Assembly: GCA_025526935.1 (NCBI GenBank)
Contig: JAHLKD010000040.1
Location: 339,501 to 403,500, forward strand
Direction: 5' to 3'
From: Cladochytrium replicatum
Lineage: Eukaryota > Chytridiomycota > Chytridiomycetes > Cladochytriales > Cladochytriaceae
Length of the DNA: 64,000 nucleotides
Both the position numbers and the translations under genes were made by a program. Below the pieces are notes generated by a model. It was not told the origin of the DNA. It searched no databases and saw nothing but the letters and a program-made list of their open reading frames with translations. Shown one piece after another: positions 1 through 64,000 of this stretch; position 1 is the stretch's first letter; every line of letters starts with the position of its first letter.

Positions 1-3000
1 AGAAGATGAGGAGCGGGATATAGATTGCGCAGAGGAGTTGGGAGGGGAATGTGGACAGGAGAACGTTGAGAGGCGAGAGCAGCCAGGAGACTTTGTCGAG
101 GCCGATGAAGGCGAGTTCCCATTGGATGGAGGTAAGTGTGAACTGGTGGCCGGTTGCGAAGAAGAGGCGCTGGGCGAGGAGGGAGGTGTAGGTCGCGGAG
201 AGGAAGAGGAGGGAGAGGGAGGGTGTTGTAGAGATGATAACGGAGGGAAGTGAAGGGGTGGAGACGGCGGGCACGGGTTCTGTTGGAGTAGGTGTCGTGG
301 TGTCAGCTGGCAATTCGGATTTCGAGGGTTGCTTCTCGGATTGTTGTTGTTGCAGGATGCGTCGTCTGATTGTCTCGCCGATGTTGATGGGCGTGCTTGG
401 TTTCAAAGCTGCCTTTCGCTCTGAGAGTTCATGTTTCACCTGTACTCTCCGCTCCTCAAGGCGTAGCTCAGTAAACAGATCGAGGGCGAGCACGAGCTGC
501 ACAAACAAGAGCGAAAACGCTAGTGCGCCCATGGGTTTTTGGAAGATCGCGAGGATGGCGTAACAGATGATGAAGAACACAAAGTAAGAAGAACTGAGGG
601 TGTTGGCGACACCGGTGAGGAGGAGTGCTCTTCTGTTCTGTGAAGGGTCGCGGTCTGAGGGTCCGACGACGCGGAGACCAATGTTGAGGGGGTTTGACGA
701 CCACGCTGTGAGACTGACCACGCTTAGTGCTAAGAAAAGGATCCTGGCCCACCACACCTTAACGCGAACGAGGTATGTGAGGTCCCCAACGAGGATGTTG
801 TGGCCTTCCAAAGAGTCCAAGGCCCAGTAAATCCAGCCTGCACAGAGAACGACGGGAGAGATGAAAGTGGCGACCAGCTTCCCTGTTGACGTGTAGCTTT
901 CGATGTCCTTGAGTGCTCGACGTGACACGAGGGCGGCCATGGGGATCGCGAAGACGAGAATCATGGTGACGAACAGACTCGCATAGGTTTTGTTTGGCGA
1001 TGCGTTGTACGTGGGAACGCAGAATGGTGCCATTTCTTGACGGCACACCGTCGACATCTGTGTGAGTCGATTCAAAACGATAAGGATGACGGAGATAATG
1101 AGCACACGGAGTCGGGGACGACGCCCTTGCTTTTTCGAGGATGATGATTCTTTGTCGTTCTCGATTGGGATGGCGACGTGGGGGGGAAATGTCAAGAGAC
1201 CTCGGATAAGGTTGAGGAAGCCAAAGGTTTGGAGAATGAAGACAGTAGTCCGTTCTTCCCAGATCGTGTAGCTGTCTGATGCGGGTGATGTTGCGTGGAG
1301 TACAAGAAGAAGGATTCCGGTTCCCCAATTCCAAGCATTTTGGATATTGGTAACCTCCCATTGACCTCTGAGAAAGCTTTTGAGAAACTCCAACGATTTC
1401 GAGTGAGAAGTGATTGGTGATACTCTCACCACCCACACAAGGAAAGATATCGCAAATCCAACAGCACAGAAAAACAATGCCTCGTGGACACGAGTAAAGG
1501 CAGAATCGATTGAGCGGCAAAGCGATCTAACGATCGAGCCGAATAATCCAGTGATCCCAAGTGTTGCGCCGAATCCCGCGAATTGCAAGAAGCTCAATAC
1601 CGGCACCTCTTCGATACGTGCCCAAGTGCTCGATGTGACGAGAGCAACCGACAAAACCAAACTAAGCGCGAGTACAACAACGCCAGCTCCCATTAACACG
1701 AGATCGAACTGTGCCCACACCCTTCGAGCTTTTGCCAAAGTAGTTCTGGTGAAGTAAATGTAAGCGGCACCAGCTCGAGCGAATTTCTCAAGTATCGTGT
1801 TGTCCAGTTCAGCGTCGCCAATGAGTCTGGTTTCCAGGTCTGTAAACGCTTGTTCCGATATCGCGTCAGCCTCTTTAAGTAGTTTCTCGAGGACATCCAT
1901 CTCGAACTCGGATGAGCCCCGCTGTTCGGAGTACTCTATCGTGTATCGGTGCAATTGGTATGCATTGATGCGAAGGGCTTTCACTACGTTTACAATTGGA
2001 GAGTCGGACCAAATTCGAGTATTATGGGATATCGGTGGAAGCCAAAAGAGCTCGGGAATGATTGTTCCGAGGTTCCCATGTGGAATGGGAATACCAAGTA
2101 GGAGTGACATGGTTGGAACCAAGTCGATCTGTGCGACAGTGCGATGATTTCCCAGCTTTCCTGAAAATGTGTCACTCAAATAAACTGCTGGTTCGCTTGT
2201 ATCGACATCCTCCAACTTCTTCTCGACCATTTCGAGGAAGACGTCTAATCTCTGACGCTCAGAGCCTTCGTGTCCGCTCCACAATGGCTTCTTGCTGTAC
2301 ATGAAGAGGCCACTATTGACCTCATCTTCGCTGTCACCTCCATGATTGCCCTGTGGATCCATGCCGTGGTCACCAACAACCATGAGGAGCGTGTCATCGT
2401 CGATGGCATCGATGATGTCAGATAGGACGGTATTCATTTGACGAAGCTTGGCAGACATGGCCGGATGGTCAGGGCCCCACGTATGTCCGCAATGATCTAC
2501 GCCGAGGAAATGGGCAATCAAAAAGCTCCAACGATCTTCTGGCTTGTCGCTCTTTGATTTCTCGAGGAATGGGAAGATGTGCTTGATGCAGCCATCGTCA
2601 ACGGTGTCGAGGTCTTTCACGTCCAGAGACGGATAGGGAAAGCTGATGTTCATAGATTGCTGGAATACGCCAACCCAAGTATCGTCGCCCATGAACACCA
2701 CCGGGCGAAGTAGAGCGTTGAGTTGATCGACAATGTTGTCCTCGTTAATCGCGGATCCACCGAAATTGCTTCCCATATCTACAAATGTCGGCAAAGTTCC
2801 TGTCGTCAACCCCTTGATTCTCTGCAGTGTAGTTGTCGGCGGATCTGCACGAGCACGAAAGAGGAGCGAGTTTGCAGGCTGGTTTTTCACAAGGTCACGA
2901 AATATGGGGAGTTTGTTGATAAAGTGTGGGACGATGTTGGGATCGTCCACAACATCAAAATGAGCTTGGGATGTCGCGTTTGCCTTCTCCGCAAGATCAT

Positions 3001-3430
3001 CGTTCCAGACCGTAAAATCGTACCGCAATGCATCGATCAGCACAAAAACAGCTTTGGAATATCGTGCTGGGAACCAGCACTCATTTCGGTCGGAATAGAA
3101 CTGTGTGCCATTTGCAAAACCCTCTGGGCCAGGAGGATTCAAGCATGTGCTTGTGCTGTTGAGCTCATTCCTGGAGAGCAAGAACCCGCTGCCAAACAAG
3201 TACAATCCAATGATGTGGTAGGCGAACAAAGCGACCGCAATTGTCACAGCTGGAGCATAGACGGTGGGACTTCTCTTCAGCGCAGCGATGCTGAATTGGC
3301 CAACCGTGTTTGTTCCACTCAGAAACACTTCGGGAGCTTCTTCTTCCGCAGATGGCGCTGGGACCTTTGTTCTTTTAGTTTTTGTTTTGAAACCGACGGC
3401 GGGACCCTTCAAATTCTGAACGCTTTGTGA
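1..3430 (-). CDS. GPI13: GPI ethanolamine phosphate transferase 3 (PIG-O/Gpi13), partial
   Basis: Adds ethanolamine phosphate to the third mannose of the GPI anchor in the ER membrane. The minus strand is open from about 3460 to the window edge. Near its start it encodes one membrane segment followed by GFLLSR, then the alkaline-phosphatase-like lumenal domain with FVLIDALRYDF, GVDHCGHTWGPDHP and VVGDHGMD, which hold the metal-binding Asp and His residues typical of the family. Many hydrophobic segments follow, with ATGHQFTLTSIQWE near position 130, a PIG-O hallmark. The C-terminus lies beyond the left edge. There is no in-frame ATG between an in-frame TGA at 3461-3463 and the first membrane segment, so the first coding exon probably lies upstream behind an intron that I could not place. 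It is divergently arranged with SMC2. Family assignment is secure; the 5' end is not. Confidence 0.93.
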
Positions 3431-3463
3431 ATTGCGCGGTTCCGGTCTAACACTGAAGGATCA

Positions 3464-3805
3464 GCTAAGGGTAATTGTGCTTTTCATTCCGTCCGTCCAC
3501 CTCGTCCGCTCAGAATCGGGCATTCTGCTCAGATCGTGCAATCAAAAACGGCGAATGCACAGCAGGTCTATGCCACACTTCAGCAGCCACGAACAAAAGC
3601 ACGGACAAAAAGGACACTAGGAAGGTCACAAAAGCTTTACCTGGCATACCTCTCGGACAACAGATAGAATAATGGTACATTTTATTTTTTAGAATATTCA
3701 TTTAATTTTTCAAACTCAAATGCTGCGCCATTTCCATTTGGGCCGGATTAGGAAACACCCAGACCCCCAGACCAAATCACCAGCGTTGAGACAGTGCCGC
3801 CTTAG
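3464..3805. other. Intergenic region between divergent GPI13 and SMC2
   Basis: This stretch holds the 5' regions of two divergent genes. On the minus strand an ATG near 3645 opens a short frame starting MPGKAFVTFLVSFLSVLLFV, which looks like a signal or membrane segment. It may be part of a GPI13 leader exon or chance. I see no clear TATA box. Confidence 0.4.
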
Positions 3806-6800
3806 AGTGAGTAGAACAAACAGGAAATTACCATACATCGCTGGTTGATTATTACTTTAATCCAATTAATCATGGTCTTGCAGTGCACATCAAAGAAGTC
3901 ATCATCGATGGGTTCAAATCCTATGCTCAGAAGACTGTCGTGTCGGGATGGGATCCGAGCTTCAATGCGATCACCGGACTTAATGGCTCCGGAAAGTCGA
4001 ACGTGCTAGATGCCATTTGTTTTGTTCTTGGAATCAAGGCCTTGTCGAACGTGAGTGTCGTCGCAATGTTCCACATCCACCGTTTAATATGCTGACTGGA
4101 ATTTTAAGCTTCGAGCGGCAAATCTTCAGGAACTCGTATACAAGAAGGGGCAGGCGGGCGTAGACACTGCGACTGTCGCAATCGTGTTCGACAACAGTGA
4201 AAAGCAAAACTCTCCACCCGGATACGTGAACGATCGCGAGATCACCGTGCAGCGTCAAGTAAGAAGACGTTAAACACCGATATTCAAATTTGCTGATTCT
4301 CATTCACACCATTGATAGTATCAAGTTGGGGGGAAGAACAAATACTTCATAAACGGAAAGACAATGAAGGAGGAGGATGTCGCGAACCTATTCCAGTCCG
4401 TCCAGCTCAACGTCAACAACCCTCACTTCTTGATAATGCAGGGACGTATCACAAAGGTGCTTAACATGAAGCCGACAGAGATTCTTGCCATGATCGAGGA
4501 AGCAGCTGGCACGAGGATGTACGAGGAGAAGAAGGGAAAGGCGGTCAAAACGATGCTAAGCAAAGATAAAAAGATGGAGGAAATTACAGAGGTATCCCGT
4601 CTATGAAAATGCAAGAGTGATTACTGATTGCTAATGAACCTTCTCAAACTTAGATGCTGGAGAAAGATATTGAACCAAAGCTGGAACAGCTGAGAGAGCA
4701 AAAGAAAAATTTTCTGGAAATGCGGCAAATTGAGGGTGATGTAGATCGAGTCATGCGACTTGTGGTGGCATATGATTACAAGAAAGCAGAGGTTTGCTTA
4801 GAGTAGTTGTCTATCTGATCAAACCTCAATCTTCGTATAAGGACTTTCTGGAAAAATCACAAGAGAAGTCAGAGGTTGCAAAAGAGAAGATCCAAACACT
4901 GCGAGGCCAGGTCCGACAGTACGAAGCAGATTTAAAAAGTTTTGAAAAACGGCTTGAGAAAATAGCGGAAGGACGACGGAAGGTGTGCTTTTACTAGTGT
5001 TTTGACGTACTATGTAACTGATCAGCTGAAATAATAGGAAGGGGGAAAATACACAGAACTCGATGCTCTTGTCCAAGATTTGTCGAAACAGGTTGTTCGA
5101 ATCAAGACAAAGCAGACCCTTCAAAAATCAGCAATAGATGAAGAACAGAGTAAACTTACTGCAAAGAAAACACTACTTGCTGAGGTATGTTACTTTAGTT
5201 GAAGTATTTGGGAAGCTCAGGTTCTCTCCAGTTACAAGGTCACTATGCACAGCTCACTGCAAAGAAAGAAGAATCCTTGAAACAGAATGGAATCTTCAAA
5301 GTTGAGCATGAACAGGCAGAGGCTGATATAAAGTTGCAAGAGGACTTGTTGTCTACTCTCTTGACAGGAATGTCAGCTTCAGCAAGCAATAATGCCAGCT
5401 ATATGGACCAACTTAAAGGTGACAATATCTTTCTATTCCTATTGGTCTGTACAACCTGAGATATGTTCATTTTAGATGCTCAACAAAGGTTGGCAAAATC
5501 GCAAAATGAGCAGAAACAATCAGTGATGAAGATCAAACATGCCAAATCAGAGATGCAGAGGTTCACTCCTAAAGCAAGAGTTGCTGAAGAAGAAAATGCA
5601 GAGTTACTTTTGAACCTAAAAAAGAAAGTGCAGCAGATTGAGCAACTTAAGGTAGCCGTGTGAATGTGACTTAACCTTTCTATTTCTAATTACGTTGACC
5701 AGATAAATGTTGCAAAATTCAACTGGGATGAAGAGGAGGAGAAGAAACTTTCTGAAGAGAAATCTCAAATGCAGTCTGAAGTTTCAGCCCTAAGAGAGGT
5801 AACATTAAAAATTCATTTGACTTAGGAGGTTTTCTAAATTTACTACAGAAAGTCGAGTCACTGCAGACAAAGCTCATTTCAGTTTTGTTTGAATATAGAG
5901 ATCCAGTGCCCTCTTTTGACCGTGGGAAAGTTAAGGGGCTTGTAGCAAATCTTGTAGACATTCCTAAGGAGAATGAGAGCCGATATTTAGCTGTTGAAAC
6001 TTGTGCTGGCGGTCGTCTCTACAATGTGAGCCCATTTCTTCCACTTGTTAAAAACTGTAGCATCTCAAATGTTGAAAAGGTTGTGATCACTGATGAAGTT
6101 GTAGGGAAACAGCTTATTGAACATGGAGGACTTAAGAATCGAGTAACCTTCATTCCTCTAAACAAGATCAGACCAAATGTGATGAATTCAGATGTGAGAC
6201 TTGAATGAAGACATATCAAGCAAGACGCTGGAACTAACTCAAAATTTCAGTGTCTGGGATATGCAAAGGAGATCTCATCTGGAAAAGCTGAGCTTGCACT
6301 CAACGTTATACAGTATGACCAGTCAGTGCAGAATGCAATGAAGTTTGTTTTTGGGAACACTTTGATCTGTGAAGGTAAGCTACCATTCAGTGTATATTTG
6401 CAAAGTTGTGAATATTGACATCCTCGAATAGATGAGAATACAGCAAAGAATGTCACTTTCAATAAAGACATTCGAACCCGTTCAGTTACATTAGATGGTG
6501 ATACATATGACCCTTCTGGCCAGCTCTCGGGAGGATCAAGATCACAATCAAGTGGGATTCTCAAACTGATGAAAGAACTGAAGATTATCAGCAAAGAGCT
6601 TGAAAAGAAAGAGGCAGTTTTGGGAGATGTCTTGCACCGCTGGGAGCTGAGCAGTAACCGAGCACGATCATACTTCCAAACAAGGCAACAGCTGGATATT
6701 GTAGAGCATGAGTACGGTTCACTGCAGAGACAGCTGGAAAGTAATCACAGTTCAAAGGTAAGAATGAGTAAGACTATTTCCTTGTATTCTTTATATCCTA

Positions 6801-8553
6801 TTATATAGATTCTGGAAGAAGTTGCACAGCTTGAAGAAACAATTGAGCAGGAAGAGAAAAATCATGTCGAACAGCAGGAGTTGGAGAAAAAGCTGAATGA
6901 AATGATAAAGAAATTACAGAGAGATATTGAGGAATTGTCAGACCACAGAGAAGAGAAAATAGAATCATTGAAGGTATACCTATACAAGCGGTAATGTTTA
7001 TGCTAAACTCTCAAATTGTGTAGAAAGAGCTGGCTGCAAAGAAGAGGGCATGGGAAAAGGGAAAGCCAAAGTTTGAGCAACTGCGACACAAATTAGCTGT
7101 TGCTGATGAGGAAATGTGTATGTATCTCAGCTGATTTCTCACTCTTATTAATGTTATATTATTTATTAGCCCAGATGCAGCGAGACATCAAGGAAACTGA
7201 AGCTGAAATCATTGACATATCTCAATCAGTTGAAGATCTTGCGAAACAGGCTGAATTAATTAGGAGTGAATTAATTGCAGCTGAAGTATGCACAGAGTTA
7301 ACTCTGATTAGAGTTTTCTAATTAAAGTCTTATCAAGAACGAGCACAAATATGCTTTGGAGGATTTACAGAAAGAGCAATCAAAGTATTCTCGGTTTGAC
7401 AATCAATCTCAACAGCTTGAAGAGGAGCGAAAGGAGAGATTACAGCTAGTTGAAGACATCAAGCTTGACATCCAGGCAACTGAACATCAGATTGAACAAT
7501 ACAAGTTTGAATATGCTGAAGCAAAGTCACGCCTCGCTGCACTTGTTAAGGAACATAGCTGGATATTGGCAAAACAACAGTAGGACGTGTTTAGTACAGT
7601 AAAGGATTATCAGACTGATGGTTTCCTTTTTCAAAAGAGATTTTGGAAAGCCAGGGACTCCGTTTGAATTTGAAATTGACAAAATTCATGATGCTCGTAA
7701 AGCACTGAATCAAATGCAGGATAGGAAGAAAATTTTAGAGAAAGTAGTTAATCGTGAAGTAATGGAGTCAATTGAGAGGTATTTTTCATTAGTGACTTTA
7801 TGAAGACATTGCAAACTATGTTTACAGGCTAGAAAAACAGGAAAAAGAGCTGAAGCAGATGTTTAATACTGTCAAAAAGGATAAGAAGAAGATAGAAGGA
7901 ACTATGGATAGGCTTGACAACTTCAAGCAAGAGAAACTAAGGCAAACATTTTTGAAGGTCAATAAGTAAGTTATCATTGCATTTTCTTCTGTTTTTAATA
8001 GTTGCCATTGACAGTGATTTTGGATTGATCTTCTCTGATCTGTTACCTGGGAATACGGTCAAACTCCAAACGCTTGAAGGCAAGACCATTCAGGATGGTT
8101 TTGAAATCAAAGTTTGTATTGGAGGAGTGTGGAAGCACAGCCTAACAGAATTGAGCGGTGGACAACGGTTTGTGCCAAAAAATATTTCTTAATTTTTCTC
8201 TAATTGATATGCCAGGTCTCTTATCGCGCTGTCATTGATTCTTGCGTTACTTCAAGTGAAGCCAGCCCCTATGTACATCTTGGATGAAGTTGATGCAGCA
8301 CTTGACTTGTCACATACTCAAAACATTGGGCACCTTTTCAGAACACGCTTCAAGGGCTCTCAATTTATCGTAGTGTCACTGAAAGAAGGGATGTTCAACA
8401 ATGCAAATGTTCTCTTTAGGGCAAAGTTGAGAGATGGAGTATCAACTATTGAGGTGAGGGCAGCATGTCCCAAGTATTTCCTTCTTTTCATTTACAAACC
8501 TATTTCTTACTCAGAGGACTGCAGAGCGAAAGAGAGCAAGAACAGAGAACTGA
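3806..8553 (+). CDS. SMC2: Condensin subunit SMC2, 22 exons
   Basis: Core ATPase of condensin, pairing with SMC4 to compact chromosomes. Exons: 3806; 3884-4050; 4109-4258; 4319-4591; 4654-4791; 4842-4982; 5038-5184; 5232-5418; 5476-5651; 5703-5798; 5849-6193; 6251-6374; 6432-6757; 6809-6973; 7024-7117; 7170-7285; 7338-7579; 7638-7778; 7828-7965; 8015-8167; 8216-8453; 8515-8553. They total 3597 nt, giving 1198 residues, the normal SMC2 length. Visible motifs are the N-terminal [15 protein letters not shown], Walker [20 protein letters not shown] after the head, two long coiled coils flanking a hinge (around 5880-6250), the ABC signature LSGGQR (8150-8220, split by an intron) and Walker B with [12 protein letters not shown]. 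No ATG precedes HIKE in genomic sequence. A donor GTGAGT after A3806 and an acceptor TTGCAG ending at 3883 create the start codon as A|TG. Splice sites are my prediction, but the frame closes exactly. Confidence 0.95.
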
Positions 8554-8973
8554 TATTTACTATCCAAAAAGCTGTTCATTCATTTGTAATATATTGAATA
8601 TCTTTACAGATGCTCCTTCTTTGGCTGTCCATTGTAGTATCAGGATGCTCCAGTTGTAGGTCTAGCTGTCTCATTATTTGGTTTAGCTTAAATTTTTGTC
8701 CTCTACTGGAATGATACCGGAATCACACAATATCATCAGGCGAGATGAAAGGGCATGTGTATGCTTACCATCCATGATTGATCTTTGGACTGCCTGTTAA
8801 AAACCAAGGGCTTCTCCTGGCAGCGGTAGGGCGTCTTTAGCTGTACTGTAGCTAGCACAACAGCTCCAGGTTCCGTCTCTTGGCCCAGTACCTGTTCTCC
8901 CAGGTGTGTATATGCCTAATACTCCGACAGGCTGCACACTACACCCAAGTTGGTCAGGCAACCAGGGAATGCT
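8554..8973. other. Intergenic, downstream of SMC2
   Basis: About 420 bases after the SMC2 stop. I see no gene, RNA or repeat beyond the start of the adjoining tandem repeat. Confidence 0.5.
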
Positions 8974-9130
8974 GTGGTCAAAGACATTGGTCACATCAAC
9001 TCCTATATTCAAGTGAACAGTGCGTGTGGGCATACCTGTGGTCAAAGACATTGGTCACATCAACTCCTATATTCAAGTGAACAGTGCGTGTGGGCATACC
9101 TGTGGTCAAAGACATTGGTCACATCAACTC
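8974..9130. repeat. 64-bp tandem repeat, about 2.5 copies
   Basis: The unit starts GTGGTCAAAGACATTGGTCA at 8974, 9038 and 9102, a strict 64-base period, and the copies look identical over the repeated part. The third copy is cut short after about 28 bases. Confidence 0.92.
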
Positions 9131-10742
<1,612 letters not shown>

Positions 10743-10845
10743 CTATGCACAGAATAAGGCTTTATAGAGACACCATGACTTTAGCCATGATTGGCAATAT
10801 TCAAAACTACAATACAAGCATCGAAACAAGTAAGATGGAATTGCA

Positions 10846-12912
10846 TCAGTTGACCGTAGAACTCTGATGTGTGAACTTTCCAGTTGTGATTGCACGATTC
10901 ATCTTAAGAAAAACAGCGAATGCCCTGACCTAAACAAATAAAATAGAAAGAAAATGCTAAAGCAGCTGAATATGAAATCGTGCGGTGCTCCTACCATAGT
11001 TATAAATGTTTCTTGAAGCACGTTGATTTCAGTTATTCTGCTTCTGCCATCCATGGTCTTCTTTTCCAGCACCGAAAAGTCGAGTTTCGTGAGCTGTCTG
11101 CAGAAGTAAGAAAACAATAAGCCGGAAAATCTCGAGTTTTATCTTGAATGCTTTCCTTGTAGCTCTCGAAAGATAAATTAGTGGGCGAACAGTAAAGCAT
11201 GCTAGTAGGACCGTCACAGTTAACCCAGCAGCACTCAGAACCGTGGCAATGACGATTGCGCGAAAATGAAGCTGATCGACAACTCCAAATATTCCTTTGT
11301 AAGGAATCGCAACCACAGCAATCCAGTTGGTTCCGAATTCTGTCAAGAGATGTGCTCGCACCAAATAGAGAGCAGATGATCCCTGTGAATCAATGCCGTA
11401 GAGCGTCATTGTTGTTCTTTCGAGAGAACTCGATTGGGTTTCGAATTGACTGGACTGTTGGGCCGACTGTTGCATTGCGGACACTAACGATGATATCGTC
11501 AAGTCAGTGGTTGAGTTTGCCACGAACTGTTATAAAATGATCAGTTAGAAACAGTCAAAAATGTGTAGATGACCGTACTCTAGAGTTCCCATCCGCAATA
11601 GCCGCTGCGTTATCTGCTGTAACCAGCAAGCCGCTGTCTTTCTCAAAAAGAAATATCCGTGTTCCATTTGCAAAAGTGGATGAGAGAGCTTCAATAAATT
11701 TTGAAAAGCTAGTCTGGACTTCTATCGAGATAGCACAACCGAAGGACGGTATGACACCTAACGTTCTGTCATGATCATTTGGATAGTAGTATCCAAGGTG
11801 GGTGAATTGCCATAGCAATGTGCCTTGTACATCCATATCTAACAAGATCAATTTTAAGAAGTGCTGTGTAGTGACGAGTGTTTTTGCGTACAAGAAGTTG
11901 CTTCCCACGACGAGCTGTAATTCGTTGGCGGTGCAAAAGGGAGTATCGTCAGAATAGGTGGACCGGGCGGGCCATTGTCGTTCCATGGAGTAAAGGCATA
12001 CTTCCATCCAATGCTATCGTCCATGAACGCAACCATGGTTATCCCCGTGATTTTGTACACCCCGATTTGCGGAGGTGGGGTGTTCGTGAAGAACTTGCGA
12101 TTAGGATTGATAACACCTTTCAAATGCTCAATATAGGTACTGCCAGACAATTTTTTGCATGTAGGTCCAAACCTGTAAAGTTCTCGGTCGCCCCACAGAA
12201 AACTCCATTGTGAATTGGTTGGGTTCTCATTGCGTTGACAACTTCTCTGAAGGCATCCGTTCGGTTTCGCATGATCACCGGAACCTCAGTTGTGGTCAGC
12301 GCACGAACTATGTCAGGGTTTCGCAGGACTATATTCAAAGCTGCATCCGAAACAGCCAGCACTCCGATTGTTGAAGTGATGACTTGCTCCATGATTAACT
12401 GAGCCAGGATCATCGGTGTCAGAAGCATTATTGAAGCAAAAGTCGATTGATTACCCCTAAGTTCTGTTCACCTATAATGGATATTGAATTAGTTGTAGTA
12501 AGTGAAATAAGGACCCATGTCTGTCATTTGTTGATTTGTTGGATTAGTTATGGTGTTAAGCACGATGGTTGAAACTTACAGGAAGGCAGATCCCCAGTAA
12601 GGGAATGGCAAACACGAATATCAACGGAACGAGCAGAGGAACGTTGATTTTCATCAAAGCATGATTTGGTCTGTCCAAGCTCCCTGCTTCCTCCACCGAT
12701 ACGTAAGGCGCTACCTGTTCCGACCGCTTTCGCATGCTCTGTGATCCCGAACTTCATGGAAAAATAAGGGTTATGAGAAATCGTGGCACTTTCCTCCGGT
12801 ACATGTTAGCATACTGTCCTCCCAAGATCCCTGATGAGGAAGCTCCTTTTCCTACCGTCTCATGATTCTCAGTTGGTACTGGATAAGCGTTTCTACTGAT
12901 TGCCGGCAACAT
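10846..12912 (-). CDS. Two-membrane-segment extracellular (dCache-like) sensor protein A
   Basis: Start ATG at 12912-12910 (MLPAISRNAYPVPTENH), stop at 10846-10848. After a basic stretch comes a first membrane segment (VPLLVPLIFVFAIPLLGI, near 12600). A large extracellular region follows, with TENFTG, PPPQIGVYKITG, WQFTHLGYYY, SFSKFIEALSSTFANGTRIF, GLLVTADNAAAIADG and NWIAVVAIP. A second membrane segment (about 11170-11260) leads to a short HAMP-like linker with SRITEINVLQETFITM|VRAFAVFLKMNRAI. The layout resembles the double-Cache sensors that in chytrids and bacteria head cyclases or histidine kinases, but this protein ends after the linker with no catalytic domain. Likely introns lie near 12555-12590, 12420-12480, 11525-11580 and 10935-10995, not all resolved. 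It is a tandem paralogue of the next gene. The ligand is unknown. Confidence 0.7.
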
Positions 12913-13093
12913 GGTTACCCAAGATCCAATCGGCTCTATTCACAAGGTTCACTTCAAACAACCCTGTTTCTACAAATCACCAACGAATCAAATAAGATGC
13001 CCATCCGTTCCCAGAAATCAATCAACCAATCACGTCAATTTATTTGATTCTTGTGTTTTCCGATGGTCGAGCAGTGACTCCCACATGAGATAA

Positions 13094-15063
13094 CTATTTG
13101 GGGACCGAATCCTTAATTGTGAACTTTCCTGTAGCAATTGCTCGATTGATCTTTAAATACACCGCGAACGCTCTCACCTTGGAAACGATGAGGTCTGCAC
13201 ATTCGAAATGTCTTAAAGCTCGTACCATTGTCATGAACGTATCCTGTACCACATTGATTTCGGTTATCCGGCTCCAGCCATCCACAGTCTCCCCCTCCAA
13301 CAACGAAAAATCAAACTTTGTAAGCCGCCTAATTTAGAGAAGAAGAATCAGCCGAAATCTAACGTAATCATCTTGATTGTTTTCCTTGTCACCCTCGAGA
13401 GGGCTGTGAGGGGTCGCACGGTGAAGTATGAAAGAAACAACGTGAGTGTCAGCCGAACCACACCTAAAACAGCGGCGCTGATAATGGTCCGAACGCGAAC
13501 GAGATCGACAGTGCCGAAAAACCCATCATAAGGAATCGCAACGACTGCTACCCAGTTGGCCTCCATCACGCTCAATAGATCCGCACGGACTAGGAACAGT
13601 TCTAGCGACCCTGCCACATAGCCGTATAGCATCATTGTTGGAGAGTCGAAAATTGTGGGTGAAACAAAACCGTCTGTTCCATTCGTATTGGAATATTGTT
13701 GCATGGCTACGACTAGCGACGAAATGGTGGAATCCGTTGTAGTGTTTGCCTGAAACTACGTGAAGGGATGAGCAACTCATCATGGAGAAACAATTTCAAG
13801 GAAGGTAATACTCTTATCTCGCCATCGGCTATGGCAGTTGCATTGTCTGCTGTGACCAGCAGGCCAGTAATTTGCTCGAACAAAAAGATTCGCGTCCCAT
13901 CGGCGAAGGCATGTGAGAGAGCTTCAATATATTTTGAGAAGCTGGTTTGGATCTCGATGATGATCCCGCAATAGAAAGACGGCATCACACCTGAAAGTCG
14001 ATCTTGCTTCGTGGGATAATGGTAGAGGAGGTGGATGAACTGCCAGAAGACTGCGTTGGTAAATCTGCTGTGAACGTGTTTATAATGTTGCGTACAGTAT
14101 GTAGCGTCCCACGAGGCGTTGAACTTCGTTAAGGGAGACCTCGAGATCGGCTGAAGCCTGGATGGACCCGGTCCATAACTGTCCCATATAGTCACATTGT
14201 ACTTCCAGCCAGTAGTGTCGTCCACGAAGACAACTGATGTGTCTCCTACGATATCGTATACACCGATTTGAGGTGGTGGGGTGCTTGAAAGTACTTCCGA
14301 TTTGAACTGATGTCGCCTTTTCAAATTATTAAGGGCATGTGAGGGCTTCAAATTGTCGCTAGCTCACCTGTGACATTCTCGGTCGCAGAACAGATCAGAC
14401 CATTTTGGACTGGCTGAGCTCTCAATGCATTGACGAGTTCTCTGAATGCGTCGGTTTGGTTTCCAGTAAAACCGGGCTGAACAATGAGGTCATAGCGCGA
14501 ATAACATCGCTGTTATACATGACCATAGTCAAACAGCGTGGGCGACAGTGAGTACTTTGACGGTGGAAGCGGTGACTTGCTCCATGATTATCTGCGCTAA
14601 TGTATAGACGTTCAAATAGGTCATTACATGATCAGCAATTACGACGGATCCGCTGACCATCGTGCGTACCTTCAAGTTCTGCTCTCCTATCATGGAAATG
14701 GAATCGGTGGTGGCAGCTGTGATGATCACATACGACTAGGCTGTATTAATGTGTTTTTGAGTTGCCTTCCCGAAATCTTGACCATACCGGAATTCCAATG
14801 CCCAGAAGAGGAATGGCGAAAACTAGTGCCAGCGGTACAAGCAAAGACAATCTGAATGGCATCCGTTCATGCTCGGCTGTTTGATCTGATCTCCCCGCCT
14901 CCTCAACGGATTTGTAAGGGGATGTTCTAACGGATCCTTTTTGCGAGCGCGAGCTTTTTCACCCCTCAGCTAATTTCATCATTCATCCGGTTTTGCAGGA
15001 CGTGACTTACCCATCAACGATTCTCAGTGGATGCGGATAAGGATAGGTTCGTCCAATGTCCAT
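13094..15063 (-). pseudogene. dCache-like sensor protein B, tandem paralogue of A, with two frameshifts
   Basis: Start ATG at 15063-15061 (MDIGRTYPYPHPLRIVDG, donor GTAAGT), stop TAG at 13094-13096. It is colinear with protein A: basic linker SPYKSVEEAG, membrane segment LVPLALVFAIPLLGI, PPPQIGVYDIVG, WQFIHLLYHYP, SFSKYIEALSHAFADGTRIF, GLLVTADNATAIADG, NWVAVVAIPYDG, a second membrane segment, and SRITEINVVQDTFMTM|VRAFAVYLKINRAI. Against A, B lacks one base near 14530 (GCTGTTTGACTATGG, producing an in-frame TGA) and one near 14460 (GGAAACCAAACC). The reading frame returns after both. These are either true lesions or homopolymer errors in the assembly; elsewhere the gene reads normally. Without the indels it would be a second sensor lacking a catalytic domain. 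Confidence 0.6.
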
Positions 15064-15349
15064 GATCGCCCTCAGATTCGTAAAGAAGTCAGTCGGATTG
15101 ATAAAAGAGCGATCGGCCACTTCTGTTAGGTCAGTCTTAATTAATTAGAAAAATATTTGACGCTAAGCAACACTATCAGAAAAAGAGCAGCCAAAACACC
15201 ACCACTTCCAGGCTGCAACACAAAACGGTAAAACACGGGTACACAACTCAGGTCGCAATAAAAAACGTTCAAAGAAATCAAAAAGCAATAAAAAATAACG
15301 CAAACAATCTTGCCAAGGTCAGACCGGCATGTCAACACAGGAAATGTTA

Positions 15350-16738
15350 TCAATATTCGTCATAATAGTGTCTACCGCGCTCCATGCTCTTCCTGCGGTT
15401 CACGGCACCTCCGTTCTTCGCTAGTGATTGTCGCCTTGGAGGTCCAGCCGCGGCGTACATATCGTCCACGTCCAAGCTGACAAGGTTAAAGGCCCCGCCG
15501 GAGCTCTTCGACCTCGGTCCTCGCCGGCCACTTCGAGCGCTGTTTCGTGACATGCGGGAAGCCGTTTCCCACTTGTCGTCGTCGACGGTGGAGCGCCTAG
15601 ATGGACCGCTTGCGCGAGCCGCGATGACTGCGTCAGTTGAACTCATGAGGTTGTCAAGCAATCCTCCAGAGGTGGTGGAACGACGACGCGTTGTGGCTGT
15701 GGAACGGAGCGAGGGTGCACCTGCCGATGGACGGCGACGGAGTGGACGCTCGTAGTCATCGTAGTAGCGATCGTAGTCGTAGTCGTCTTCATTGGCAGCA
15801 TGGCGGCGGGGGTAAGGGTCTTCTTCGAGATCATCGTAGTACGAGTCACGTTGGGCGGGCGGGCCACGGGAAAGAGAACCGCGGGAGTCGGTGCGCTGAG
15901 GAGTGGGTTTGGTGTACTCTCCTTCGTAGTCATCGCGGCGGGAGCGCTGAGACGGACCACGAGAGAGAGAGCGCGGACGAGGGCCGTTCTGATATCCTTG
16001 GACGCTGCGCTCACGGAGGACGCCTTTGTGAGGAGCAGGGGTTGTGGAAAGTGGAAGAGGAGCCTCGTGTACATGGCGAGCAATGTCAAGCGCGTTACGG
16101 ATGGCGACACTCCACTCTTGATAATCGATAGAAGAGTCAGCGGAGAAGCGAAGCTCGGCTTTAGTGGTCAGGACGTTGAAGTGGCAGGCAACTGCGAGGT
16201 AGTCCTCATCCAAGATGGCCTCCACTTCAGAGAAGTGCACAAAGAGTCTGTTTCCACTCCCAATGATCAACAAAGGGGTTCCTGGTGATACAGTAATATG
16301 TTAGAACACTGCGATATTGAAAAGATCCAGTTGAATCGCTCAAGATCAAAGCATTGACCTTTTATGATCCATCCACATTTAGTACTCACCAGAAACAGCC
16401 GCTAGTGCAATCTGCCCGAGCACTTTGAGTCCCTCTTCCTTCGCAGCCTTTCCTTCACCCGCAAGCGACTTCCCGGCGTCCTGAGCAATCAGCTCATCAT
16501 GCACAGCCTGGATATCAGCGGTAGAGGTCGGATGGACGAGGGCAACATAGCGCCGAGCGGTGCGTACAGTCGGGAACCGCTTGTGGGTCAGGTAGCCTTT
16601 CTTGAGGAAGCAAGAAGTTTTCACGGCCGGCGCGGATTGAGCCGCTGACACAGTAATATTCGCATCCGTTTCCGTCGTGAGGATGGCAGCGCCAGCGGGG
16701 TGGGTTTCTATGGATGTGGAGTAGCGTTCGCTGGTCAT
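15350..16738 (-). CDS. PH-like domain protein with Arg/Ser/Tyr-rich tail
   Basis: Two exons, 16738-16390 and 16281-15350, with a 108-base intron (GTGAGT...CCAG), giving 426 residues. Residues of about 35 to 190 read like a pleckstrin-homology fold: FLKKGYLTHKRF, RRYVALV, LLIIGSGNRLFVHFSEVEAI, then a closing helix with YQEWSVAIRNALDIAR. The rest is low-complexity and charged: repeated SRGP, a run rich in Asp and Tyr (DDYDYDRYYDDYERP) and basic Ser-rich segments ending GRHYYDEY. That composition suggests a disordered, possibly phosphorylated or RNA/lipid-interacting tail. I do not recognise a named orthologue. The start is the first ATG and sits just downstream of a CAACAG microsatellite. Confidence 0.75.
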
Positions 16739-16791
16739 GTCCGTGTGTGGTAGCTGATATCAGTTAATGAGTAAGTGAAACCATGGATTCA

Positions 16792-16794
<3 letters not shown>

Positions 16795-16836
<42 letters not shown>

Positions 16837-16853
16837 GAAAGCAACAGCAACAA
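16795..16853. repeat. (CAACAG)n microsatellite
   Basis: About nine CAACAG hexamers, one interrupted by CGAAAG, lie about 55 bases upstream of the PH-like gene start. The open frame through it on the plus strand (Asn-Ser repeats) is a by-product. Confidence 0.9.
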
Positions 16854-17116
16854 GCACACTCTCCTCCAGTGCCTCCGCTCACGCATGCACGCTCTCGTTA
16901 GAGTATATAGGGTCTTTGCTACCTGGATTGGCGTGCCAGAAGTTGACAGGACGCGCACAGGCGCAGCAGGAGGCGCGTTTTGGATATAAATAGGCGTGGG
17001 AAAGGGACATATGCGGAAAGAAAGAATTCCTACACGTTTGTCAATAATGAACAGTCAATTAGTGTGAGAGTGTGGTCATTTTATTGAAGTTTTCAAAACT
17101 ACTGTCATGAGCTCCT

Positions 17117-17714
17117 TCATTCATCAGCAGCCTCGATAGCAGCCTCCTCGAAGCTAAAATCACAAATCAAAGCCGTCAGAAATTTAGAATTCGGCGTCTG
17201 ATTTCGATATAACGCACTTTTCAACCAAAGCCGGCACATCGTCATCGTCGCCGCCTGCACCGCCATCTTTTGCGGCGAGGCTCTGCTGGTGGTGGAGCTG
17301 GTAGCTCTCAGCGAGCTTGCGGAGGGAGTTCAAAGAGTCCGGGCCGAGCTGGTTGAGAATCCCGGGGACGAGCTCGGTGAGCTCCTTTGTCTCACCAACA
17401 CCGTAGATCACAAACGTGTTGGCCTGGATGGATGCATGAACTTGGGATAGAAAATTCTTAATTTCGCCAGAACACATTCAATGTCTGCACTAACCCTTAG
17501 GGGCGGAGAAGTGGATGACCTGGCCGTCGGTGCGGAACATGTTGACCTCCTCGATCTGGGAGATCGGCTGGACATTGAGGCGCTTCAACGTCGACTGGAG
17601 CTTCTTGTCGTCCGAGCCAGACGCCTTGTGAACCTTCTTCACCTTCCTTCGGGGAGTTCCCTTGCCTCCGATGCGCACTGACTGCTGAAGTTTTGCAAGC
17701 TTGTCGGGGTTCAT
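17117..17714 (-). CDS. EGD1: Nascent polypeptide-associated complex subunit beta (BTF3/Egd1)
   Basis: Cytosolic ribosome-associated chaperone subunit that pairs with NAC-alpha. Three exons: 17714-17495, 17440-17218 and 17153-17117, 480 nt or 159 residues, the family's usual size. The N-terminus [19 protein letters not shown] is followed by the ribosome-contact stretch [11 protein letters not shown], then the NAC domain with [35 protein letters not shown] and [17 protein letters not shown]. The acidic tail is [16 protein letters not shown]. Both introns have GT and AG ends. The upstream frame stays open, but family comparison fixes the start at MNPDK. Confidence 0.97.
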
Positions 17715-18412
17715 GGCTGGCTGAAAATTAGGGTCAGCCAGTCTCCAAAAACCCAGTCCAGCGCTCCCCAAAAATCTGTCCCACACGAGCCCAGCCATGG
17801 CACAAAGAAAAAATATTCGAAGTCGAAGGCCATCGAAACACGAAGATGATACAATTGCTGCGAGCAGGATCTTGTCCCAGCGCGTCCAACACAGCAGAGT
17901 CGAAATTCGTAGCTGTGACACATTCCACCAAATCTAACGAAGAGTTTCAAACACGAAACACTTTTCAGTGTCCGCATTGCAAACTCCTTCGTGTAAACTA
18001 AAGTTGCTGAAAGCCAAAAAAAGCGACTGTGTGTGAAGAAGGGCATTGTTTCTGGAAAACCCGATCGTCCATTTCGTCAACTTCACAGCGAGGCGAATTT
18101 GGATTTCGTCACGTATAAACTGTTCCGAACCATTCTTGTGGACTGTGGTGCCTCGGATACATTTCTCAGAGGTATTATTTGTTCCGAATAAGTCCAACCG
18201 TTATCCATAATCTATTCCAAGCTTGTCTCGCCCTCCCTCGCCAGTAGCGGTGCTTCCTTTACCTTCTGTGTGCAGTTTTCTTCAGCTGGCTGTGGCAAAG
18301 TGCTGCAAGCCACTACACCACGCCACTGCTTTCCCACGCTTCTATACCAAAAACATGTATTTTTATCACATTGAGGATCAGCTCACTTCAAAAAACAACA
18401 TTGAATTCACCA
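17715..18412. other. Intergenic between NAC-beta and PMI
   Basis: About 700 bases holding the NAC-beta promoter and the PMI 3' flank. Only short unsupported frames are seen. Confidence 0.5.
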
Positions 18413-19872
18413 TCAAACAGTGCAGAATGCACGGTACAGAATCAGCCCGCTAGAACCAGACCGCACCGTGACTGGTAACCCCGCGCCAACAAAGAAGATG
18501 AAGCCCACCTTCGCAGGAACAGAATGATGATCACCCTCCGCAGTGACATACTCAATCTTGCCATCCGCGCCATCGGTAACAATGATCACGCTCGGACCGT
18601 CGATCCCCGGCACAGTTTCGTGCGCACGAGGTGGAAGTTCGGTTTTGAGGATAGAAAACTCTTCGATCGGGGGGTCGTAGAGACACGTGTGGGGGAGGTC
18701 CATGTAGGGATCTCCGAGAAGGACTTGCGCGTCTGGTGGCCCGTGGTTGTAAGTAAGCATGCGAACGAGGGTGTCGATGTCTTTGAATTTCGGCGTGAGT
18801 CCCGATCGAACGACGTTATCACTTGCTGCCATGCACTCCACACAGTCTGTGAAAAAAATTATAAAAATGTATGCCAGAGACAGTGTGGCCGAAGTAAGCA
18901 ACAAGTACCTCCGGAAAGGTATGCATGTGGCTCGTTCGCCGCAAGGAAAATCGACTCTCCTGGGCTGAGTCGGACATAGTTCAATAGGAACGCACAGAAT
19001 GTTCCAATATCGTTGGGAAACTGCTGGTCCAGTCTTAACACAAGCTCCTCAAGCGAACCTTCCAGTGCGCCTGCAGCCTCTTTGCTCAGCCGGACAACAA
19101 GTGCGCGTACTTGCTCAGTAATTGCATCCTCCTTGTTGACCATCAATGCTTCAAATACTCGCTTCAAAGCACCCTTGTTTGACTCAAGCGATCCAAAATC
19201 GGACTTATCCCCTGTCTCTTCGACCTGTGCGTTGAATGCTTCAACAACCGCAGGTGTGATGAGAGCTGCGAACTCCGGGAACTCGGCAAGGTTAGATTTG
19301 ATTTCTTTGAGTGGTTTGAACCCAATGAAAGCTTCGAATGGTGTTAGCGCAATCGCCTTAGAAAATAAATTAGGAGCTTCAGGAAAGAAAGTTTCATCCT
19401 TTGTACTCTACCATCTCGGGTTTATGGTTTGGATCCTTGTAGATCCGGGGGAATTTCTCATGGAGTTCCTTCCCTAGTGTCTTATCCGGATGTGCCTGAA
19501 TGGACAGCGCCTTCCGGATAGAGAGCACTTTGAACAGGAACGGCAGATCTCCGTCGAACTTTGCGTACACTTCTTCGCTTAGGTTTGCAGGAGTCATGAT
19601 GGATTTCAGTGGTCGCGAACCAGGCTGGTTTGTCGTTGTGTCGAACAGAAAGCTCTGGCCAGAAGGATGGGTCCCCATCCACAACTGTGAATTGGATTTG
19701 TTAGCTTTCAAGCATGCACCGTTGAAAAAAGGCAGCACACCTCCGCATACGGTGCATCATTGCTGAGGGATACACCGGGGGTTGGTTTTGACAGTTCAAA
19801 CACCTTGCTTGATGATCCAACCTTTCCCCAGTCGTACGACTGCGTTGCGCCGGAGATGCGGTGGAGCGACAT
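18413..19872 (-). CDS. PMI40: Mannose-6-phosphate isomerase, type I
   Basis: Interconverts fructose-6-phosphate and mannose-6-phosphate, feeding GDP-mannose for glycosylation, GPI anchors and the cell wall. Four exons: 19872-19741, 19684-19412, 19356-18909 and 18846-18413, 1287 nt or 428 residues, normal for the family. The start is MSLHRISGATQSYDWGK. Zinc ligands are visible in IQAHPDK (Gln and His), NHKPEMAIALTPFEAF (Glu, spanning intron 2) and [20 protein letters not shown] (His, spanning intron 3). VRSGLTPKFKD is also family-typical. The C-terminal beta-barrel is complete. Confidence 0.97.
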
Positions 19873-20131
19873 TCTGAATGCAGAGGGACCTGAAGGGACA
19901 CTGCCACAGAAGTGAATTTTAGAGAAACCAAAAATGTATTTTTAGTGATTGTTTCTTTTTGTGCATAGCAATACAATTCGAGGAGGAGGATGGCAAGTCC
20001 TGATCTCGGTGACTTAAGTGGTCTCCAATGGTGTTTGAAGTGCGAGCTACTCTGCCCAATTGGTCAAGTCCTCCTTCAAAATGCGCACATCAGGGGGATC
20101 TTCATAGAAACTGGATGGTGGAGATAGAACT

Positions 20132-21707
20132 TTAGAAGAACGCCGCGTAGGTTCGAATCTGGCTGACGGAGCGATAGTTCATGCTCAGGTACTTGGGCAC
20201 ACCATCAGAACCCATCGAGACGACCTTGCTAGCCGATTGGGTCGAACCTTTCTTCACCAAAATGACCACATGGGCGGGATCTTCATAGAACACCAGATCG
20301 CCGATCTGGGCGGTATCGAACGACACAGCCTTGCCGTGATCCTTCATCGTGCCAGTGTATCCGGCAGACCAGCTCTGTCCATTCAACGAATCTATTCCAA
20401 AGAGACATTCACGTTTGTTGTGTAATTGAAAATTTGATCACTTGCACTTACCAGCACCATCGCCGAATGCGCTCCAGTACAACCATGTCGTGAAAGAACT
20501 ACAATCGGCCACGGGTGGGTTGGTTACATACGGGCAGCGCCGGCCAGTAATTCCAGACCACCTCTGGTTACCTTGGCTGTAGTCCACAGCGATTCCCGAG
20601 TTGTGGGTCTTAATAACAAACAATCCGAGCGATTACCGGAAAATCATAAACCAGAGTTTGCTCCATTTACCCAGATGGCCGCATCGGCTAACGCGGCTCT
20701 CGTCTTTGCAATTCCGCAAAACGAGCTGCCGGATCCACCGCCACCACCGGAAGTAGGACGGCAGCATTTGATGGAATCACCGGAGCTGGGACAGTACCCA
20801 GACACGTATCCTCCAGCACAAGACGTGCTGGTGGTTTGGCATTTACCTCCGATATCCAGACACTCGTCATCTTGTATGATCCCGCCGGATCCCGGTGTGC
20901 TGTTAATCCAGTGAGAAAGAATGGAGTGAGAAGATTTTTCTTTTACGTACCAGCACTTTACATTATCGCCTGTCGATGGGCAGAGACCCGTCACGTAGCT
21001 CCCGGAGCAGGAACGCGACGTCAGCTGGCATTTTCCACCCGCGGAAGTGCACTGGGAGTCTTGCTTGATAGAAGGGCAGCACTTGATGGAGTCTCCGGAA
21101 GAGGGGCAGTATCCGGTGAGGAATCCAGCCGCGCAAGAGGTTGAGGTGGCCTGGCAGACTCCGCCGACGTTGGTACACTGGGAGTCTTGAGTTACACCTC
21201 CGCCAGACACCGACGGGCTGGGAAGATTGCCAGTGAGTCCATAACTGAAGAGGATGAAGATAGCGATGATCCATACCAGCACTTCACATTGTTGCCCGAG
21301 CTGGGGCAGTAACCGCTCAAGAAACCTGCAGAGCAAGCTTTGGAAGTCAAGATGCAACTGCCTCCAACTTCTCGGCACTTCTCGTCCTGAATGATCCCAT
21401 CACCAGATGAAGGGACGCTACAAATTGCACATCTGTTAGTGTATATTCGACACCTGAATAATGAAAGCAAAACTCACCAGCACTTGATCGAGTTGCCAGA
21501 CGACGGACAGTAGTTGGTGAGGTACGATCCACCAGAACAGCTGATCGAAGTGTCCTAAACAGGCGTGAGCGAAGGACTACTGATGATGGCCTCACACATA
21601 TGGCGTACCTGGCAAGTGCCGCCAACATTCTTGCATTCGGGATCTTGGGTCGCGGCAAAGGCGATTGAAACAACGGACACGATCCCGACAAAGGTTGAAA
21701 TCCTCAT
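20132..21707 (-). CDS. Secreted NlpC/P60-type hydrolase with five cysteine-rich modules
   Basis: Seven exons: 21707-21609, 21554-21478, 21417-21277, 21217-20951, 20899-20671, 20608-20452 and 20391-20132, 1230 nt or 409 residues. A signal peptide (MRISTFVGIVSVVSIAFA) leads five tandem modules of about 45 residues. Each follows the pattern QDxxC-x3-GGxC-x6-C-x8-YCPSSG-x4-KCC. After a Gly/Ser linker comes an NlpC/P60-like cysteine peptidase or amidase domain with VADCSSFTTWLYW (likely nucleophile Cys), the later His in PAHVVIL, and GDLVFY. Related bacterial enzymes cut peptidoglycan peptides, so a role against bacterial walls is inference. Several introns cut the same Cys codon of successive modules as TG|C. 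The catalytic domain may be of bacterial origin. Confidence 0.85.
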
Positions 21708-22211
21708 TTTTGATGCCCATCGAGGACAGGAGATCCCAACATTTAAAGCGCTCGTATGGGCACACCAAATGCTTCAAAAATGCTGTCTTTGATTCTTTTC
21801 ATCAGATTAATGCGTTCCACCTGCAGACAAACAAAACTTGTTTCTTTGATAACCGTGCCATCGGTCTCCATGAGGAAATTTGACCTGAGCAAGGAGAAAG
21901 GGGTCACATCAAAAACATCGGCATTGCTAGTTTGCACAGATCCCAGTCTGAGCAGAGTACAGATTGAGAGATCACGGCCAATTCACCAGCAAACATTGAA
22001 CTTGTTTCCTGGGGACTGTGGCCGAACAGCCTTTCTTCTCTTTTAGCCCCACATCATCATTTCCAAGCCCTAGGGCATCGCTCATCTTGTTATGTCTATG
22101 CAATAAACAGTCCCTTCCTCATCAAGCGGTACCTATGTATTTTTGCTGTTTTCTGGGATGAAGTGTGGCGTCGTTGCAGATCACATCAGAAAACTTTCGT
22201 GGCAACAAACC
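21708..22211. other. Divergent promoter region between the NlpC/P60 gene and MEF2
   Basis: About 500 bases. An alternative in-frame MEF2 ATG lies at 22158. No other feature is seen. Confidence 0.5.
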
Positions 22212-25200
22212 ATGCTGGGAGTTCTACGGCGCGCGGCATTGGCTCGGGATGGCTGTCCGTTATTGTCCCAAGCTCAATCAAAGCAATGCAAACGCTTTCG
22301 CTTTGCGCTGTTATCAGCATGCCCCGTCTCACATCGGCAAATTACATTTCGAATGTATTCCGCACTTGCTGGTGCGAACCTGAACTTCGACTCAATTATT
22401 ATGATATCCTAATATAAGAAGCTGATTGATTTTTGTGCATGTAGGAGGAGAAGTTCCCATCAACATGATCCGGAATATCGGAATCATTGCACACATTGAT
22501 GCTGGCAAGACGACAACGACCGAACGTATACTCTATTACGCCGGCTACACAGATAAGATTGGTGGTGAGTACCCGTTTGCATTATTGATCATATGTTTGT
22601 CAATCTTAAACAATTATCTTCAGACGTCGATACTGGATCCACAGTCACGGACTACTTGCCAGAGGAGCGCGCTCGTGGGATCACAATTACATCCGCATGC
22701 ATTCCAATTCAATGGAAAGAGCACCGCATTAACATTATCGACACACCCGGCCACGTTGATTTCAGCGTCGAAGTCCATCGCACTCTCCGAGTCCTTGACG
22801 GAGCCGTTGTGGTTCTTGACGGCGTAGCTGGTGTTGAAGCGCAGACAGAGAACGTGTGGACGCATGCGGATAGACTTGGGCTCTCGCGGATCGTGTTTGT
22901 CAACAAAATGGACCGCGAGGGTTCGAGTCTTGGACGTGCCATTCGTGCGATCGAGGCGAGGCTGTTGGCCCGGTCTGCAAAAAGGAGAAAAGCTATTGTG
23001 TGTCAGTGGCCGGTGGTTCTAGATGGAACGAGCAGGGTCAGCGGGCTTGGGAGTGGTGGACCGGGGCTGGTGGGGATAGTGGATCTGCTGACGATGGAGG
23101 TTATGCAGTGGAAGGGTGACAGCGGCAATGTGGTTTCGCGAACCCCTCTCGAAGAATTTATTGTCGAGAACGGATCCAAAGACCAGAAGACGAAACTTGA
23201 ATGTGAGAGGCTGAAGGGAGAATGTGTTTCTGCTCGTGCTGCCTTGGTCGAAGCTCTCACGGAAGTTGATGATGAGATTTTGGAAATCGTTTTGGAAGTT
23301 GGGGATGATCAGGGAAAAGTCACATCTAAGCAGCTCTCCGCCGCACTTCGGAGGGTTACACTCGCTGGAACTGGTGTTCCTGTGTTCCTTGGAGCCGCGT
23401 TTCGAAACATTGGTGTACAACCATTGTTGAACGCTGTAGTCGATTATCTCCCAAGCCCTGCCGACGTCACCCCTGCCGCCGGAGTCCTAAGCGACGGCAA
23501 GCGTGTGGAGACTCGCTGGGATGAAGCAACACTTCGGGCGTTAGCATTTAAAGTCATCCATGACCAAAAGCGTGGTCCGCTTGTGTTTGTACGTGTCTAC
23601 TCTGGTAAACCGCGAGAATTTCAACTCATTGTATAACTGCTTACTCACAATGAGTAGGATCACTTGAAAGAAATGCTATCCTCAACACTACACAAAGCCA
23701 ACCTGAACGTGCCACAAAGCTTCTCCAAATGTATGCTGACGACTACGAGGAAATCCCGCGATTGACAGCAGGGAACATAGCCGCTGTCTCTGGTTTACGA
23801 TTCACTTACACCGGCGACACTCTAATCGCACCCACGAGCACAAAGCGGCACGATGTTAACAATACTCTTCAGCTCTCACCAATTGCGATCCCGCCACCGG
23901 TCTTCATGTGTGGACTGCGTACCAAAGGTGGTGGACGTAGCGCTGAGCGTGCCTTGCAAGACGCACTTCAGATGCTTGTGCGTGAAGATCCGAGTGTGCG
24001 TGTGGGGGTGAACGAGGAGACTGGGCAGACGGTTATGAGTGGGCTTGGAGAGCTGCATCTTGAGATCGCGGCAGGACGATTAAAGAATGGGTTCAAAGTG
24101 GATGTTGAAGTTGGAAAGCTACAGATCAGCTACCGCGAGACGCTGCAGCCACCATTTTTGCGTGTTGCCACTGGACAAGCGGTGGATGAAGATGAGCACG
24201 ATGATGACGATGAAGGGGTAAAACAAGACACTGAGCAGCAAGATGGTGCTGATCAAGAGCAAAAGAGTGGAACGAAGCCGGTGGAAGTAATGGGGGAGCA
24301 GGTTCTTGAAGGGGTCTACAGTTACAGCAAAGATGCGGAAGGAAAGGCTCACGTTGCGGAAGTCACCCTCCGTGTTGAATGTGTGAACAATTTGGATGAC
24401 CTTGGAGGAGATGGGCTGATTCGTTTCAAGCGCACAGAACTAGCAGAGAAAGATGACGGAGACGCCGCAGCTGATCTTAGTGGATTTGATGATGGGAACA
24501 TAGTTGTGATTGCGGTGAAGAACACTGGAAATGTGGGTGTTGGGGGTGGCGAAACATCACCAGGGAAGCTTGCGGTTGCTGGTAAGGCTCCAACACAGGG
24601 GAAGGCTCGCGGAGCGAAGCAAGGAGAAACAGCGCCCAATCAAGAACCGACTCCAGTGCAAAACGATCCTGTTGCATGGGATGCCGCACGTGACGGCATC
24701 CGAGCGGCCCTTCAGCGAGGGCCATTGGCTGGATACCCGGTCACCAACCTAAAAGTCGTGTGCACCAAGATTCGAAATCCTCACGGTGCAACGTTACGAG
24801 TCCACCCTGATGCAGTGAGGGTTGCCGCCGAACGCGCTCTTCGAGGAATCATGAAGCGGCAGCTGCGTTATCAGACATGGGCTGGATCTGCAGGTCGTAA
24901 ATATGAAGTGGTGAAACTTCTTGAACCGGTGATGGATGTTCAAGTCCTTGTTCCCGATAAGTTTGTTGGAGTTGTGACTAGAGATATGGGTGGCCAACGA
25001 CGAGGTCAGATTGTCGGGCTGGATGGGAGTGGCGGGGAGGAGGATGGAGGCTCTACAGCGGTTGACGAGAATGATGAGGAGAACCCAGAGTTTGTGAAGC
25101 GGACCGTTCATGCCCGCGTTCCACTTGCGGAGATGATTGGATACTCAAACTCACTGAGAGGGCTTACAGCTGGTTCTGGTGATTTTGCGATGAAGCTGCA

Positions 25201-25264
25201 AGGGTACGGTGTAGTGCAAGGGGACAGGATGCGCGACATTCTCCGTGATGCCCGAGAGCAATAA
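22212..25264 (+). CDS. MEF2: Mitochondrial elongation factor G2 (ribosome-recycling GTPase)
   Basis: GTPase that works with mitochondrial recycling factor to split ribosomes after termination. Exons: 22212-22371, 22445-22564, 22624-23604 and 23658-25264, 2868 nt or 955 residues from ATG 22212 (ATG 22158 adds 18). The first exon encodes a basic, acid-poor leader ([10 protein letters not shown]..., MYSALAG) typical of mitochondrial import. The G domain shows [17 protein letters not shown] (P-loop), ERARGITI (switch), [20 protein letters not shown] and NKMD. Domain III has [10 protein letters not shown]; the C-terminus has the domain V pattern [18 protein letters not shown] and [19 protein letters not shown]. 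It is longer than most family members because of acidic or low-complexity insertions around 24180-24300 and 24440-24660 in domain [20 protein letters not shown] favours EF-G2 over EF-G1. Confidence 0.92.
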
Positions 25265-25354
25265 AGAACAACTCGGTATTAGAGTTTCAATATTCAGTTC
25301 CCACGCTGAAGTGTTCACACACGCCACTCGAATTCACATATCTCAGGAGTCAAA

Positions 25355-26923
25355 ATGTCCATCAAAGCAGCGCTGCACAACGAAAAAGAAGTGCTGGGGG
25401 CACTGGAGAGTGTACGGGACGACAAGGTATCGTTGTATTGGAAACACATCGAATACAAAACGGACCAATCATGACATGCAGAACGAAACAAACTGGGTCG
25501 TGTTGACCCACCACAACGACGATCCAAACTCGCTGTGAGTTTAACCTCTCTCGAAACAAAACTATATCAATATCTCTGAGATTTGATCGGGAAATCCCTT
25601 ACTGAACTGATTCTTGACCTTTCCAAGTGAACTTCAGGCTACCGGCTCGAATGGTTTTGCAGGGCTTCAAGCTGCACTTACTGCGGACAAAGTTCAGTAT
25701 GGTCTTTTGCGGATCACCACGCGCGTGGATCTCAGGTATGTCGATGATTGCGGAACAAAGGGATGCACGATCTCATCCCAATTTGTTTCTTCAAAGCGTG
25801 ACTGTCAAGTTTATCTATGTTTATGTACACACGTTGGACCATTTGTCCTTAATTAATCGGTCTCATTTCGCTTCTTGATTGCAGAATCTTGGTGAAAAGG
25901 TTTCATTTGTCAAGAAAGGTCGATTCGGGATTGTCAAAGGTGATGCAACGCGGTACTTTACTCCGTACCACGTAGATATAGAGATCTCGAGCCCCGATGA
26001 GCTTATTGAGGAGGAGATTATTAAGAAGGTCCAAGATGCTGCTGGTAGGAATCAACCTTGTACACACTTCCAATATGGTTGACTGACGCTTGATTAGGGA
26101 CTGCGGAGCATCTCATTGAAAACACTGAGGGTCGACAGGAGCGCGGGTACACTGCGCGCATGCAGCACAGCACCAACCCACCTTCAGGCGGTCGATCATC
26201 TCCCACAAAGGTGGCATCAACCGGTGTCTCCCCTACTTCTGGAGATGTCTCTGCATCTCCTGCTACAGTTAGCATTGCGGATCGGATGTCCAATTTAGCG
26301 GTGGCGTCTGCACAATCATCATCGCCGAAACCAGCGGTTTCTGCGGCAGCGTCTCACAAACCGATGGTTAGTATGCAGAGTTCGGGAGTCACGATCGATC
26401 CACAGCTCCTCGAGGCTGTCAAGGACGTTCGTAATGACAAAAGCAGCACAAAATGGTGAGAACCACATATACAACCTAATAACTTTTGAAGTGTTGACTC
26501 TCTTATGAAGGGTGCTTGGTACATATCGAGATGGCAACATCTCAAACCCTGTGGTGCTTGTCGCAACTGGACCGGGATCCGTAGAGGACCTTAAGGCAAA
26601 GCTTTCCGATGGCCAGATTGCATACGCTCTCATCCGTGTCACGGATATGATCGACGGACACCCAACCATCAAGTTTGCTCTTGTAACCTGGATAGGAGGA
26701 TCCGTTTCGAGTATGTATTTCACTTGTGATAACGACCGTGGTCACTTATGCAATTTGGACAGTCATGAAGAAAGCCAAGATTGCAACGCACAAAGGAGGG
26801 GTCTCAGAAGCTTTCACACCATTCCACGTCGACCTGACGGTGTCCGTCGACAGTGAGTTGAGCGATGAAATCGTGCTTTCAAAAGTTCAGGCGATGTCGG
26901 GATCGAAGAGCTTTGTCAAGTGA
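25355..26923 (+). CDS. Protein with two coactosin/ADF-H domains
   Basis: Actin-binding protein of the coactosin-like type, with tandem ADF-homology domains. Eight exons: 25355-25426, 25482-25534, 25628-25735, 25797-25824, 25885-26044, 26098-26455, 26511-26710 and 26763-26923, 1140 nt or 379 residues. Domain 1 runs from ALESVRDDKNETNWVVL through VQYGLLRITTRVD to FVKKGRFGIVKGDATRYFTPYHVDIEI. A Ser/Thr/Pro/Ala-rich linker of about 90 residues follows. Domain 2 runs from LEAVKDVRNDKSSTKWVLGTY through YALIRVTDMIDGHPTIKFALVTWIG to AKIATHKGGVSEAFTPFHVDLTV. Both end with the helix preceding (K)VQ.A.G. Single-domain coactosin is the common form, so the duplication is notable. The tiny fourth exon (28 nt) is the least certain. 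The start lies 91 bases after the MEF2 stop. Confidence 0.85.
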
Positions 26924-27133
26924 TTAACATATTGCTTATGCGTGATTCACGGACATTTTTGTGACGGGCAAATCGAGTTTCCAGTAGAGCGAGGATTTTC
27001 TATTTCGAAATGTTTTCAGATTGCTCAATCAAATAAAGAGTTGCATCCATTCCTTTGGAAATGGAACAAATTCTCACAAGCAGCAATACGTACAAAAATT
27101 ACAGATAATTAAGCAGAGAAGAGAAACTATCCA

Positions 27134-29726
27134 TCACTGGCCACCTGCAATCGGTTTGCGACCCTTCCTACGTCCTACTTCCGCGTCTTTCGCTATCGCC
27201 AGCGCTGCATTTCTTGCCGCCCCGCGCACCATTCTCCCACCTTCGACCACCACTCCGCACTGGGTGTTTGCAACAACCTTTGGCACTGGAGTTGGCGATG
27301 GCACACTCTTCTTTGGCGAATCGACATTACAGTGTTTCGACGCCACGTTCACTTTCCTTCTCTTTGTTTGGGTCTTCGGGGCTTTGTTGGTTGCAATAGA
27401 AGACGAAGCACTCGGTCTTCGCTTTGTACTGCTGGCGGTACTGCAAGAGCTGGATATGGAGACGTCCGCCACGTTAAGATCAACTTCGTAGTCGTCATCA
27501 TCGAAATTGTTCGTTGCAGATGTGTTTGAAATCCAAGCTAGCACGTTGCTTGAATCCCACGCTTCTGCGTCAAGCCCACAAGATGGAGGGGTGCTCGAAG
27601 TTGTTTCGAATTCTTGGGTCACATTTATTGGTTCTAGTGTGATCGTTTCGATGGATCTGGGTGTTTGAACTGGATGTGTCGAAGCAGACCGAGACGTGGA
27701 CATGGAAAGCGAGGATGAAGGGCGTGTGGTTTGCGGTGTGGTTGATGTCGGGGTTGTTCGGCTTGGGTATCTTGACAATGCTTGCGAATATCCAATGATA
27801 TTTCGTCCGTTTGACTGATTTGAAGGGGTAACGCTTGGGTTCAGATGATCAGCAAAGGCATGTTCTGGACTCGGTGACGGTATTTTGCTTGAATTGCGTC
27901 TCGATGTAGTATCAGCTGCACAGGCTCTGGTCCTGGCTGCTGAAGTTGGGGTCCGAGGAGTTGCATTTTCTACAGAGATTTGATTGAGAATACTCATAAT
28001 ACCAAAATAGACCTATTCAAACCTTGGTTCGCAAGTTGTTTCCAAGATCGAGGAAACTCTGCACTTCTGATATCATCATTTGCGTCCACAATTTGTGGCG
28101 GTTCATCATCGCACTTCTTTGGTGGAGCGTGTAATGTCTTGGTAGATGACGAAGTTGTAGATACCACTTTCTTCTTCATCTTAAAGATATCAGAAATCTT
28201 GACGGTTCCGTTTGCTCGCTCTTGCTTGGGCCCGGTGGTGCGCGAGGCGACAGATCTGCCACCTTTTGTCGCACCATGCTTCCAATCTGAACATTCCGCC
28301 GCTGAAACTGTCCTCTGAAGGTTGGGAACTACAATTTGAATCCGTTCGGCCGAGTGCGGACTTGGTTTGGTAGGCGTCGCCGGCATTGGTGAGCTGACGA
28401 CTTCTGGCATTGATTTTCTTTGGCTGCTCGACCCAGCTTTCTCCATCCGCAACTTCGCCTCAAGCTCGACCGAGCCCGTTTTGCTCCCAACAGAAGGTAA
28501 GGCGGTAGCACTAACAGACTTCCTCCCTTTCTGGCTTGCTCGAACACTCGCAACCTCATCCAGCCGTGCGACTTCCATCTCAATTAGTTTCACCGCATCA
28601 TCACTGTCAGCCCTGATGTGAACGTCAAACACGTCGTCCCATTCAGAATGTGCCGCAAGTTCGGTTTGATTGATGAGAATGATGCGGGGACGCTTATTGT
28701 CGCCAAAAACAGCGGAGCGTTTACTGGGGTGGTTTGCTGGATCCGATTCAGAAGAAAGAGGATTCATGGGTGTTGTGGAGTACGAATCGCGAATGCAGCG
28801 CGCAAGATCCTTTACCAGTCGCTTGATGCCAAAAACCTTTAGAGAAGTCCCCATCACGATTAGGAAATCCGGCTTTCGTTTCATGTCGAAGGAAGCTGCA
28901 TCAGCGATTTGATCCCCTTGGACAGATCAGCATAGGGGTGAGAATTTCTCCAACGAAATTTCAGCCAACACACCTTTTGGATGGTGTTCGTTGTAGAGTA
29001 CTACATTGGGTCGGAGTGTGCCGACAGGAAGGTTACGCTTTCCCAGCGCTGTGCGAACTTGATCAGCGTCAGAACACCTCGGGCAAGGAGGAGCCGTCCC
29101 GAATTTGAAGTATTTGTCGTTCCAGGCTTCCGAAAATGCAAACAATCTGGCACACATTGTGCAAACGACGTTTTTGAGATCTCCGTGAAGCTGCACAATA
29201 CGCGCTCTCTTGTCCAGAGTGAGATCGGAAGAGAGATGGAGTGATGATTCCAGGCAGTCGATGTTCTGAGTGTAGCACCGAAGCAACTGGCTACGTTGGT
29301 CGAGCATTTTCAAGAAGTGGTGCGAGCGAGTTGGCGTTGCCTTGGCGACCAAATCTTTCAGCTCCCCCATGAAGGAGTAGAATATCGGGATTGATGCCGG
29401 GTCCTTGAAAAGCCGAGCGTCAAACAAATCTTGGCCCGTCACAACAGTGGATGGATAACGTTCTTTTATTTGGCTGAACAGGCCATCCTTAGAGCGGAAG
29501 TCCTAAGCATAGAGTTGTAAGGAAAAGATGATCCTTCCCCGCCAGTACTCACAGGAATTCCGGCAGCGACCGAGATACCAGCTCCGGTGACAACAACGCA
29601 CCGCTTCGACTTCCTCAGCGAGGCAGCAACGTTCTTGATGAGTTCAAGAGTCTCCGCTGCATCTCTCGCCGTGGTGTCGAGTGCCCCGTCGTTGTCCTTC
29701 AAGTTTCGCAGGTCGGCGAGGATCAT
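27134..29726 (-). CDS. Hst3/Hst4-like sirtuin (NAD-dependent deacetylase)
   Basis: NAD-dependent protein deacetylase; fungal Hst3/Hst4 remove acetyl from histone H3 Lys56. Exons: 29726-29553, 29502-28974, 28916-28023 and 27969-27134, 2433 nt or 810 residues. A further short leader exon starting at ATG 29795 (MIFN..., donor after 29785) is possible. The core (about residues 35-380) shows VVVTGAGISVAAGIPDFRS with intron 1 inside, CYTQNIDCLE, catalytic His in QLHGDLKNVVC, a zinc ribbon C-x2-C...CPRC, VVLYNEHHPKGDQIADA across intron 2, and DFLIVMGTSLKVFG. The usual NIDGLE reads NIDCLE here. The 400-residue tail is Ser/Thr/Pro-rich and basic, probably disordered and nuclear, ending RRKGRKPIAGGQ. 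It converges with the coactosin-type gene. Confidence 0.9.
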
Positions 29727-29795
29727 TGGGTCGTGGCTGGGAATATGGCCTGGATCACAGAAAATATGAGATAAAAAAAGTTACTTGAAGATCAT

Positions 29796-30830
29796 CGTTG
29801 AAAACAGAGATATGTGTGTTGAATCGGAGTCGATCGAGCATCGATCTACTAGGGAGCGAATATGGGATATGAAAACAAAACAAGGTGCGATACCAAAAGG
29901 CCCTGGCCACGGAACAACTAACTTGAACCTCGATATATCTTTGAACTTGGTCAAAATTCGAGCCGATTACCGCTTCCACTCCTTACCTAAAGCTGCAGTG
30001 CTTCTCCGAAATGCCGCAAATCATTAAGTCTCTTTTCCCAATATCTCAAAATTTGCTGGAATGGGCATCTAATGGCCAGAGACAACACTGGGGTGGTCAG
30101 AATTCATGCTTTAGTTCATGGTTTGGCTGGTTTTCTGTGTGTCTTGATGGATACATTGTCAGTTCTTGTTTCAAGTTGTCGATCTCAGTACAGTAAGATC
30201 AACCACGAGAGTGACCATTACAGAATGGCACTTCCCTCTTAGAATATTGATTTTCAGCTGATTATAGTTGACATATTGTCATTTTGAAGTTATATAAAAG
30301 TGTCCACACACTGATGGTTTCAGGAAGACTGCATCTGTCTTCATGAAAATGTAATTAAGTCCCGAGCTCTCCCTCCAGGCAAGTGGGCACTCACTCCCAC
30401 CGTATCACCATCTTATCTTGCTAACTTTCCAGTTTTGTAGAATGTTCTCTGACAAACAAAGATATGAGTCGCACTGCCCAGAATTTACGGCTGTATGGAA
30501 AGTGTTTCTTCTTTCACCAACATGAGAAACAGTCAAAGAATGATTTACTCAACCGAAGCCTCACTGGCAGAATTTCCCAGCCAGCTGATGGTTCGAGATC
30601 AAGCGTATCGACGAGACACCGGCAGAGGGAAAAGAGGAAAAATACAGAGTATTGTGAGGTAGAGCGCTGTCAGCGCTGTAAGAAGCAGAAGATAGTGTAG
30701 AACGTTACTGTGAATTGGCGTAGTTGGAGTGGGTATACTCTGTTCGAACATGATTGAGTAGAATCTTGAGACTCATACACGCCTTTCAATCAGCCGCATA
30801 CTCTTATATAGTTGGCTTGATTACTAAACT
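29796..30830. other. Intergenic boundary between gene space and transposon island
   Basis: About 1 kb with small frames (such as plus 30464-30700, basic, no known motif) and no convincing gene. It marks the left edge of the repeat-rich half. Confidence 0.5.
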
Positions 30831-31967
30831 TAAGGTTTGGCGAGTCCAGGTTGGTTCCGGGTTTTGGTTAAGACCTGCATTAAACCCTTTATGTCGGGTC
30901 ATGTCCAGGCACCCGCTGGGTCACTGACGGGTACAAAGGGAATGCCTGGACCCGAAGACACCTTTGTAAAGATGAACAAAAAAATCCACTGAAAAATCAC
31001 AAGTTGATAGGTGGAACAGACCAAATCAGCTTCCGTATCTGGTTCATATCGTCACAGTCCCATCCACCACTGGTTACGCCCTTTGCCAACCCAGTCCTGA
31101 TAAACCGATTGATGTCATCATTTGAAAGCATGAAATCCTTGGCTAAACCTGTCTTCCAAGGTTTCCAATCCACCTCAGGGAGCGTTATGGACAACAGATG
31201 CCGGATGTATGCTGTCCAGAACCTTAGCCACTCAGAAGGATATGCATCCACTAATGCCCTGAACATGCGATAGATAGTGGCAGACGTACTTAGCGAATTA
31301 TTGTGCCGTATCCAGTTTCCGAGCAAAATGTGCACCCTAAGAAGAGTAAGGCTGCTCCGAGAACTGCTACTTGAAGTTGATATTCGGCTTGAGCGGTCGT
31401 CTGATTCAACAAATATGGGCCGTAAAAACTCATTTCGGGAGAGGACTTCGTAGTTTACATTGACGTACTTGATTGCTGGTGGAAGAGACGGCAATTTAAG
31501 GTCATAAATAACCTCATTGATCTTATGCATCTGGAAGCAGATACCCTGGATGACCTCTTTCACCAAAAGGATAGCCGTACGACGATGCTGCTGCAGGCTA
31601 AGCAATGCAAGGGAACTCGTTGGAGAACTGGTTCGATGTACCTTCGGAATTCTACCAATCCCCTTGATAGCCGACGATATGCTTATTGGGCCGCCTGTTG
31701 ATGTTGGCGCCGCAGGTGCTGCAGCTTCTGAATGACCAGCCTGTCGTTTCAGAGCAGCAAGCTCTCCCTCCAGGGCAGTCACATGTAATTTCCATTGTGA
31801 AATCTCCTTGGAAGCTGCCTGCTTCTCCCTTTCCATTGCAGCGGACACTTTCTCAACTTATTAACGGTACTTCAGTAATCTCTATCAGGTACAGCTAACC
31901 TCTCCACAAATACTACTAGCAATAGGATTCTGTCCACCCAGACACATTCTCAACTCATTGATGGTAC
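30831..31967 (-). mobile_element. Truncated, diverged copy of the composite hAT element (companion-gene end)
   Basis: Begins at a degenerate terminal repeat TAAGGTTTGGCGAGTCC (30831) followed by a decayed GGGTC-rich arm to about 30960. It continues through a truncated companion gene and ends in about 120 bases of the 97-bp minisatellite. Transposase half and second terminus are missing. Confidence 0.75.
30997..31848 (-). pseudogene. Element companion gene, 5'-truncated copy
   Basis: Encodes 283 residues colinear with the C-terminal half of the 560-residue companion protein of the composite element (SISSAIKGIGRIPKVHRTSS to IWSVPPINL, stop 30997-30999). Its 5' side is replaced at about 31848 by minisatellite sequence, so start and coiled-coil half are lost. 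It shows several substitutions relative to the other copies. Confidence 0.8.
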
Positions 31968-31969
31968 TT

Positions 31970-32138
31970 CAGTAGGGTTTGGAGTTCCTTGTTCTGGCTT
32001 TTCAAGTGTAGATAAGCGTTGGTCTAAGACAAGAACTTACTGTTCAATTGTTTGCTGAAGAGTACGTTGCTGAATTGTATCCTGAGTGGTTTGTTGATGA
32101 ACTGAGTTGTCAGGTACTGGAATATTGCTGTCGTCCAT
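31970..32138 (-). pseudogene. Gln-rich gag-like N-terminal fragment
   Basis: An ATG at 32138 opens MDDSNIPVPDNSVHQQTTQD and a Gln-rich stretch ending at TAA. The same frame continues beyond the stop with LDQRLSTLEKPEQG. The composition resembles the N-terminus of a retrotransposon gag or similar coiled-coil protein, but the homologue is unrecognised. It abuts an element relic on each side. Confidence 0.35.
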
Positions 32139-32157
32139 GGGTGAAGTCATGACTGAG

Positions 32158-32312
32158 CAGGGTCTGCCACCAGTCAAATTGTTTATTTGATTTGTCAAAT
32201 TTTATTTGCACTTATTTGCACGAGTCAAATCGAGGGGAGCTCCCTGATTTGCTCAAATGTGGTTTGAGCAAACAGGGGTGCCAATGTGTCAAATACAAAT
32301 GGTACCTAGACC
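32158..32312 (+). mobile_element. Terminal fragment of a second hAT family (hAT-2)
   Basis: Starts CAGGGTCTGCCACCAGTCAA, a hAT-type terminus. It matches, in the opposite orientation, the right end at 44200-44370 for about 150 bases (shared CAAATCGAGGGGAGCTCCCTGATTTG), then diverges after GGTACC. Confidence 0.75.
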
Positions 32313-33319
32313 ATGGCGACGAACAGAACTTGTAGCATGTCTGACGGCTGCATCCATCACTGAATGAAAGATCAGAGCTTCTATCTAATTACAAACACAA
32401 CTTTTAACTATTGTGATGAACAGAATCTCGGTCTTCGCTGTGGTCTCTGGTAAACCTGATTTAAAGTTATATTCTTGAACAATCTAAATATAATATTATA
32501 ATTATTTTCAGCATATTGATTCTTTGAATATCTTCATAATATGTATTTATTTCCAACCGATACATATTACCTGCTGGTGCAAAATTAAAATACAAGTATT
32601 AAACATCTGTTTCCTCCTTTTTTTAGTACATATCTTTTGATGATAAAATGCATAACAAAAATAGGTTTTTATATATTTTTGAACGATATTATTTGTTTAT
32701 TTTGCGCACACAATGCATAACAATAAAAAACACCCAAAGAGCCTTACAAGATGGTCATGGACCAGCACATAGTGAAGAGCGTGCATCATAAGGAAAATCA
32801 AGAAAGCAAAACAGAGGAAGTATTTTTTTTAACAATATTATTATTTATTTTGCACACACAATGCATAACAATAAAAAACACCCAAAGTGCCTTACAAGAT
32901 GGTCATGGACCAGCACATAGGGAAAAGCACGCAGCATAAGGAAAAGCAACAAAGCAAAACAGAGAATGTAAAGTCAAACCTGTGGACCCGTCAGATACTG
33001 CTAAGGTGACAAGAAAACAGGTGAGTAATAAATAATGAAGAAAGAAACCGTTAAAGATCCACAAATGCAGGGCCAAAGAAGGAATCTGGAGGAGAAACTT
33101 CTAATGGCAGACCCATACAGTGAAGCCAAATCTTATGGAGACAACAAAAAACTAGATACCACGGTGCAAGATTCGCTGAGCTGGCAATGCAAAGTGGACA
33201 AAGGCTATCAATTGCAACGTCAAGCGGAAGTTGTTAAACAGGAACAGGAACAGGAGGCAACATAGGTCAAGACGCAAACATTCTGAAACATGAGATCTAG
33301 AGAGAGATTCACGATGAAT
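32313..33319. repeat. AT-rich spacer with a 148-bp direct duplication
   Basis: The segment AATGCATAACAATAAAAAAC to GCAAAACAGAG occurs at about 32712-32815 and again at about 32860-32964, offset by 148 bases with a few differences. I see no gene in the rest of this AT-rich kilobase. Confidence 0.75.
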
Positions 33320-35516
33320 TAAGGTTCGGCGGGTCCGTGTCGGGTCCGGGTTTCAGTGGTGACCCGCATCAAACCCTTTGGGTCGGGTCATGTTTGTCTG
33401 GGGACCCGCCGGGTCACTGACGGGTACAAAGGGAATACCCGGACCCGAAGTGGTTGAAACCCGTACCCGACCCTGACCCGCCGGGTTTTTGCTGCCCAGG
33501 AGAGAATTGATTGAACTTTGAGTTAGACCACGGATATTTACATGAACACTTTGTGTCTGTGTGGACAGTGTGTTATTTAGAAACACTATCGTAAAAAGAA
33601 ACAAAACTCCACTGAACAATCACAAGTTGATAGGTGGAACAGCCCAAATCAGCTTCTGTATCTGGTTCATATCGTCAGAGTCCCATCCACCACTGGTTAC
33701 GTCCTTCGCCAACCCAGTCCTGATGAACCGATCGATGTCGTCATTTGAAAGCATGATATCTTTGGCTAAACCTGTCTTCCAAGGTTTCCAATCCACCTCA
33801 GGGAGCGTTATGGATGAAAGATGCCCGATGCCGTCCAGAACCTTAGCCACTCAGAAGGATATGCATCCACTAATGCCCTGAACATGCGATAGATAGTGGC
33901 AGACGTACTTAGCGAATTATTGTGCCGTATCCAGTTTCCGAGCAAAATGTGCACCCTAAGAAGAGTCAGGCCTCTCCGAGCACTGCTACTTGAAGTTGAT
34001 ATTCGGCTTGAGCGGTCGTCTGATTCAACAAATATGGGCCGTAAGAACTCATTTCGGGAGAGGACTTCGTTGTTAATGTTGACGTACTTGATTGCTGGTG
34101 GAAGAGACGGCAATTTAAGGTCATAAATAACCGCATTGATCTTATTATGCATCTGGAAGCAGATACCCTGGATGACCTCTTTCACCAAAAGGATAGCCGT
34201 ACGATGGTGCTGCTGCAGGCTAAGCGATGCAAGGGAACTCGTTGGAGAACTGGTTCGATGTACCTTCAGAATTCTACCAATCCCCTTGATAGCCGACGAT
34301 ATGCTTATTGGGCCGCCTGTTGATGTTGGCGCCGCAGGTGCTGCAGCTTCTGAATGACCAGCCTGTCGTTTCAGAGCAGCAAGCTCTCCCTCCAGGGCGG
34401 TCACACGTGATTTCCATTGTGAAATCTCCTGGGAAGTCGCCTGCTTCTCCCTTTCCATTGCAGCGTTGATCTCCCTGAATCTTGCTAGCTCTTCGTGCTC
34501 GCCCTGCTGAATCAATGCACCCGCCCTGCCCAATTCATCAATCAGGGCCTTCTCTCGCACTTCTGCTCCGATGCGGGTCCTTCTCTCATTCATTGCAGTC
34601 TCTTCAAGATCTTTTGTCATGTTCAACAGTCGTTCTGACTGTTTGAGGACCTGTTTTGTCCTTTCACAGTCCTCATCTGCTCGTTTGATGGTCGCTTGGA
34701 ACTCGTCAACCTTTGCAGTGACAGGCATTCCTCTGTAAATGCCGTACTTGTGTCCCTGCCGCCTGTAAAATTCCAGAAATGTTGCTTCCTTCTGAAAGGA
34801 AGAGCTTTTCAAGCACTCCATACGATAGGCGTTTGCTGCTATTATGAACTCCGCTCGTCCACTGCATTCATCGTGAATTTTGTTCAGGGCTTGACGAACT
34901 AGCTTGCTGTCAGAGTTAAGTCGGTCGATCAACCCTTGAAGAACAAATCTTGGGCCGCATTCATCACAATTTGTTTGACAGTTGCTGATGAAGTCCTCCA
35001 AGTTGTAACTGTGGCTGCTTGCTTTGAATTTTCGATACCAAAGCCGTATGTCTGAAGCAGGACAGAGTCCGTCGATGAGCAAATAGTCAGCATCCCCTTA
35101 AGTACCACGTCGCGCTGGTCTCTTTGAAGGAGCTGTCGATTTGACATCAAGGCCTACTTCTGCTTCTTCCACTTCAGAACCCGATCCCAGAGATGTTTCA
35201 GGTGAAGCTTGATTCTCTTTCAGATGATGGTCTGGATTGTTTCAACGCTCGCTTCTTTGTAGTTCGAGGCATGGTGTTTGTACTGTTTGTCGTGGGAAGA
35301 TACTGGCTCGGTGTTCTTAGCCGGAATGTTACAGGAATGTATGCTATAATAATTCCCTGACACTATACTTTTCTACCCGATCTGAAAATAATAATAAGCT
35401 AGGGAAGAAACTGGCTAGTACCATTGATAGAGAGGTTAGCTGTACTTAGAGAGGTTGGTTGTACTTGATAGAGACCACTGAAGTACAGTCAATGAGTTGA
35501 GAAAGTGTCCGGGTGG
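33320..35516 (-). mobile_element. Composite hAT element, companion-gene half, interrupted
   Basis: Terminal repeat TAAGGTTCGGCGGGTCC at 33320 leads a GGGTC-rich arm (to about 33490), a full-length but broken companion gene, its AT-rich upstream region and about one minisatellite unit. It ends at GTGTCCGGGTGG where the next element copy begins. The transposase half is missing. Confidence 0.8.
33620..35272 (-). pseudogene. Element companion gene, frameshifted copy
   Basis: Full-length counterpart of the 560-residue companion protein, from MPRTTKKRALKQSRPSSERE (ATG 35272) to WAVPPINL (stop 33620-33622). Lesions against the intact copy are a short deletion after ESS, a TAA where that copy has AAA (about 35098), and a small deletion with frame change near 33835. 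The middle (34-35 kb) remains open for 424 codons. Confidence 0.85.
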
Positions 35517-35691
35517 TAAGGATCGGCGGGTTTTAGGGTCTTTCGGGTCGGGTCCGGGTCCATTGACTAAATGTACCCGACCCGAGTGCCGGGTTTTCAT
35601 GGAAAATTTTCGGGTCGGATCCGGGTCGGGTATCGGGTCCAGTAGGAAAACCCTTCTCGGGTCAAAAGTCAGACCCGAGTAAAACCCGATG
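35517..35691. repeat. GGGTC/GACCC-rich terminal arm (transposase side)
   Basis: Irregular, partly self-complementary GGGTC, CGGGTC and ACCCGA motifs packed directly inside the terminal repeat. Equivalent arms occur at 54021-54151 and, inverted, at 61630-61812. Confidence 0.85.
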
Positions 35692-35726
35692 TGATAGAGA
35701 ATCTAAAACGAAGCTATTGTTCTTTC

Positions 35727-36520
35727 TGTCCACGCGGACACTTTCCAAGAAGACGCAATATAAGTTTTGTATGTATCAAACAATTTTGCATCACAACGGA
35801 CATCGAGGCATGTATTTTCTGTCCACCCGGACACTTTCTCAACTCATTGACGTACTTCAGTTATCTCTACCCAATACAACTAACCTCTCTATCAATGTTA
35901 CTAGCAATAAGATTCTGTCCACCCGGACACTTTCTTAACTCATTGACGGTACTTGAGTGATCTCTATCAAGTACAACTAACATCTCTATCAATGTTACTA
36001 GCAATAAAATTATGTCCACCCGGACACTTTCTCAACTCATTGACGGTACTTCAGTGATCTCTATCAAGTACAGCTAACCTCTCTATCAATGTTACTAGCA
36101 ATAAGATTCTGTCCACCCGGACACTTTCTTAACTCATTGACGGTACTTGAGTGATCTCTATCAAGTACAAACTAACATCTCTATCAATGTTACTAGCAAT
36201 AAGATTCTGTCCACCCGGACACTTTCTCAACTCATTGACGGTACTTCAGTGATCTCTATCAAGTACAAGCTAACCTCTCTATCAATGTTACTAGCAATAA
36301 GATTCTGTCCACCCGGACACTTTCTCAACTCATTGACGTACTTCAGTTATCTCTACCCAATACAGCTAACCTCTCTATCAATGTTACTAGCAATAGGATT
36401 CTGTCCACCCGGACACTTTCTCAACTCATTGACGTACTTCAGTTATCTCTACCCAGTACAACTAACCTCTATCAATGTTACTAGCAATACGATTCTGTCC
36501 ACCCGGACACTTTCCAAGAA
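35727..36520 (+). repeat. 97-bp minisatellite, forward block
   Basis: About eight units starting CTGTCCACCCGGACACTTTC with a 97-base spacing (for example 36014 to 36111). The first and last units are degenerate. Because 97 is not a multiple of three, successive units are read in different frames and yield chance repetitive open frames. Confidence 0.92.
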
Positions 36521-36634
36521 GTCACAACGGAAGTTCTGTAACAAACAATTTCTACCACGACAGACCTCGAGAGCTGTGCTTTCTGTGCACCTGGACATTA
36601 GAGTCGGTAACGTTCCAGCCACACCACAGCAAAA

Positions 36635-39069
36635 ATGGACGCCGCCTTTGTTAAACCAAAGCGTAAGGCAGCGTCCGACGCAAGCCAAAGACTAGTGGAC
36701 AGTCATCCGCTTGACACACGGAAGCGAAGTCTGCCAGCCCCCCAAATTTCAGAGGCGTCCAGCGAGGGGAACATCATGCAGGACAAACGCAGACGTGTAT
36801 CAGGACACAGTGGCAACAACAGCGCTCGAGAGCCGAGCTCCACATCTTCTTCCAATGACTCCAGCGAGTTGGGCCCGGCTTCTCAGCATGCACCACAGCT
36901 TCCTGCCGACGTTAGTTTTGCTGACTCTTCAGTGCGACAGGAGCCTGCAGCTGGATCAGTTCAACCATCAATGCTTTCATCAGACGCAGATGTTGATAGC
37001 ATGTCGGACTGTAGAGGTAGTCGAGGCGGCATAGCGAAGGATTACTATAAGGTTGATAATGGTCTGAGAACATGTTTGGTTGCGAAATGCAAGTGGAGCC
37101 AGAAGGTCGATAAGACGGGATCAACAAAAAACTTCCTCCGGCATCTGAAAAACCACCATGGAAGTATTGCCAGGTCGCTTGGACTGTTGGACATCGTCCC
37201 CAAGGGACAACAGACATTGAATTTCGGCTCGCAGGAGAAGGAGCAAAACTTTGTGTTCAATCCAGACGTAGCGTGGCGGTCGATTTTGGACTGGATTGCT
37301 GCAGACAATCAGGCTTTTACTGTTGTGGAGAACGAGTTCTTTGTCAGCATGCTGAAGACTTTTCAGCCAAACTATACACCAAAGACGGCAAAAGCAGTGA
37401 AGCAAAAGGAGATGGAGCTTTACGATAGGCAGAAGGAGCTCATTAAAGGTCTGATTGTTGGTTCGCCTTCAAAAGTATCAATAACAGCTGACTGTTGGAC
37501 ATCGAAGAACCAGATTTCTTTTCTTGGAATTACTGCCCACTTCATCACGAAAGAATGGGAGCCGCAGGACTTGCTGCTGCAGATGATTCCGATGGTTGGA
37601 AAGCATGAAGGCGTCGCCATGGCTAGTCAGCTTGTCAAGTGTCTGGATGAATTTGGCATGCTATCGGGTGAACGCTTATTGTGCATTACAACCGACAACG
37701 GTTCAAACAACTTTACCATGAGTGCTAAGCTGGAGACGCTCTTGGAAGATAGGGATATTGCGTGGTCTGCAGAAACTCAACACATGCGGTGTATGGCACA
37801 CATTATCAATCTTGCAGCAAAGGATTTTATCGATACATTCGCGCCCGCAGGGGACACAGTCGCAAATGACGATAACTCCGGCGTTAATGTCATAAACCTT
37901 CTTCGACGGCTAGTCAGAGGAATCCGGTCTTCCCCAAAACGACGAAGCTCATTTATTGATTCGTGCCGATTTGTGAAACTGGTTCCTCTATTACCAATTA
38001 TCGATGTGACAACTCGCTGGAATAGCACGTTCTATATGGTCAAACGAGCCTTACAGCTACGAGAGGCAATGGACAAAATATGCTGGATTGAAGATTCTTT
38101 GAAGATTGGTCAATAAATCCAAAGCAATGGGAGGTCCTACAGAAGATCCGGGATGGTTTGAGTGTTTTCGAGGTTATATCAAAGGCAATCGAGGGGTCTA
38201 GATATCCAACACTTCCGCTTGTTATTCCATTTTACAACGATCTTATCGATCAACTGGAGGACCTAGAGGATGCAGAATTAGATGAAACTTTCACCAAAGC
38301 ATTTCGAAATGCACTAGATAAGCTGAGAATATATTACTCAATCGCTAAGAGCCCGTGTTTAGCAGTTGCTACGGTACTCGATCCTCGTTTTAAGGATCAA
38401 TATTATCGATTTTCAAAGGCTTGGGAGAAAGATGTAGGAAGGGATCAGGTCACCCTAGTGCGGAAAGTCTGGGAGGAATCGTATAAGTCACGGAAAATCA
38501 AGAACAGTGGTGCCGATGTTTTTGGAAACACGCCAGAACGTCGACACGATTCGAGCGGAGCTTCCGGTGATAGACAGAAAAAAACGGACGCTGAACGCTT
38601 GAGAGCCATTAGATCCGTTTTCATCTGGCAAGAAGAGATTCCTGAGGAAAAAGATGAGCTGGATCGCTATCTTGGCGATCAGGTACTCCGCGGTATTGAT
38701 TCTGATGGGAAGCCAATCAATATTATGGACTGGTGGAAGACCGTTGGAAGTGTGAACTTTCCAGCCCTAAGCCAGATGGCAATGGACTATTTAGGAATAC
38801 CAGCAACAAGCGCTCCAGTCGAACGAAAGTTTTCAGCCGGGGTTGATTTGGTACCTGCAACTCGCAACCGCCTTGCTCCAAGAACAATAAATGCGTTGAT
38901 GTGCCGTCATGACTGGTTGCATCAATTGAGTGCTGAAGAACCGTTCAAAAATGATTCCCTAGATTCAAAAAGTGATGTTAGTGAGGATTTTGTAAAGGTG
39001 CATAATTTTGGCGAGGATTTTGATGTGGTATTAGAGTTGGAAGCAACTGATGATAACCCACTCTTTTAA
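36635..39069 (+). pseudogene. hAT transposase of copy 1, one frameshift
   Basis: Cut-and-paste transposase. An N-terminal Ser-rich region of about 140 residues precedes a BED-type zinc finger (CLVAKC ... FLRHLKNHH). Then come an RNase-H-like core with ISADCWTS/ITADCWTS, TTDNGSNNF and MRCMAHIINLAAKDF, then TRWNSTFYMVKRA and VLDPRFKDQYYRF. The hAT C-terminal dimerisation block is YLGIPATSAPVERKFSAG...LMCRHDWL. A single A is missing near 38105 (TTTGAAGATTGG against TTTGAAAGATTGG in the other copies), so the protein stops after residue 493 (38116) and the remaining 300 residues lie in another frame. The missing base could also be an assembly error. Confidence 0.92.
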
Positions 39070-39106
39070 ATATAAATTGTTGTTTAGACTGTTCATCTGT
39101 TGAAGT

Positions 39107-40325
39107 ACCGTCCAGGAGTTGAGAAAGCGACCGCCTGGACAGAATCCTATTACAAGTAGTATTTGTAGAGAGGTTGGTTGTACTTGATCGAGATCAGTGA
39201 AGTATCAGTGAAGTACCGTCAATGAGTTGAGAAAGTGTCCGGGTGGACAGAATCTTATTGCTAGTAACATTATTAGAGAGGTTAGCTGTACTTGATAGAG
39301 ATCACTGAAGTACCGTCAATGAGTTGAGAAAGTGTCCGGGTGGACAGAATCCTATTGCTAGTAACATTGATAGAGAGGTTAGTTGTATTGGGTAGAGATC
39401 ACTGAAGTACCGTCAATGAGTTGAGAAAGTGTCCGGGTGGACAGAATCCTATTGCTAGTAAGTATTGATAGAGAGGTTAGTTGTACCTGGATAGAGATCA
39501 CTGAAGTACCGTCAATGAGTTGAGAAAGTGTCCGGGTGGACAGAATCGTATTGCTAGTAACATTGATAGAGAGGTTAGCTGTATTGGGTAGAGATAACTG
39601 AAGTACGTCAATGAGTTGAGAAAGTGTCCGGGTGGACAGAATCTTATTGCTAGTAACATTGATAGAGATGTTAGTTTGTACTTGATAGAGATCACTCAAG
39701 TACCGTCAATGAGTTAAGAAAGTGTCCGGGTGGACAGAATCTTATTGCTAGTAACATTGATAGAGAGGTTAGCTGTACTTGATAGAGATCACTGAAGTAC
39801 CGTCAATGAGTTGAGAAAGTGTCCGGGTGGACATAATTTTATTGCTAGTAACATTGATAGAGATGTTAGTTGTACTTGACAGAGATCACTCAAGTACCGT
39901 CAATGAGTTAAGAAAGTGTCCGGGTGGACAGAATCTTATTGCTAGTAACATTGATAGAGAGGTTAGTTGTATTGGGTAGAGATCACTGAAGTACGTCAAT
40001 GAGTTGAGAAAGTGTCCGGGTGGACAGAATCGTATTGCTAGTAACATTGATAGAGAGGTTAGTTGTATTGGGTAGAGATCACTGAAGTACGTCAATGAGT
40101 TGAGAAAGTGTCCGGGTGGACAGAATCGTATTGCTAGTAACATTGATAGAGAGGTTAGTTGTATTGGGTAGAGATCACTGAAGTACCGTCAATGAGTTGA
40201 GAAAGTGTCCGGGTGGACAGAATCCTATTGCTAGTAGTATTTGTAGAGAGGTTAGCTGTACCTGATAGAGATTACTGAAGTACCGTCAATGAGTTGAGAA
40301 AGTGTCCGGGTGGACAGAAATCTGG
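39107..40325 (-). repeat. 97-bp minisatellite, reverse block
   Basis: About twelve units in the opposite orientation to the block at 35727-36520 (read here as GTGTCCGGGTGGACAGAATC). The transposase gene is therefore enclosed by a long interrupted inverted repeat. Confidence 0.92.
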
Positions 40326-40362
40326 GAGACTGAGTGTCACTGTGTCTGTCTGGGTAGAATAG

Positions 40363-40597
40363 GATTCTGTCCCCCCGGACACTTTCTCAACTCATTGACG
40401 GTACTTCAGTAATTTCTATCAGGTACAGCTAACCTCTCTATTAATGTTACTAGCAATAAGATTCTGTCCACCCGGACACTTTCTCAACTCATTGACGGTA
40501 CTTCAGTGATCTCTATCAAGTACAGCTAACCTCTCTATCAATTTTACTAGCAATAAGATTCTGTCCTCCCGGACAGAATCCTCTCTATCAATGTTAC
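40363..40597 (+). repeat. 97-bp minisatellite, short forward block before the companion gene
   Basis: About 2.5 units in forward orientation, separated from the reverse block by a short spacer (AAATCTGGGAGACTGAGTGT...). It ends in a CTGTCCTCCCGGACAG palindrome just ahead of the companion-gene upstream region. Confidence 0.9.
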
Positions 40598-40742
40598 TAG
40601 CCAGTTTCTTCCCTAGCTTATTATTATTTTCAGATCGGGTAGAAAACTATAGTGTCAGGGAAGTATTATAGCATACATTCCTGTAACATTCCGGCTAAGA
40701 ACACCGGGCCAGTATCTTCCCACGACAAACAGTACAAACACC

Positions 40743-42426
40743 ATGCCTCGAACTACAAAGAAGCGAGCGTTAAAACAATCCAGACCATCATCTGAAAGAG
40801 AATCAAGTGCAGAACCTGTGACTGCACCTGAAACATCTCTGGCATCGGGTTCTGAAGTGGAAGCAGAAGAAGTTGGCCTTGATGTCAAATCGACAGATGT
40901 CAAATCGACAGCTCCTTCAAAGAAACCGGCGCGACGTGGTACTAAAGGGGATGCTGACTATTTGCTCATCGACGGACTCTGTCCTGCTTCAGACATACGA
41001 CTTTGGTATCGAAAATTCAAAGCGAGCGGCCACAGCTACGACTCGGAGGCCTTCATCAGCAACTGTCAAACAAATCGTGATGAATGCGGCCCAAGGTTTG
41101 TTCTTCAAGGGTTGATCGACCGACTTAACTCTGACAGCAAGCTAGTTCGTCAAGCCCTGAACGAAATTCACGATGAATGCAGTGGACGAACGGAGTTCAT
41201 AACAGCAGCAAACGCCTATCGTATGGAGTGCTTGAAAAAGCTCTTCCTTTCAGAAGGAAACAACATTTCTGGACTTTTACAGGCGGCAGGGACACAAGTA
41301 CGGCATTTACAGAGGAATGCCCGTCACTGCAAAGGTTGATGAGTTCCAAGCGACCATCAAACGAGCAGATGAGGACCGTGAAAGGACAAAACAGGTCCTC
41401 AAACAGTCAGAACGACTGTTGAACATGACAAAAGATCTTGAAGAGACTGCAATGAACGAGAGAAGGACCCGCATCGCAGCAGAAGTGCGAGAGAAGGCTC
41501 TCATTGATGAATTGGGCAGGGCGGGTGCATTGATTCAGCACGGCGAGCACGAAGAGCTAGCAAGATTCAGGGAGATCACCGCTGCAATGGAAAGGGAGAA
41601 GCAGGCAACTTCCCAGGAGATTTCACAATGGAAATCACGTGTGACCGCCCTGGAGGGAGAGCTTGCTGCTCTGAAACGACAGGCTGGTCATTCAGAAGCT
41701 GCAGCACCTGCGGCGCCAACATCAACAGGCGGCCTAATAAGCATATCGTCGGCTATCAAGGGGATTGGTAGAATTCCGAAGGTACATCGAACCAGTTCTC
41801 CAACGAGTTCCCTTGCATTGCTTAGCCTGCAGCAGCATCGTCGTACGGCTATCCTTTTGGTGAAAGAGGTCATCCAGGGTATCTGCTTCCAGATGCATAA
41901 GATCAATGAGGTTATTTATGACCTTAAATTGCCGTCTCTTCCACCAGCAATCAAGTACGTCAATGTAAACTACGAAGTCCTCTCCCGAAATGAGTTTTTA
42001 CGGCCCATATTTGTTGAATCAGACGACCGCTCAAGCCGAATATCAACTTCAAGTAGCAGTTCTCGGAGCAGCCTTACTCTTCTTAGGGTGCACATTTTGC
42101 TCGGAAACTGGATACGGCACAATAATTCGCTAAGTACGTCTGCCACTATCTATCGCATGTTCAGGGCATTAGTGGATGCATATCCTTCTGAGTGGCTAAG
42201 GTTCTGGACGGCATACATTGGGCATCTTTCGTCCATAACGCTCCCTGAGGTGGATTGGAAACCTTGGAAGACAGGTTTAGCCAAGGATTTCATGCTTTCA
42301 AATGACGACATTGATCAGTTCATCAGGACTGGGTTGGCGAAGGACGTAACCAGTGGTGGATGGGACTCTGACGATATGAACCAGATACAGAAGCTGATTT
42401 GGGCTGTTCCACCTATCAACTTGTGA
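40743..42426 (+). pseudogene. Companion gene of copy 1, one frameshift
   Basis: Near-identical to the intact copy at 58714-60396. One extra A near 41238 (GCTTGAAAAAGCTC against GCTTGAAAAGCTC) shifts the frame after residue 165. The rest stays open from 41317 to the stop at 42426. The AT-rich promoter region immediately upstream (40598-40742) is shared with the other copies. Confidence 0.9.
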
Positions 42427-42560
42427 TTGCTCAGTGGAGTTTTGTTTCTTTTTACGATAGTGTTTCTAAAATACACACTGTCCACACAGACACAAAGTGT
42501 TCATGTAAATATCCGTGGTCTAACTCAAAATTCAATCAATCCTCTCCTGGGCAGCAAAAA

Positions 42561-42726
42561 CCCGGCGGGTCAGGGTCGGGTACGGGTTTCAACCACTTCG
42601 GGTCCGGGTATTCCCTTTGTACCCGTCAGTGACCCGGCGGGTCCCCAGACAAACACGACCCGACCCAAAGGGTTTGGTGCGGGTCGCCACTGAAACCCGG
42701 ACCCGACCCGGACCCGCCGAACCTTA
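42561..42726. repeat. GGGTC-rich terminal arm (companion-gene side)
   Basis: ACCCG/GGGTC motifs ending at the terminal repeat. Equivalents lie at 60530-60653, 33320-33490 (inverted) and, decayed, 30831-30960. The copy at 60530 is about 40 bases shorter. Confidence 0.85.
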
Positions 42727-42884
42727 CGAGAGAAGGACCCGCATCGCAGCAGAAGTGCGAGAGAAGGCTCTCATTGATGAATTGGGCAGGGCGGGTGCGT
42801 TGATTCAGCATGGCGAGCACGAAGAGCTAGCAAGATTCAGGGAGATCACTGCTGCAATGGAAAGGGAGAAGCAGGCGACTTCCC
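42727..42884 (+). pseudogene. Companion-gene fragment (coiled-coil part)
   Basis: Internal sequence matching RRTRIAAEVREKALIDELG to MEREKQAT of the companion protein. It directly abuts the right terminus of copy 1 and is cut at CTTCCC where the hAT-2 sequence begins. Confidence 0.88.
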
Positions 42885-44370
42885 TGTCAAATACTTCGAG
42901 AAAATCTGCAATATCGGCCATGTCCTTCCAGAATAGATCATCAATGCTGGTCCCTGGAGGCACTTCATCTTGAAGTTTTTTATCAGCATTAACCAGTAAT
43001 TCAATTGCCTTGTTAAGTACTGGTGTCAGATAATTGATTCTTCCCGATCCCCAATCTTCACTGCATAGAATTACCAAGCAGACCCTCAATGCCGTCACCA
43101 TCATTGTGTAAGTTGAGTTCCAGCAAGTTTCATTATCCAGCTGCAGTTTGTTGTACTTTTGACGGGACTGCTGTGGAGTGTCCATCATGGTTTGCTCATG
43201 CAACAATTTCAATTTTTCTTGCTTCTGCGGAGATAATCGAATCTTGACAATGATGTGTCGAAGCTATATGAGCAATAAATCGAATCAGTCAAATGTGCAA
43301 TATTTACACCTTTACGTACTTACAACATCTACTCCGTCCTTGATAACTGTAAGGCATTGCTTGGAGACCAAATTAATGATATGTGCAAAGCATCGGACGA
43401 ATGTGCGGCTTGCAGGCAGCTCAACATTTTGTGAGTGGCCTGTCTCTTGTAAAGCTTCCGTAAACGTTTCGTTGTTCGAAGCATTATCTGCTGTGATCCA
43501 GCCGATCTAATAAACAAACTGTAAGGATATCATGATCGAAAGTTGAGCGGTCAAGGAAATCTTACCTTTTCAAAAAGATTATATTCATCGATAAAGGACA
43601 CAAATGCATCCCGAATTGCTTTGCCTGTATGGCGTCCATGGGCCTCCTTGAAACCAAGAACACAAGCACAAAGTTTCCAATCTGAATCAATCCAGAGGCC
43701 GGTGACTCCAATGAAAGGTTTCCCTGACTTGCTCATCCACATGTCTTACCCTCTGATTTGTTGTCGAACTACCCTCACTGCTAGTGCTGAGCTTGACAAT
43801 GATCTGCGTGAAGTATTCAGCTTGCGTCGTTTACGATTGCGGGAGTTGTTCTGGGTTTCCCTCTCACTTTCAAGCGGTGAAGATGTTGATGAACTTTTAT
43901 CAGTATCCTTTGGATCTTCATTGTAGATGTTGCCCTTATTTTGTTGTTCTTTCGATCTATTTGACCTGTATCCTAGGTAAGTCAAGTATCATTACAAGCC
44001 TGAAATTCCTACTTACCTCCTTTTTTCTTTTGGCATTTGCTTGATGTCTACCTCAAATTACAAGAACAATCAATAAAGTCCAAGTTACAGCACAAACTGT
44101 TTAAGGGGGAATCGGGAGTGTAAGAGTATTAACGTTGGGTGGGGAGTCTGGAAACGTATTACGACCCACAATATTTGACAAATATTTGCCCAAGCCTTGC
44201 CGCCAATTTGCCAAATAGGTAGGTACCATTTGTATTTGACAAATTGGCACCCCTATTTGCTCAAATCACATTTGAGCAAATCAGGGAGCTCCCCTCGATT
44301 TGACTTGCGCAAATAAGTGCAAATAAAATTTGACAAATCAAATAAACAATTTGACTCGTGGCAGACCCTG
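42885..44370 (-). mobile_element. hAT-2 element, truncated at its 3' end
   Basis: On the minus strand, from terminus CAGGGTCTGCCACGAGTCAA (44370) inward, the pieces read WMSKSGKPFIGVTGLWIDSD, GWITADNASNNETF, FVRCFAHIINLVSKQC, QLDNETCWNSTYTMM and NKAIELLVNADKKLQDEVPP. These are the DNASNN, FAHIINL and WNSTY blocks of a hAT transposase unlike the composite-element transposase. Several introns or lesions separate the blocks. The C-terminal dimerisation region and the second terminus are absent; the left edge abuts companion-gene sequence. Confidence 0.82.
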
Positions 44371-44838
44371 AAGAAGAGTAAGGTTGCTCCAAGCACTGCT
44401 ACTTGAAGTTGATATTTGGCTTGAGCAGTCATCTGATTCAACAAATATGGGCTGTAAGAACTGATTTCGGGAGAGGACTTTGTAGTTAACGTTGACGTAC
44501 TTTGATTGATGGTGGAAGAGACGGCAATTTAAGGTAATAAATAACTCATGATCTTATGCATCTGGAAGCAGATACCCTGGATGACCTCTTTCACCAAAAG
44601 GATAGCCGTACGACGGGGCTGCTGCAGGCTAAGCAATACAAGGGAACTCGTTGGAGAACTGGTTTGATGAACCTTTGGAATTCTACCAATCCCCTTGATA
44701 GCCGACGATATGCTCATTGGGCCACCTGTTGATGTTGCCGCCGCAGGTGCTGCAGCTTCTGAATGACCAGCCTGTCGTTTCAGAGCAGCAAGCTCTCCCT
44801 CCAGGGTGGTCACACGTGATTTCCATTGTGAAATCTCC
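44371..44838 (-). pseudogene. Companion-gene fragment of the older inverted element
   Basis: Encodes SRVTTLEGELAALKRQAGHS and onward, C-terminal to the coiled coil, with many substitutions. It is joined directly to minisatellite at 44839, so the N-terminal half is deleted, and it is cut by the hAT-2 terminus at 44370. Confidence 0.85.
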
Positions 44839-45520
44839 TAAGTTGAGAAAGTGTCTGGGTGGACAGAATCTGGGAGACTGAGTGTCACTGTGTCTGTCTG
44901 GGTAGCAATAGGATTCTGTCCACCGGTACTTGAGTGATCTCTATCCAATATAACTAACCTCTCTATCAATGTTACTAGCAATAGGATTCTGTCCACCCGG
45001 ACACTTTCAACTCATTGATGGTACTTCAGTAATCTCTATCAGATACAGCTAACCCCTCTACAAATACTACTAGCAATAGGATTCTGTCCCAGACACTTTC
45101 TCAACTCATTGACGGTACTTCACTGATCTCTATCAAGTACAACCAACCTCTCTACAAATACTACTCGCAATAGGATTCTGTCCACCTGGACACTTTCTCA
45201 ACTTCTTAACGGTACTTCAGTGATCTCTATCAAGTACAACTAACCTCTCTATCAATGTTACTAGCAATAAGATTCTGTCCACCCAGACACTTTCTCAACT
45301 CATTGACGGTATTTCACTGATCTCTATCAAGTACAACCAACCTCTCTGTCAATATTACTAGCAATAAGATTCTGTCCACCCGGACACTTTCTCAACTCAT
45401 TGACGGTACTTCACTGATCTCGATCAAGTACAACCAACCTCTCTACAAATACTACTCGCAATAGGATTCTGTCCACCTGGACACTTTCTCAACTCCTGGA
45501 CGGTACTTCAACAGATGAAC
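44839..45520. repeat. 97-bp minisatellite of the older inverted element
   Basis: About seven diverged units, mostly forward (CTGTCCACCCGGACACTTTC) with a reverse piece at the left edge. It leads into the reversed 3' end of the transposase gene. Confidence 0.88.
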
Positions 45521-45596
45521 AGTCTAAACAACAATTTGTATTTAAAAGAGTGGGTTATCATCAGTTGCTTCCAACTCTAATACCACATCAAAATCC

Positions 45597-46195
45597 TGTT
45601 AAGTATTTCGATTGATGGACTTGGCCAATCCAGTCATTGATAGTACAAAAACACAAACGCCCGATATACAGAAATGTCACTCTTCACTGAGCAACATTTC
45701 TAACTATTGAACTAAAGCATATAGATGATGATCTATTACGAGTTTGGATACCTCCGGGTATTTCTTCATGGGTTATATTTATTGCGGCCATAGGTATAGT
45801 AAACTGTCATTACTTTTCTATCATCCACTTGTAGAAGTGAAGCCCGGATCAGATCACAGCAAAGGTTTACATATGATTAACGCGTTCGTGGGAATCATGT
45901 GTGAGAACAATCCTGTTGAGGAGAGCTAGATCTCACGCACAGCTTAGCATGATTATGCTTCGCTACGCCTGTGAGAAGAAGAGTCAAACCTTATCGCTTC
46001 GATCCAGATCTTCCGGAAGGAAAAGCCAAAACGACAGTACACTTATTTAAGGAGCCTGTGGCGATACACACAAGGAGCATTCTCTTGCGCTAGTACTTGT
46101 GACTCGCAATCTTCTTTATTCATCTCTTAGAAACATTAACCCGTGAATTAGCAACACACACAACCTGAGGATCCAGACCACAGCTTTGTTCAACA
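45597..46195 (+). repeat. 5' LTR of the complete copia element
   Basis: 599 bp, starting TGTTAAGTATTTCG and ending GCTTTGTTCAACA. Contains the element promoter by position. A 61-codon frame inside it recurs in every LTR copy and is not a gene. Confidence 0.95.
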
Positions 46196-46246
46196 CAATA
46201 GTTACGAATCGTTGCTTAACACATTTCTTTGGACAACAACGACAAG

Positions 46247-49200
46247 ATGGGTTCAGGATCGAATGACGCCACATCTTCGCGGCCGAAGCCATTCACCGGT
46301 AAAACGCTGCAGGATTTCGATCTGTACATGGAACAAGTGCAGACTTACGCAAACTTACGTGGCGGCGCTGGCACTATGCTTCTCCAAGAACCAATGGCTC
46401 TTCCTGATAGTCCGAATTACGAGGCGGAAGGAAATCGCCCACAGCGTCCGATAGTCATCGCCGGAGCTGCTGGCGGAGCTGCTAACGAAGCACGAGCACA
46501 ATGGGAAGCAGAACTACGTGAACATTTGGCGATCGTCACACACAACAGTCACTTACGTACGCAATATCGTGCTGAGATGCAAGATTACCGTGCACAACAA
46601 GCGGACAATAACGTCGCAGTTGGAATTCTATGCGAATGTTTCCCAAAACGCGACATGAATCGAGTCAGAGCTTATGCGTCAGCAAAAGGCAAAGTCGATG
46701 GACTTCGCCGAATTTTCAGTGCTGGCGGTCAAGCTCCGATCGAATCGTCTATGTGGGAGCAACGGCTGGTAGATCTGAAATGTACGAACGGTCAGTCGGC
46801 AGAAAGCGTTCAGCAGTTTGTGACCGACCTCACTGAGTTATTCGAACTCAAACTGAACTCTTTACCGGACGAACTCGTAATCAAGGATCTACTAAACCGG
46901 TTAGTCGCAAAAATCACGATGCAGACAATTGAACTACGGACCCTTGTACCTTTTCTCGGAAAAATGATCACTTCTGCGTATGCCGAATGGGAACCGGCGT
47001 TAATACAAGATCCAATTGATGCTGCAAACCCGAATGCTCCGCGACCATTCCACCAAAAGCCAACGCATTACTTCGAAACAGTGTCAAATATCTTGACCGA
47101 CCTCAACCAATTGGTCCAACTCAACGTCACCATGGATGCCGGTGGGCCGAATGGGACAAAGAAGGCCATGAAGGCAAAGGCGAAGAAAGCGAAGGCGAAA
47201 GCGAAAGCCAAGGTTGCGAAGTCGGAGGATATTTGTACCTTGCATCCGAACTCATCTCACACCAATGCTCAATGCCGTAAGCAGGGTGCCTCGGGTGGCT
47301 CAGGCAGTAGCGGTGGGAGTAGCAGTTCCACTCGGACCAGGCAGTCGCAGGACTCCAGGTCGTCCACATCTTCTTCTGCAAAGAAGACAGATCTCACATG
47401 CAATTTCTGTGGCAAACGAGGACACAAGCAGTCGGCGTGTAAACGCTATCTCACTGCAAAGAGCCTTTGTTTAGACACGGATTTTCGTGCATTCATTGCC
47501 AGCCGTGGCGATGCAGGTGATGATTCGTCGGAGGACGAATCTACCGCCAAACCGGTGTTGACCAAGAAGGTAATCTTTGACCTTACCCAACCTACTTCTG
47601 TTGATAAAGATGCTGACACATACATCGGAAATATGTTTTCGATAGTGAACGCACACTCGGCACAGAAGGTTGTCCGTGTACATGTTCAAGCAAAGGATCG
47701 TGTGGGTTTGCTTGATACAGGCGCAACTGTTTGGATGACACCTAATCGTCATGCCTTTAGTTCGCTGACGTATACGAATGACGAGGACGTGGTGGAACTA
47801 GCGGATAGTCATACAATTCCAGTTTGTGGTTTTGGAGATGTATCTGTAGTTTTACCCAATGGGCGAATTAAGATAATACACAACGCACTTTATGTTCCTG
47901 ATCTCGAAGACACACTTGCATCAGTGTGTAGTATCATTGGAGACTCCGGGGACATTGTGAGTTTCACCAAAGACAAGGTTATCCTCACGCATGGTGATAC
48001 GGATGAACACGTTATTATTGGGCGACGGGAAAGAGATTTGTACTATCTCTATGCTGATGTTAGTACCGTCGGAACTCACCAACCGCGGCATGCGATTGCT
48101 CAACGAGCTAAAGCAGTAGCGGTATCCGCAGAAGGTCTCGATCAGTCGATGGACTTTACGTCCGGTGTACGATCTTCTCACGCGATGGGTCTCGATGTAA
48201 TGTCAGACAACAGCATTCGCCAAACGAACGATGATGAATGTCAACGAGCATCTCAAGATACAGTTGGAGTGAGCACCAACTTATCGCCAGTGACAGTACA
48301 CAAACTTGCAAAGTTACACCAGCAGTTTGGTCACATCCACTTACGGACGATCTTTCGAACGGCAGAGAAGCTCAACATCAAAATGCCCAAGGTTGAACCG
48401 GATGCATTCAATCTTGTCAACAAATCAATTATGCAGAATTGTTTGGTCTGTAGTCGCACGAAGCTGAAGCAGAAGCCGATTTATTCTACAATAAGTCGAG
48501 CTCCGAGGAAACTTTTCCGTCTGTTTTCCGATGTCGTACGTTTAATCTACGACGGACAGAAGAAGAGATATTGGCAGATCATTGTCGACGAACAACCTCG
48601 TTTCATCACAATCTACTTCCTGAATCGAAAGAGTGATGCGGTGGATAGTATGATTCGACATATCGCTGATGTGGAAAATCGCAATCACCCATTACACGTT
48701 GCTGAACTACGTTCCGATTCAGGAGAATTGATTACTAAACGGTTGATCCAATGGTGCAATACCAAGATTCCTCGCATCCGCGTCCACCCAGCTCCTCCGT
48801 CAGTAAAGGAACTCGATGGTCTATCAGAGCGGAATATACAATCGATCAAGTATATGTCGGACGCGATGCTGCTACAAGCTGGACTACCACGAACACTTCA
48901 ATTTGTGCAACTCTCCATCCTATACGCTGCGGTCTTCAAGAACGCTACTTTCCATTCAGCTGTGAATGCGATTCCGTACTGTGCTTACCTTGACAAGCGG
49001 ATAGATTTGGCAACTATCCACGCCTTTGGAACACTCGTTAGTTTGTGGATCTCACACGAACAAAGGTTGGCGCGCAGAATCCGAGACAAGTCTGAACTAG
49101 GTCTGTTTCTCGGATACAAGGGTGAAGACCTGAAGATCGTCATAGCACTCAATTTTCGGACAAACACAATAGGCGAATACTTCCATGTTACGTTCCACGA

Positions 49201-51430
49201 GGGAGTTTTTGTTGGTTATAATCCTACCCGACAGTTACTCGACGATCTTACGGTACAATATCCACTGAAGGCCGGGACATATTTCGATGTTGATCAAATA
49301 CCAACCGGGGATCAGGGGGTGCAAGAGACGACTGTTGAGTTTGTCTCAGACAATTTCCCGATTTCTACCGTTGCAGACGAAGAAATCGATGAGGATATAA
49401 ACGACGACCCCATATATTACCGCTTAGAAGAAGCCGGTGACATGCATGTTGTTGAACATTTACATGGACTAGACGATGATGACCCAGACGATGCTGATTA
49501 TGATCCAAATGCTGATTTATCGACTCCACAATCCATTACTGAAGAATCTCCGAATTTGTCTTCCGTATCTCCTGTAGAGGAATATGATGCACAACTCGAA
49601 AGTGATCTTCAATTCATTGGAGAAGATGTCGACGAAGCGTATGCAGCAAGAAAACGAAAACGTCAAGCAAGTGCAAATTTGTCGAACGCCAAAAGGAAAC
49701 AAAATTCCTTGTTTACCCGGTCCGTTCCTAATATCGATTGGACCCTGAAGGCCGATTCCTCATATCCAACACAACCAATTGCGAATGGAAATATACGGAC
49801 TGCACCAAAGACTCTTCGTGAGGCTTTATCACGATCCGATGAGGCTCCATTCTGGTTAGCGGCGATGAAGGAGGAAGTTACACAACTAGTCGGCAACAAT
49901 ACTTGGGCCGAAACGTTTTTACCTGATGGACGGAATTTATTATCGGGCAAATGGGTTTTCACATATAAGCTTGACGAACATGGCAATATTACTCGATTCA
50001 AAGCACGTTGGGTCGTACGAGGATTTTCACAGATTGAAGGATTGGATTTCGATGAAACCTATTCTCCAGTTACGAAAACGTCCACGATCCGTTTTCTGAT
50101 TGCATTAGCACCATTAGTCGGCATGACCATATTCCAGTTTGATATCAAGGGTGCATATCTCAATGCAATACTGGAAGAAGAGAACTACGTCGAACTCCCT
50201 CATGGTTTCGGACGAGTAGATTTCCGGAATCGACCCATCGTCTGCAGACTTATCAAAAGTCTGTACGGTCTACACCAGGCAGCTCGAGAATGGTACAAAA
50301 CTCTTTGGAAACAATATCTCAGTGTTGGTTTCGTGCGGAATATTGCAGACATCTGTCATTTCTGGCGATACAATCCAACAAATAATACCCGCGAACACAC
50401 TACCGTTCATGTCGATGATATACTACATTTTTCCACAGATCCAAACGCATATCATCGGTTTCAGACCGATTTGGAAACTTCGTTCACAGTAGGCAGTACT
50501 TCGAAGGCGAAATGGATTCTGAAAATGGAGTTATTGCAGACAACGGAAGGATATTTCCTTAGCAATGCATTGTACGTAAAGAAGATTCTCGAAGAAGCGA
50601 ATTTATGGGGTACCAACATCAAACCGACCAAAACACCGATGTCAAAATCATATATCTTTGATGAGACCACACCAACACTGTCCGATGCCGAGGCAACACA
50701 ATTTCGATCAATGTTAATGAAGATATCGTACGTGGCGACTAAGACACGACCGGATATTTCATACGCAGTCAATATTTTGGCACAACATCAGATTGATCCT
50801 CGACAGTCAGAATCAAAGGCTCTCTATCGATTACAACGATATTTACTCGGTACTTGGGATTACGGTTTACACTATACACGGACTGGTATCACGTCTCCGA
50901 TGCTAAGACCCGACGGTCTCTACATGTTTGATTCGGCTAACAACCCACAAGGTTATGCCGATGCAGACTGGGCGGGCGATGCAGATAGATACTCACGAAC
51001 CGGTTACGTGGTAATGTTCGCTAATGCGGCAATCAGTTGGCAGTCGATTCGACAACAGACTATTGCAGCCTCGTCGTCGGAAGCCGAACTGTATGCGCTG
51101 AACGAACTATCGCGTGAGATGAAGTGGATGAAAAATCTTATGACGGGTATTGGAATTACGTCGTTCAATCCGCTCCGTTTATGGCAAGACAATCAATCCA
51201 CCGAGTCTATCGCAAACAATCTGTTCAACAACAAACGGACCAAACACATGGACGTTCGCGAGAGATTTGTGAATCTCCAAGTTGAACAGAAACATCAGGA
51301 GTTACACCATATGGATACTTCTGATATGATCGCGGACATCTTAACTAAACCTCTTGGAAGTAAATTATACCTTAAACACAGGGGCTCGTTGGGGCTAGTC
51401 AGTCAGTCTTCACTTAATATACTATCTTGA
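46247..51430 (+). CDS. Copia gag-pol polyprotein, intact
   Basis: 1727 residues from ATG 46247. Domain order gag - zinc knuckle - protease - integrase - reverse transcriptase - RNase H defines Ty1/copia. The gag part has a Lys/Ala-rich stretch before the knuckle CNFCGKRGHKQSAC (about residue 385). Protease has LLDTGATVWM (about 487). Integrase has the HHCC finger (HQQFGHIHLRT ... CLVCSRTKLKQKP) and the acidic triad in LFSDVV, LRSDSGE and LSERNIQ. Reverse transcriptase shows RWVVRGFSQIEGLDFDETYS, FQFDIKGAYLNA and HVDDIL in place of the usual YVDD. RNase H has GYADADWAGD and SSSEAELYAL. The frame is unbroken, so the element may be autonomous. Confidence 0.96.
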   Translation: MGSGSNDATSSRPKPFTGKTLQDFDLYMEQVQTYANLRGGAGTMLLQEPMALPDSPNYEAEGNRPQRPIVIAGAAGGAANEARAQWEAELREHLAIVTHNSHLRTQYRAEMQDYRAQQADNNVAVGILCECFPKRDMNRVRAYASAKGKVDGLRRIFSAGGQAPIESSMWEQRLVDLKCTNGQSAESVQQFVTDLTELFELKLNSLPDELVIKDLLNRLVAKITMQTIELRTLVPFLGKMITSAYAEWEPALIQDPIDAANPNAPRPFHQKPTHYFETVSNILTDLNQLVQLNVTMDAGGPNGTKKAMKAKAKKAKAKAKAKVAKSEDICTLHPNSSHTNAQCRKQGASGGSGSSGGSSSSTRTRQSQDSRSSTSSSAKKTDLTCNFCGKRGHKQSACKRYLTAKSLCLDTDFRAFIASRGDAGDDSSEDESTAKPVLTKKVIFDLTQPTSVDKDADTYIGNMFSIVNAHSAQKVVRVHVQAKDRVGLLDTGATVWMTPNRHAFSSLTYTNDEDVVELADSHTIPVCGFGDVSVVLPNGRIKIIHNALYVPDLEDTLASVCSIIGDSGDIVSFTKDKVILTHGDTDEHVIIGRRERDLYYLYADVSTVGTHQPRHAIAQRAKAVAVSAEGLDQSMDFTSGVRSSHAMGLDVMSDNSIRQTNDDECQRASQDTVGVSTNLSPVTVHKLAKLHQQFGHIHLRTIFRTAEKLNIKMPKVEPDAFNLVNKSIMQNCLVCSRTKLKQKPIYSTISRAPRKLFRLFSDVVRLIYDGQKKRYWQIIVDEQPRFITIYFLNRKSDAVDSMIRHIADVENRNHPLHVAELRSDSGELITKRLIQWCNTKIPRIRVHPAPPSVKELDGLSERNIQSIKYMSDAMLLQAGLPRTLQFVQLSILYAAVFKNATFHSAVNAIPYCAYLDKRIDLATIHAFGTLVSLWISHEQRLARRIRDKSELGLFLGYKGEDLKIVIALNFRTNTIGEYFHVTFHEGVFVGYNPTRQLLDDLTVQYPLKAGTYFDVDQIPTGDQGVQETTVEFVSDNFPISTVADEEIDEDINDDPIYYRLEEAGDMHVVEHLHGLDDDDPDDADYDPNADLSTPQSITEESPNLSSVSPVEEYDAQLESDLQFIGEDVDEAYAARKRKRQASANLSNAKRKQNSLFTRSVPNIDWTLKADSSYPTQPIANGNIRTAPKTLREALSRSDEAPFWLAAMKEEVTQLVGNNTWAETFLPDGRNLLSGKWVFTYKLDEHGNITRFKARWVVRGFSQIEGLDFDETYSPVTKTSTIRFLIALAPLVGMTIFQFDIKGAYLNAILEEENYVELPHGFGRVDFRNRPIVCRLIKSLYGLHQAAREWYKTLWKQYLSVGFVRNIADICHFWRYNPTNNTREHTTVHVDDILHFSTDPNAYHRFQTDLETSFTVGSTSKAKWILKMELLQTTEGYFLSNALYVKKILEEANLWGTNIKPTKTPMSKSYIFDETTPTLSDAEATQFRSMLMKISYVATKTRPDISYAVNILAQHQIDPRQSESKALYRLQRYLLGTWDYGLHYTRTGITSPMLRPDGLYMFDSANNPQGYADADWAGDADRYSRTGYVVMFANAAISWQSIRQQTIAASSSEAELYALNELSREMKWMKNLMTGIGITSFNPLRLWQDNQSTESIANNLFNNKRTKHMDVRERFVNLQVEQKHQELHHMDTSDMIADILTKPLGSKLYLKHRGSLGLVSQSSLNILS

Positions 51431-51545
51431 ACGACCGGCTGGCGATGTCCATACAACTCACCTTTATTTCAATAGAATATCAACTTCAGCATTTACAGAA
51501 AGTTATGATCGGTTGAGTGATACTCTCGGTTGTACCTATCTAATG

Positions 51546-51557
51546 ACTGAGGGGGTG
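51546..51557 (+). other. Putative polypurine tract
   Basis: TGACTGAGGGGGTG lies directly before the 3' LTR, the position and composition of a plus-strand primer site. Confidence 0.6.
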
Positions 51558-52156
51558 TGTTAAGTATTTCGATTGATGGACTTGGCCAATCCAGTCATTG
51601 ATAGTACAAAAACACAAACGCCCGATATACAGAAATGTCACTCTTCACTGAGCAACATTTCTAACTATTGAACTAAAGCATATAGATGATGATCTATTAC
51701 GAGTTTGGATACCTCCGGGTATTTCTTCATGGGTTATATTTATTGCAGCCATAGGTATAGTAAACTGTCATTACTTTTCTATCATCCACTTGTAGAAGTG
51801 AAGCCCGGATCAGATCACAGCAAAGGTTTACATATGATTAACGCGTTCGTGGGAATCATGTGTGAGAACAATCCTGTTGAGGAGAGCTAGATCTCACGCA
51901 CAGCTTAGCATGATTATGCTTCGCTACGCCTGTGAGAAGAAGAGTCAAACCTTATCGCTTCGATCCAGATCTTCCGGAAGGAAAAGCCAAAACGACAGTA
52001 CACTTATTTAAGGAGCCTGTGGCGATACACACAAGGAGCATTCTCTTGCGCTAGTACTTGTGACTCGCAATCTTCTTTATTCATCTCTTAGAAACATTAA
52101 CCCGTGAATTAGCAACACACACAACCTGAGGATCCAGACCACAGCTTTGTTCAACA
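51558..52156 (+). repeat. 3' LTR of the complete copia element
   Basis: 599 bp, matching the 5' LTR. Followed by the AATCC target duplication. Confidence 0.95.
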
Positions 52157-52161
52157 AATCC

Positions 52162-54012
52162 TTGCCAAAACTATGCACCTTTACAAAATCCTCACTAACA
52201 TCACTTTTTGAATCTAGGGAATCATTTTTGAACGGTTCTTCAGCACTCAATTGATGCAACCAGTCATGACGGCACATCAACGCATTTATGATTCTTGGAG
52301 CAAGGCGGTTGCGAGTTGCAGGTACCAAATCAACCCCAGCTGAAAACTTTTGTTCGACTAGAGCGCTTGTTGCTGGTATTCCTAAATAGTCCATTGCCAT
52401 CTGGCTTAGGGCTGGAAAGTTCACATTTTCAACGGTCTTCCACCAGTCCATAATATTGATTGGCTTCCTATCAGAATCAATACCGCGGAGAACCTGATCG
52501 CCAAGATAGCGATCCAGCTCATCTTTTTCCTCAGGAATCTCTTCTTGCCAGATGAAAACGGATCTAATGGCTCTCAAGCGTTCAGCGTCCATTCTTTTCT
52601 GTTTATCACCGGAAGCTCCACTCAAATCGTGTCGACGTTCTGGCGTGTTTCCAAAAACATCGGCACCACTGTTCTTGATTTTCCGTGACTTATACGATTC
52701 CTCCCAGACTTTCCGCACTAGGGTGACCTGATCCCTTCTTACATCTTTCTCCCAAGCCTTTGAAAATCGATAATATTGATCCTTAAAACAAGGATCGAGT
52801 ACCGTAGCAACTGCTAAAGACAGACTCTTAGCGATTGAGTAATATATTCTCAGCTTATCTAGTGGATTTCGAAATGCTTTGGTGAAAGTTTCATCTAATT
52901 CTGCATCCTCTAGGTCCTCCAGTTGATCGATAAGATCGTTGTAAAATGGAATAACAAGCGGAAGTGTTGGATATCTAGACCCCTCGATTGCCTTTGATAT
53001 AACCTCGAAAACACTCAAACCATCCCGGATCTTCTGTCGGACCTCCCATTGCTTTGGATTTATTGACCAATCTTTCAAGGAATCTTCAATCCAGCATATT
53101 TTGTCCATTGCCTCTCGTAGCTGTAAGGCTCGTTTGACCATATAGATCGCGCTATTCCAGCGAGTTGTCACATCGATAATTGGTAATAGAGGAACCAGTT
53201 TCACAAATCGGCAAGAATCAATAAATGAGCTTTTTCGTTTTGGGGAAGACCGGATTCCTCTGACTAGCCGTCGAAGAAGGTTTATGACATTAACACTGGA
53301 GTTATTGTCATTTGCGACTGTGTCCCCTGCGGGCGTGAATGTATCGATAAAATCCTTTGCTGCAAGATTGATAATGTGTGCCATACACCGCATGTGTTGA
53401 GTTTCTGCAGACCACGCAATATCCCTATCTTCCAATAGTGTCACGAGCTTAGCACTCATGGTAAAGTTGTTTGAACCATTGTCGGTTGTAATGCACAATA
53501 AGCGTTCACCCGATAGCATGCCAAATTCATCCAGAAACTTGACAAGCTGATTAGCCATGGCGACGCCTTCGTGCTTTCCAACTATCGAAATCATCTGCAG
53601 CAGCAAGTCCTGCGGCTCCCATTCTTTCGTGATGAAGTGGGCAGTAATTCCAAGAAAAGAAATCTGGTTCTTCGATGTCCAACAGTCAGCTGATATTGAT
53701 ACTTTTGAAGGCGAACCAACAATCAGACCTTTAACGAGCTCCTTCTGCCTATTGTAAAGATCCATCTCCTTTTGCTTCACTGCTTTTGCCGTCTTTGGTG
53801 CATAGTTTGGCTGAAAAGTCTTCAGCATGCTGACAAAGAACTCGTTCTCCACAACAGTAAAAGCCTGATTGTCTGCAGCAATCCAGTCCAAAATTGACCG
53901 CCACGCTATGTCTGGATTGAACACAAAGTTTTGCTCCTTCTCCTGCGAGCCGAAATTCAATGTCTGTTGTCCCTTTGGGACAATGTCCAACAGTCCAAGT
54001 GACCTGGCAATA
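52162..54012 (-). pseudogene. Transposase gene of the older inverted element, middle part
   Basis: Open from about 53990 to the copia junction: 600-plus codons of hAT transposase colinear with copies 1 and 2, without the frameshifts those carry in this region. Its N-terminus was displaced to 60662-61177 by insertion of copy 2, and its last 20 codons to 45542-45591 by the copia insertion. The frame now runs past the junction into the LTR and stops at about 52077. This is the least damaged transposase core in the window. Confidence 0.92.
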
Positions 54013-54020
54013 CTTCCATG
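54013..54020. repeat. Target site duplication, left (CTTCCATG)
   Basis: CTTCCATG directly precedes the left terminal repeat of copy 2 and is repeated at 60654-60661. Eight bases is the hAT superfamily's target duplication length. Confidence 0.95.
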
Positions 54021-54188
54021 TAAGGATCGGTGGGTTTTAGGGTCTTTCGGGTCGGGTTTTCATGGAAAATTTTCGGGTCGGATCCAGGTCGGGTATCAGG
54101 TCCAGTAGGAAAACCCTTCTCGGGTCAAAAGTCAGACCCGAGTAAAACCCGATGTGATAGAGAATCTAAAACGAAGCTATTGTTCTTT

Positions 54189-54592
54189 CTGTCCACGCGG
54201 ACACTTTCCAAGAAGACGCAATATAAGTTTTGTATGTATCAAACAATTTTGCATCACAACGGACATCAAGGCATGTATTTTCTGTCCACCCGGACACTTT
54301 CTCAACTCAGTGACGTACTTCAGTTATCTCTACCCAATACAACTAACCTCTCTATCAATGTTACTAGCAATAAGATTCTGTCCACCCGGACACTTTCTTA
54401 ACTCATTGACGGTACTTGAGTGATCTCTATCAAGTACAAACTAACATCTCTATCAATGTTACTAGCAATAAGATTCTGTCCACCCGGACACTTTCTCAAC
54501 TCATTGACGTACTTCAGTTATCTCTACCCAGTACAACTAACCTCTATCAATGTTACTAGCAATACGATTCTGTCCACCCGGACACTTTCCAA
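54189..54592 (+). repeat. 97-bp minisatellite, forward block of copy 2
   Basis: About four units, half as many as in copy 1. Confidence 0.9.
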
Positions 54593-54709
54593 GAAGTCAC
54601 AACGGAAGTTCTGTAACAAACAATTTCTACCACGACAGACCTCGAGAGCTGTGCTTTCTGTGCACCTGGACATTAGAGTCGGTAACGTTCCAGCCACACC
54701 ACAGCAAAA

Positions 54710-57144
54710 ATGGACGCAGCCTTTGTTAAACCAAAGCGTAAGGCAGCGTCTGACGCAAGCCAAAGACTGGTGGACAGTCATCCGCTTGACACACGGAAGC
54801 GAAGTCTGCCAGCCCCCCAAATTTCAGAGGCGTCCAGCGAGGGGAACATCATGCAGGACAAACGCAGACGTGTATCAGGACACGGTGGCAACAACAGCGC
54901 TCGAGAGCCGAGCTCCACATCTTCTTCCAATGACTCCAGCGAGTTGGGCCCGGCTTCGCAGCATGCACCACAGCTTCCTGCCGACGTTAGTTTTGCTGAC
55001 TCTTCAGTGCGACAGGAGCCTGCAGCTGGATCAGTTCAACCATCAATGCTTTCATCAGACGCAGATGTTGATAGCATGTCGGACTGTAGAGGTAGTCAAG
55101 GCGGCATAGCGAAGGATTACTATAAGGTTGATAATGGTCTGAGAACATGTTTGGTTGCGAAATGCAAGTGGAGCCAGAAGGTCGATAAGACGGGATCAAC
55201 AAAAACTTCCTCCGGCATCTGAAAAACCACCATGGAAGTATTGCCAGGTCGCTTGGACTGTTGGACATCGTCCCCAAGGGACAACAGACATTGAATTTCA
55301 GCTCGCAGGAGAAGGAGCAAAACTTTGTGTTCAATCCAGACGTAGCGTGGCGGTCGATTTTGGACTGGATTGCTGCAGACAATCAGGCTTTTACTGTTGT
55401 GGAAAACGAGTTCTTTGTCAGCATGCTGAAGACTTTTCAGCCAAACTATACACCAAAGACGGCAAAAGCAGTGAAGCAAAAGGAGATGGATCTTTACGAT
55501 AGGCAGAAGGAGCTCATTAAAGGTCTGATTGTTGGTTCGCCTTCAAAAGTATCAATAACAGCTGACTGTTGGACATCGAAGAACCAGATTTCTTTTCTTG
55601 GAATTACTGCCCACTTCATCACGAAAGAATGGGAGCCGCAGGACTTGCTGCTGCAGATGATTCCGATGGTTGGAAAGCATGAAGGCGTCGCCATGGCTAG
55701 TCAGCTTGTCAAGTTTCTGGATGAATTTGGCATGCTATCGGGTGAACGCTTATTGTGCATTACAACCGACAACGGTTCAAACAACTTTACCATGAGTGCT
55801 TAGCTGGAGACGCTCTTGGAAGATAGGGATATTGCGTGGTCTGCAGAAACTCAACACATGCGGTGTATGGCACACATTATCAATCTTGCAGCAAAGGATT
55901 TTATCGATACATACGCGCCTGCAGGGGACACAGTCGCAAATGACGATAACTCCGGCGTTAATGTCATAAACCTTCTTCGACGGCTAGTCAGAGGAATCCG
56001 GTCTTCCCCAAAACGACGAAGCTCATTTATTGATTCGTGCCGATTTGTGAAACTGGTTCCTCTATTACCAATTATCGATGTGACAACTCGCTGGAATAGC
56101 ACGTTCTATATGGTCAAACGAGCCTTACAGCTACGAGAGGCAATGGACAAAATATGCTGGATTGAAGATTCTTTGAAAGATTGGTCAATAAATCCAAAGC
56201 AATGGGAGGTCCTACAGAAGATCCGGGATGGTTTGAGTGTTTTCGAGGTTATATCAAAGGCAATCGAGGGGTCTAGATATCCAACACTTCCGCTTGTTAT
56301 TCCATTTTACAACGATCTTATCGATCAACTGGAGGACCTAGAGGATGCAGAATTAGATGAAACTTTCACCAAAGCATTTCGAAATGCACTAGATAAGCTG
56401 AGAATATATTACTCAATCGCTAAGAGCCCGTGTTTAGCAGTTGCTACGGTACTCGATCCTCCTTTTAAGGATCAATATTATCGATTTTCAAAGGCTTGGG
56501 AGAAAGATGTAGGAAGGGATCAGGTCACCCTAGTGCGGAAAGTCTGGGAGGAATCGTATAAGTCACGGAAAATCAAGAACAGTGGTGCCGATGTTTTTGG
56601 AAACACGCCAGAACGTCGACACGATTTGAGTGGAGCTTCCGGTGATAGACAGAAAAAAACGGACGCTGAACGCTTGAGAGCCATTAGATCCGTTTTCATC
56701 TGGCAAGAAGAGATTCCTGAGGAAAAAGATGAGCTGGATCGCTATCTTGGCGATCAGGTACTCCGCGGTATTGATTCTGATGGGAAGCCAATCAATATTA
56801 TGGACTGGTGGAAGACCGTTGGAAGTGTGAACTTTCCAGCCCTAAGCCAGATGGCAATGGACTATTTAGGAATACCAGCAACAAGCGCTCCAGTCGAACG
56901 AAAGTTTTCAGCCGGGGTTGATTTGGTACCTGCAACTCGCAACCGCCTTGCTCCAAGAACAATAAATGCGTTGATGTGCCGTCATGACTGGTTGCATCAA
57001 TTGAGTGCTGAAGAACCGTTCAAAAATGATTCCCTAGATTCAAAAAGTGATGTTAGTGAGGATTTTGTAAAGGTGCATAATTTTGGCGAGGATTTTGATG
57101 TGGTATTAGAGTTGGAAGCAACTGATGATAACCCACTCTTTTAA
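54710..57144 (+). pseudogene. hAT transposase of copy 2, frameshift and nonsense
   Basis: Colinear with copy 1: the same N-terminal region, BED finger, hAT core and C-terminal dimerisation block. One A is missing in an A run at about 55203 (five A instead of six), which breaks the BED finger. A TAG at 55801 replaces AAG just after TTDNGSNNFTMSA. The frame from 55816 to the stop at 57144 is open and lacks the copy 1 frameshift. Copies 1 and 2 therefore carry different, independent lesions. Confidence 0.92.
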
Positions 57145-57174
57145 ATATAAATTGTTGTTTAGACTGTTCATCTG

Positions 57175-58290
57175 TTGAAGTACCGTCCAGGAGTTGAGAA
57201 AGCGACCACCTGGACAGAATCCTATTACAAGTAGTATTTGTAGAGAGGTTGGTTGTACTTGATCGAGATCAGTGAAGTATCAGTGAAGTACCGTCAATGA
57301 GTTGAGAAAGTGTCCGGGTGGACAGAATCTTATTGCTAGTAACACTATTAGAGAGGTTAGCTGTACTTGATAGAGATCACTGAAGTACCGTCAATGAGTT
57401 GAGAAAGTGTCCGGGTGGACAGAATCCTATTGCTAGTAGTATTTGTAGAGAGGTTAGCTGTACCTGATAGAGATTACTGAAGTACTGTCAATGAGTTGAG
57501 AAAGTGTCCGGGTGGACAGAATCGTATTGCTAGTAACATTGATAGAGAGGTTAGTTGTATTGGATCACTGAAGTACCGTCAATGAGTTGAGAAAGTGTCC
57601 GGGTGGACAGAATCCTATTGCTAGTAACATTGATAGAGAGGTTAGTTGTATTGGGTAGAGATCACTGAAGTACCGTCAATGAGTTGAGAAAGTGTCCGGG
57701 TGGACAGAATCCTATTGCTGGTAGTATTTGTAGAGAGGTTAGCTGTACCTGATAGAGATCACTGAAGTACCGTCAATGAGTTGAGAAAGTGTCCGGGTGG
57801 ACAGAATCGTATTGCTAGTAACATTGATAGAGAGGTTAGTTGTATTGGATAGAGATCACTGAAGTACCGTCAATGAGTTGAGAAAGTGTCCGGGTGGACA
57901 GAATCGTATTGCTAGTAACATTGATAGAGAGGTTAGTTGTATTGGATAGAGATCACTGAAGTACCGTCAATGAGTTGAGAAAGTGTCCGGGTGGACAGAA
58001 TCATATTGCTAGTAACATTGATAGAGAGGTTAGTTGTATTGGATAGAGATCACTGAAGTACCGTCAATGAGTTGAGAAAGTGTCCGGGTGGACAGAATCG
58101 TATTGCTAGTAACATTGATAGAGAGGTTAGTTGTATTGGGTAGAGATCACTGAAGTACCGTCAATGAGTTGAGAAAGTGTCCGGTGGACAGAATCCTATT
58201 GCTAGTAGTATTTGTAGAGAGGTTAGCTGTACCTGATAGAGATTACTGAAGTACCGTCAATGAGTTGAGAAAGTGTCCGGGTGGACAGAA
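57175..58290 (-). repeat. 97-bp minisatellite, reverse block of copy 2
   Basis: About 11 units in reverse orientation, including one shortened unit near 57560. Unit variants differ in order from copy 1. Confidence 0.92.
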
Positions 58291-58331
58291 ATCTGGGAGA
58301 CTGAGTGTCACTGTGTCTGTCTGGGTAGAAT

Positions 58332-58556
58332 AGGATTCTGTCCCCCCGGACACTTTCTCAACTCATTGACGGTACTTCAGTGATCTCTATCCAATACAAC
58401 TAACCTCTCTATCAATGTTACTAGCAATACGATTCTGTCCACCCGGACACTTTCTCAACTCATTGATGGTACTTCAGTGATCTCTATCAGGTACAGCTAA
58501 CCTCTCTATCAATTTTACTAGCAATAAGATTCTGTCCTCCCGGACAGAATCCTCTC
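58332..58556 (+). repeat. 97-bp minisatellite, short forward block of copy 2
   Basis: About 2.5 forward units ending at the same CTGTCCTCCCGGACAG palindrome as in copy 1. Confidence 0.9.
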
Positions 58557-58713
58557 TATCAATGTTACTAGCCAGTTTCTTCCCTAGCTTATTATTATTT
58601 TCAGATCGGGTAGAAAACTATAGTGTCAGGGAAGTATTATAGCATACATTCCTGTAACATTCCGGCTAAGAACACCGGGCCAGTATCTTCACACGACAAA
58701 CAGTACAAACACC

Positions 58714-60396
58714 ATGCCTCGAACTACAAAGAAGCGAGCGTTAAAACAATCCAGACCATCATCTGAAAGAGAATCAAGTGCAGAACCTGTGACTGCACCT
58801 GAAACATCTCTGGCATCGGGTTCTGAAGTGGAAGAAGCAGAAGTTGGCCTTGATGTCAAATCGACAGATGTCAAATCGACAGCTCCTTCAAAGAAACCGG
58901 CGCGACGTGGTACTAAAGGGGATGCTGACTATTTGCTCATCGACGGACTCTGTCCTGCTTCAGACATACGACTTTGGTATCGAAAATTCAAAGCGAGCGG
59001 CCACAGCTACGACTCGGAGGACTTCATCAGCAACTGTCAAACAAATCGTGATGAATGCGGCCCAAGATTTGTTCTTCAAGGGTTGATCGACCGACTTAAC
59101 TCTGACAGCAAGCTAGTTCGTCAAGCCCTGAACGAAATTCATGATGAATGCAGTGGACGAACGGAGTTCATAACAGCAGCAAACGCCTATCGTATGGAGT
59201 GCTTGAAAAGCTCTTCCTTTCAGAAGGAAACAACATTTCTGGACTTTTACAGGCGGCAGGGACACAAGTACGGCATTTACAGAGGAATGCCCGTCACTGC
59301 AAAGGTTGACGAGTTCCAAGCGACCATCAAACGAGCAGATGAGGACCGTGAAAGGACAAAACAGGTCCTCAAACAGTCAGAACGACTGTTGAACATGACA
59401 AAAGATCTTGAAGAGACTGCAATGAACGAGAGAAGGACCCGCATCGCAGCAGAAGTGCGAGAGAAGGCTCTCATTGATGAATTGGGCAGGGCGGGTGCAT
59501 TGATTCAGCACGGCGAGCACGAAGAGCTAGCAAGATTCAGGGAGATCACCGCTGCAATGGAAAGGGAGAAGCAGGCAACTTCCCAGGAGATTTCACAATG
59601 GAAATCACGTGTGACCGCTCTGGAGGGAGAGCTTGCTGCTCTGAAACGACAGGCTGGTCATTCAGAAGCTGCAGCACCTGCGGTGCCAACATCAACAGGC
59701 GGCCTAATAAGCATATCGTCGGCTATCAAGGGGATTGGTAGAATTCCGAAGGTACATCGAACCAGTTCTCCAATGAGTTCCCTTGCATTGCTTAGCCTGC
59801 AGCAGCATCGTCGTACGGCTATCCTTTTGGTGAAAGAGGTCATCCAGGGTATCTGCTTCCAGATGCATAAGATCAATGAGGTTATTTATGACCTTAAATT
59901 GCCGTCTCTTCCACCATCAATCAAGTACGTCAATGTAAACTACGAAGTCCTCTCCCGAAATGAGTTTTTACGGCCCATATTTGTTGAATCAGACGACCGC
60001 TCAAGCCGAATATCAACTTCAAGTAGCAGTTCTCGGAGCAGCCTTACTCTTCTTAGGGTGCACATTTTGCTCGGAAACTGGATACGGCACAATAATTCGC
60101 TAAGTACGTCTGCCACTATCTATCGCATGTTCAGGGCATTAGTGGATGCTTATCCTTCTGAGTGGCTAAGGTTCTGGACAGCATACATCGGGCATCTTTC
60201 GTCCATAACGCTCCCTGAGGTGGATTGGAAACCTTGGAAGACAGGTTTAGCCAAGGATTTCATGCTTTCAAATGACGACATTGATCGGTTCATCAGGACT
60301 GGGTTGGCGAAGGACGTAACCAGTGGTGGATGGGACTCTGACGATATGAACCAGATACAGAAGCTGATTTGGGCTGTTCCACCTATCAACTTGTGA
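58714..60396 (+). CDS. Companion protein of the composite hAT element, intact, function unknown
   Basis: A 560-residue open frame. Residues 1-75 are Ser/Lys-rich with basic clusters (TTKKRALKQSRPSS, KKPARRGTK) that could direct it to the nucleus. Residues 75-200 form an acidic/polar region with spaced Cys (GLCPASDIRLWYRKFKASG, NCQTNRDECGPRF, DECSG). Residues of about 205-335 are strongly heptad-like coiled coil (TKQVLKQSERLLNMTKDLEE, VTALEGELAALKRQ). The C-terminal 220 residues look globular (IKGIGRIPKVHRTSS, ILLVKEVIQGICFQMHKINE, VLSRNEFLRPIFVESDD, WIRHNNSLSTSATIYRMFRA, DVTSGGWDSDDMNQIQKLIW). I recognise no known family. It is part of the element: full or partial copies occur seven times here, always beside the same arm or minisatellite. 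A role as accessory or regulatory factor for transposition is inference. Confidence 0.85.
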   Translation: MPRTTKKRALKQSRPSSERESSAEPVTAPETSLASGSEVEEAEVGLDVKSTDVKSTAPSKKPARRGTKGDADYLLIDGLCPASDIRLWYRKFKASGHSYDSEDFISNCQTNRDECGPRFVLQGLIDRLNSDSKLVRQALNEIHDECSGRTEFITAANAYRMECLKSSSFQKETTFLDFYRRQGHKYGIYRGMPVTAKVDEFQATIKRADEDRERTKQVLKQSERLLNMTKDLEETAMNERRTRIAAEVREKALIDELGRAGALIQHGEHEELARFREITAAMEREKQATSQEISQWKSRVTALEGELAALKRQAGHSEAAAPAVPTSTGGLISISSAIKGIGRIPKVHRTSSPMSSLALLSLQQHRRTAILLVKEVIQGICFQMHKINEVIYDLKLPSLPPSIKYVNVNYEVLSRNEFLRPIFVESDDRSSRISTSSSSSRSSLTLLRVHILLGNWIRHNNSLSTSATIYRMFRALVDAYPSEWLRFWTAYIGHLSSITLPEVDWKPWKTGLAKDFMLSNDDIDRFIRTGLAKDVTSGGWDSDDMNQIQKLIWAVPPINL

Positions 60397-60529
60397 TTGC
60401 TCAGTGGAGTTTTGTTTCTTTTAACGATAGTGTTTCTAAAATACACACTGTCCACACAGACACAAAGTGTTCATGTAAATATCCGTGGTCTAACTCAAAA
60501 TTCAATCAATCCTCTCCTGGGCAGCAAAA

Positions 60530-60653
60530 ACCCGGCGGGTCAGGGTCGGGTACGGGTTTCAACCACTTCGGGTCCGGGTATTCCCTTTGTACCCGTCAGT
60601 GACCCGGCGGGTCCCCAGACAAACACGACCCGACCCGGACCCGCCGAACCTTA
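60530..60653. repeat. GGGTC-rich terminal arm of copy 2
   Basis: Shorter form of the arm at 42561-42726, ending at the terminal repeat. Confidence 0.85.
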
Positions 60654-60661
60654 CTTCCATG
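60654..60661. repeat. Target site duplication, right (CTTCCATG)
   Basis: Second copy of the octamer at 54013-54020. From here the interrupted transposase gene of the older element continues. Confidence 0.95.
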
Positions 60662-61177
60662 GTGGTTTTTCAGATGCCGGAGAAAGTTTTTTGTTGATCC
60701 TGTCTTATCGACCTTCTGGCTCCACTTGCATTTCACAACCAAACATGTTCTCAGTCCATTATCAACCTTATAGTAATCCTTCGCTGTGCCCCCTCGACTA
60801 CCTCGACATGCTATCAACATCTGCGTCTGATGAAAGCATTGATGGTTGAACTGATCCAGCTGCAGGCTCCAGCACTGAAGAGTCAGCAAAACTAACGTCG
60901 GCAGGAAGCTCTGGTGCACGCTGAGAAGCCAGGCCCAACTCGCTGGAGTCATTGGAAGAAGATGTGGAGCTCAGCTCTCAAGCGCTGCGCTGTTGTTGGC
61001 ACCGTGTCCTGATAGACGTCCGCGTTTGTCCTGCATGCTGTTCCCCTCGCTGGACGCCTCTGAAATTTGGGGGGCTGGCAGACTTCGCTTCTGTGTGTCA
61101 AGCGGATGACTGTCCACCAGTCTTTGGCTTGCGTCGGACGCTGCCTTACACTTTGGTTTAACAAAGGCGGCGTCCAT
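60662..61177 (-). pseudogene. Transposase gene of the older inverted element, N-terminal part
   Basis: Reads MDAAFVKPKCKAASDASQRL from ATG 61177 inward to FLRHLKNHHGS at the insertion point, with frameshifts and small deletions in the Ser-rich region (about 60780-60980). Confidence 0.9.
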
Positions 61178-61299
61178 TTTTGCTGTGGTGTGGCTGGAAC
61201 GTCACTTACTCTAAGTGTCCAGGTGCACAGCAAGCACAGCTCTCGAGGTCTGTCGTGGTAGAAATTGTTTGTTATAGAACTTCCGTTGTGACTTCTTGG

Positions 61300-61520
61300 A
61301 AAGTGTCCAGGTGGACAGAATCGTATTGCTAGTAACATTGATAGAGAGGTTAGTGGTACTTGATAGAGATCACTGAAGTACCGTCAATGAGTTGAGAAAG
61401 TGTCTGGGTGGACAGAATTGTATTGCTAGTAACATTGATAGAGAGGTTAGTTGTACTTGATAGAGATCATTGAAATACCGTCAATGGTTGAGAAAGTGTC
61501 CCGGTGAACAGAAAATACAT
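61300..61520 (-). repeat. 97-bp minisatellite of the older inverted element, 5' block
   Basis: About two diverged units plus partials, in reverse orientation as expected for the inverted element. Confidence 0.85.
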
Positions 61521-61629
61521 GCCTTGATGTCTGTTGTGATGCAAATTGTTTGATACATACAAAACATATATTGCGTCTTCTTGGAAAGTGTCTGTGTGGA
61601 CAGAAAGAACAATAGCTTCGCTTTAGCTT

Positions 61630-61812
61630 CCCTATCACATCCGGTTTTACTCGGGTCTGATTTTTGACCCGAGAAGGGTATTCCCACTGGACCCGATACC
61701 TGACCCGGATCTGACCCAAAAATTTTCCATCAAAATCTGGCACTCAGGTCGGGTACATTTGGTCAATGGACCCGGACCCGACCCGAAAGACCCTAAAACC
61801 CGCCGATCCTTA
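61630..61812. repeat. GGGTC-rich terminal arm of the older inverted element
   Basis: Inverted copy of the arm at 35517-35691, ending CCCGCCGATCCTTA at 61812, the element's terminus. Confidence 0.88.
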
Positions 61813-61880
61813 CAGCAAGCTCTCCCTCTAGGGCAGTCACACGTGATTTCCATTGTGAAATCTGCTGGGAAGCTGCCTGC
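61813..61880 (-). pseudogene. Companion-gene fragment
   Basis: 68 bases from the TALEGELAALK region of the companion gene, trapped between the older element's terminus and a copia LTR. It shows that element inserted into yet another composite element. Confidence 0.8.
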
Positions 61881-62057
61881 TGTTAAGTATTTCGATTGAT
61901 GGACTTGGCCAATCCAGTCATTGATAGTACAAAACACAAATACCCGATATACAGAAATGTCACTCTTCACCAAGCAACATTTCTAACTATTGAACTAAAG
62001 CATATAGATGATGATCTATTACGAGTTTGGACACCTCCGGTTATTTCTTCATGGGTT
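61881..62057 (+). repeat. Copia LTR fragment (first 177 bp)
   Basis: Starts TGTTAAGTATTTCG and stops after CTTCATGGGTT, where an inverted LTR begins. Confidence 0.9.
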
Positions 62058-62942
62058 TGTAGAACAAAGCTGTGGGCTGGATCGTCAGGTTGTGTGTGTG
62101 AAAATTCACTGGTTAATCTTGCTAAGAGATGAATAAGAAGATTGCGAGTCACAAGTGCTAGCGCAAGAGAATGCTCCTTGTGTGTTTCGCCACAGGCTCC
62201 TTAAATAAGTGTACCGTCGTTTTGGCTTTTCCTTCCAGAAGATCTGGATCGCAGCGATAAGGTTTGACTCTTCTTCTCACAGGCGTAGCGAAGCATAATC
62301 ATGCGAAGCTGTGCGTGAGATCTAGCTCTCCTCAACAGGATTGTTGTCGCACATGATTCCCACAAACGCCTTAATCATATGTAAACCTTTGCTCTGATCT
62401 GATCCGGGCTTCACTTCTACAAGTGGATGATAGAAAGTAGTGACAGTTTACTATACCTATGGCTGGAATAAATATAACCCATGAAGAAATAACCGGAGGT
62501 GTCCAAACTCGTAATAGACCATCATTTATATGCTATAGTGTCCAAACTCGTCATAGATCATCATCTATATGCCTTAGTTCAATAGTTAGAAATGTTACTC
62601 GGTGAAGAGTGACATTTCTGTATATCGGGCGTTTGTGTTTTTGTACTATCAATGACTGGATTGGCCAAGTCCATCAATCGAAATACTTAACACACCCCCT
62701 CAGTCATTAGATAGGTACAACCGAGAGTATCACTCAACCGATCATATCTTTCTGTAAATGCTGAAGTTGATATTCCATTGAAATAAAGGTGAGTTGTATG
62801 GACATCCCCAGTCGGTTGTTCAAGATAGTATATTGAGTGAAGACTGACTGACTAGCCCCAACGAGCCCTTGTGTTTAAGGTATAATTTACTTCCAAGAGG
62901 TTTAGTTAAGATGTCCGCGATCATATCAGAAGTATCCACATG
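62058..62942 (-). mobile_element. Inverted copia fragment: LTR plus 3' end of pol
   Basis: 62058-62692 is a diverged LTR in reverse (TGTAGAACAAAGCTG ... AATACTTAACA) with an internal duplication of about 45 bases near 62510-62575 (GTGTCCAAACTCGT twice). 62693-62942 holds the complement of the polypurine tract and the end of pol (LTKPLGSKLYLKHKGSLGLV), cut off by the next LTR. Confidence 0.9.
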
Positions 62943-63154
62943 TGTTAAGTATTTCGATTGATGGACTTGGCCAATCCAGTCATTGATAGTACAAAAACAC
63001 AAACGCCCGATATACAGAAATGTCACTCTTCACTGAGCAACATTTCTAACTATTGAACTAAAGCATATAGATGATGATCTATTACGAGTTTGGATACCTC
63101 CAGTTATTTCTTCATGGGTTATATTTATTGCGGCCATAGGTATAGTAAACTGTC
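62943..63154 (+). repeat. Copia LTR fragment (first 212 bp)
   Basis: Starts TGTTAAGTATTTCG and ends TAGTAAACTGTC, directly abutted by the start of another full LTR. Confidence 0.92.
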
Positions 63155-64000
63155 TGTTAAGTATTTCGATTGATGGACTTGGCCAATCCAGTCATTGATA
63201 GTACAAAAACACAAACGCCCGATATACAGAAATGTCACTCTTCACTGAGCAACATTTCTAACTATTGAACTAAAGCATATAGATGATGATCTATTACGAG
63301 TTTGGATACCTCCGGGTATTTCTTCATGGGTTATATTTATTGCGGCCATAGGTATAGTAAACTGTCATTACTTTTCTATCATCCACTTGTAGAAGTGAAG
63401 CCCGGATCAGATCACAGCAAAGGTTTACATATGATTAACGCGTTCGTGGGAATCATGTGTGAGAACAATCCTGTTGAGGAGAGCTAGATCTCACGCACAG
63501 CTTAGCATGATTATGCTTCGCTACGCCTGTGAGAAGAAGAGTCAAACCTTATCGCTTCGATCCAGATCTTCCGGAAGGAAAAGCCAAAACGACAGTACAC
63601 TTATTTAAGGAGCCTGTGGCGATACACACAAGGAGCATTCTCTTGCGCTAGTACTTGTGACTCGCAATCTTCTTTATTCATCTCTTAGAAACATTAACCC
63701 GTGAATTAGCAACACACACAACCTGAGGATCCAGACCACAGCTTTGTTCAACACAATAGTTACGAATCGTTGCTTAACACATTTCTTTGGACAACAACGA
63801 CAAGATGGGTTCAGGATCGAATGACGCCACATCTTCGCGGCCGAATCCATTCACCGGTTAAAACGCTGCAGGATTTCGATCTGTACATGGAACAAGTGCA
63901 GACTTACGCAAACTTACGTGGCGGCGCTGGCACTATGCTTCTCCAAGAACCAATGGCTCTTCCTGATAATCCGAATTACGAGGCGGAAGGAAATCGCCCA
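63155..64000 (+). mobile_element. Copia element running off the right edge
   Basis: LTR 63155-63753 (599 bp, matching the complete element), then the same leader and gag start. Only the first 850 bases are in the window. Confidence 0.93.
63805..64000 (+). pseudogene. Copia gag start, frameshifted, partial
   Basis: ATG 63805 gives MGSGSNDATSSRPNPFTG and then stops: an extra T (CCGGTTAAAACGC against CCGGTAAAACGC at 46299) creates an in-frame TAA. The rest lies beyond the window. Confidence 0.88.

What the first reader, a model, noticed from the sequence alone, without database searches (positions are those of the whole stretch)
54021..60653. Two-gene hAT transposon with built-in minisatellites and an unknown companion protein
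Seen: 15-bp imperfect terminal inverted repeats, an exact 8-bp target duplication (CTTCCATG), a BED-finger hAT transposase gene, and a second 560-codon gene in the same orientation within the same borders. Known: the 8-bp duplication and the C-terminal dimerisation block define hAT, and hAT elements usually carry one transposase gene. Inference: this is an unusual hAT lineage with a captured or accessory gene, and its internal arrays belong to the mobile unit.
Basis: partly seen in the sequence, partly recalled or inferred. Interest (0 to 1): 0.9.

Follow-up and report, generated by a model that had tools for sequence, protein, structure and literature searches.

The report
Two-gene hAT transposon with palindrome arrays
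A jumping gene of the hAT family carries, besides its usual cutting enzyme, a second gene of unknown type and long arrays of one palindromic DNA motif; here one copy has jumped into another copy of the same element.

Summary
Copy A (54021-60653, 6633 bp) has terminal inverted repeats matching at 13 of 15 positions and an exact 8-bp duplication. It interrupts the transposase gene of another copy, and its joined flanks match the uninterrupted gene in copy C. Copy C (35517-42726) has the same termini, both genes and arrays, so the two-gene unit is real. The companion lies next to the right arm in 4 of 4 long copies; the transposase lies behind the left arm in 3 of 3 copies with a readable start. 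All 59 TGTCC-N4-GGACA palindromes (up to one mismatch) lie in element copies; 0 of 46 in copies A and C are in genes. The companion matches nothing beyond coiled coils; evidence for selection on it is weak. No transposase here is intact, and copy C has no duplication. Fungal hAT elements with a second gene are in print, so this is a new variant of a known kind. Best reading: an accessory protein acting through the arrays, like VANC in plant VANDALs; inferred, not shown.

The parts
54021..60653 (+). Copy A, the element of the finding, 6633 bp
   Evidence: Termini and duplication
54013..54020 (.). Left target-site duplication CTTCCATG
60654..60661 (.). Right target-site duplication CTTCCATG
54021..54035 (+). 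Left terminal inverted repeat (13 of 15 positions match the right one)
60639..60653 (-). Right terminal inverted repeat
54190..54672 (+). Left palindrome array upstream of the transposase: 6 copies of TGTCC-N4-GGACA (at most 1 mismatch)
54710..57144 (+). hAT transposase gene, broken in this copy (open pieces 54710-55222, 55261-55803 and 55816-57144)
57311..58287 (-). Middle palindrome array, about 97-bp units, opposite orientation, 10 palindromes
58339..58546 (+). Array upstream of the companion gene, 3 palindromes in the left-array orientation
58714..60396 (+). Companion gene, intact, 560 codons; coiled coil predicted about residues 194-313
60449..60462 (+). Single palindrome (1 mismatch) in the right arm
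35517..42726 (+). Copy C, 7210 bp, both termini, both genes (both frames broken), arrays; flanks do not match (CCGGGTGG / CGAGAGAA)
44365..61812 (-). Copy B, interrupted by copy A and by a Copia element; left terminus at 61812, companion reduced to a fragment at 44365-44845, right end not found
33320..35516 (-). Copy D, right half: right terminus, companion (broken), part of the array
30831..31990 (-). Copy E, remnant (left limit of the array read by eye): degenerate right terminus, C-terminal half of companion joined to array sequence

Best explanation
A hAT cut-and-paste transposon whose mobile unit holds two genes: the transposase, which cuts at the short terminal repeats and makes 8-bp duplications, and a companion coiled-coil protein of no known family. 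The unit also carries arrays of one palindromic motif, TGTCC-N4-GGACA, upstream of each gene, between the genes and once in the right arm. Shown: the unit, its borders, its repeated occurrence and nesting, and, within this window, the confinement of the motif to the element and (copies A and C) to its non-coding parts. Inferred, in falling order of confidence: the companion is kept because it serves the element; it forms dimers or higher oligomers through its coiled coil; it binds the palindromes on its own element, either to keep the element expressed against host silencing (as VANC does in plant VANDAL elements) or to help bring the ends together.
For: Exact duplication, termini and empty site. 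Second full copy with both genes between the same termini. hAT dimerisation domain, and similarity to Hermes transposase at E about 1e-9 over that region. Palindrome with at most one mismatch: 59 in the window against 2.12 expected from 100 dinucleotide shuffles, largest 6; 59 of 59 in element copies; 0 of 20 in copy A and 0 of 26 in copy C in coding sequence. The left array differs in length between copies (3.2 units in A, 7.2 in C), and units of the middle array are not collinear between A and C, as described for VANC targets (PMC5735166, passages). Companion pN/pS is 0.32 for A-C (7 synonymous, 7 non-synonymous, nominal P 0.03) and 0.42 for A-D (22 and 29, nominal P 0.002), near the value for the transposase A-C, 0.35.
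Against: Nothing shows that the companion binds DNA: no DNA-binding domain was recognised and both structure models are poor (mean pLDDT 43.6 and 52.5). When units are chosen by their flanks, the palindrome arms are only slightly more conserved than the rest of the unit: 0.968 against 0.902 (38 units; 31 of 81 other columns do as well) and 0.935 against 0.875 (48 units; 40 of 96 do as well). With up to three mismatches to a 15-base version of the motif, 4 of 69 matches lie outside the element. The selection counts are small and the pairs are not independent: 6 of 10 companion pairs give P above 0.1, and on one piece of the transposase A-C gives 3 synonymous and 6 non-synonymous changes, P 0.34. 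The transposase could equally be what binds the palindromes.
Confidence: 0.5

Rival explanations
1. Captured passenger: the companion is a host gene picked up once and carried along without helping the element, like histone H3 in some fungal hAT elements.
For: Captured genes in fungal hAT elements are in print (PMC6710886, passages). No similarity of the companion to a transposon accessory protein was found in the libraries searched.
Against: It is full length and intact in copy A, has an array upstream, and shows pN/pS below 1 between copies A, C and D. Whether the host has a homologue is unknown, because its genome could not be searched.
Confidence: 0.25
2. The palindrome arrays are binding or regulatory sites of the transposase itself, and the companion does something unrelated to them.
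For: A BED-like finger in the transposase is weakly detected; hAT transposases are known to bind subterminal repeats (recalled). One palindrome lies within about 200 bp of each end (element positions 170 and 6429 of 6633).
Against: The terminal stretches carry a different repeated motif, GGGTCGG, closer to the ends; most palindromes lie far from the ends, around the genes.
Confidence: 0.3
3. The arrays are ordinary minisatellites that grew by slippage inside the element and have no function.
For: Tandem units are dynamic and the palindrome is only slightly more conserved than the rest of the unit.
Against: One palindrome stands alone in the right arm without the rest of the unit (sequence), and the arrays keep off both genes.
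Confidence: 0.25
4. The two genes are not one unit: the companion belongs to another element and the borders are accidental.
For: Copy C has no matching flanks, so rearrangement does occur here.
Against: Exact duplication and empty site for copy A, and copy C with the same termini and gene order.
Confidence: 0.03

Closest known systems
hAT7 elements with a TET/JBP gene in rust fungi (Kojima 2025, PMC12730594; abstract and passages seen)
   Same: Fungal hAT-type transposase with a second gene inside the mobile unit
   Different: Those make 7-bp duplications and their second gene is a TET/JBP dioxygenase; here 8 bp, and the family searches gave no such match
hAT element carrying histone H3 in Pseudocercospora fijiensis (PMC6710886; passages seen)
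   Same: hAT with 8-bp duplication and an extra gene between the termini
   Different: There the extra gene is a recognisable host gene whose copies were inactivated by RIP; here it is an orphan, intact in copy A
VANDAL elements with VANC anti-silencing protein, Arabidopsis (PMC5735166; passages seen)
   Same: Second protein plus a short motif in tandem repeats in non-coding parts of the element, varying between copies
   Different: VANDALs are Mutator-like elements; no match to the VANC domains (DUF1985, DUF287) was listed here
MuDR (mudrA and mudrB) and Mutyl (mutB), as described in PMC6446971 (passages seen)
   Same: Two-gene cut-and-paste element with a companion of unclear or DNA-binding role
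   Different: Different transposase superfamily
ToxhAT, a 14-kb hAT transposon of wheat-pathogenic fungi (PMC12506042; search listing only)
   Same: Fungal hAT carrying another gene
   Different: About 14 kb, with a cargo gene of another kind

Membership tests
hAT superfamily | 8-bp target-site duplication | tested here: met
   Copy A, CTTCCATG on both sides, empty site confirmed; copy C shows none; B, D and E each lack a recognisable end
hAT superfamily | Short terminal inverted repeats | tested here: met
   13 of 15 (copy A) and 14 of 15 (copy C) positions match
hAT superfamily | C-terminal dimerisation region (PF05699) | tested here: met
   E 1e-20 in copy A, 2.4e-19 in copy B; similarity to Hermes transposase over that region
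hAT superfamily | hAT RNase-H-like domain | tested here: inconclusive
   PF14372 at E 0.0008 (copy A, 20.0 bits) and 0.0022 (copy B, 18.7 bits) against a cut-off of 27; catalytic residues were judged by eye only
hAT superfamily | BED zinc finger (common, not required; recalled) | tested here: inconclusive
   zf-BED E 0.041, below the cut-off, with an 89-residue piece; none with the 493-residue piece
TET/JBP-carrying hAT7 | 7-bp duplication and TET/JBP gene | tested here: not met
   8-bp duplication; no TET/JBP family listed for the companion (I did not check that the library holds it)
VANDAL/VANC | Mutator-type transposase and VANC domains | tested here: not met
   The transposase is hAT; no DUF1985 or DUF287 listed for the companion at E up to 1 (I did not check that the library holds them)
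VANDAL/VANC | Element-specific motif arrays in non-coding regions | tested here: met
   59 of 59 palindromes in element copies, 0 of 46 in genes of copies A and C; tested in this window only
VANDAL/VANC | Anti-silencing activity of the second protein | not testable with these tools
   Needs an experiment

The most novel reading that the evidence does not exclude
A hAT transposon has independently evolved a VANC-like system: a new coiled-coil protein that recognises a palindrome amplified in arrays around its own two genes, and so keeps its own copies active against host silencing.
Probability: 0.2. Interest if true: 0.72.

Novelty: new variant of a known kind. Interest (0 to 1): 0.45.

Why it matters
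hAT elements are usually taken to need one protein (recalled). A second, apparently maintained gene together with an element-specific motif array would give another, independent case of the protein-plus-array design known from plant VANDALs, in a different transposase superfamily. It is directly testable with one protein and one short DNA probe.

Tried and rejected
Whole-genome copy search: not possible, no genome is held for this window. Relatives: for the companion, 3 pattern matches in viral contigs and 31 in bacterial and archaeal genomes, none confirmed by tblastn; for the transposase piece, no pattern match in viral contigs. Single-protein queries find close relatives only, and these collections are not of eukaryotic genomes, so this says little. 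Companion family searches: Pfam listed 4 families at E 0.019 to 0.75, all below cut-off, mostly coiled-coil, and none for its two ends searched apart. NCBIfam listed HlyD E 1.6e-4 (20.8 bits, cut-off 208.65), SMC E 0.005 and one at 0.57. PHROGs listed a phage head scaffolding family E 4.7e-5, one at 0.015 and one at 0.1. All lie on or around the coiled-coil stretch, and I read them as coiled-coil similarity, not kinship. Solved structures: nothing better than E 0.78. Structure models of the companion (4 near-identical sequences, mean pLDDT 43.6) and of residues 67-229 alone (52.5) were too poor for a fold search, so none was run. A first conservation figure for the palindrome (0.95 against 0.72) was circular, because units were picked by the palindrome; one search replaces it. 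Shared sequence upstream of the two genes: only the palindrome, and 27 of 300 shuffles scored as well. Single-strand folding: the 97-bp unit is no more stable than shuffles (z -0.25); the left arm has z -2.53 and the right arm z -4.28. Papers: nine searches were answered; from titles and abstract starts, no listed paper names a hAT with such a companion. Passages were seen in four papers; a fifth, PMC6431247, held none of the terms asked. Only open-licence papers are held and Repbase was not searchable, so I make no claim that this element is absent from print.

Full report
Observation. Copy A runs from 54021 to 60653 (6633 bp) and is flanked by CTTCCATG on both sides. Its ends match as inverted repeats at 13 of 15 positions. 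The flanks, joined, read like the same place in the transposase gene of copy C, with one base different by eye. So copy A jumped into the transposase gene of another copy, B, which lies on the minus strand. This is stronger proof of the borders than the duplication alone.

Other copies. Blast of copy A against the window and a search for the terminal repeat show at least four further copies. Copy C (35517-42726, 7210 bp) has both termini, both genes and the arrays. Copy B has its left terminus at 61812, the transposase in pieces around copy A and around a Copia element near its 3' end (about 45597-52156, with AATCC on both sides; read), an array, and a 481-bp fragment of the companion. Copy D (33320-35516, minus) is a right half with terminus and companion. 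Copy E (about 30831-31990, minus) is a remnant with a degenerate right terminus (2 mismatches) and a diverged piece of right arm (69 bp, 84% identical). Two short companion fragments (42726-42884 and 61813-61881) are too small to place. Of the companion copies longer than 800 bp (A, C, D, E), 4 of 4 lie next to a right arm; of the transposase copies whose start can be read (A, B, C), 3 of 3 lie behind a left arm. Only copy A has a proven 8-bp duplication: the flanks of C do not match, and B, D and E each lack one recognisable end.

State of the genes. The companion is intact in copy A (560 codons), broken in C and D, and only partial in E and B. The transposase is broken in A and C and interrupted in B. 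No copy in the window is therefore autonomous as it stands, though A and C differ little (14 base differences in 560 companion codons, 16 in 809 transposase codons, indels apart).

The transposase. The C-terminal dimerisation region is clear, and the protein resembles Hermes transposase over that region. The piece of copy B used for these searches (52077-53990, minus) runs into the Copia element at its very end, outside the matched region. The RNase-H-like domain and the BED finger are seen only below their cut-offs.

The companion. No family is recognised beyond coiled-coil similarity. The model gives long helices at 194-313, with pLDDT of 70 or more only at about 231-310, 57-68 at 191-230, and mostly under 50 elsewhere. 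Codon comparison of copies gives pN/pS of 0.32 (A-C), 0.42 (A-D) and 0.46 (C-D), nominal P 0.03, 0.002 and 0.006; the 7 pairs with E or B give 0.52 to 1.66, none with P under 0.05. The transposase gives 0.35 (A-C, P 0.04), 0.58 (A-B, P 0.03) and 0.69 (C-B, P 0.11); on the stretch of B's longer piece alone, 0.60, 0.56 and 0.63 (P 0.34, 0.045, 0.10). The pairs are not independent and the counts are small, so this is weak evidence of purifying selection on both genes alike.

The arrays. The roughly 97-bp unit holds the palindrome TGTCC-N4-GGACA. With at most one mismatch there are 59 in the window against 2.12 expected, and 59 of 59 fall in element copies. A looser search (up to 3 mismatches to a 15-base form) gives 69, of which 4 lie outside. 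In copy A they stand in four places: six upstream of the transposase, ten in the opposite orientation behind it, three upstream of the companion and one in the right arm. None of 20 in A and none of 26 in C lies in coding sequence. Array lengths and unit order differ between A and C. The spacer between the opposed arrays is inverted in copy B relative to A and C. The palindrome is not clearly more conserved than the rest of the unit. The ends carry another repeated motif, GGGTCGG. Copy A lacks 41 bp of the left arm and 43 bp of the right arm that copy C has (offsets; sequences).

How it most likely works. The transposase cuts at the ends and makes 8-bp duplications (established for hAT, recalled; the duplication is shown here). 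The companion is probably an accessory protein kept by the element. The placing of motif arrays around both genes resembles VANDAL elements, where VANC binds a short motif that forms tandem repeats in non-coding parts and causes loss of DNA methylation (PMC5735166, passages). It is a resemblance in design, not kinship: the transposase is of another superfamily and no VANC domain was listed. The palindrome could instead be bound by the transposase or have no function.

Known and new. Two-gene hAT elements are known in fungi: hAT7 with TET/JBP (PMC12730594, abstract and passages) and hAT with histone H3 (PMC6710886, passages). The companion here matches neither kind in the family searches. I file this as a new variant of a known kind. 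The organism was not identified; that it is a fungus is my impression from the neighbouring genes (EF-G-like GTPase, Sir2, Copia; families) and comes from no call.

Noticed in passing
42885-44373: Remnant of what looks by eye like a second, different hAT element (minus strand), ending in CAGGGTCTGCCACGAGTCAAAT-like sequence; the same terminus seems to occur near 32163-32300. No family search was completed on it.
   Followed up: no
45597-52156: Copia-type retrotransposon with a 1733-codon open frame and AATCC on both sides, inserted in copy B; its LTR start recurs at 61882, 62944 and 63156, and reversed at 62670.
   Followed up: partly
44868-44905: The spacer between the opposed arrays is inverted in copy B relative to copies A and C, as if the opposed arrays had recombined.
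   Followed up: partly
35509-35516 and 42727-42734: Copy C has intact termini but unmatched flanks from two different element fragments, which suggests recombination between copies or an aberrant transposition.
   Followed up: no
31844 and 44845: In copies E and B array sequence is joined directly to the middle of the companion gene at different points, as in internal deletion derivatives.
   Followed up: no
60514-60653: The right arm folds as single-stranded DNA far better than shuffles (z -4.28), perhaps owing to its opposed GGGTCGG repeats.
   Followed up: no
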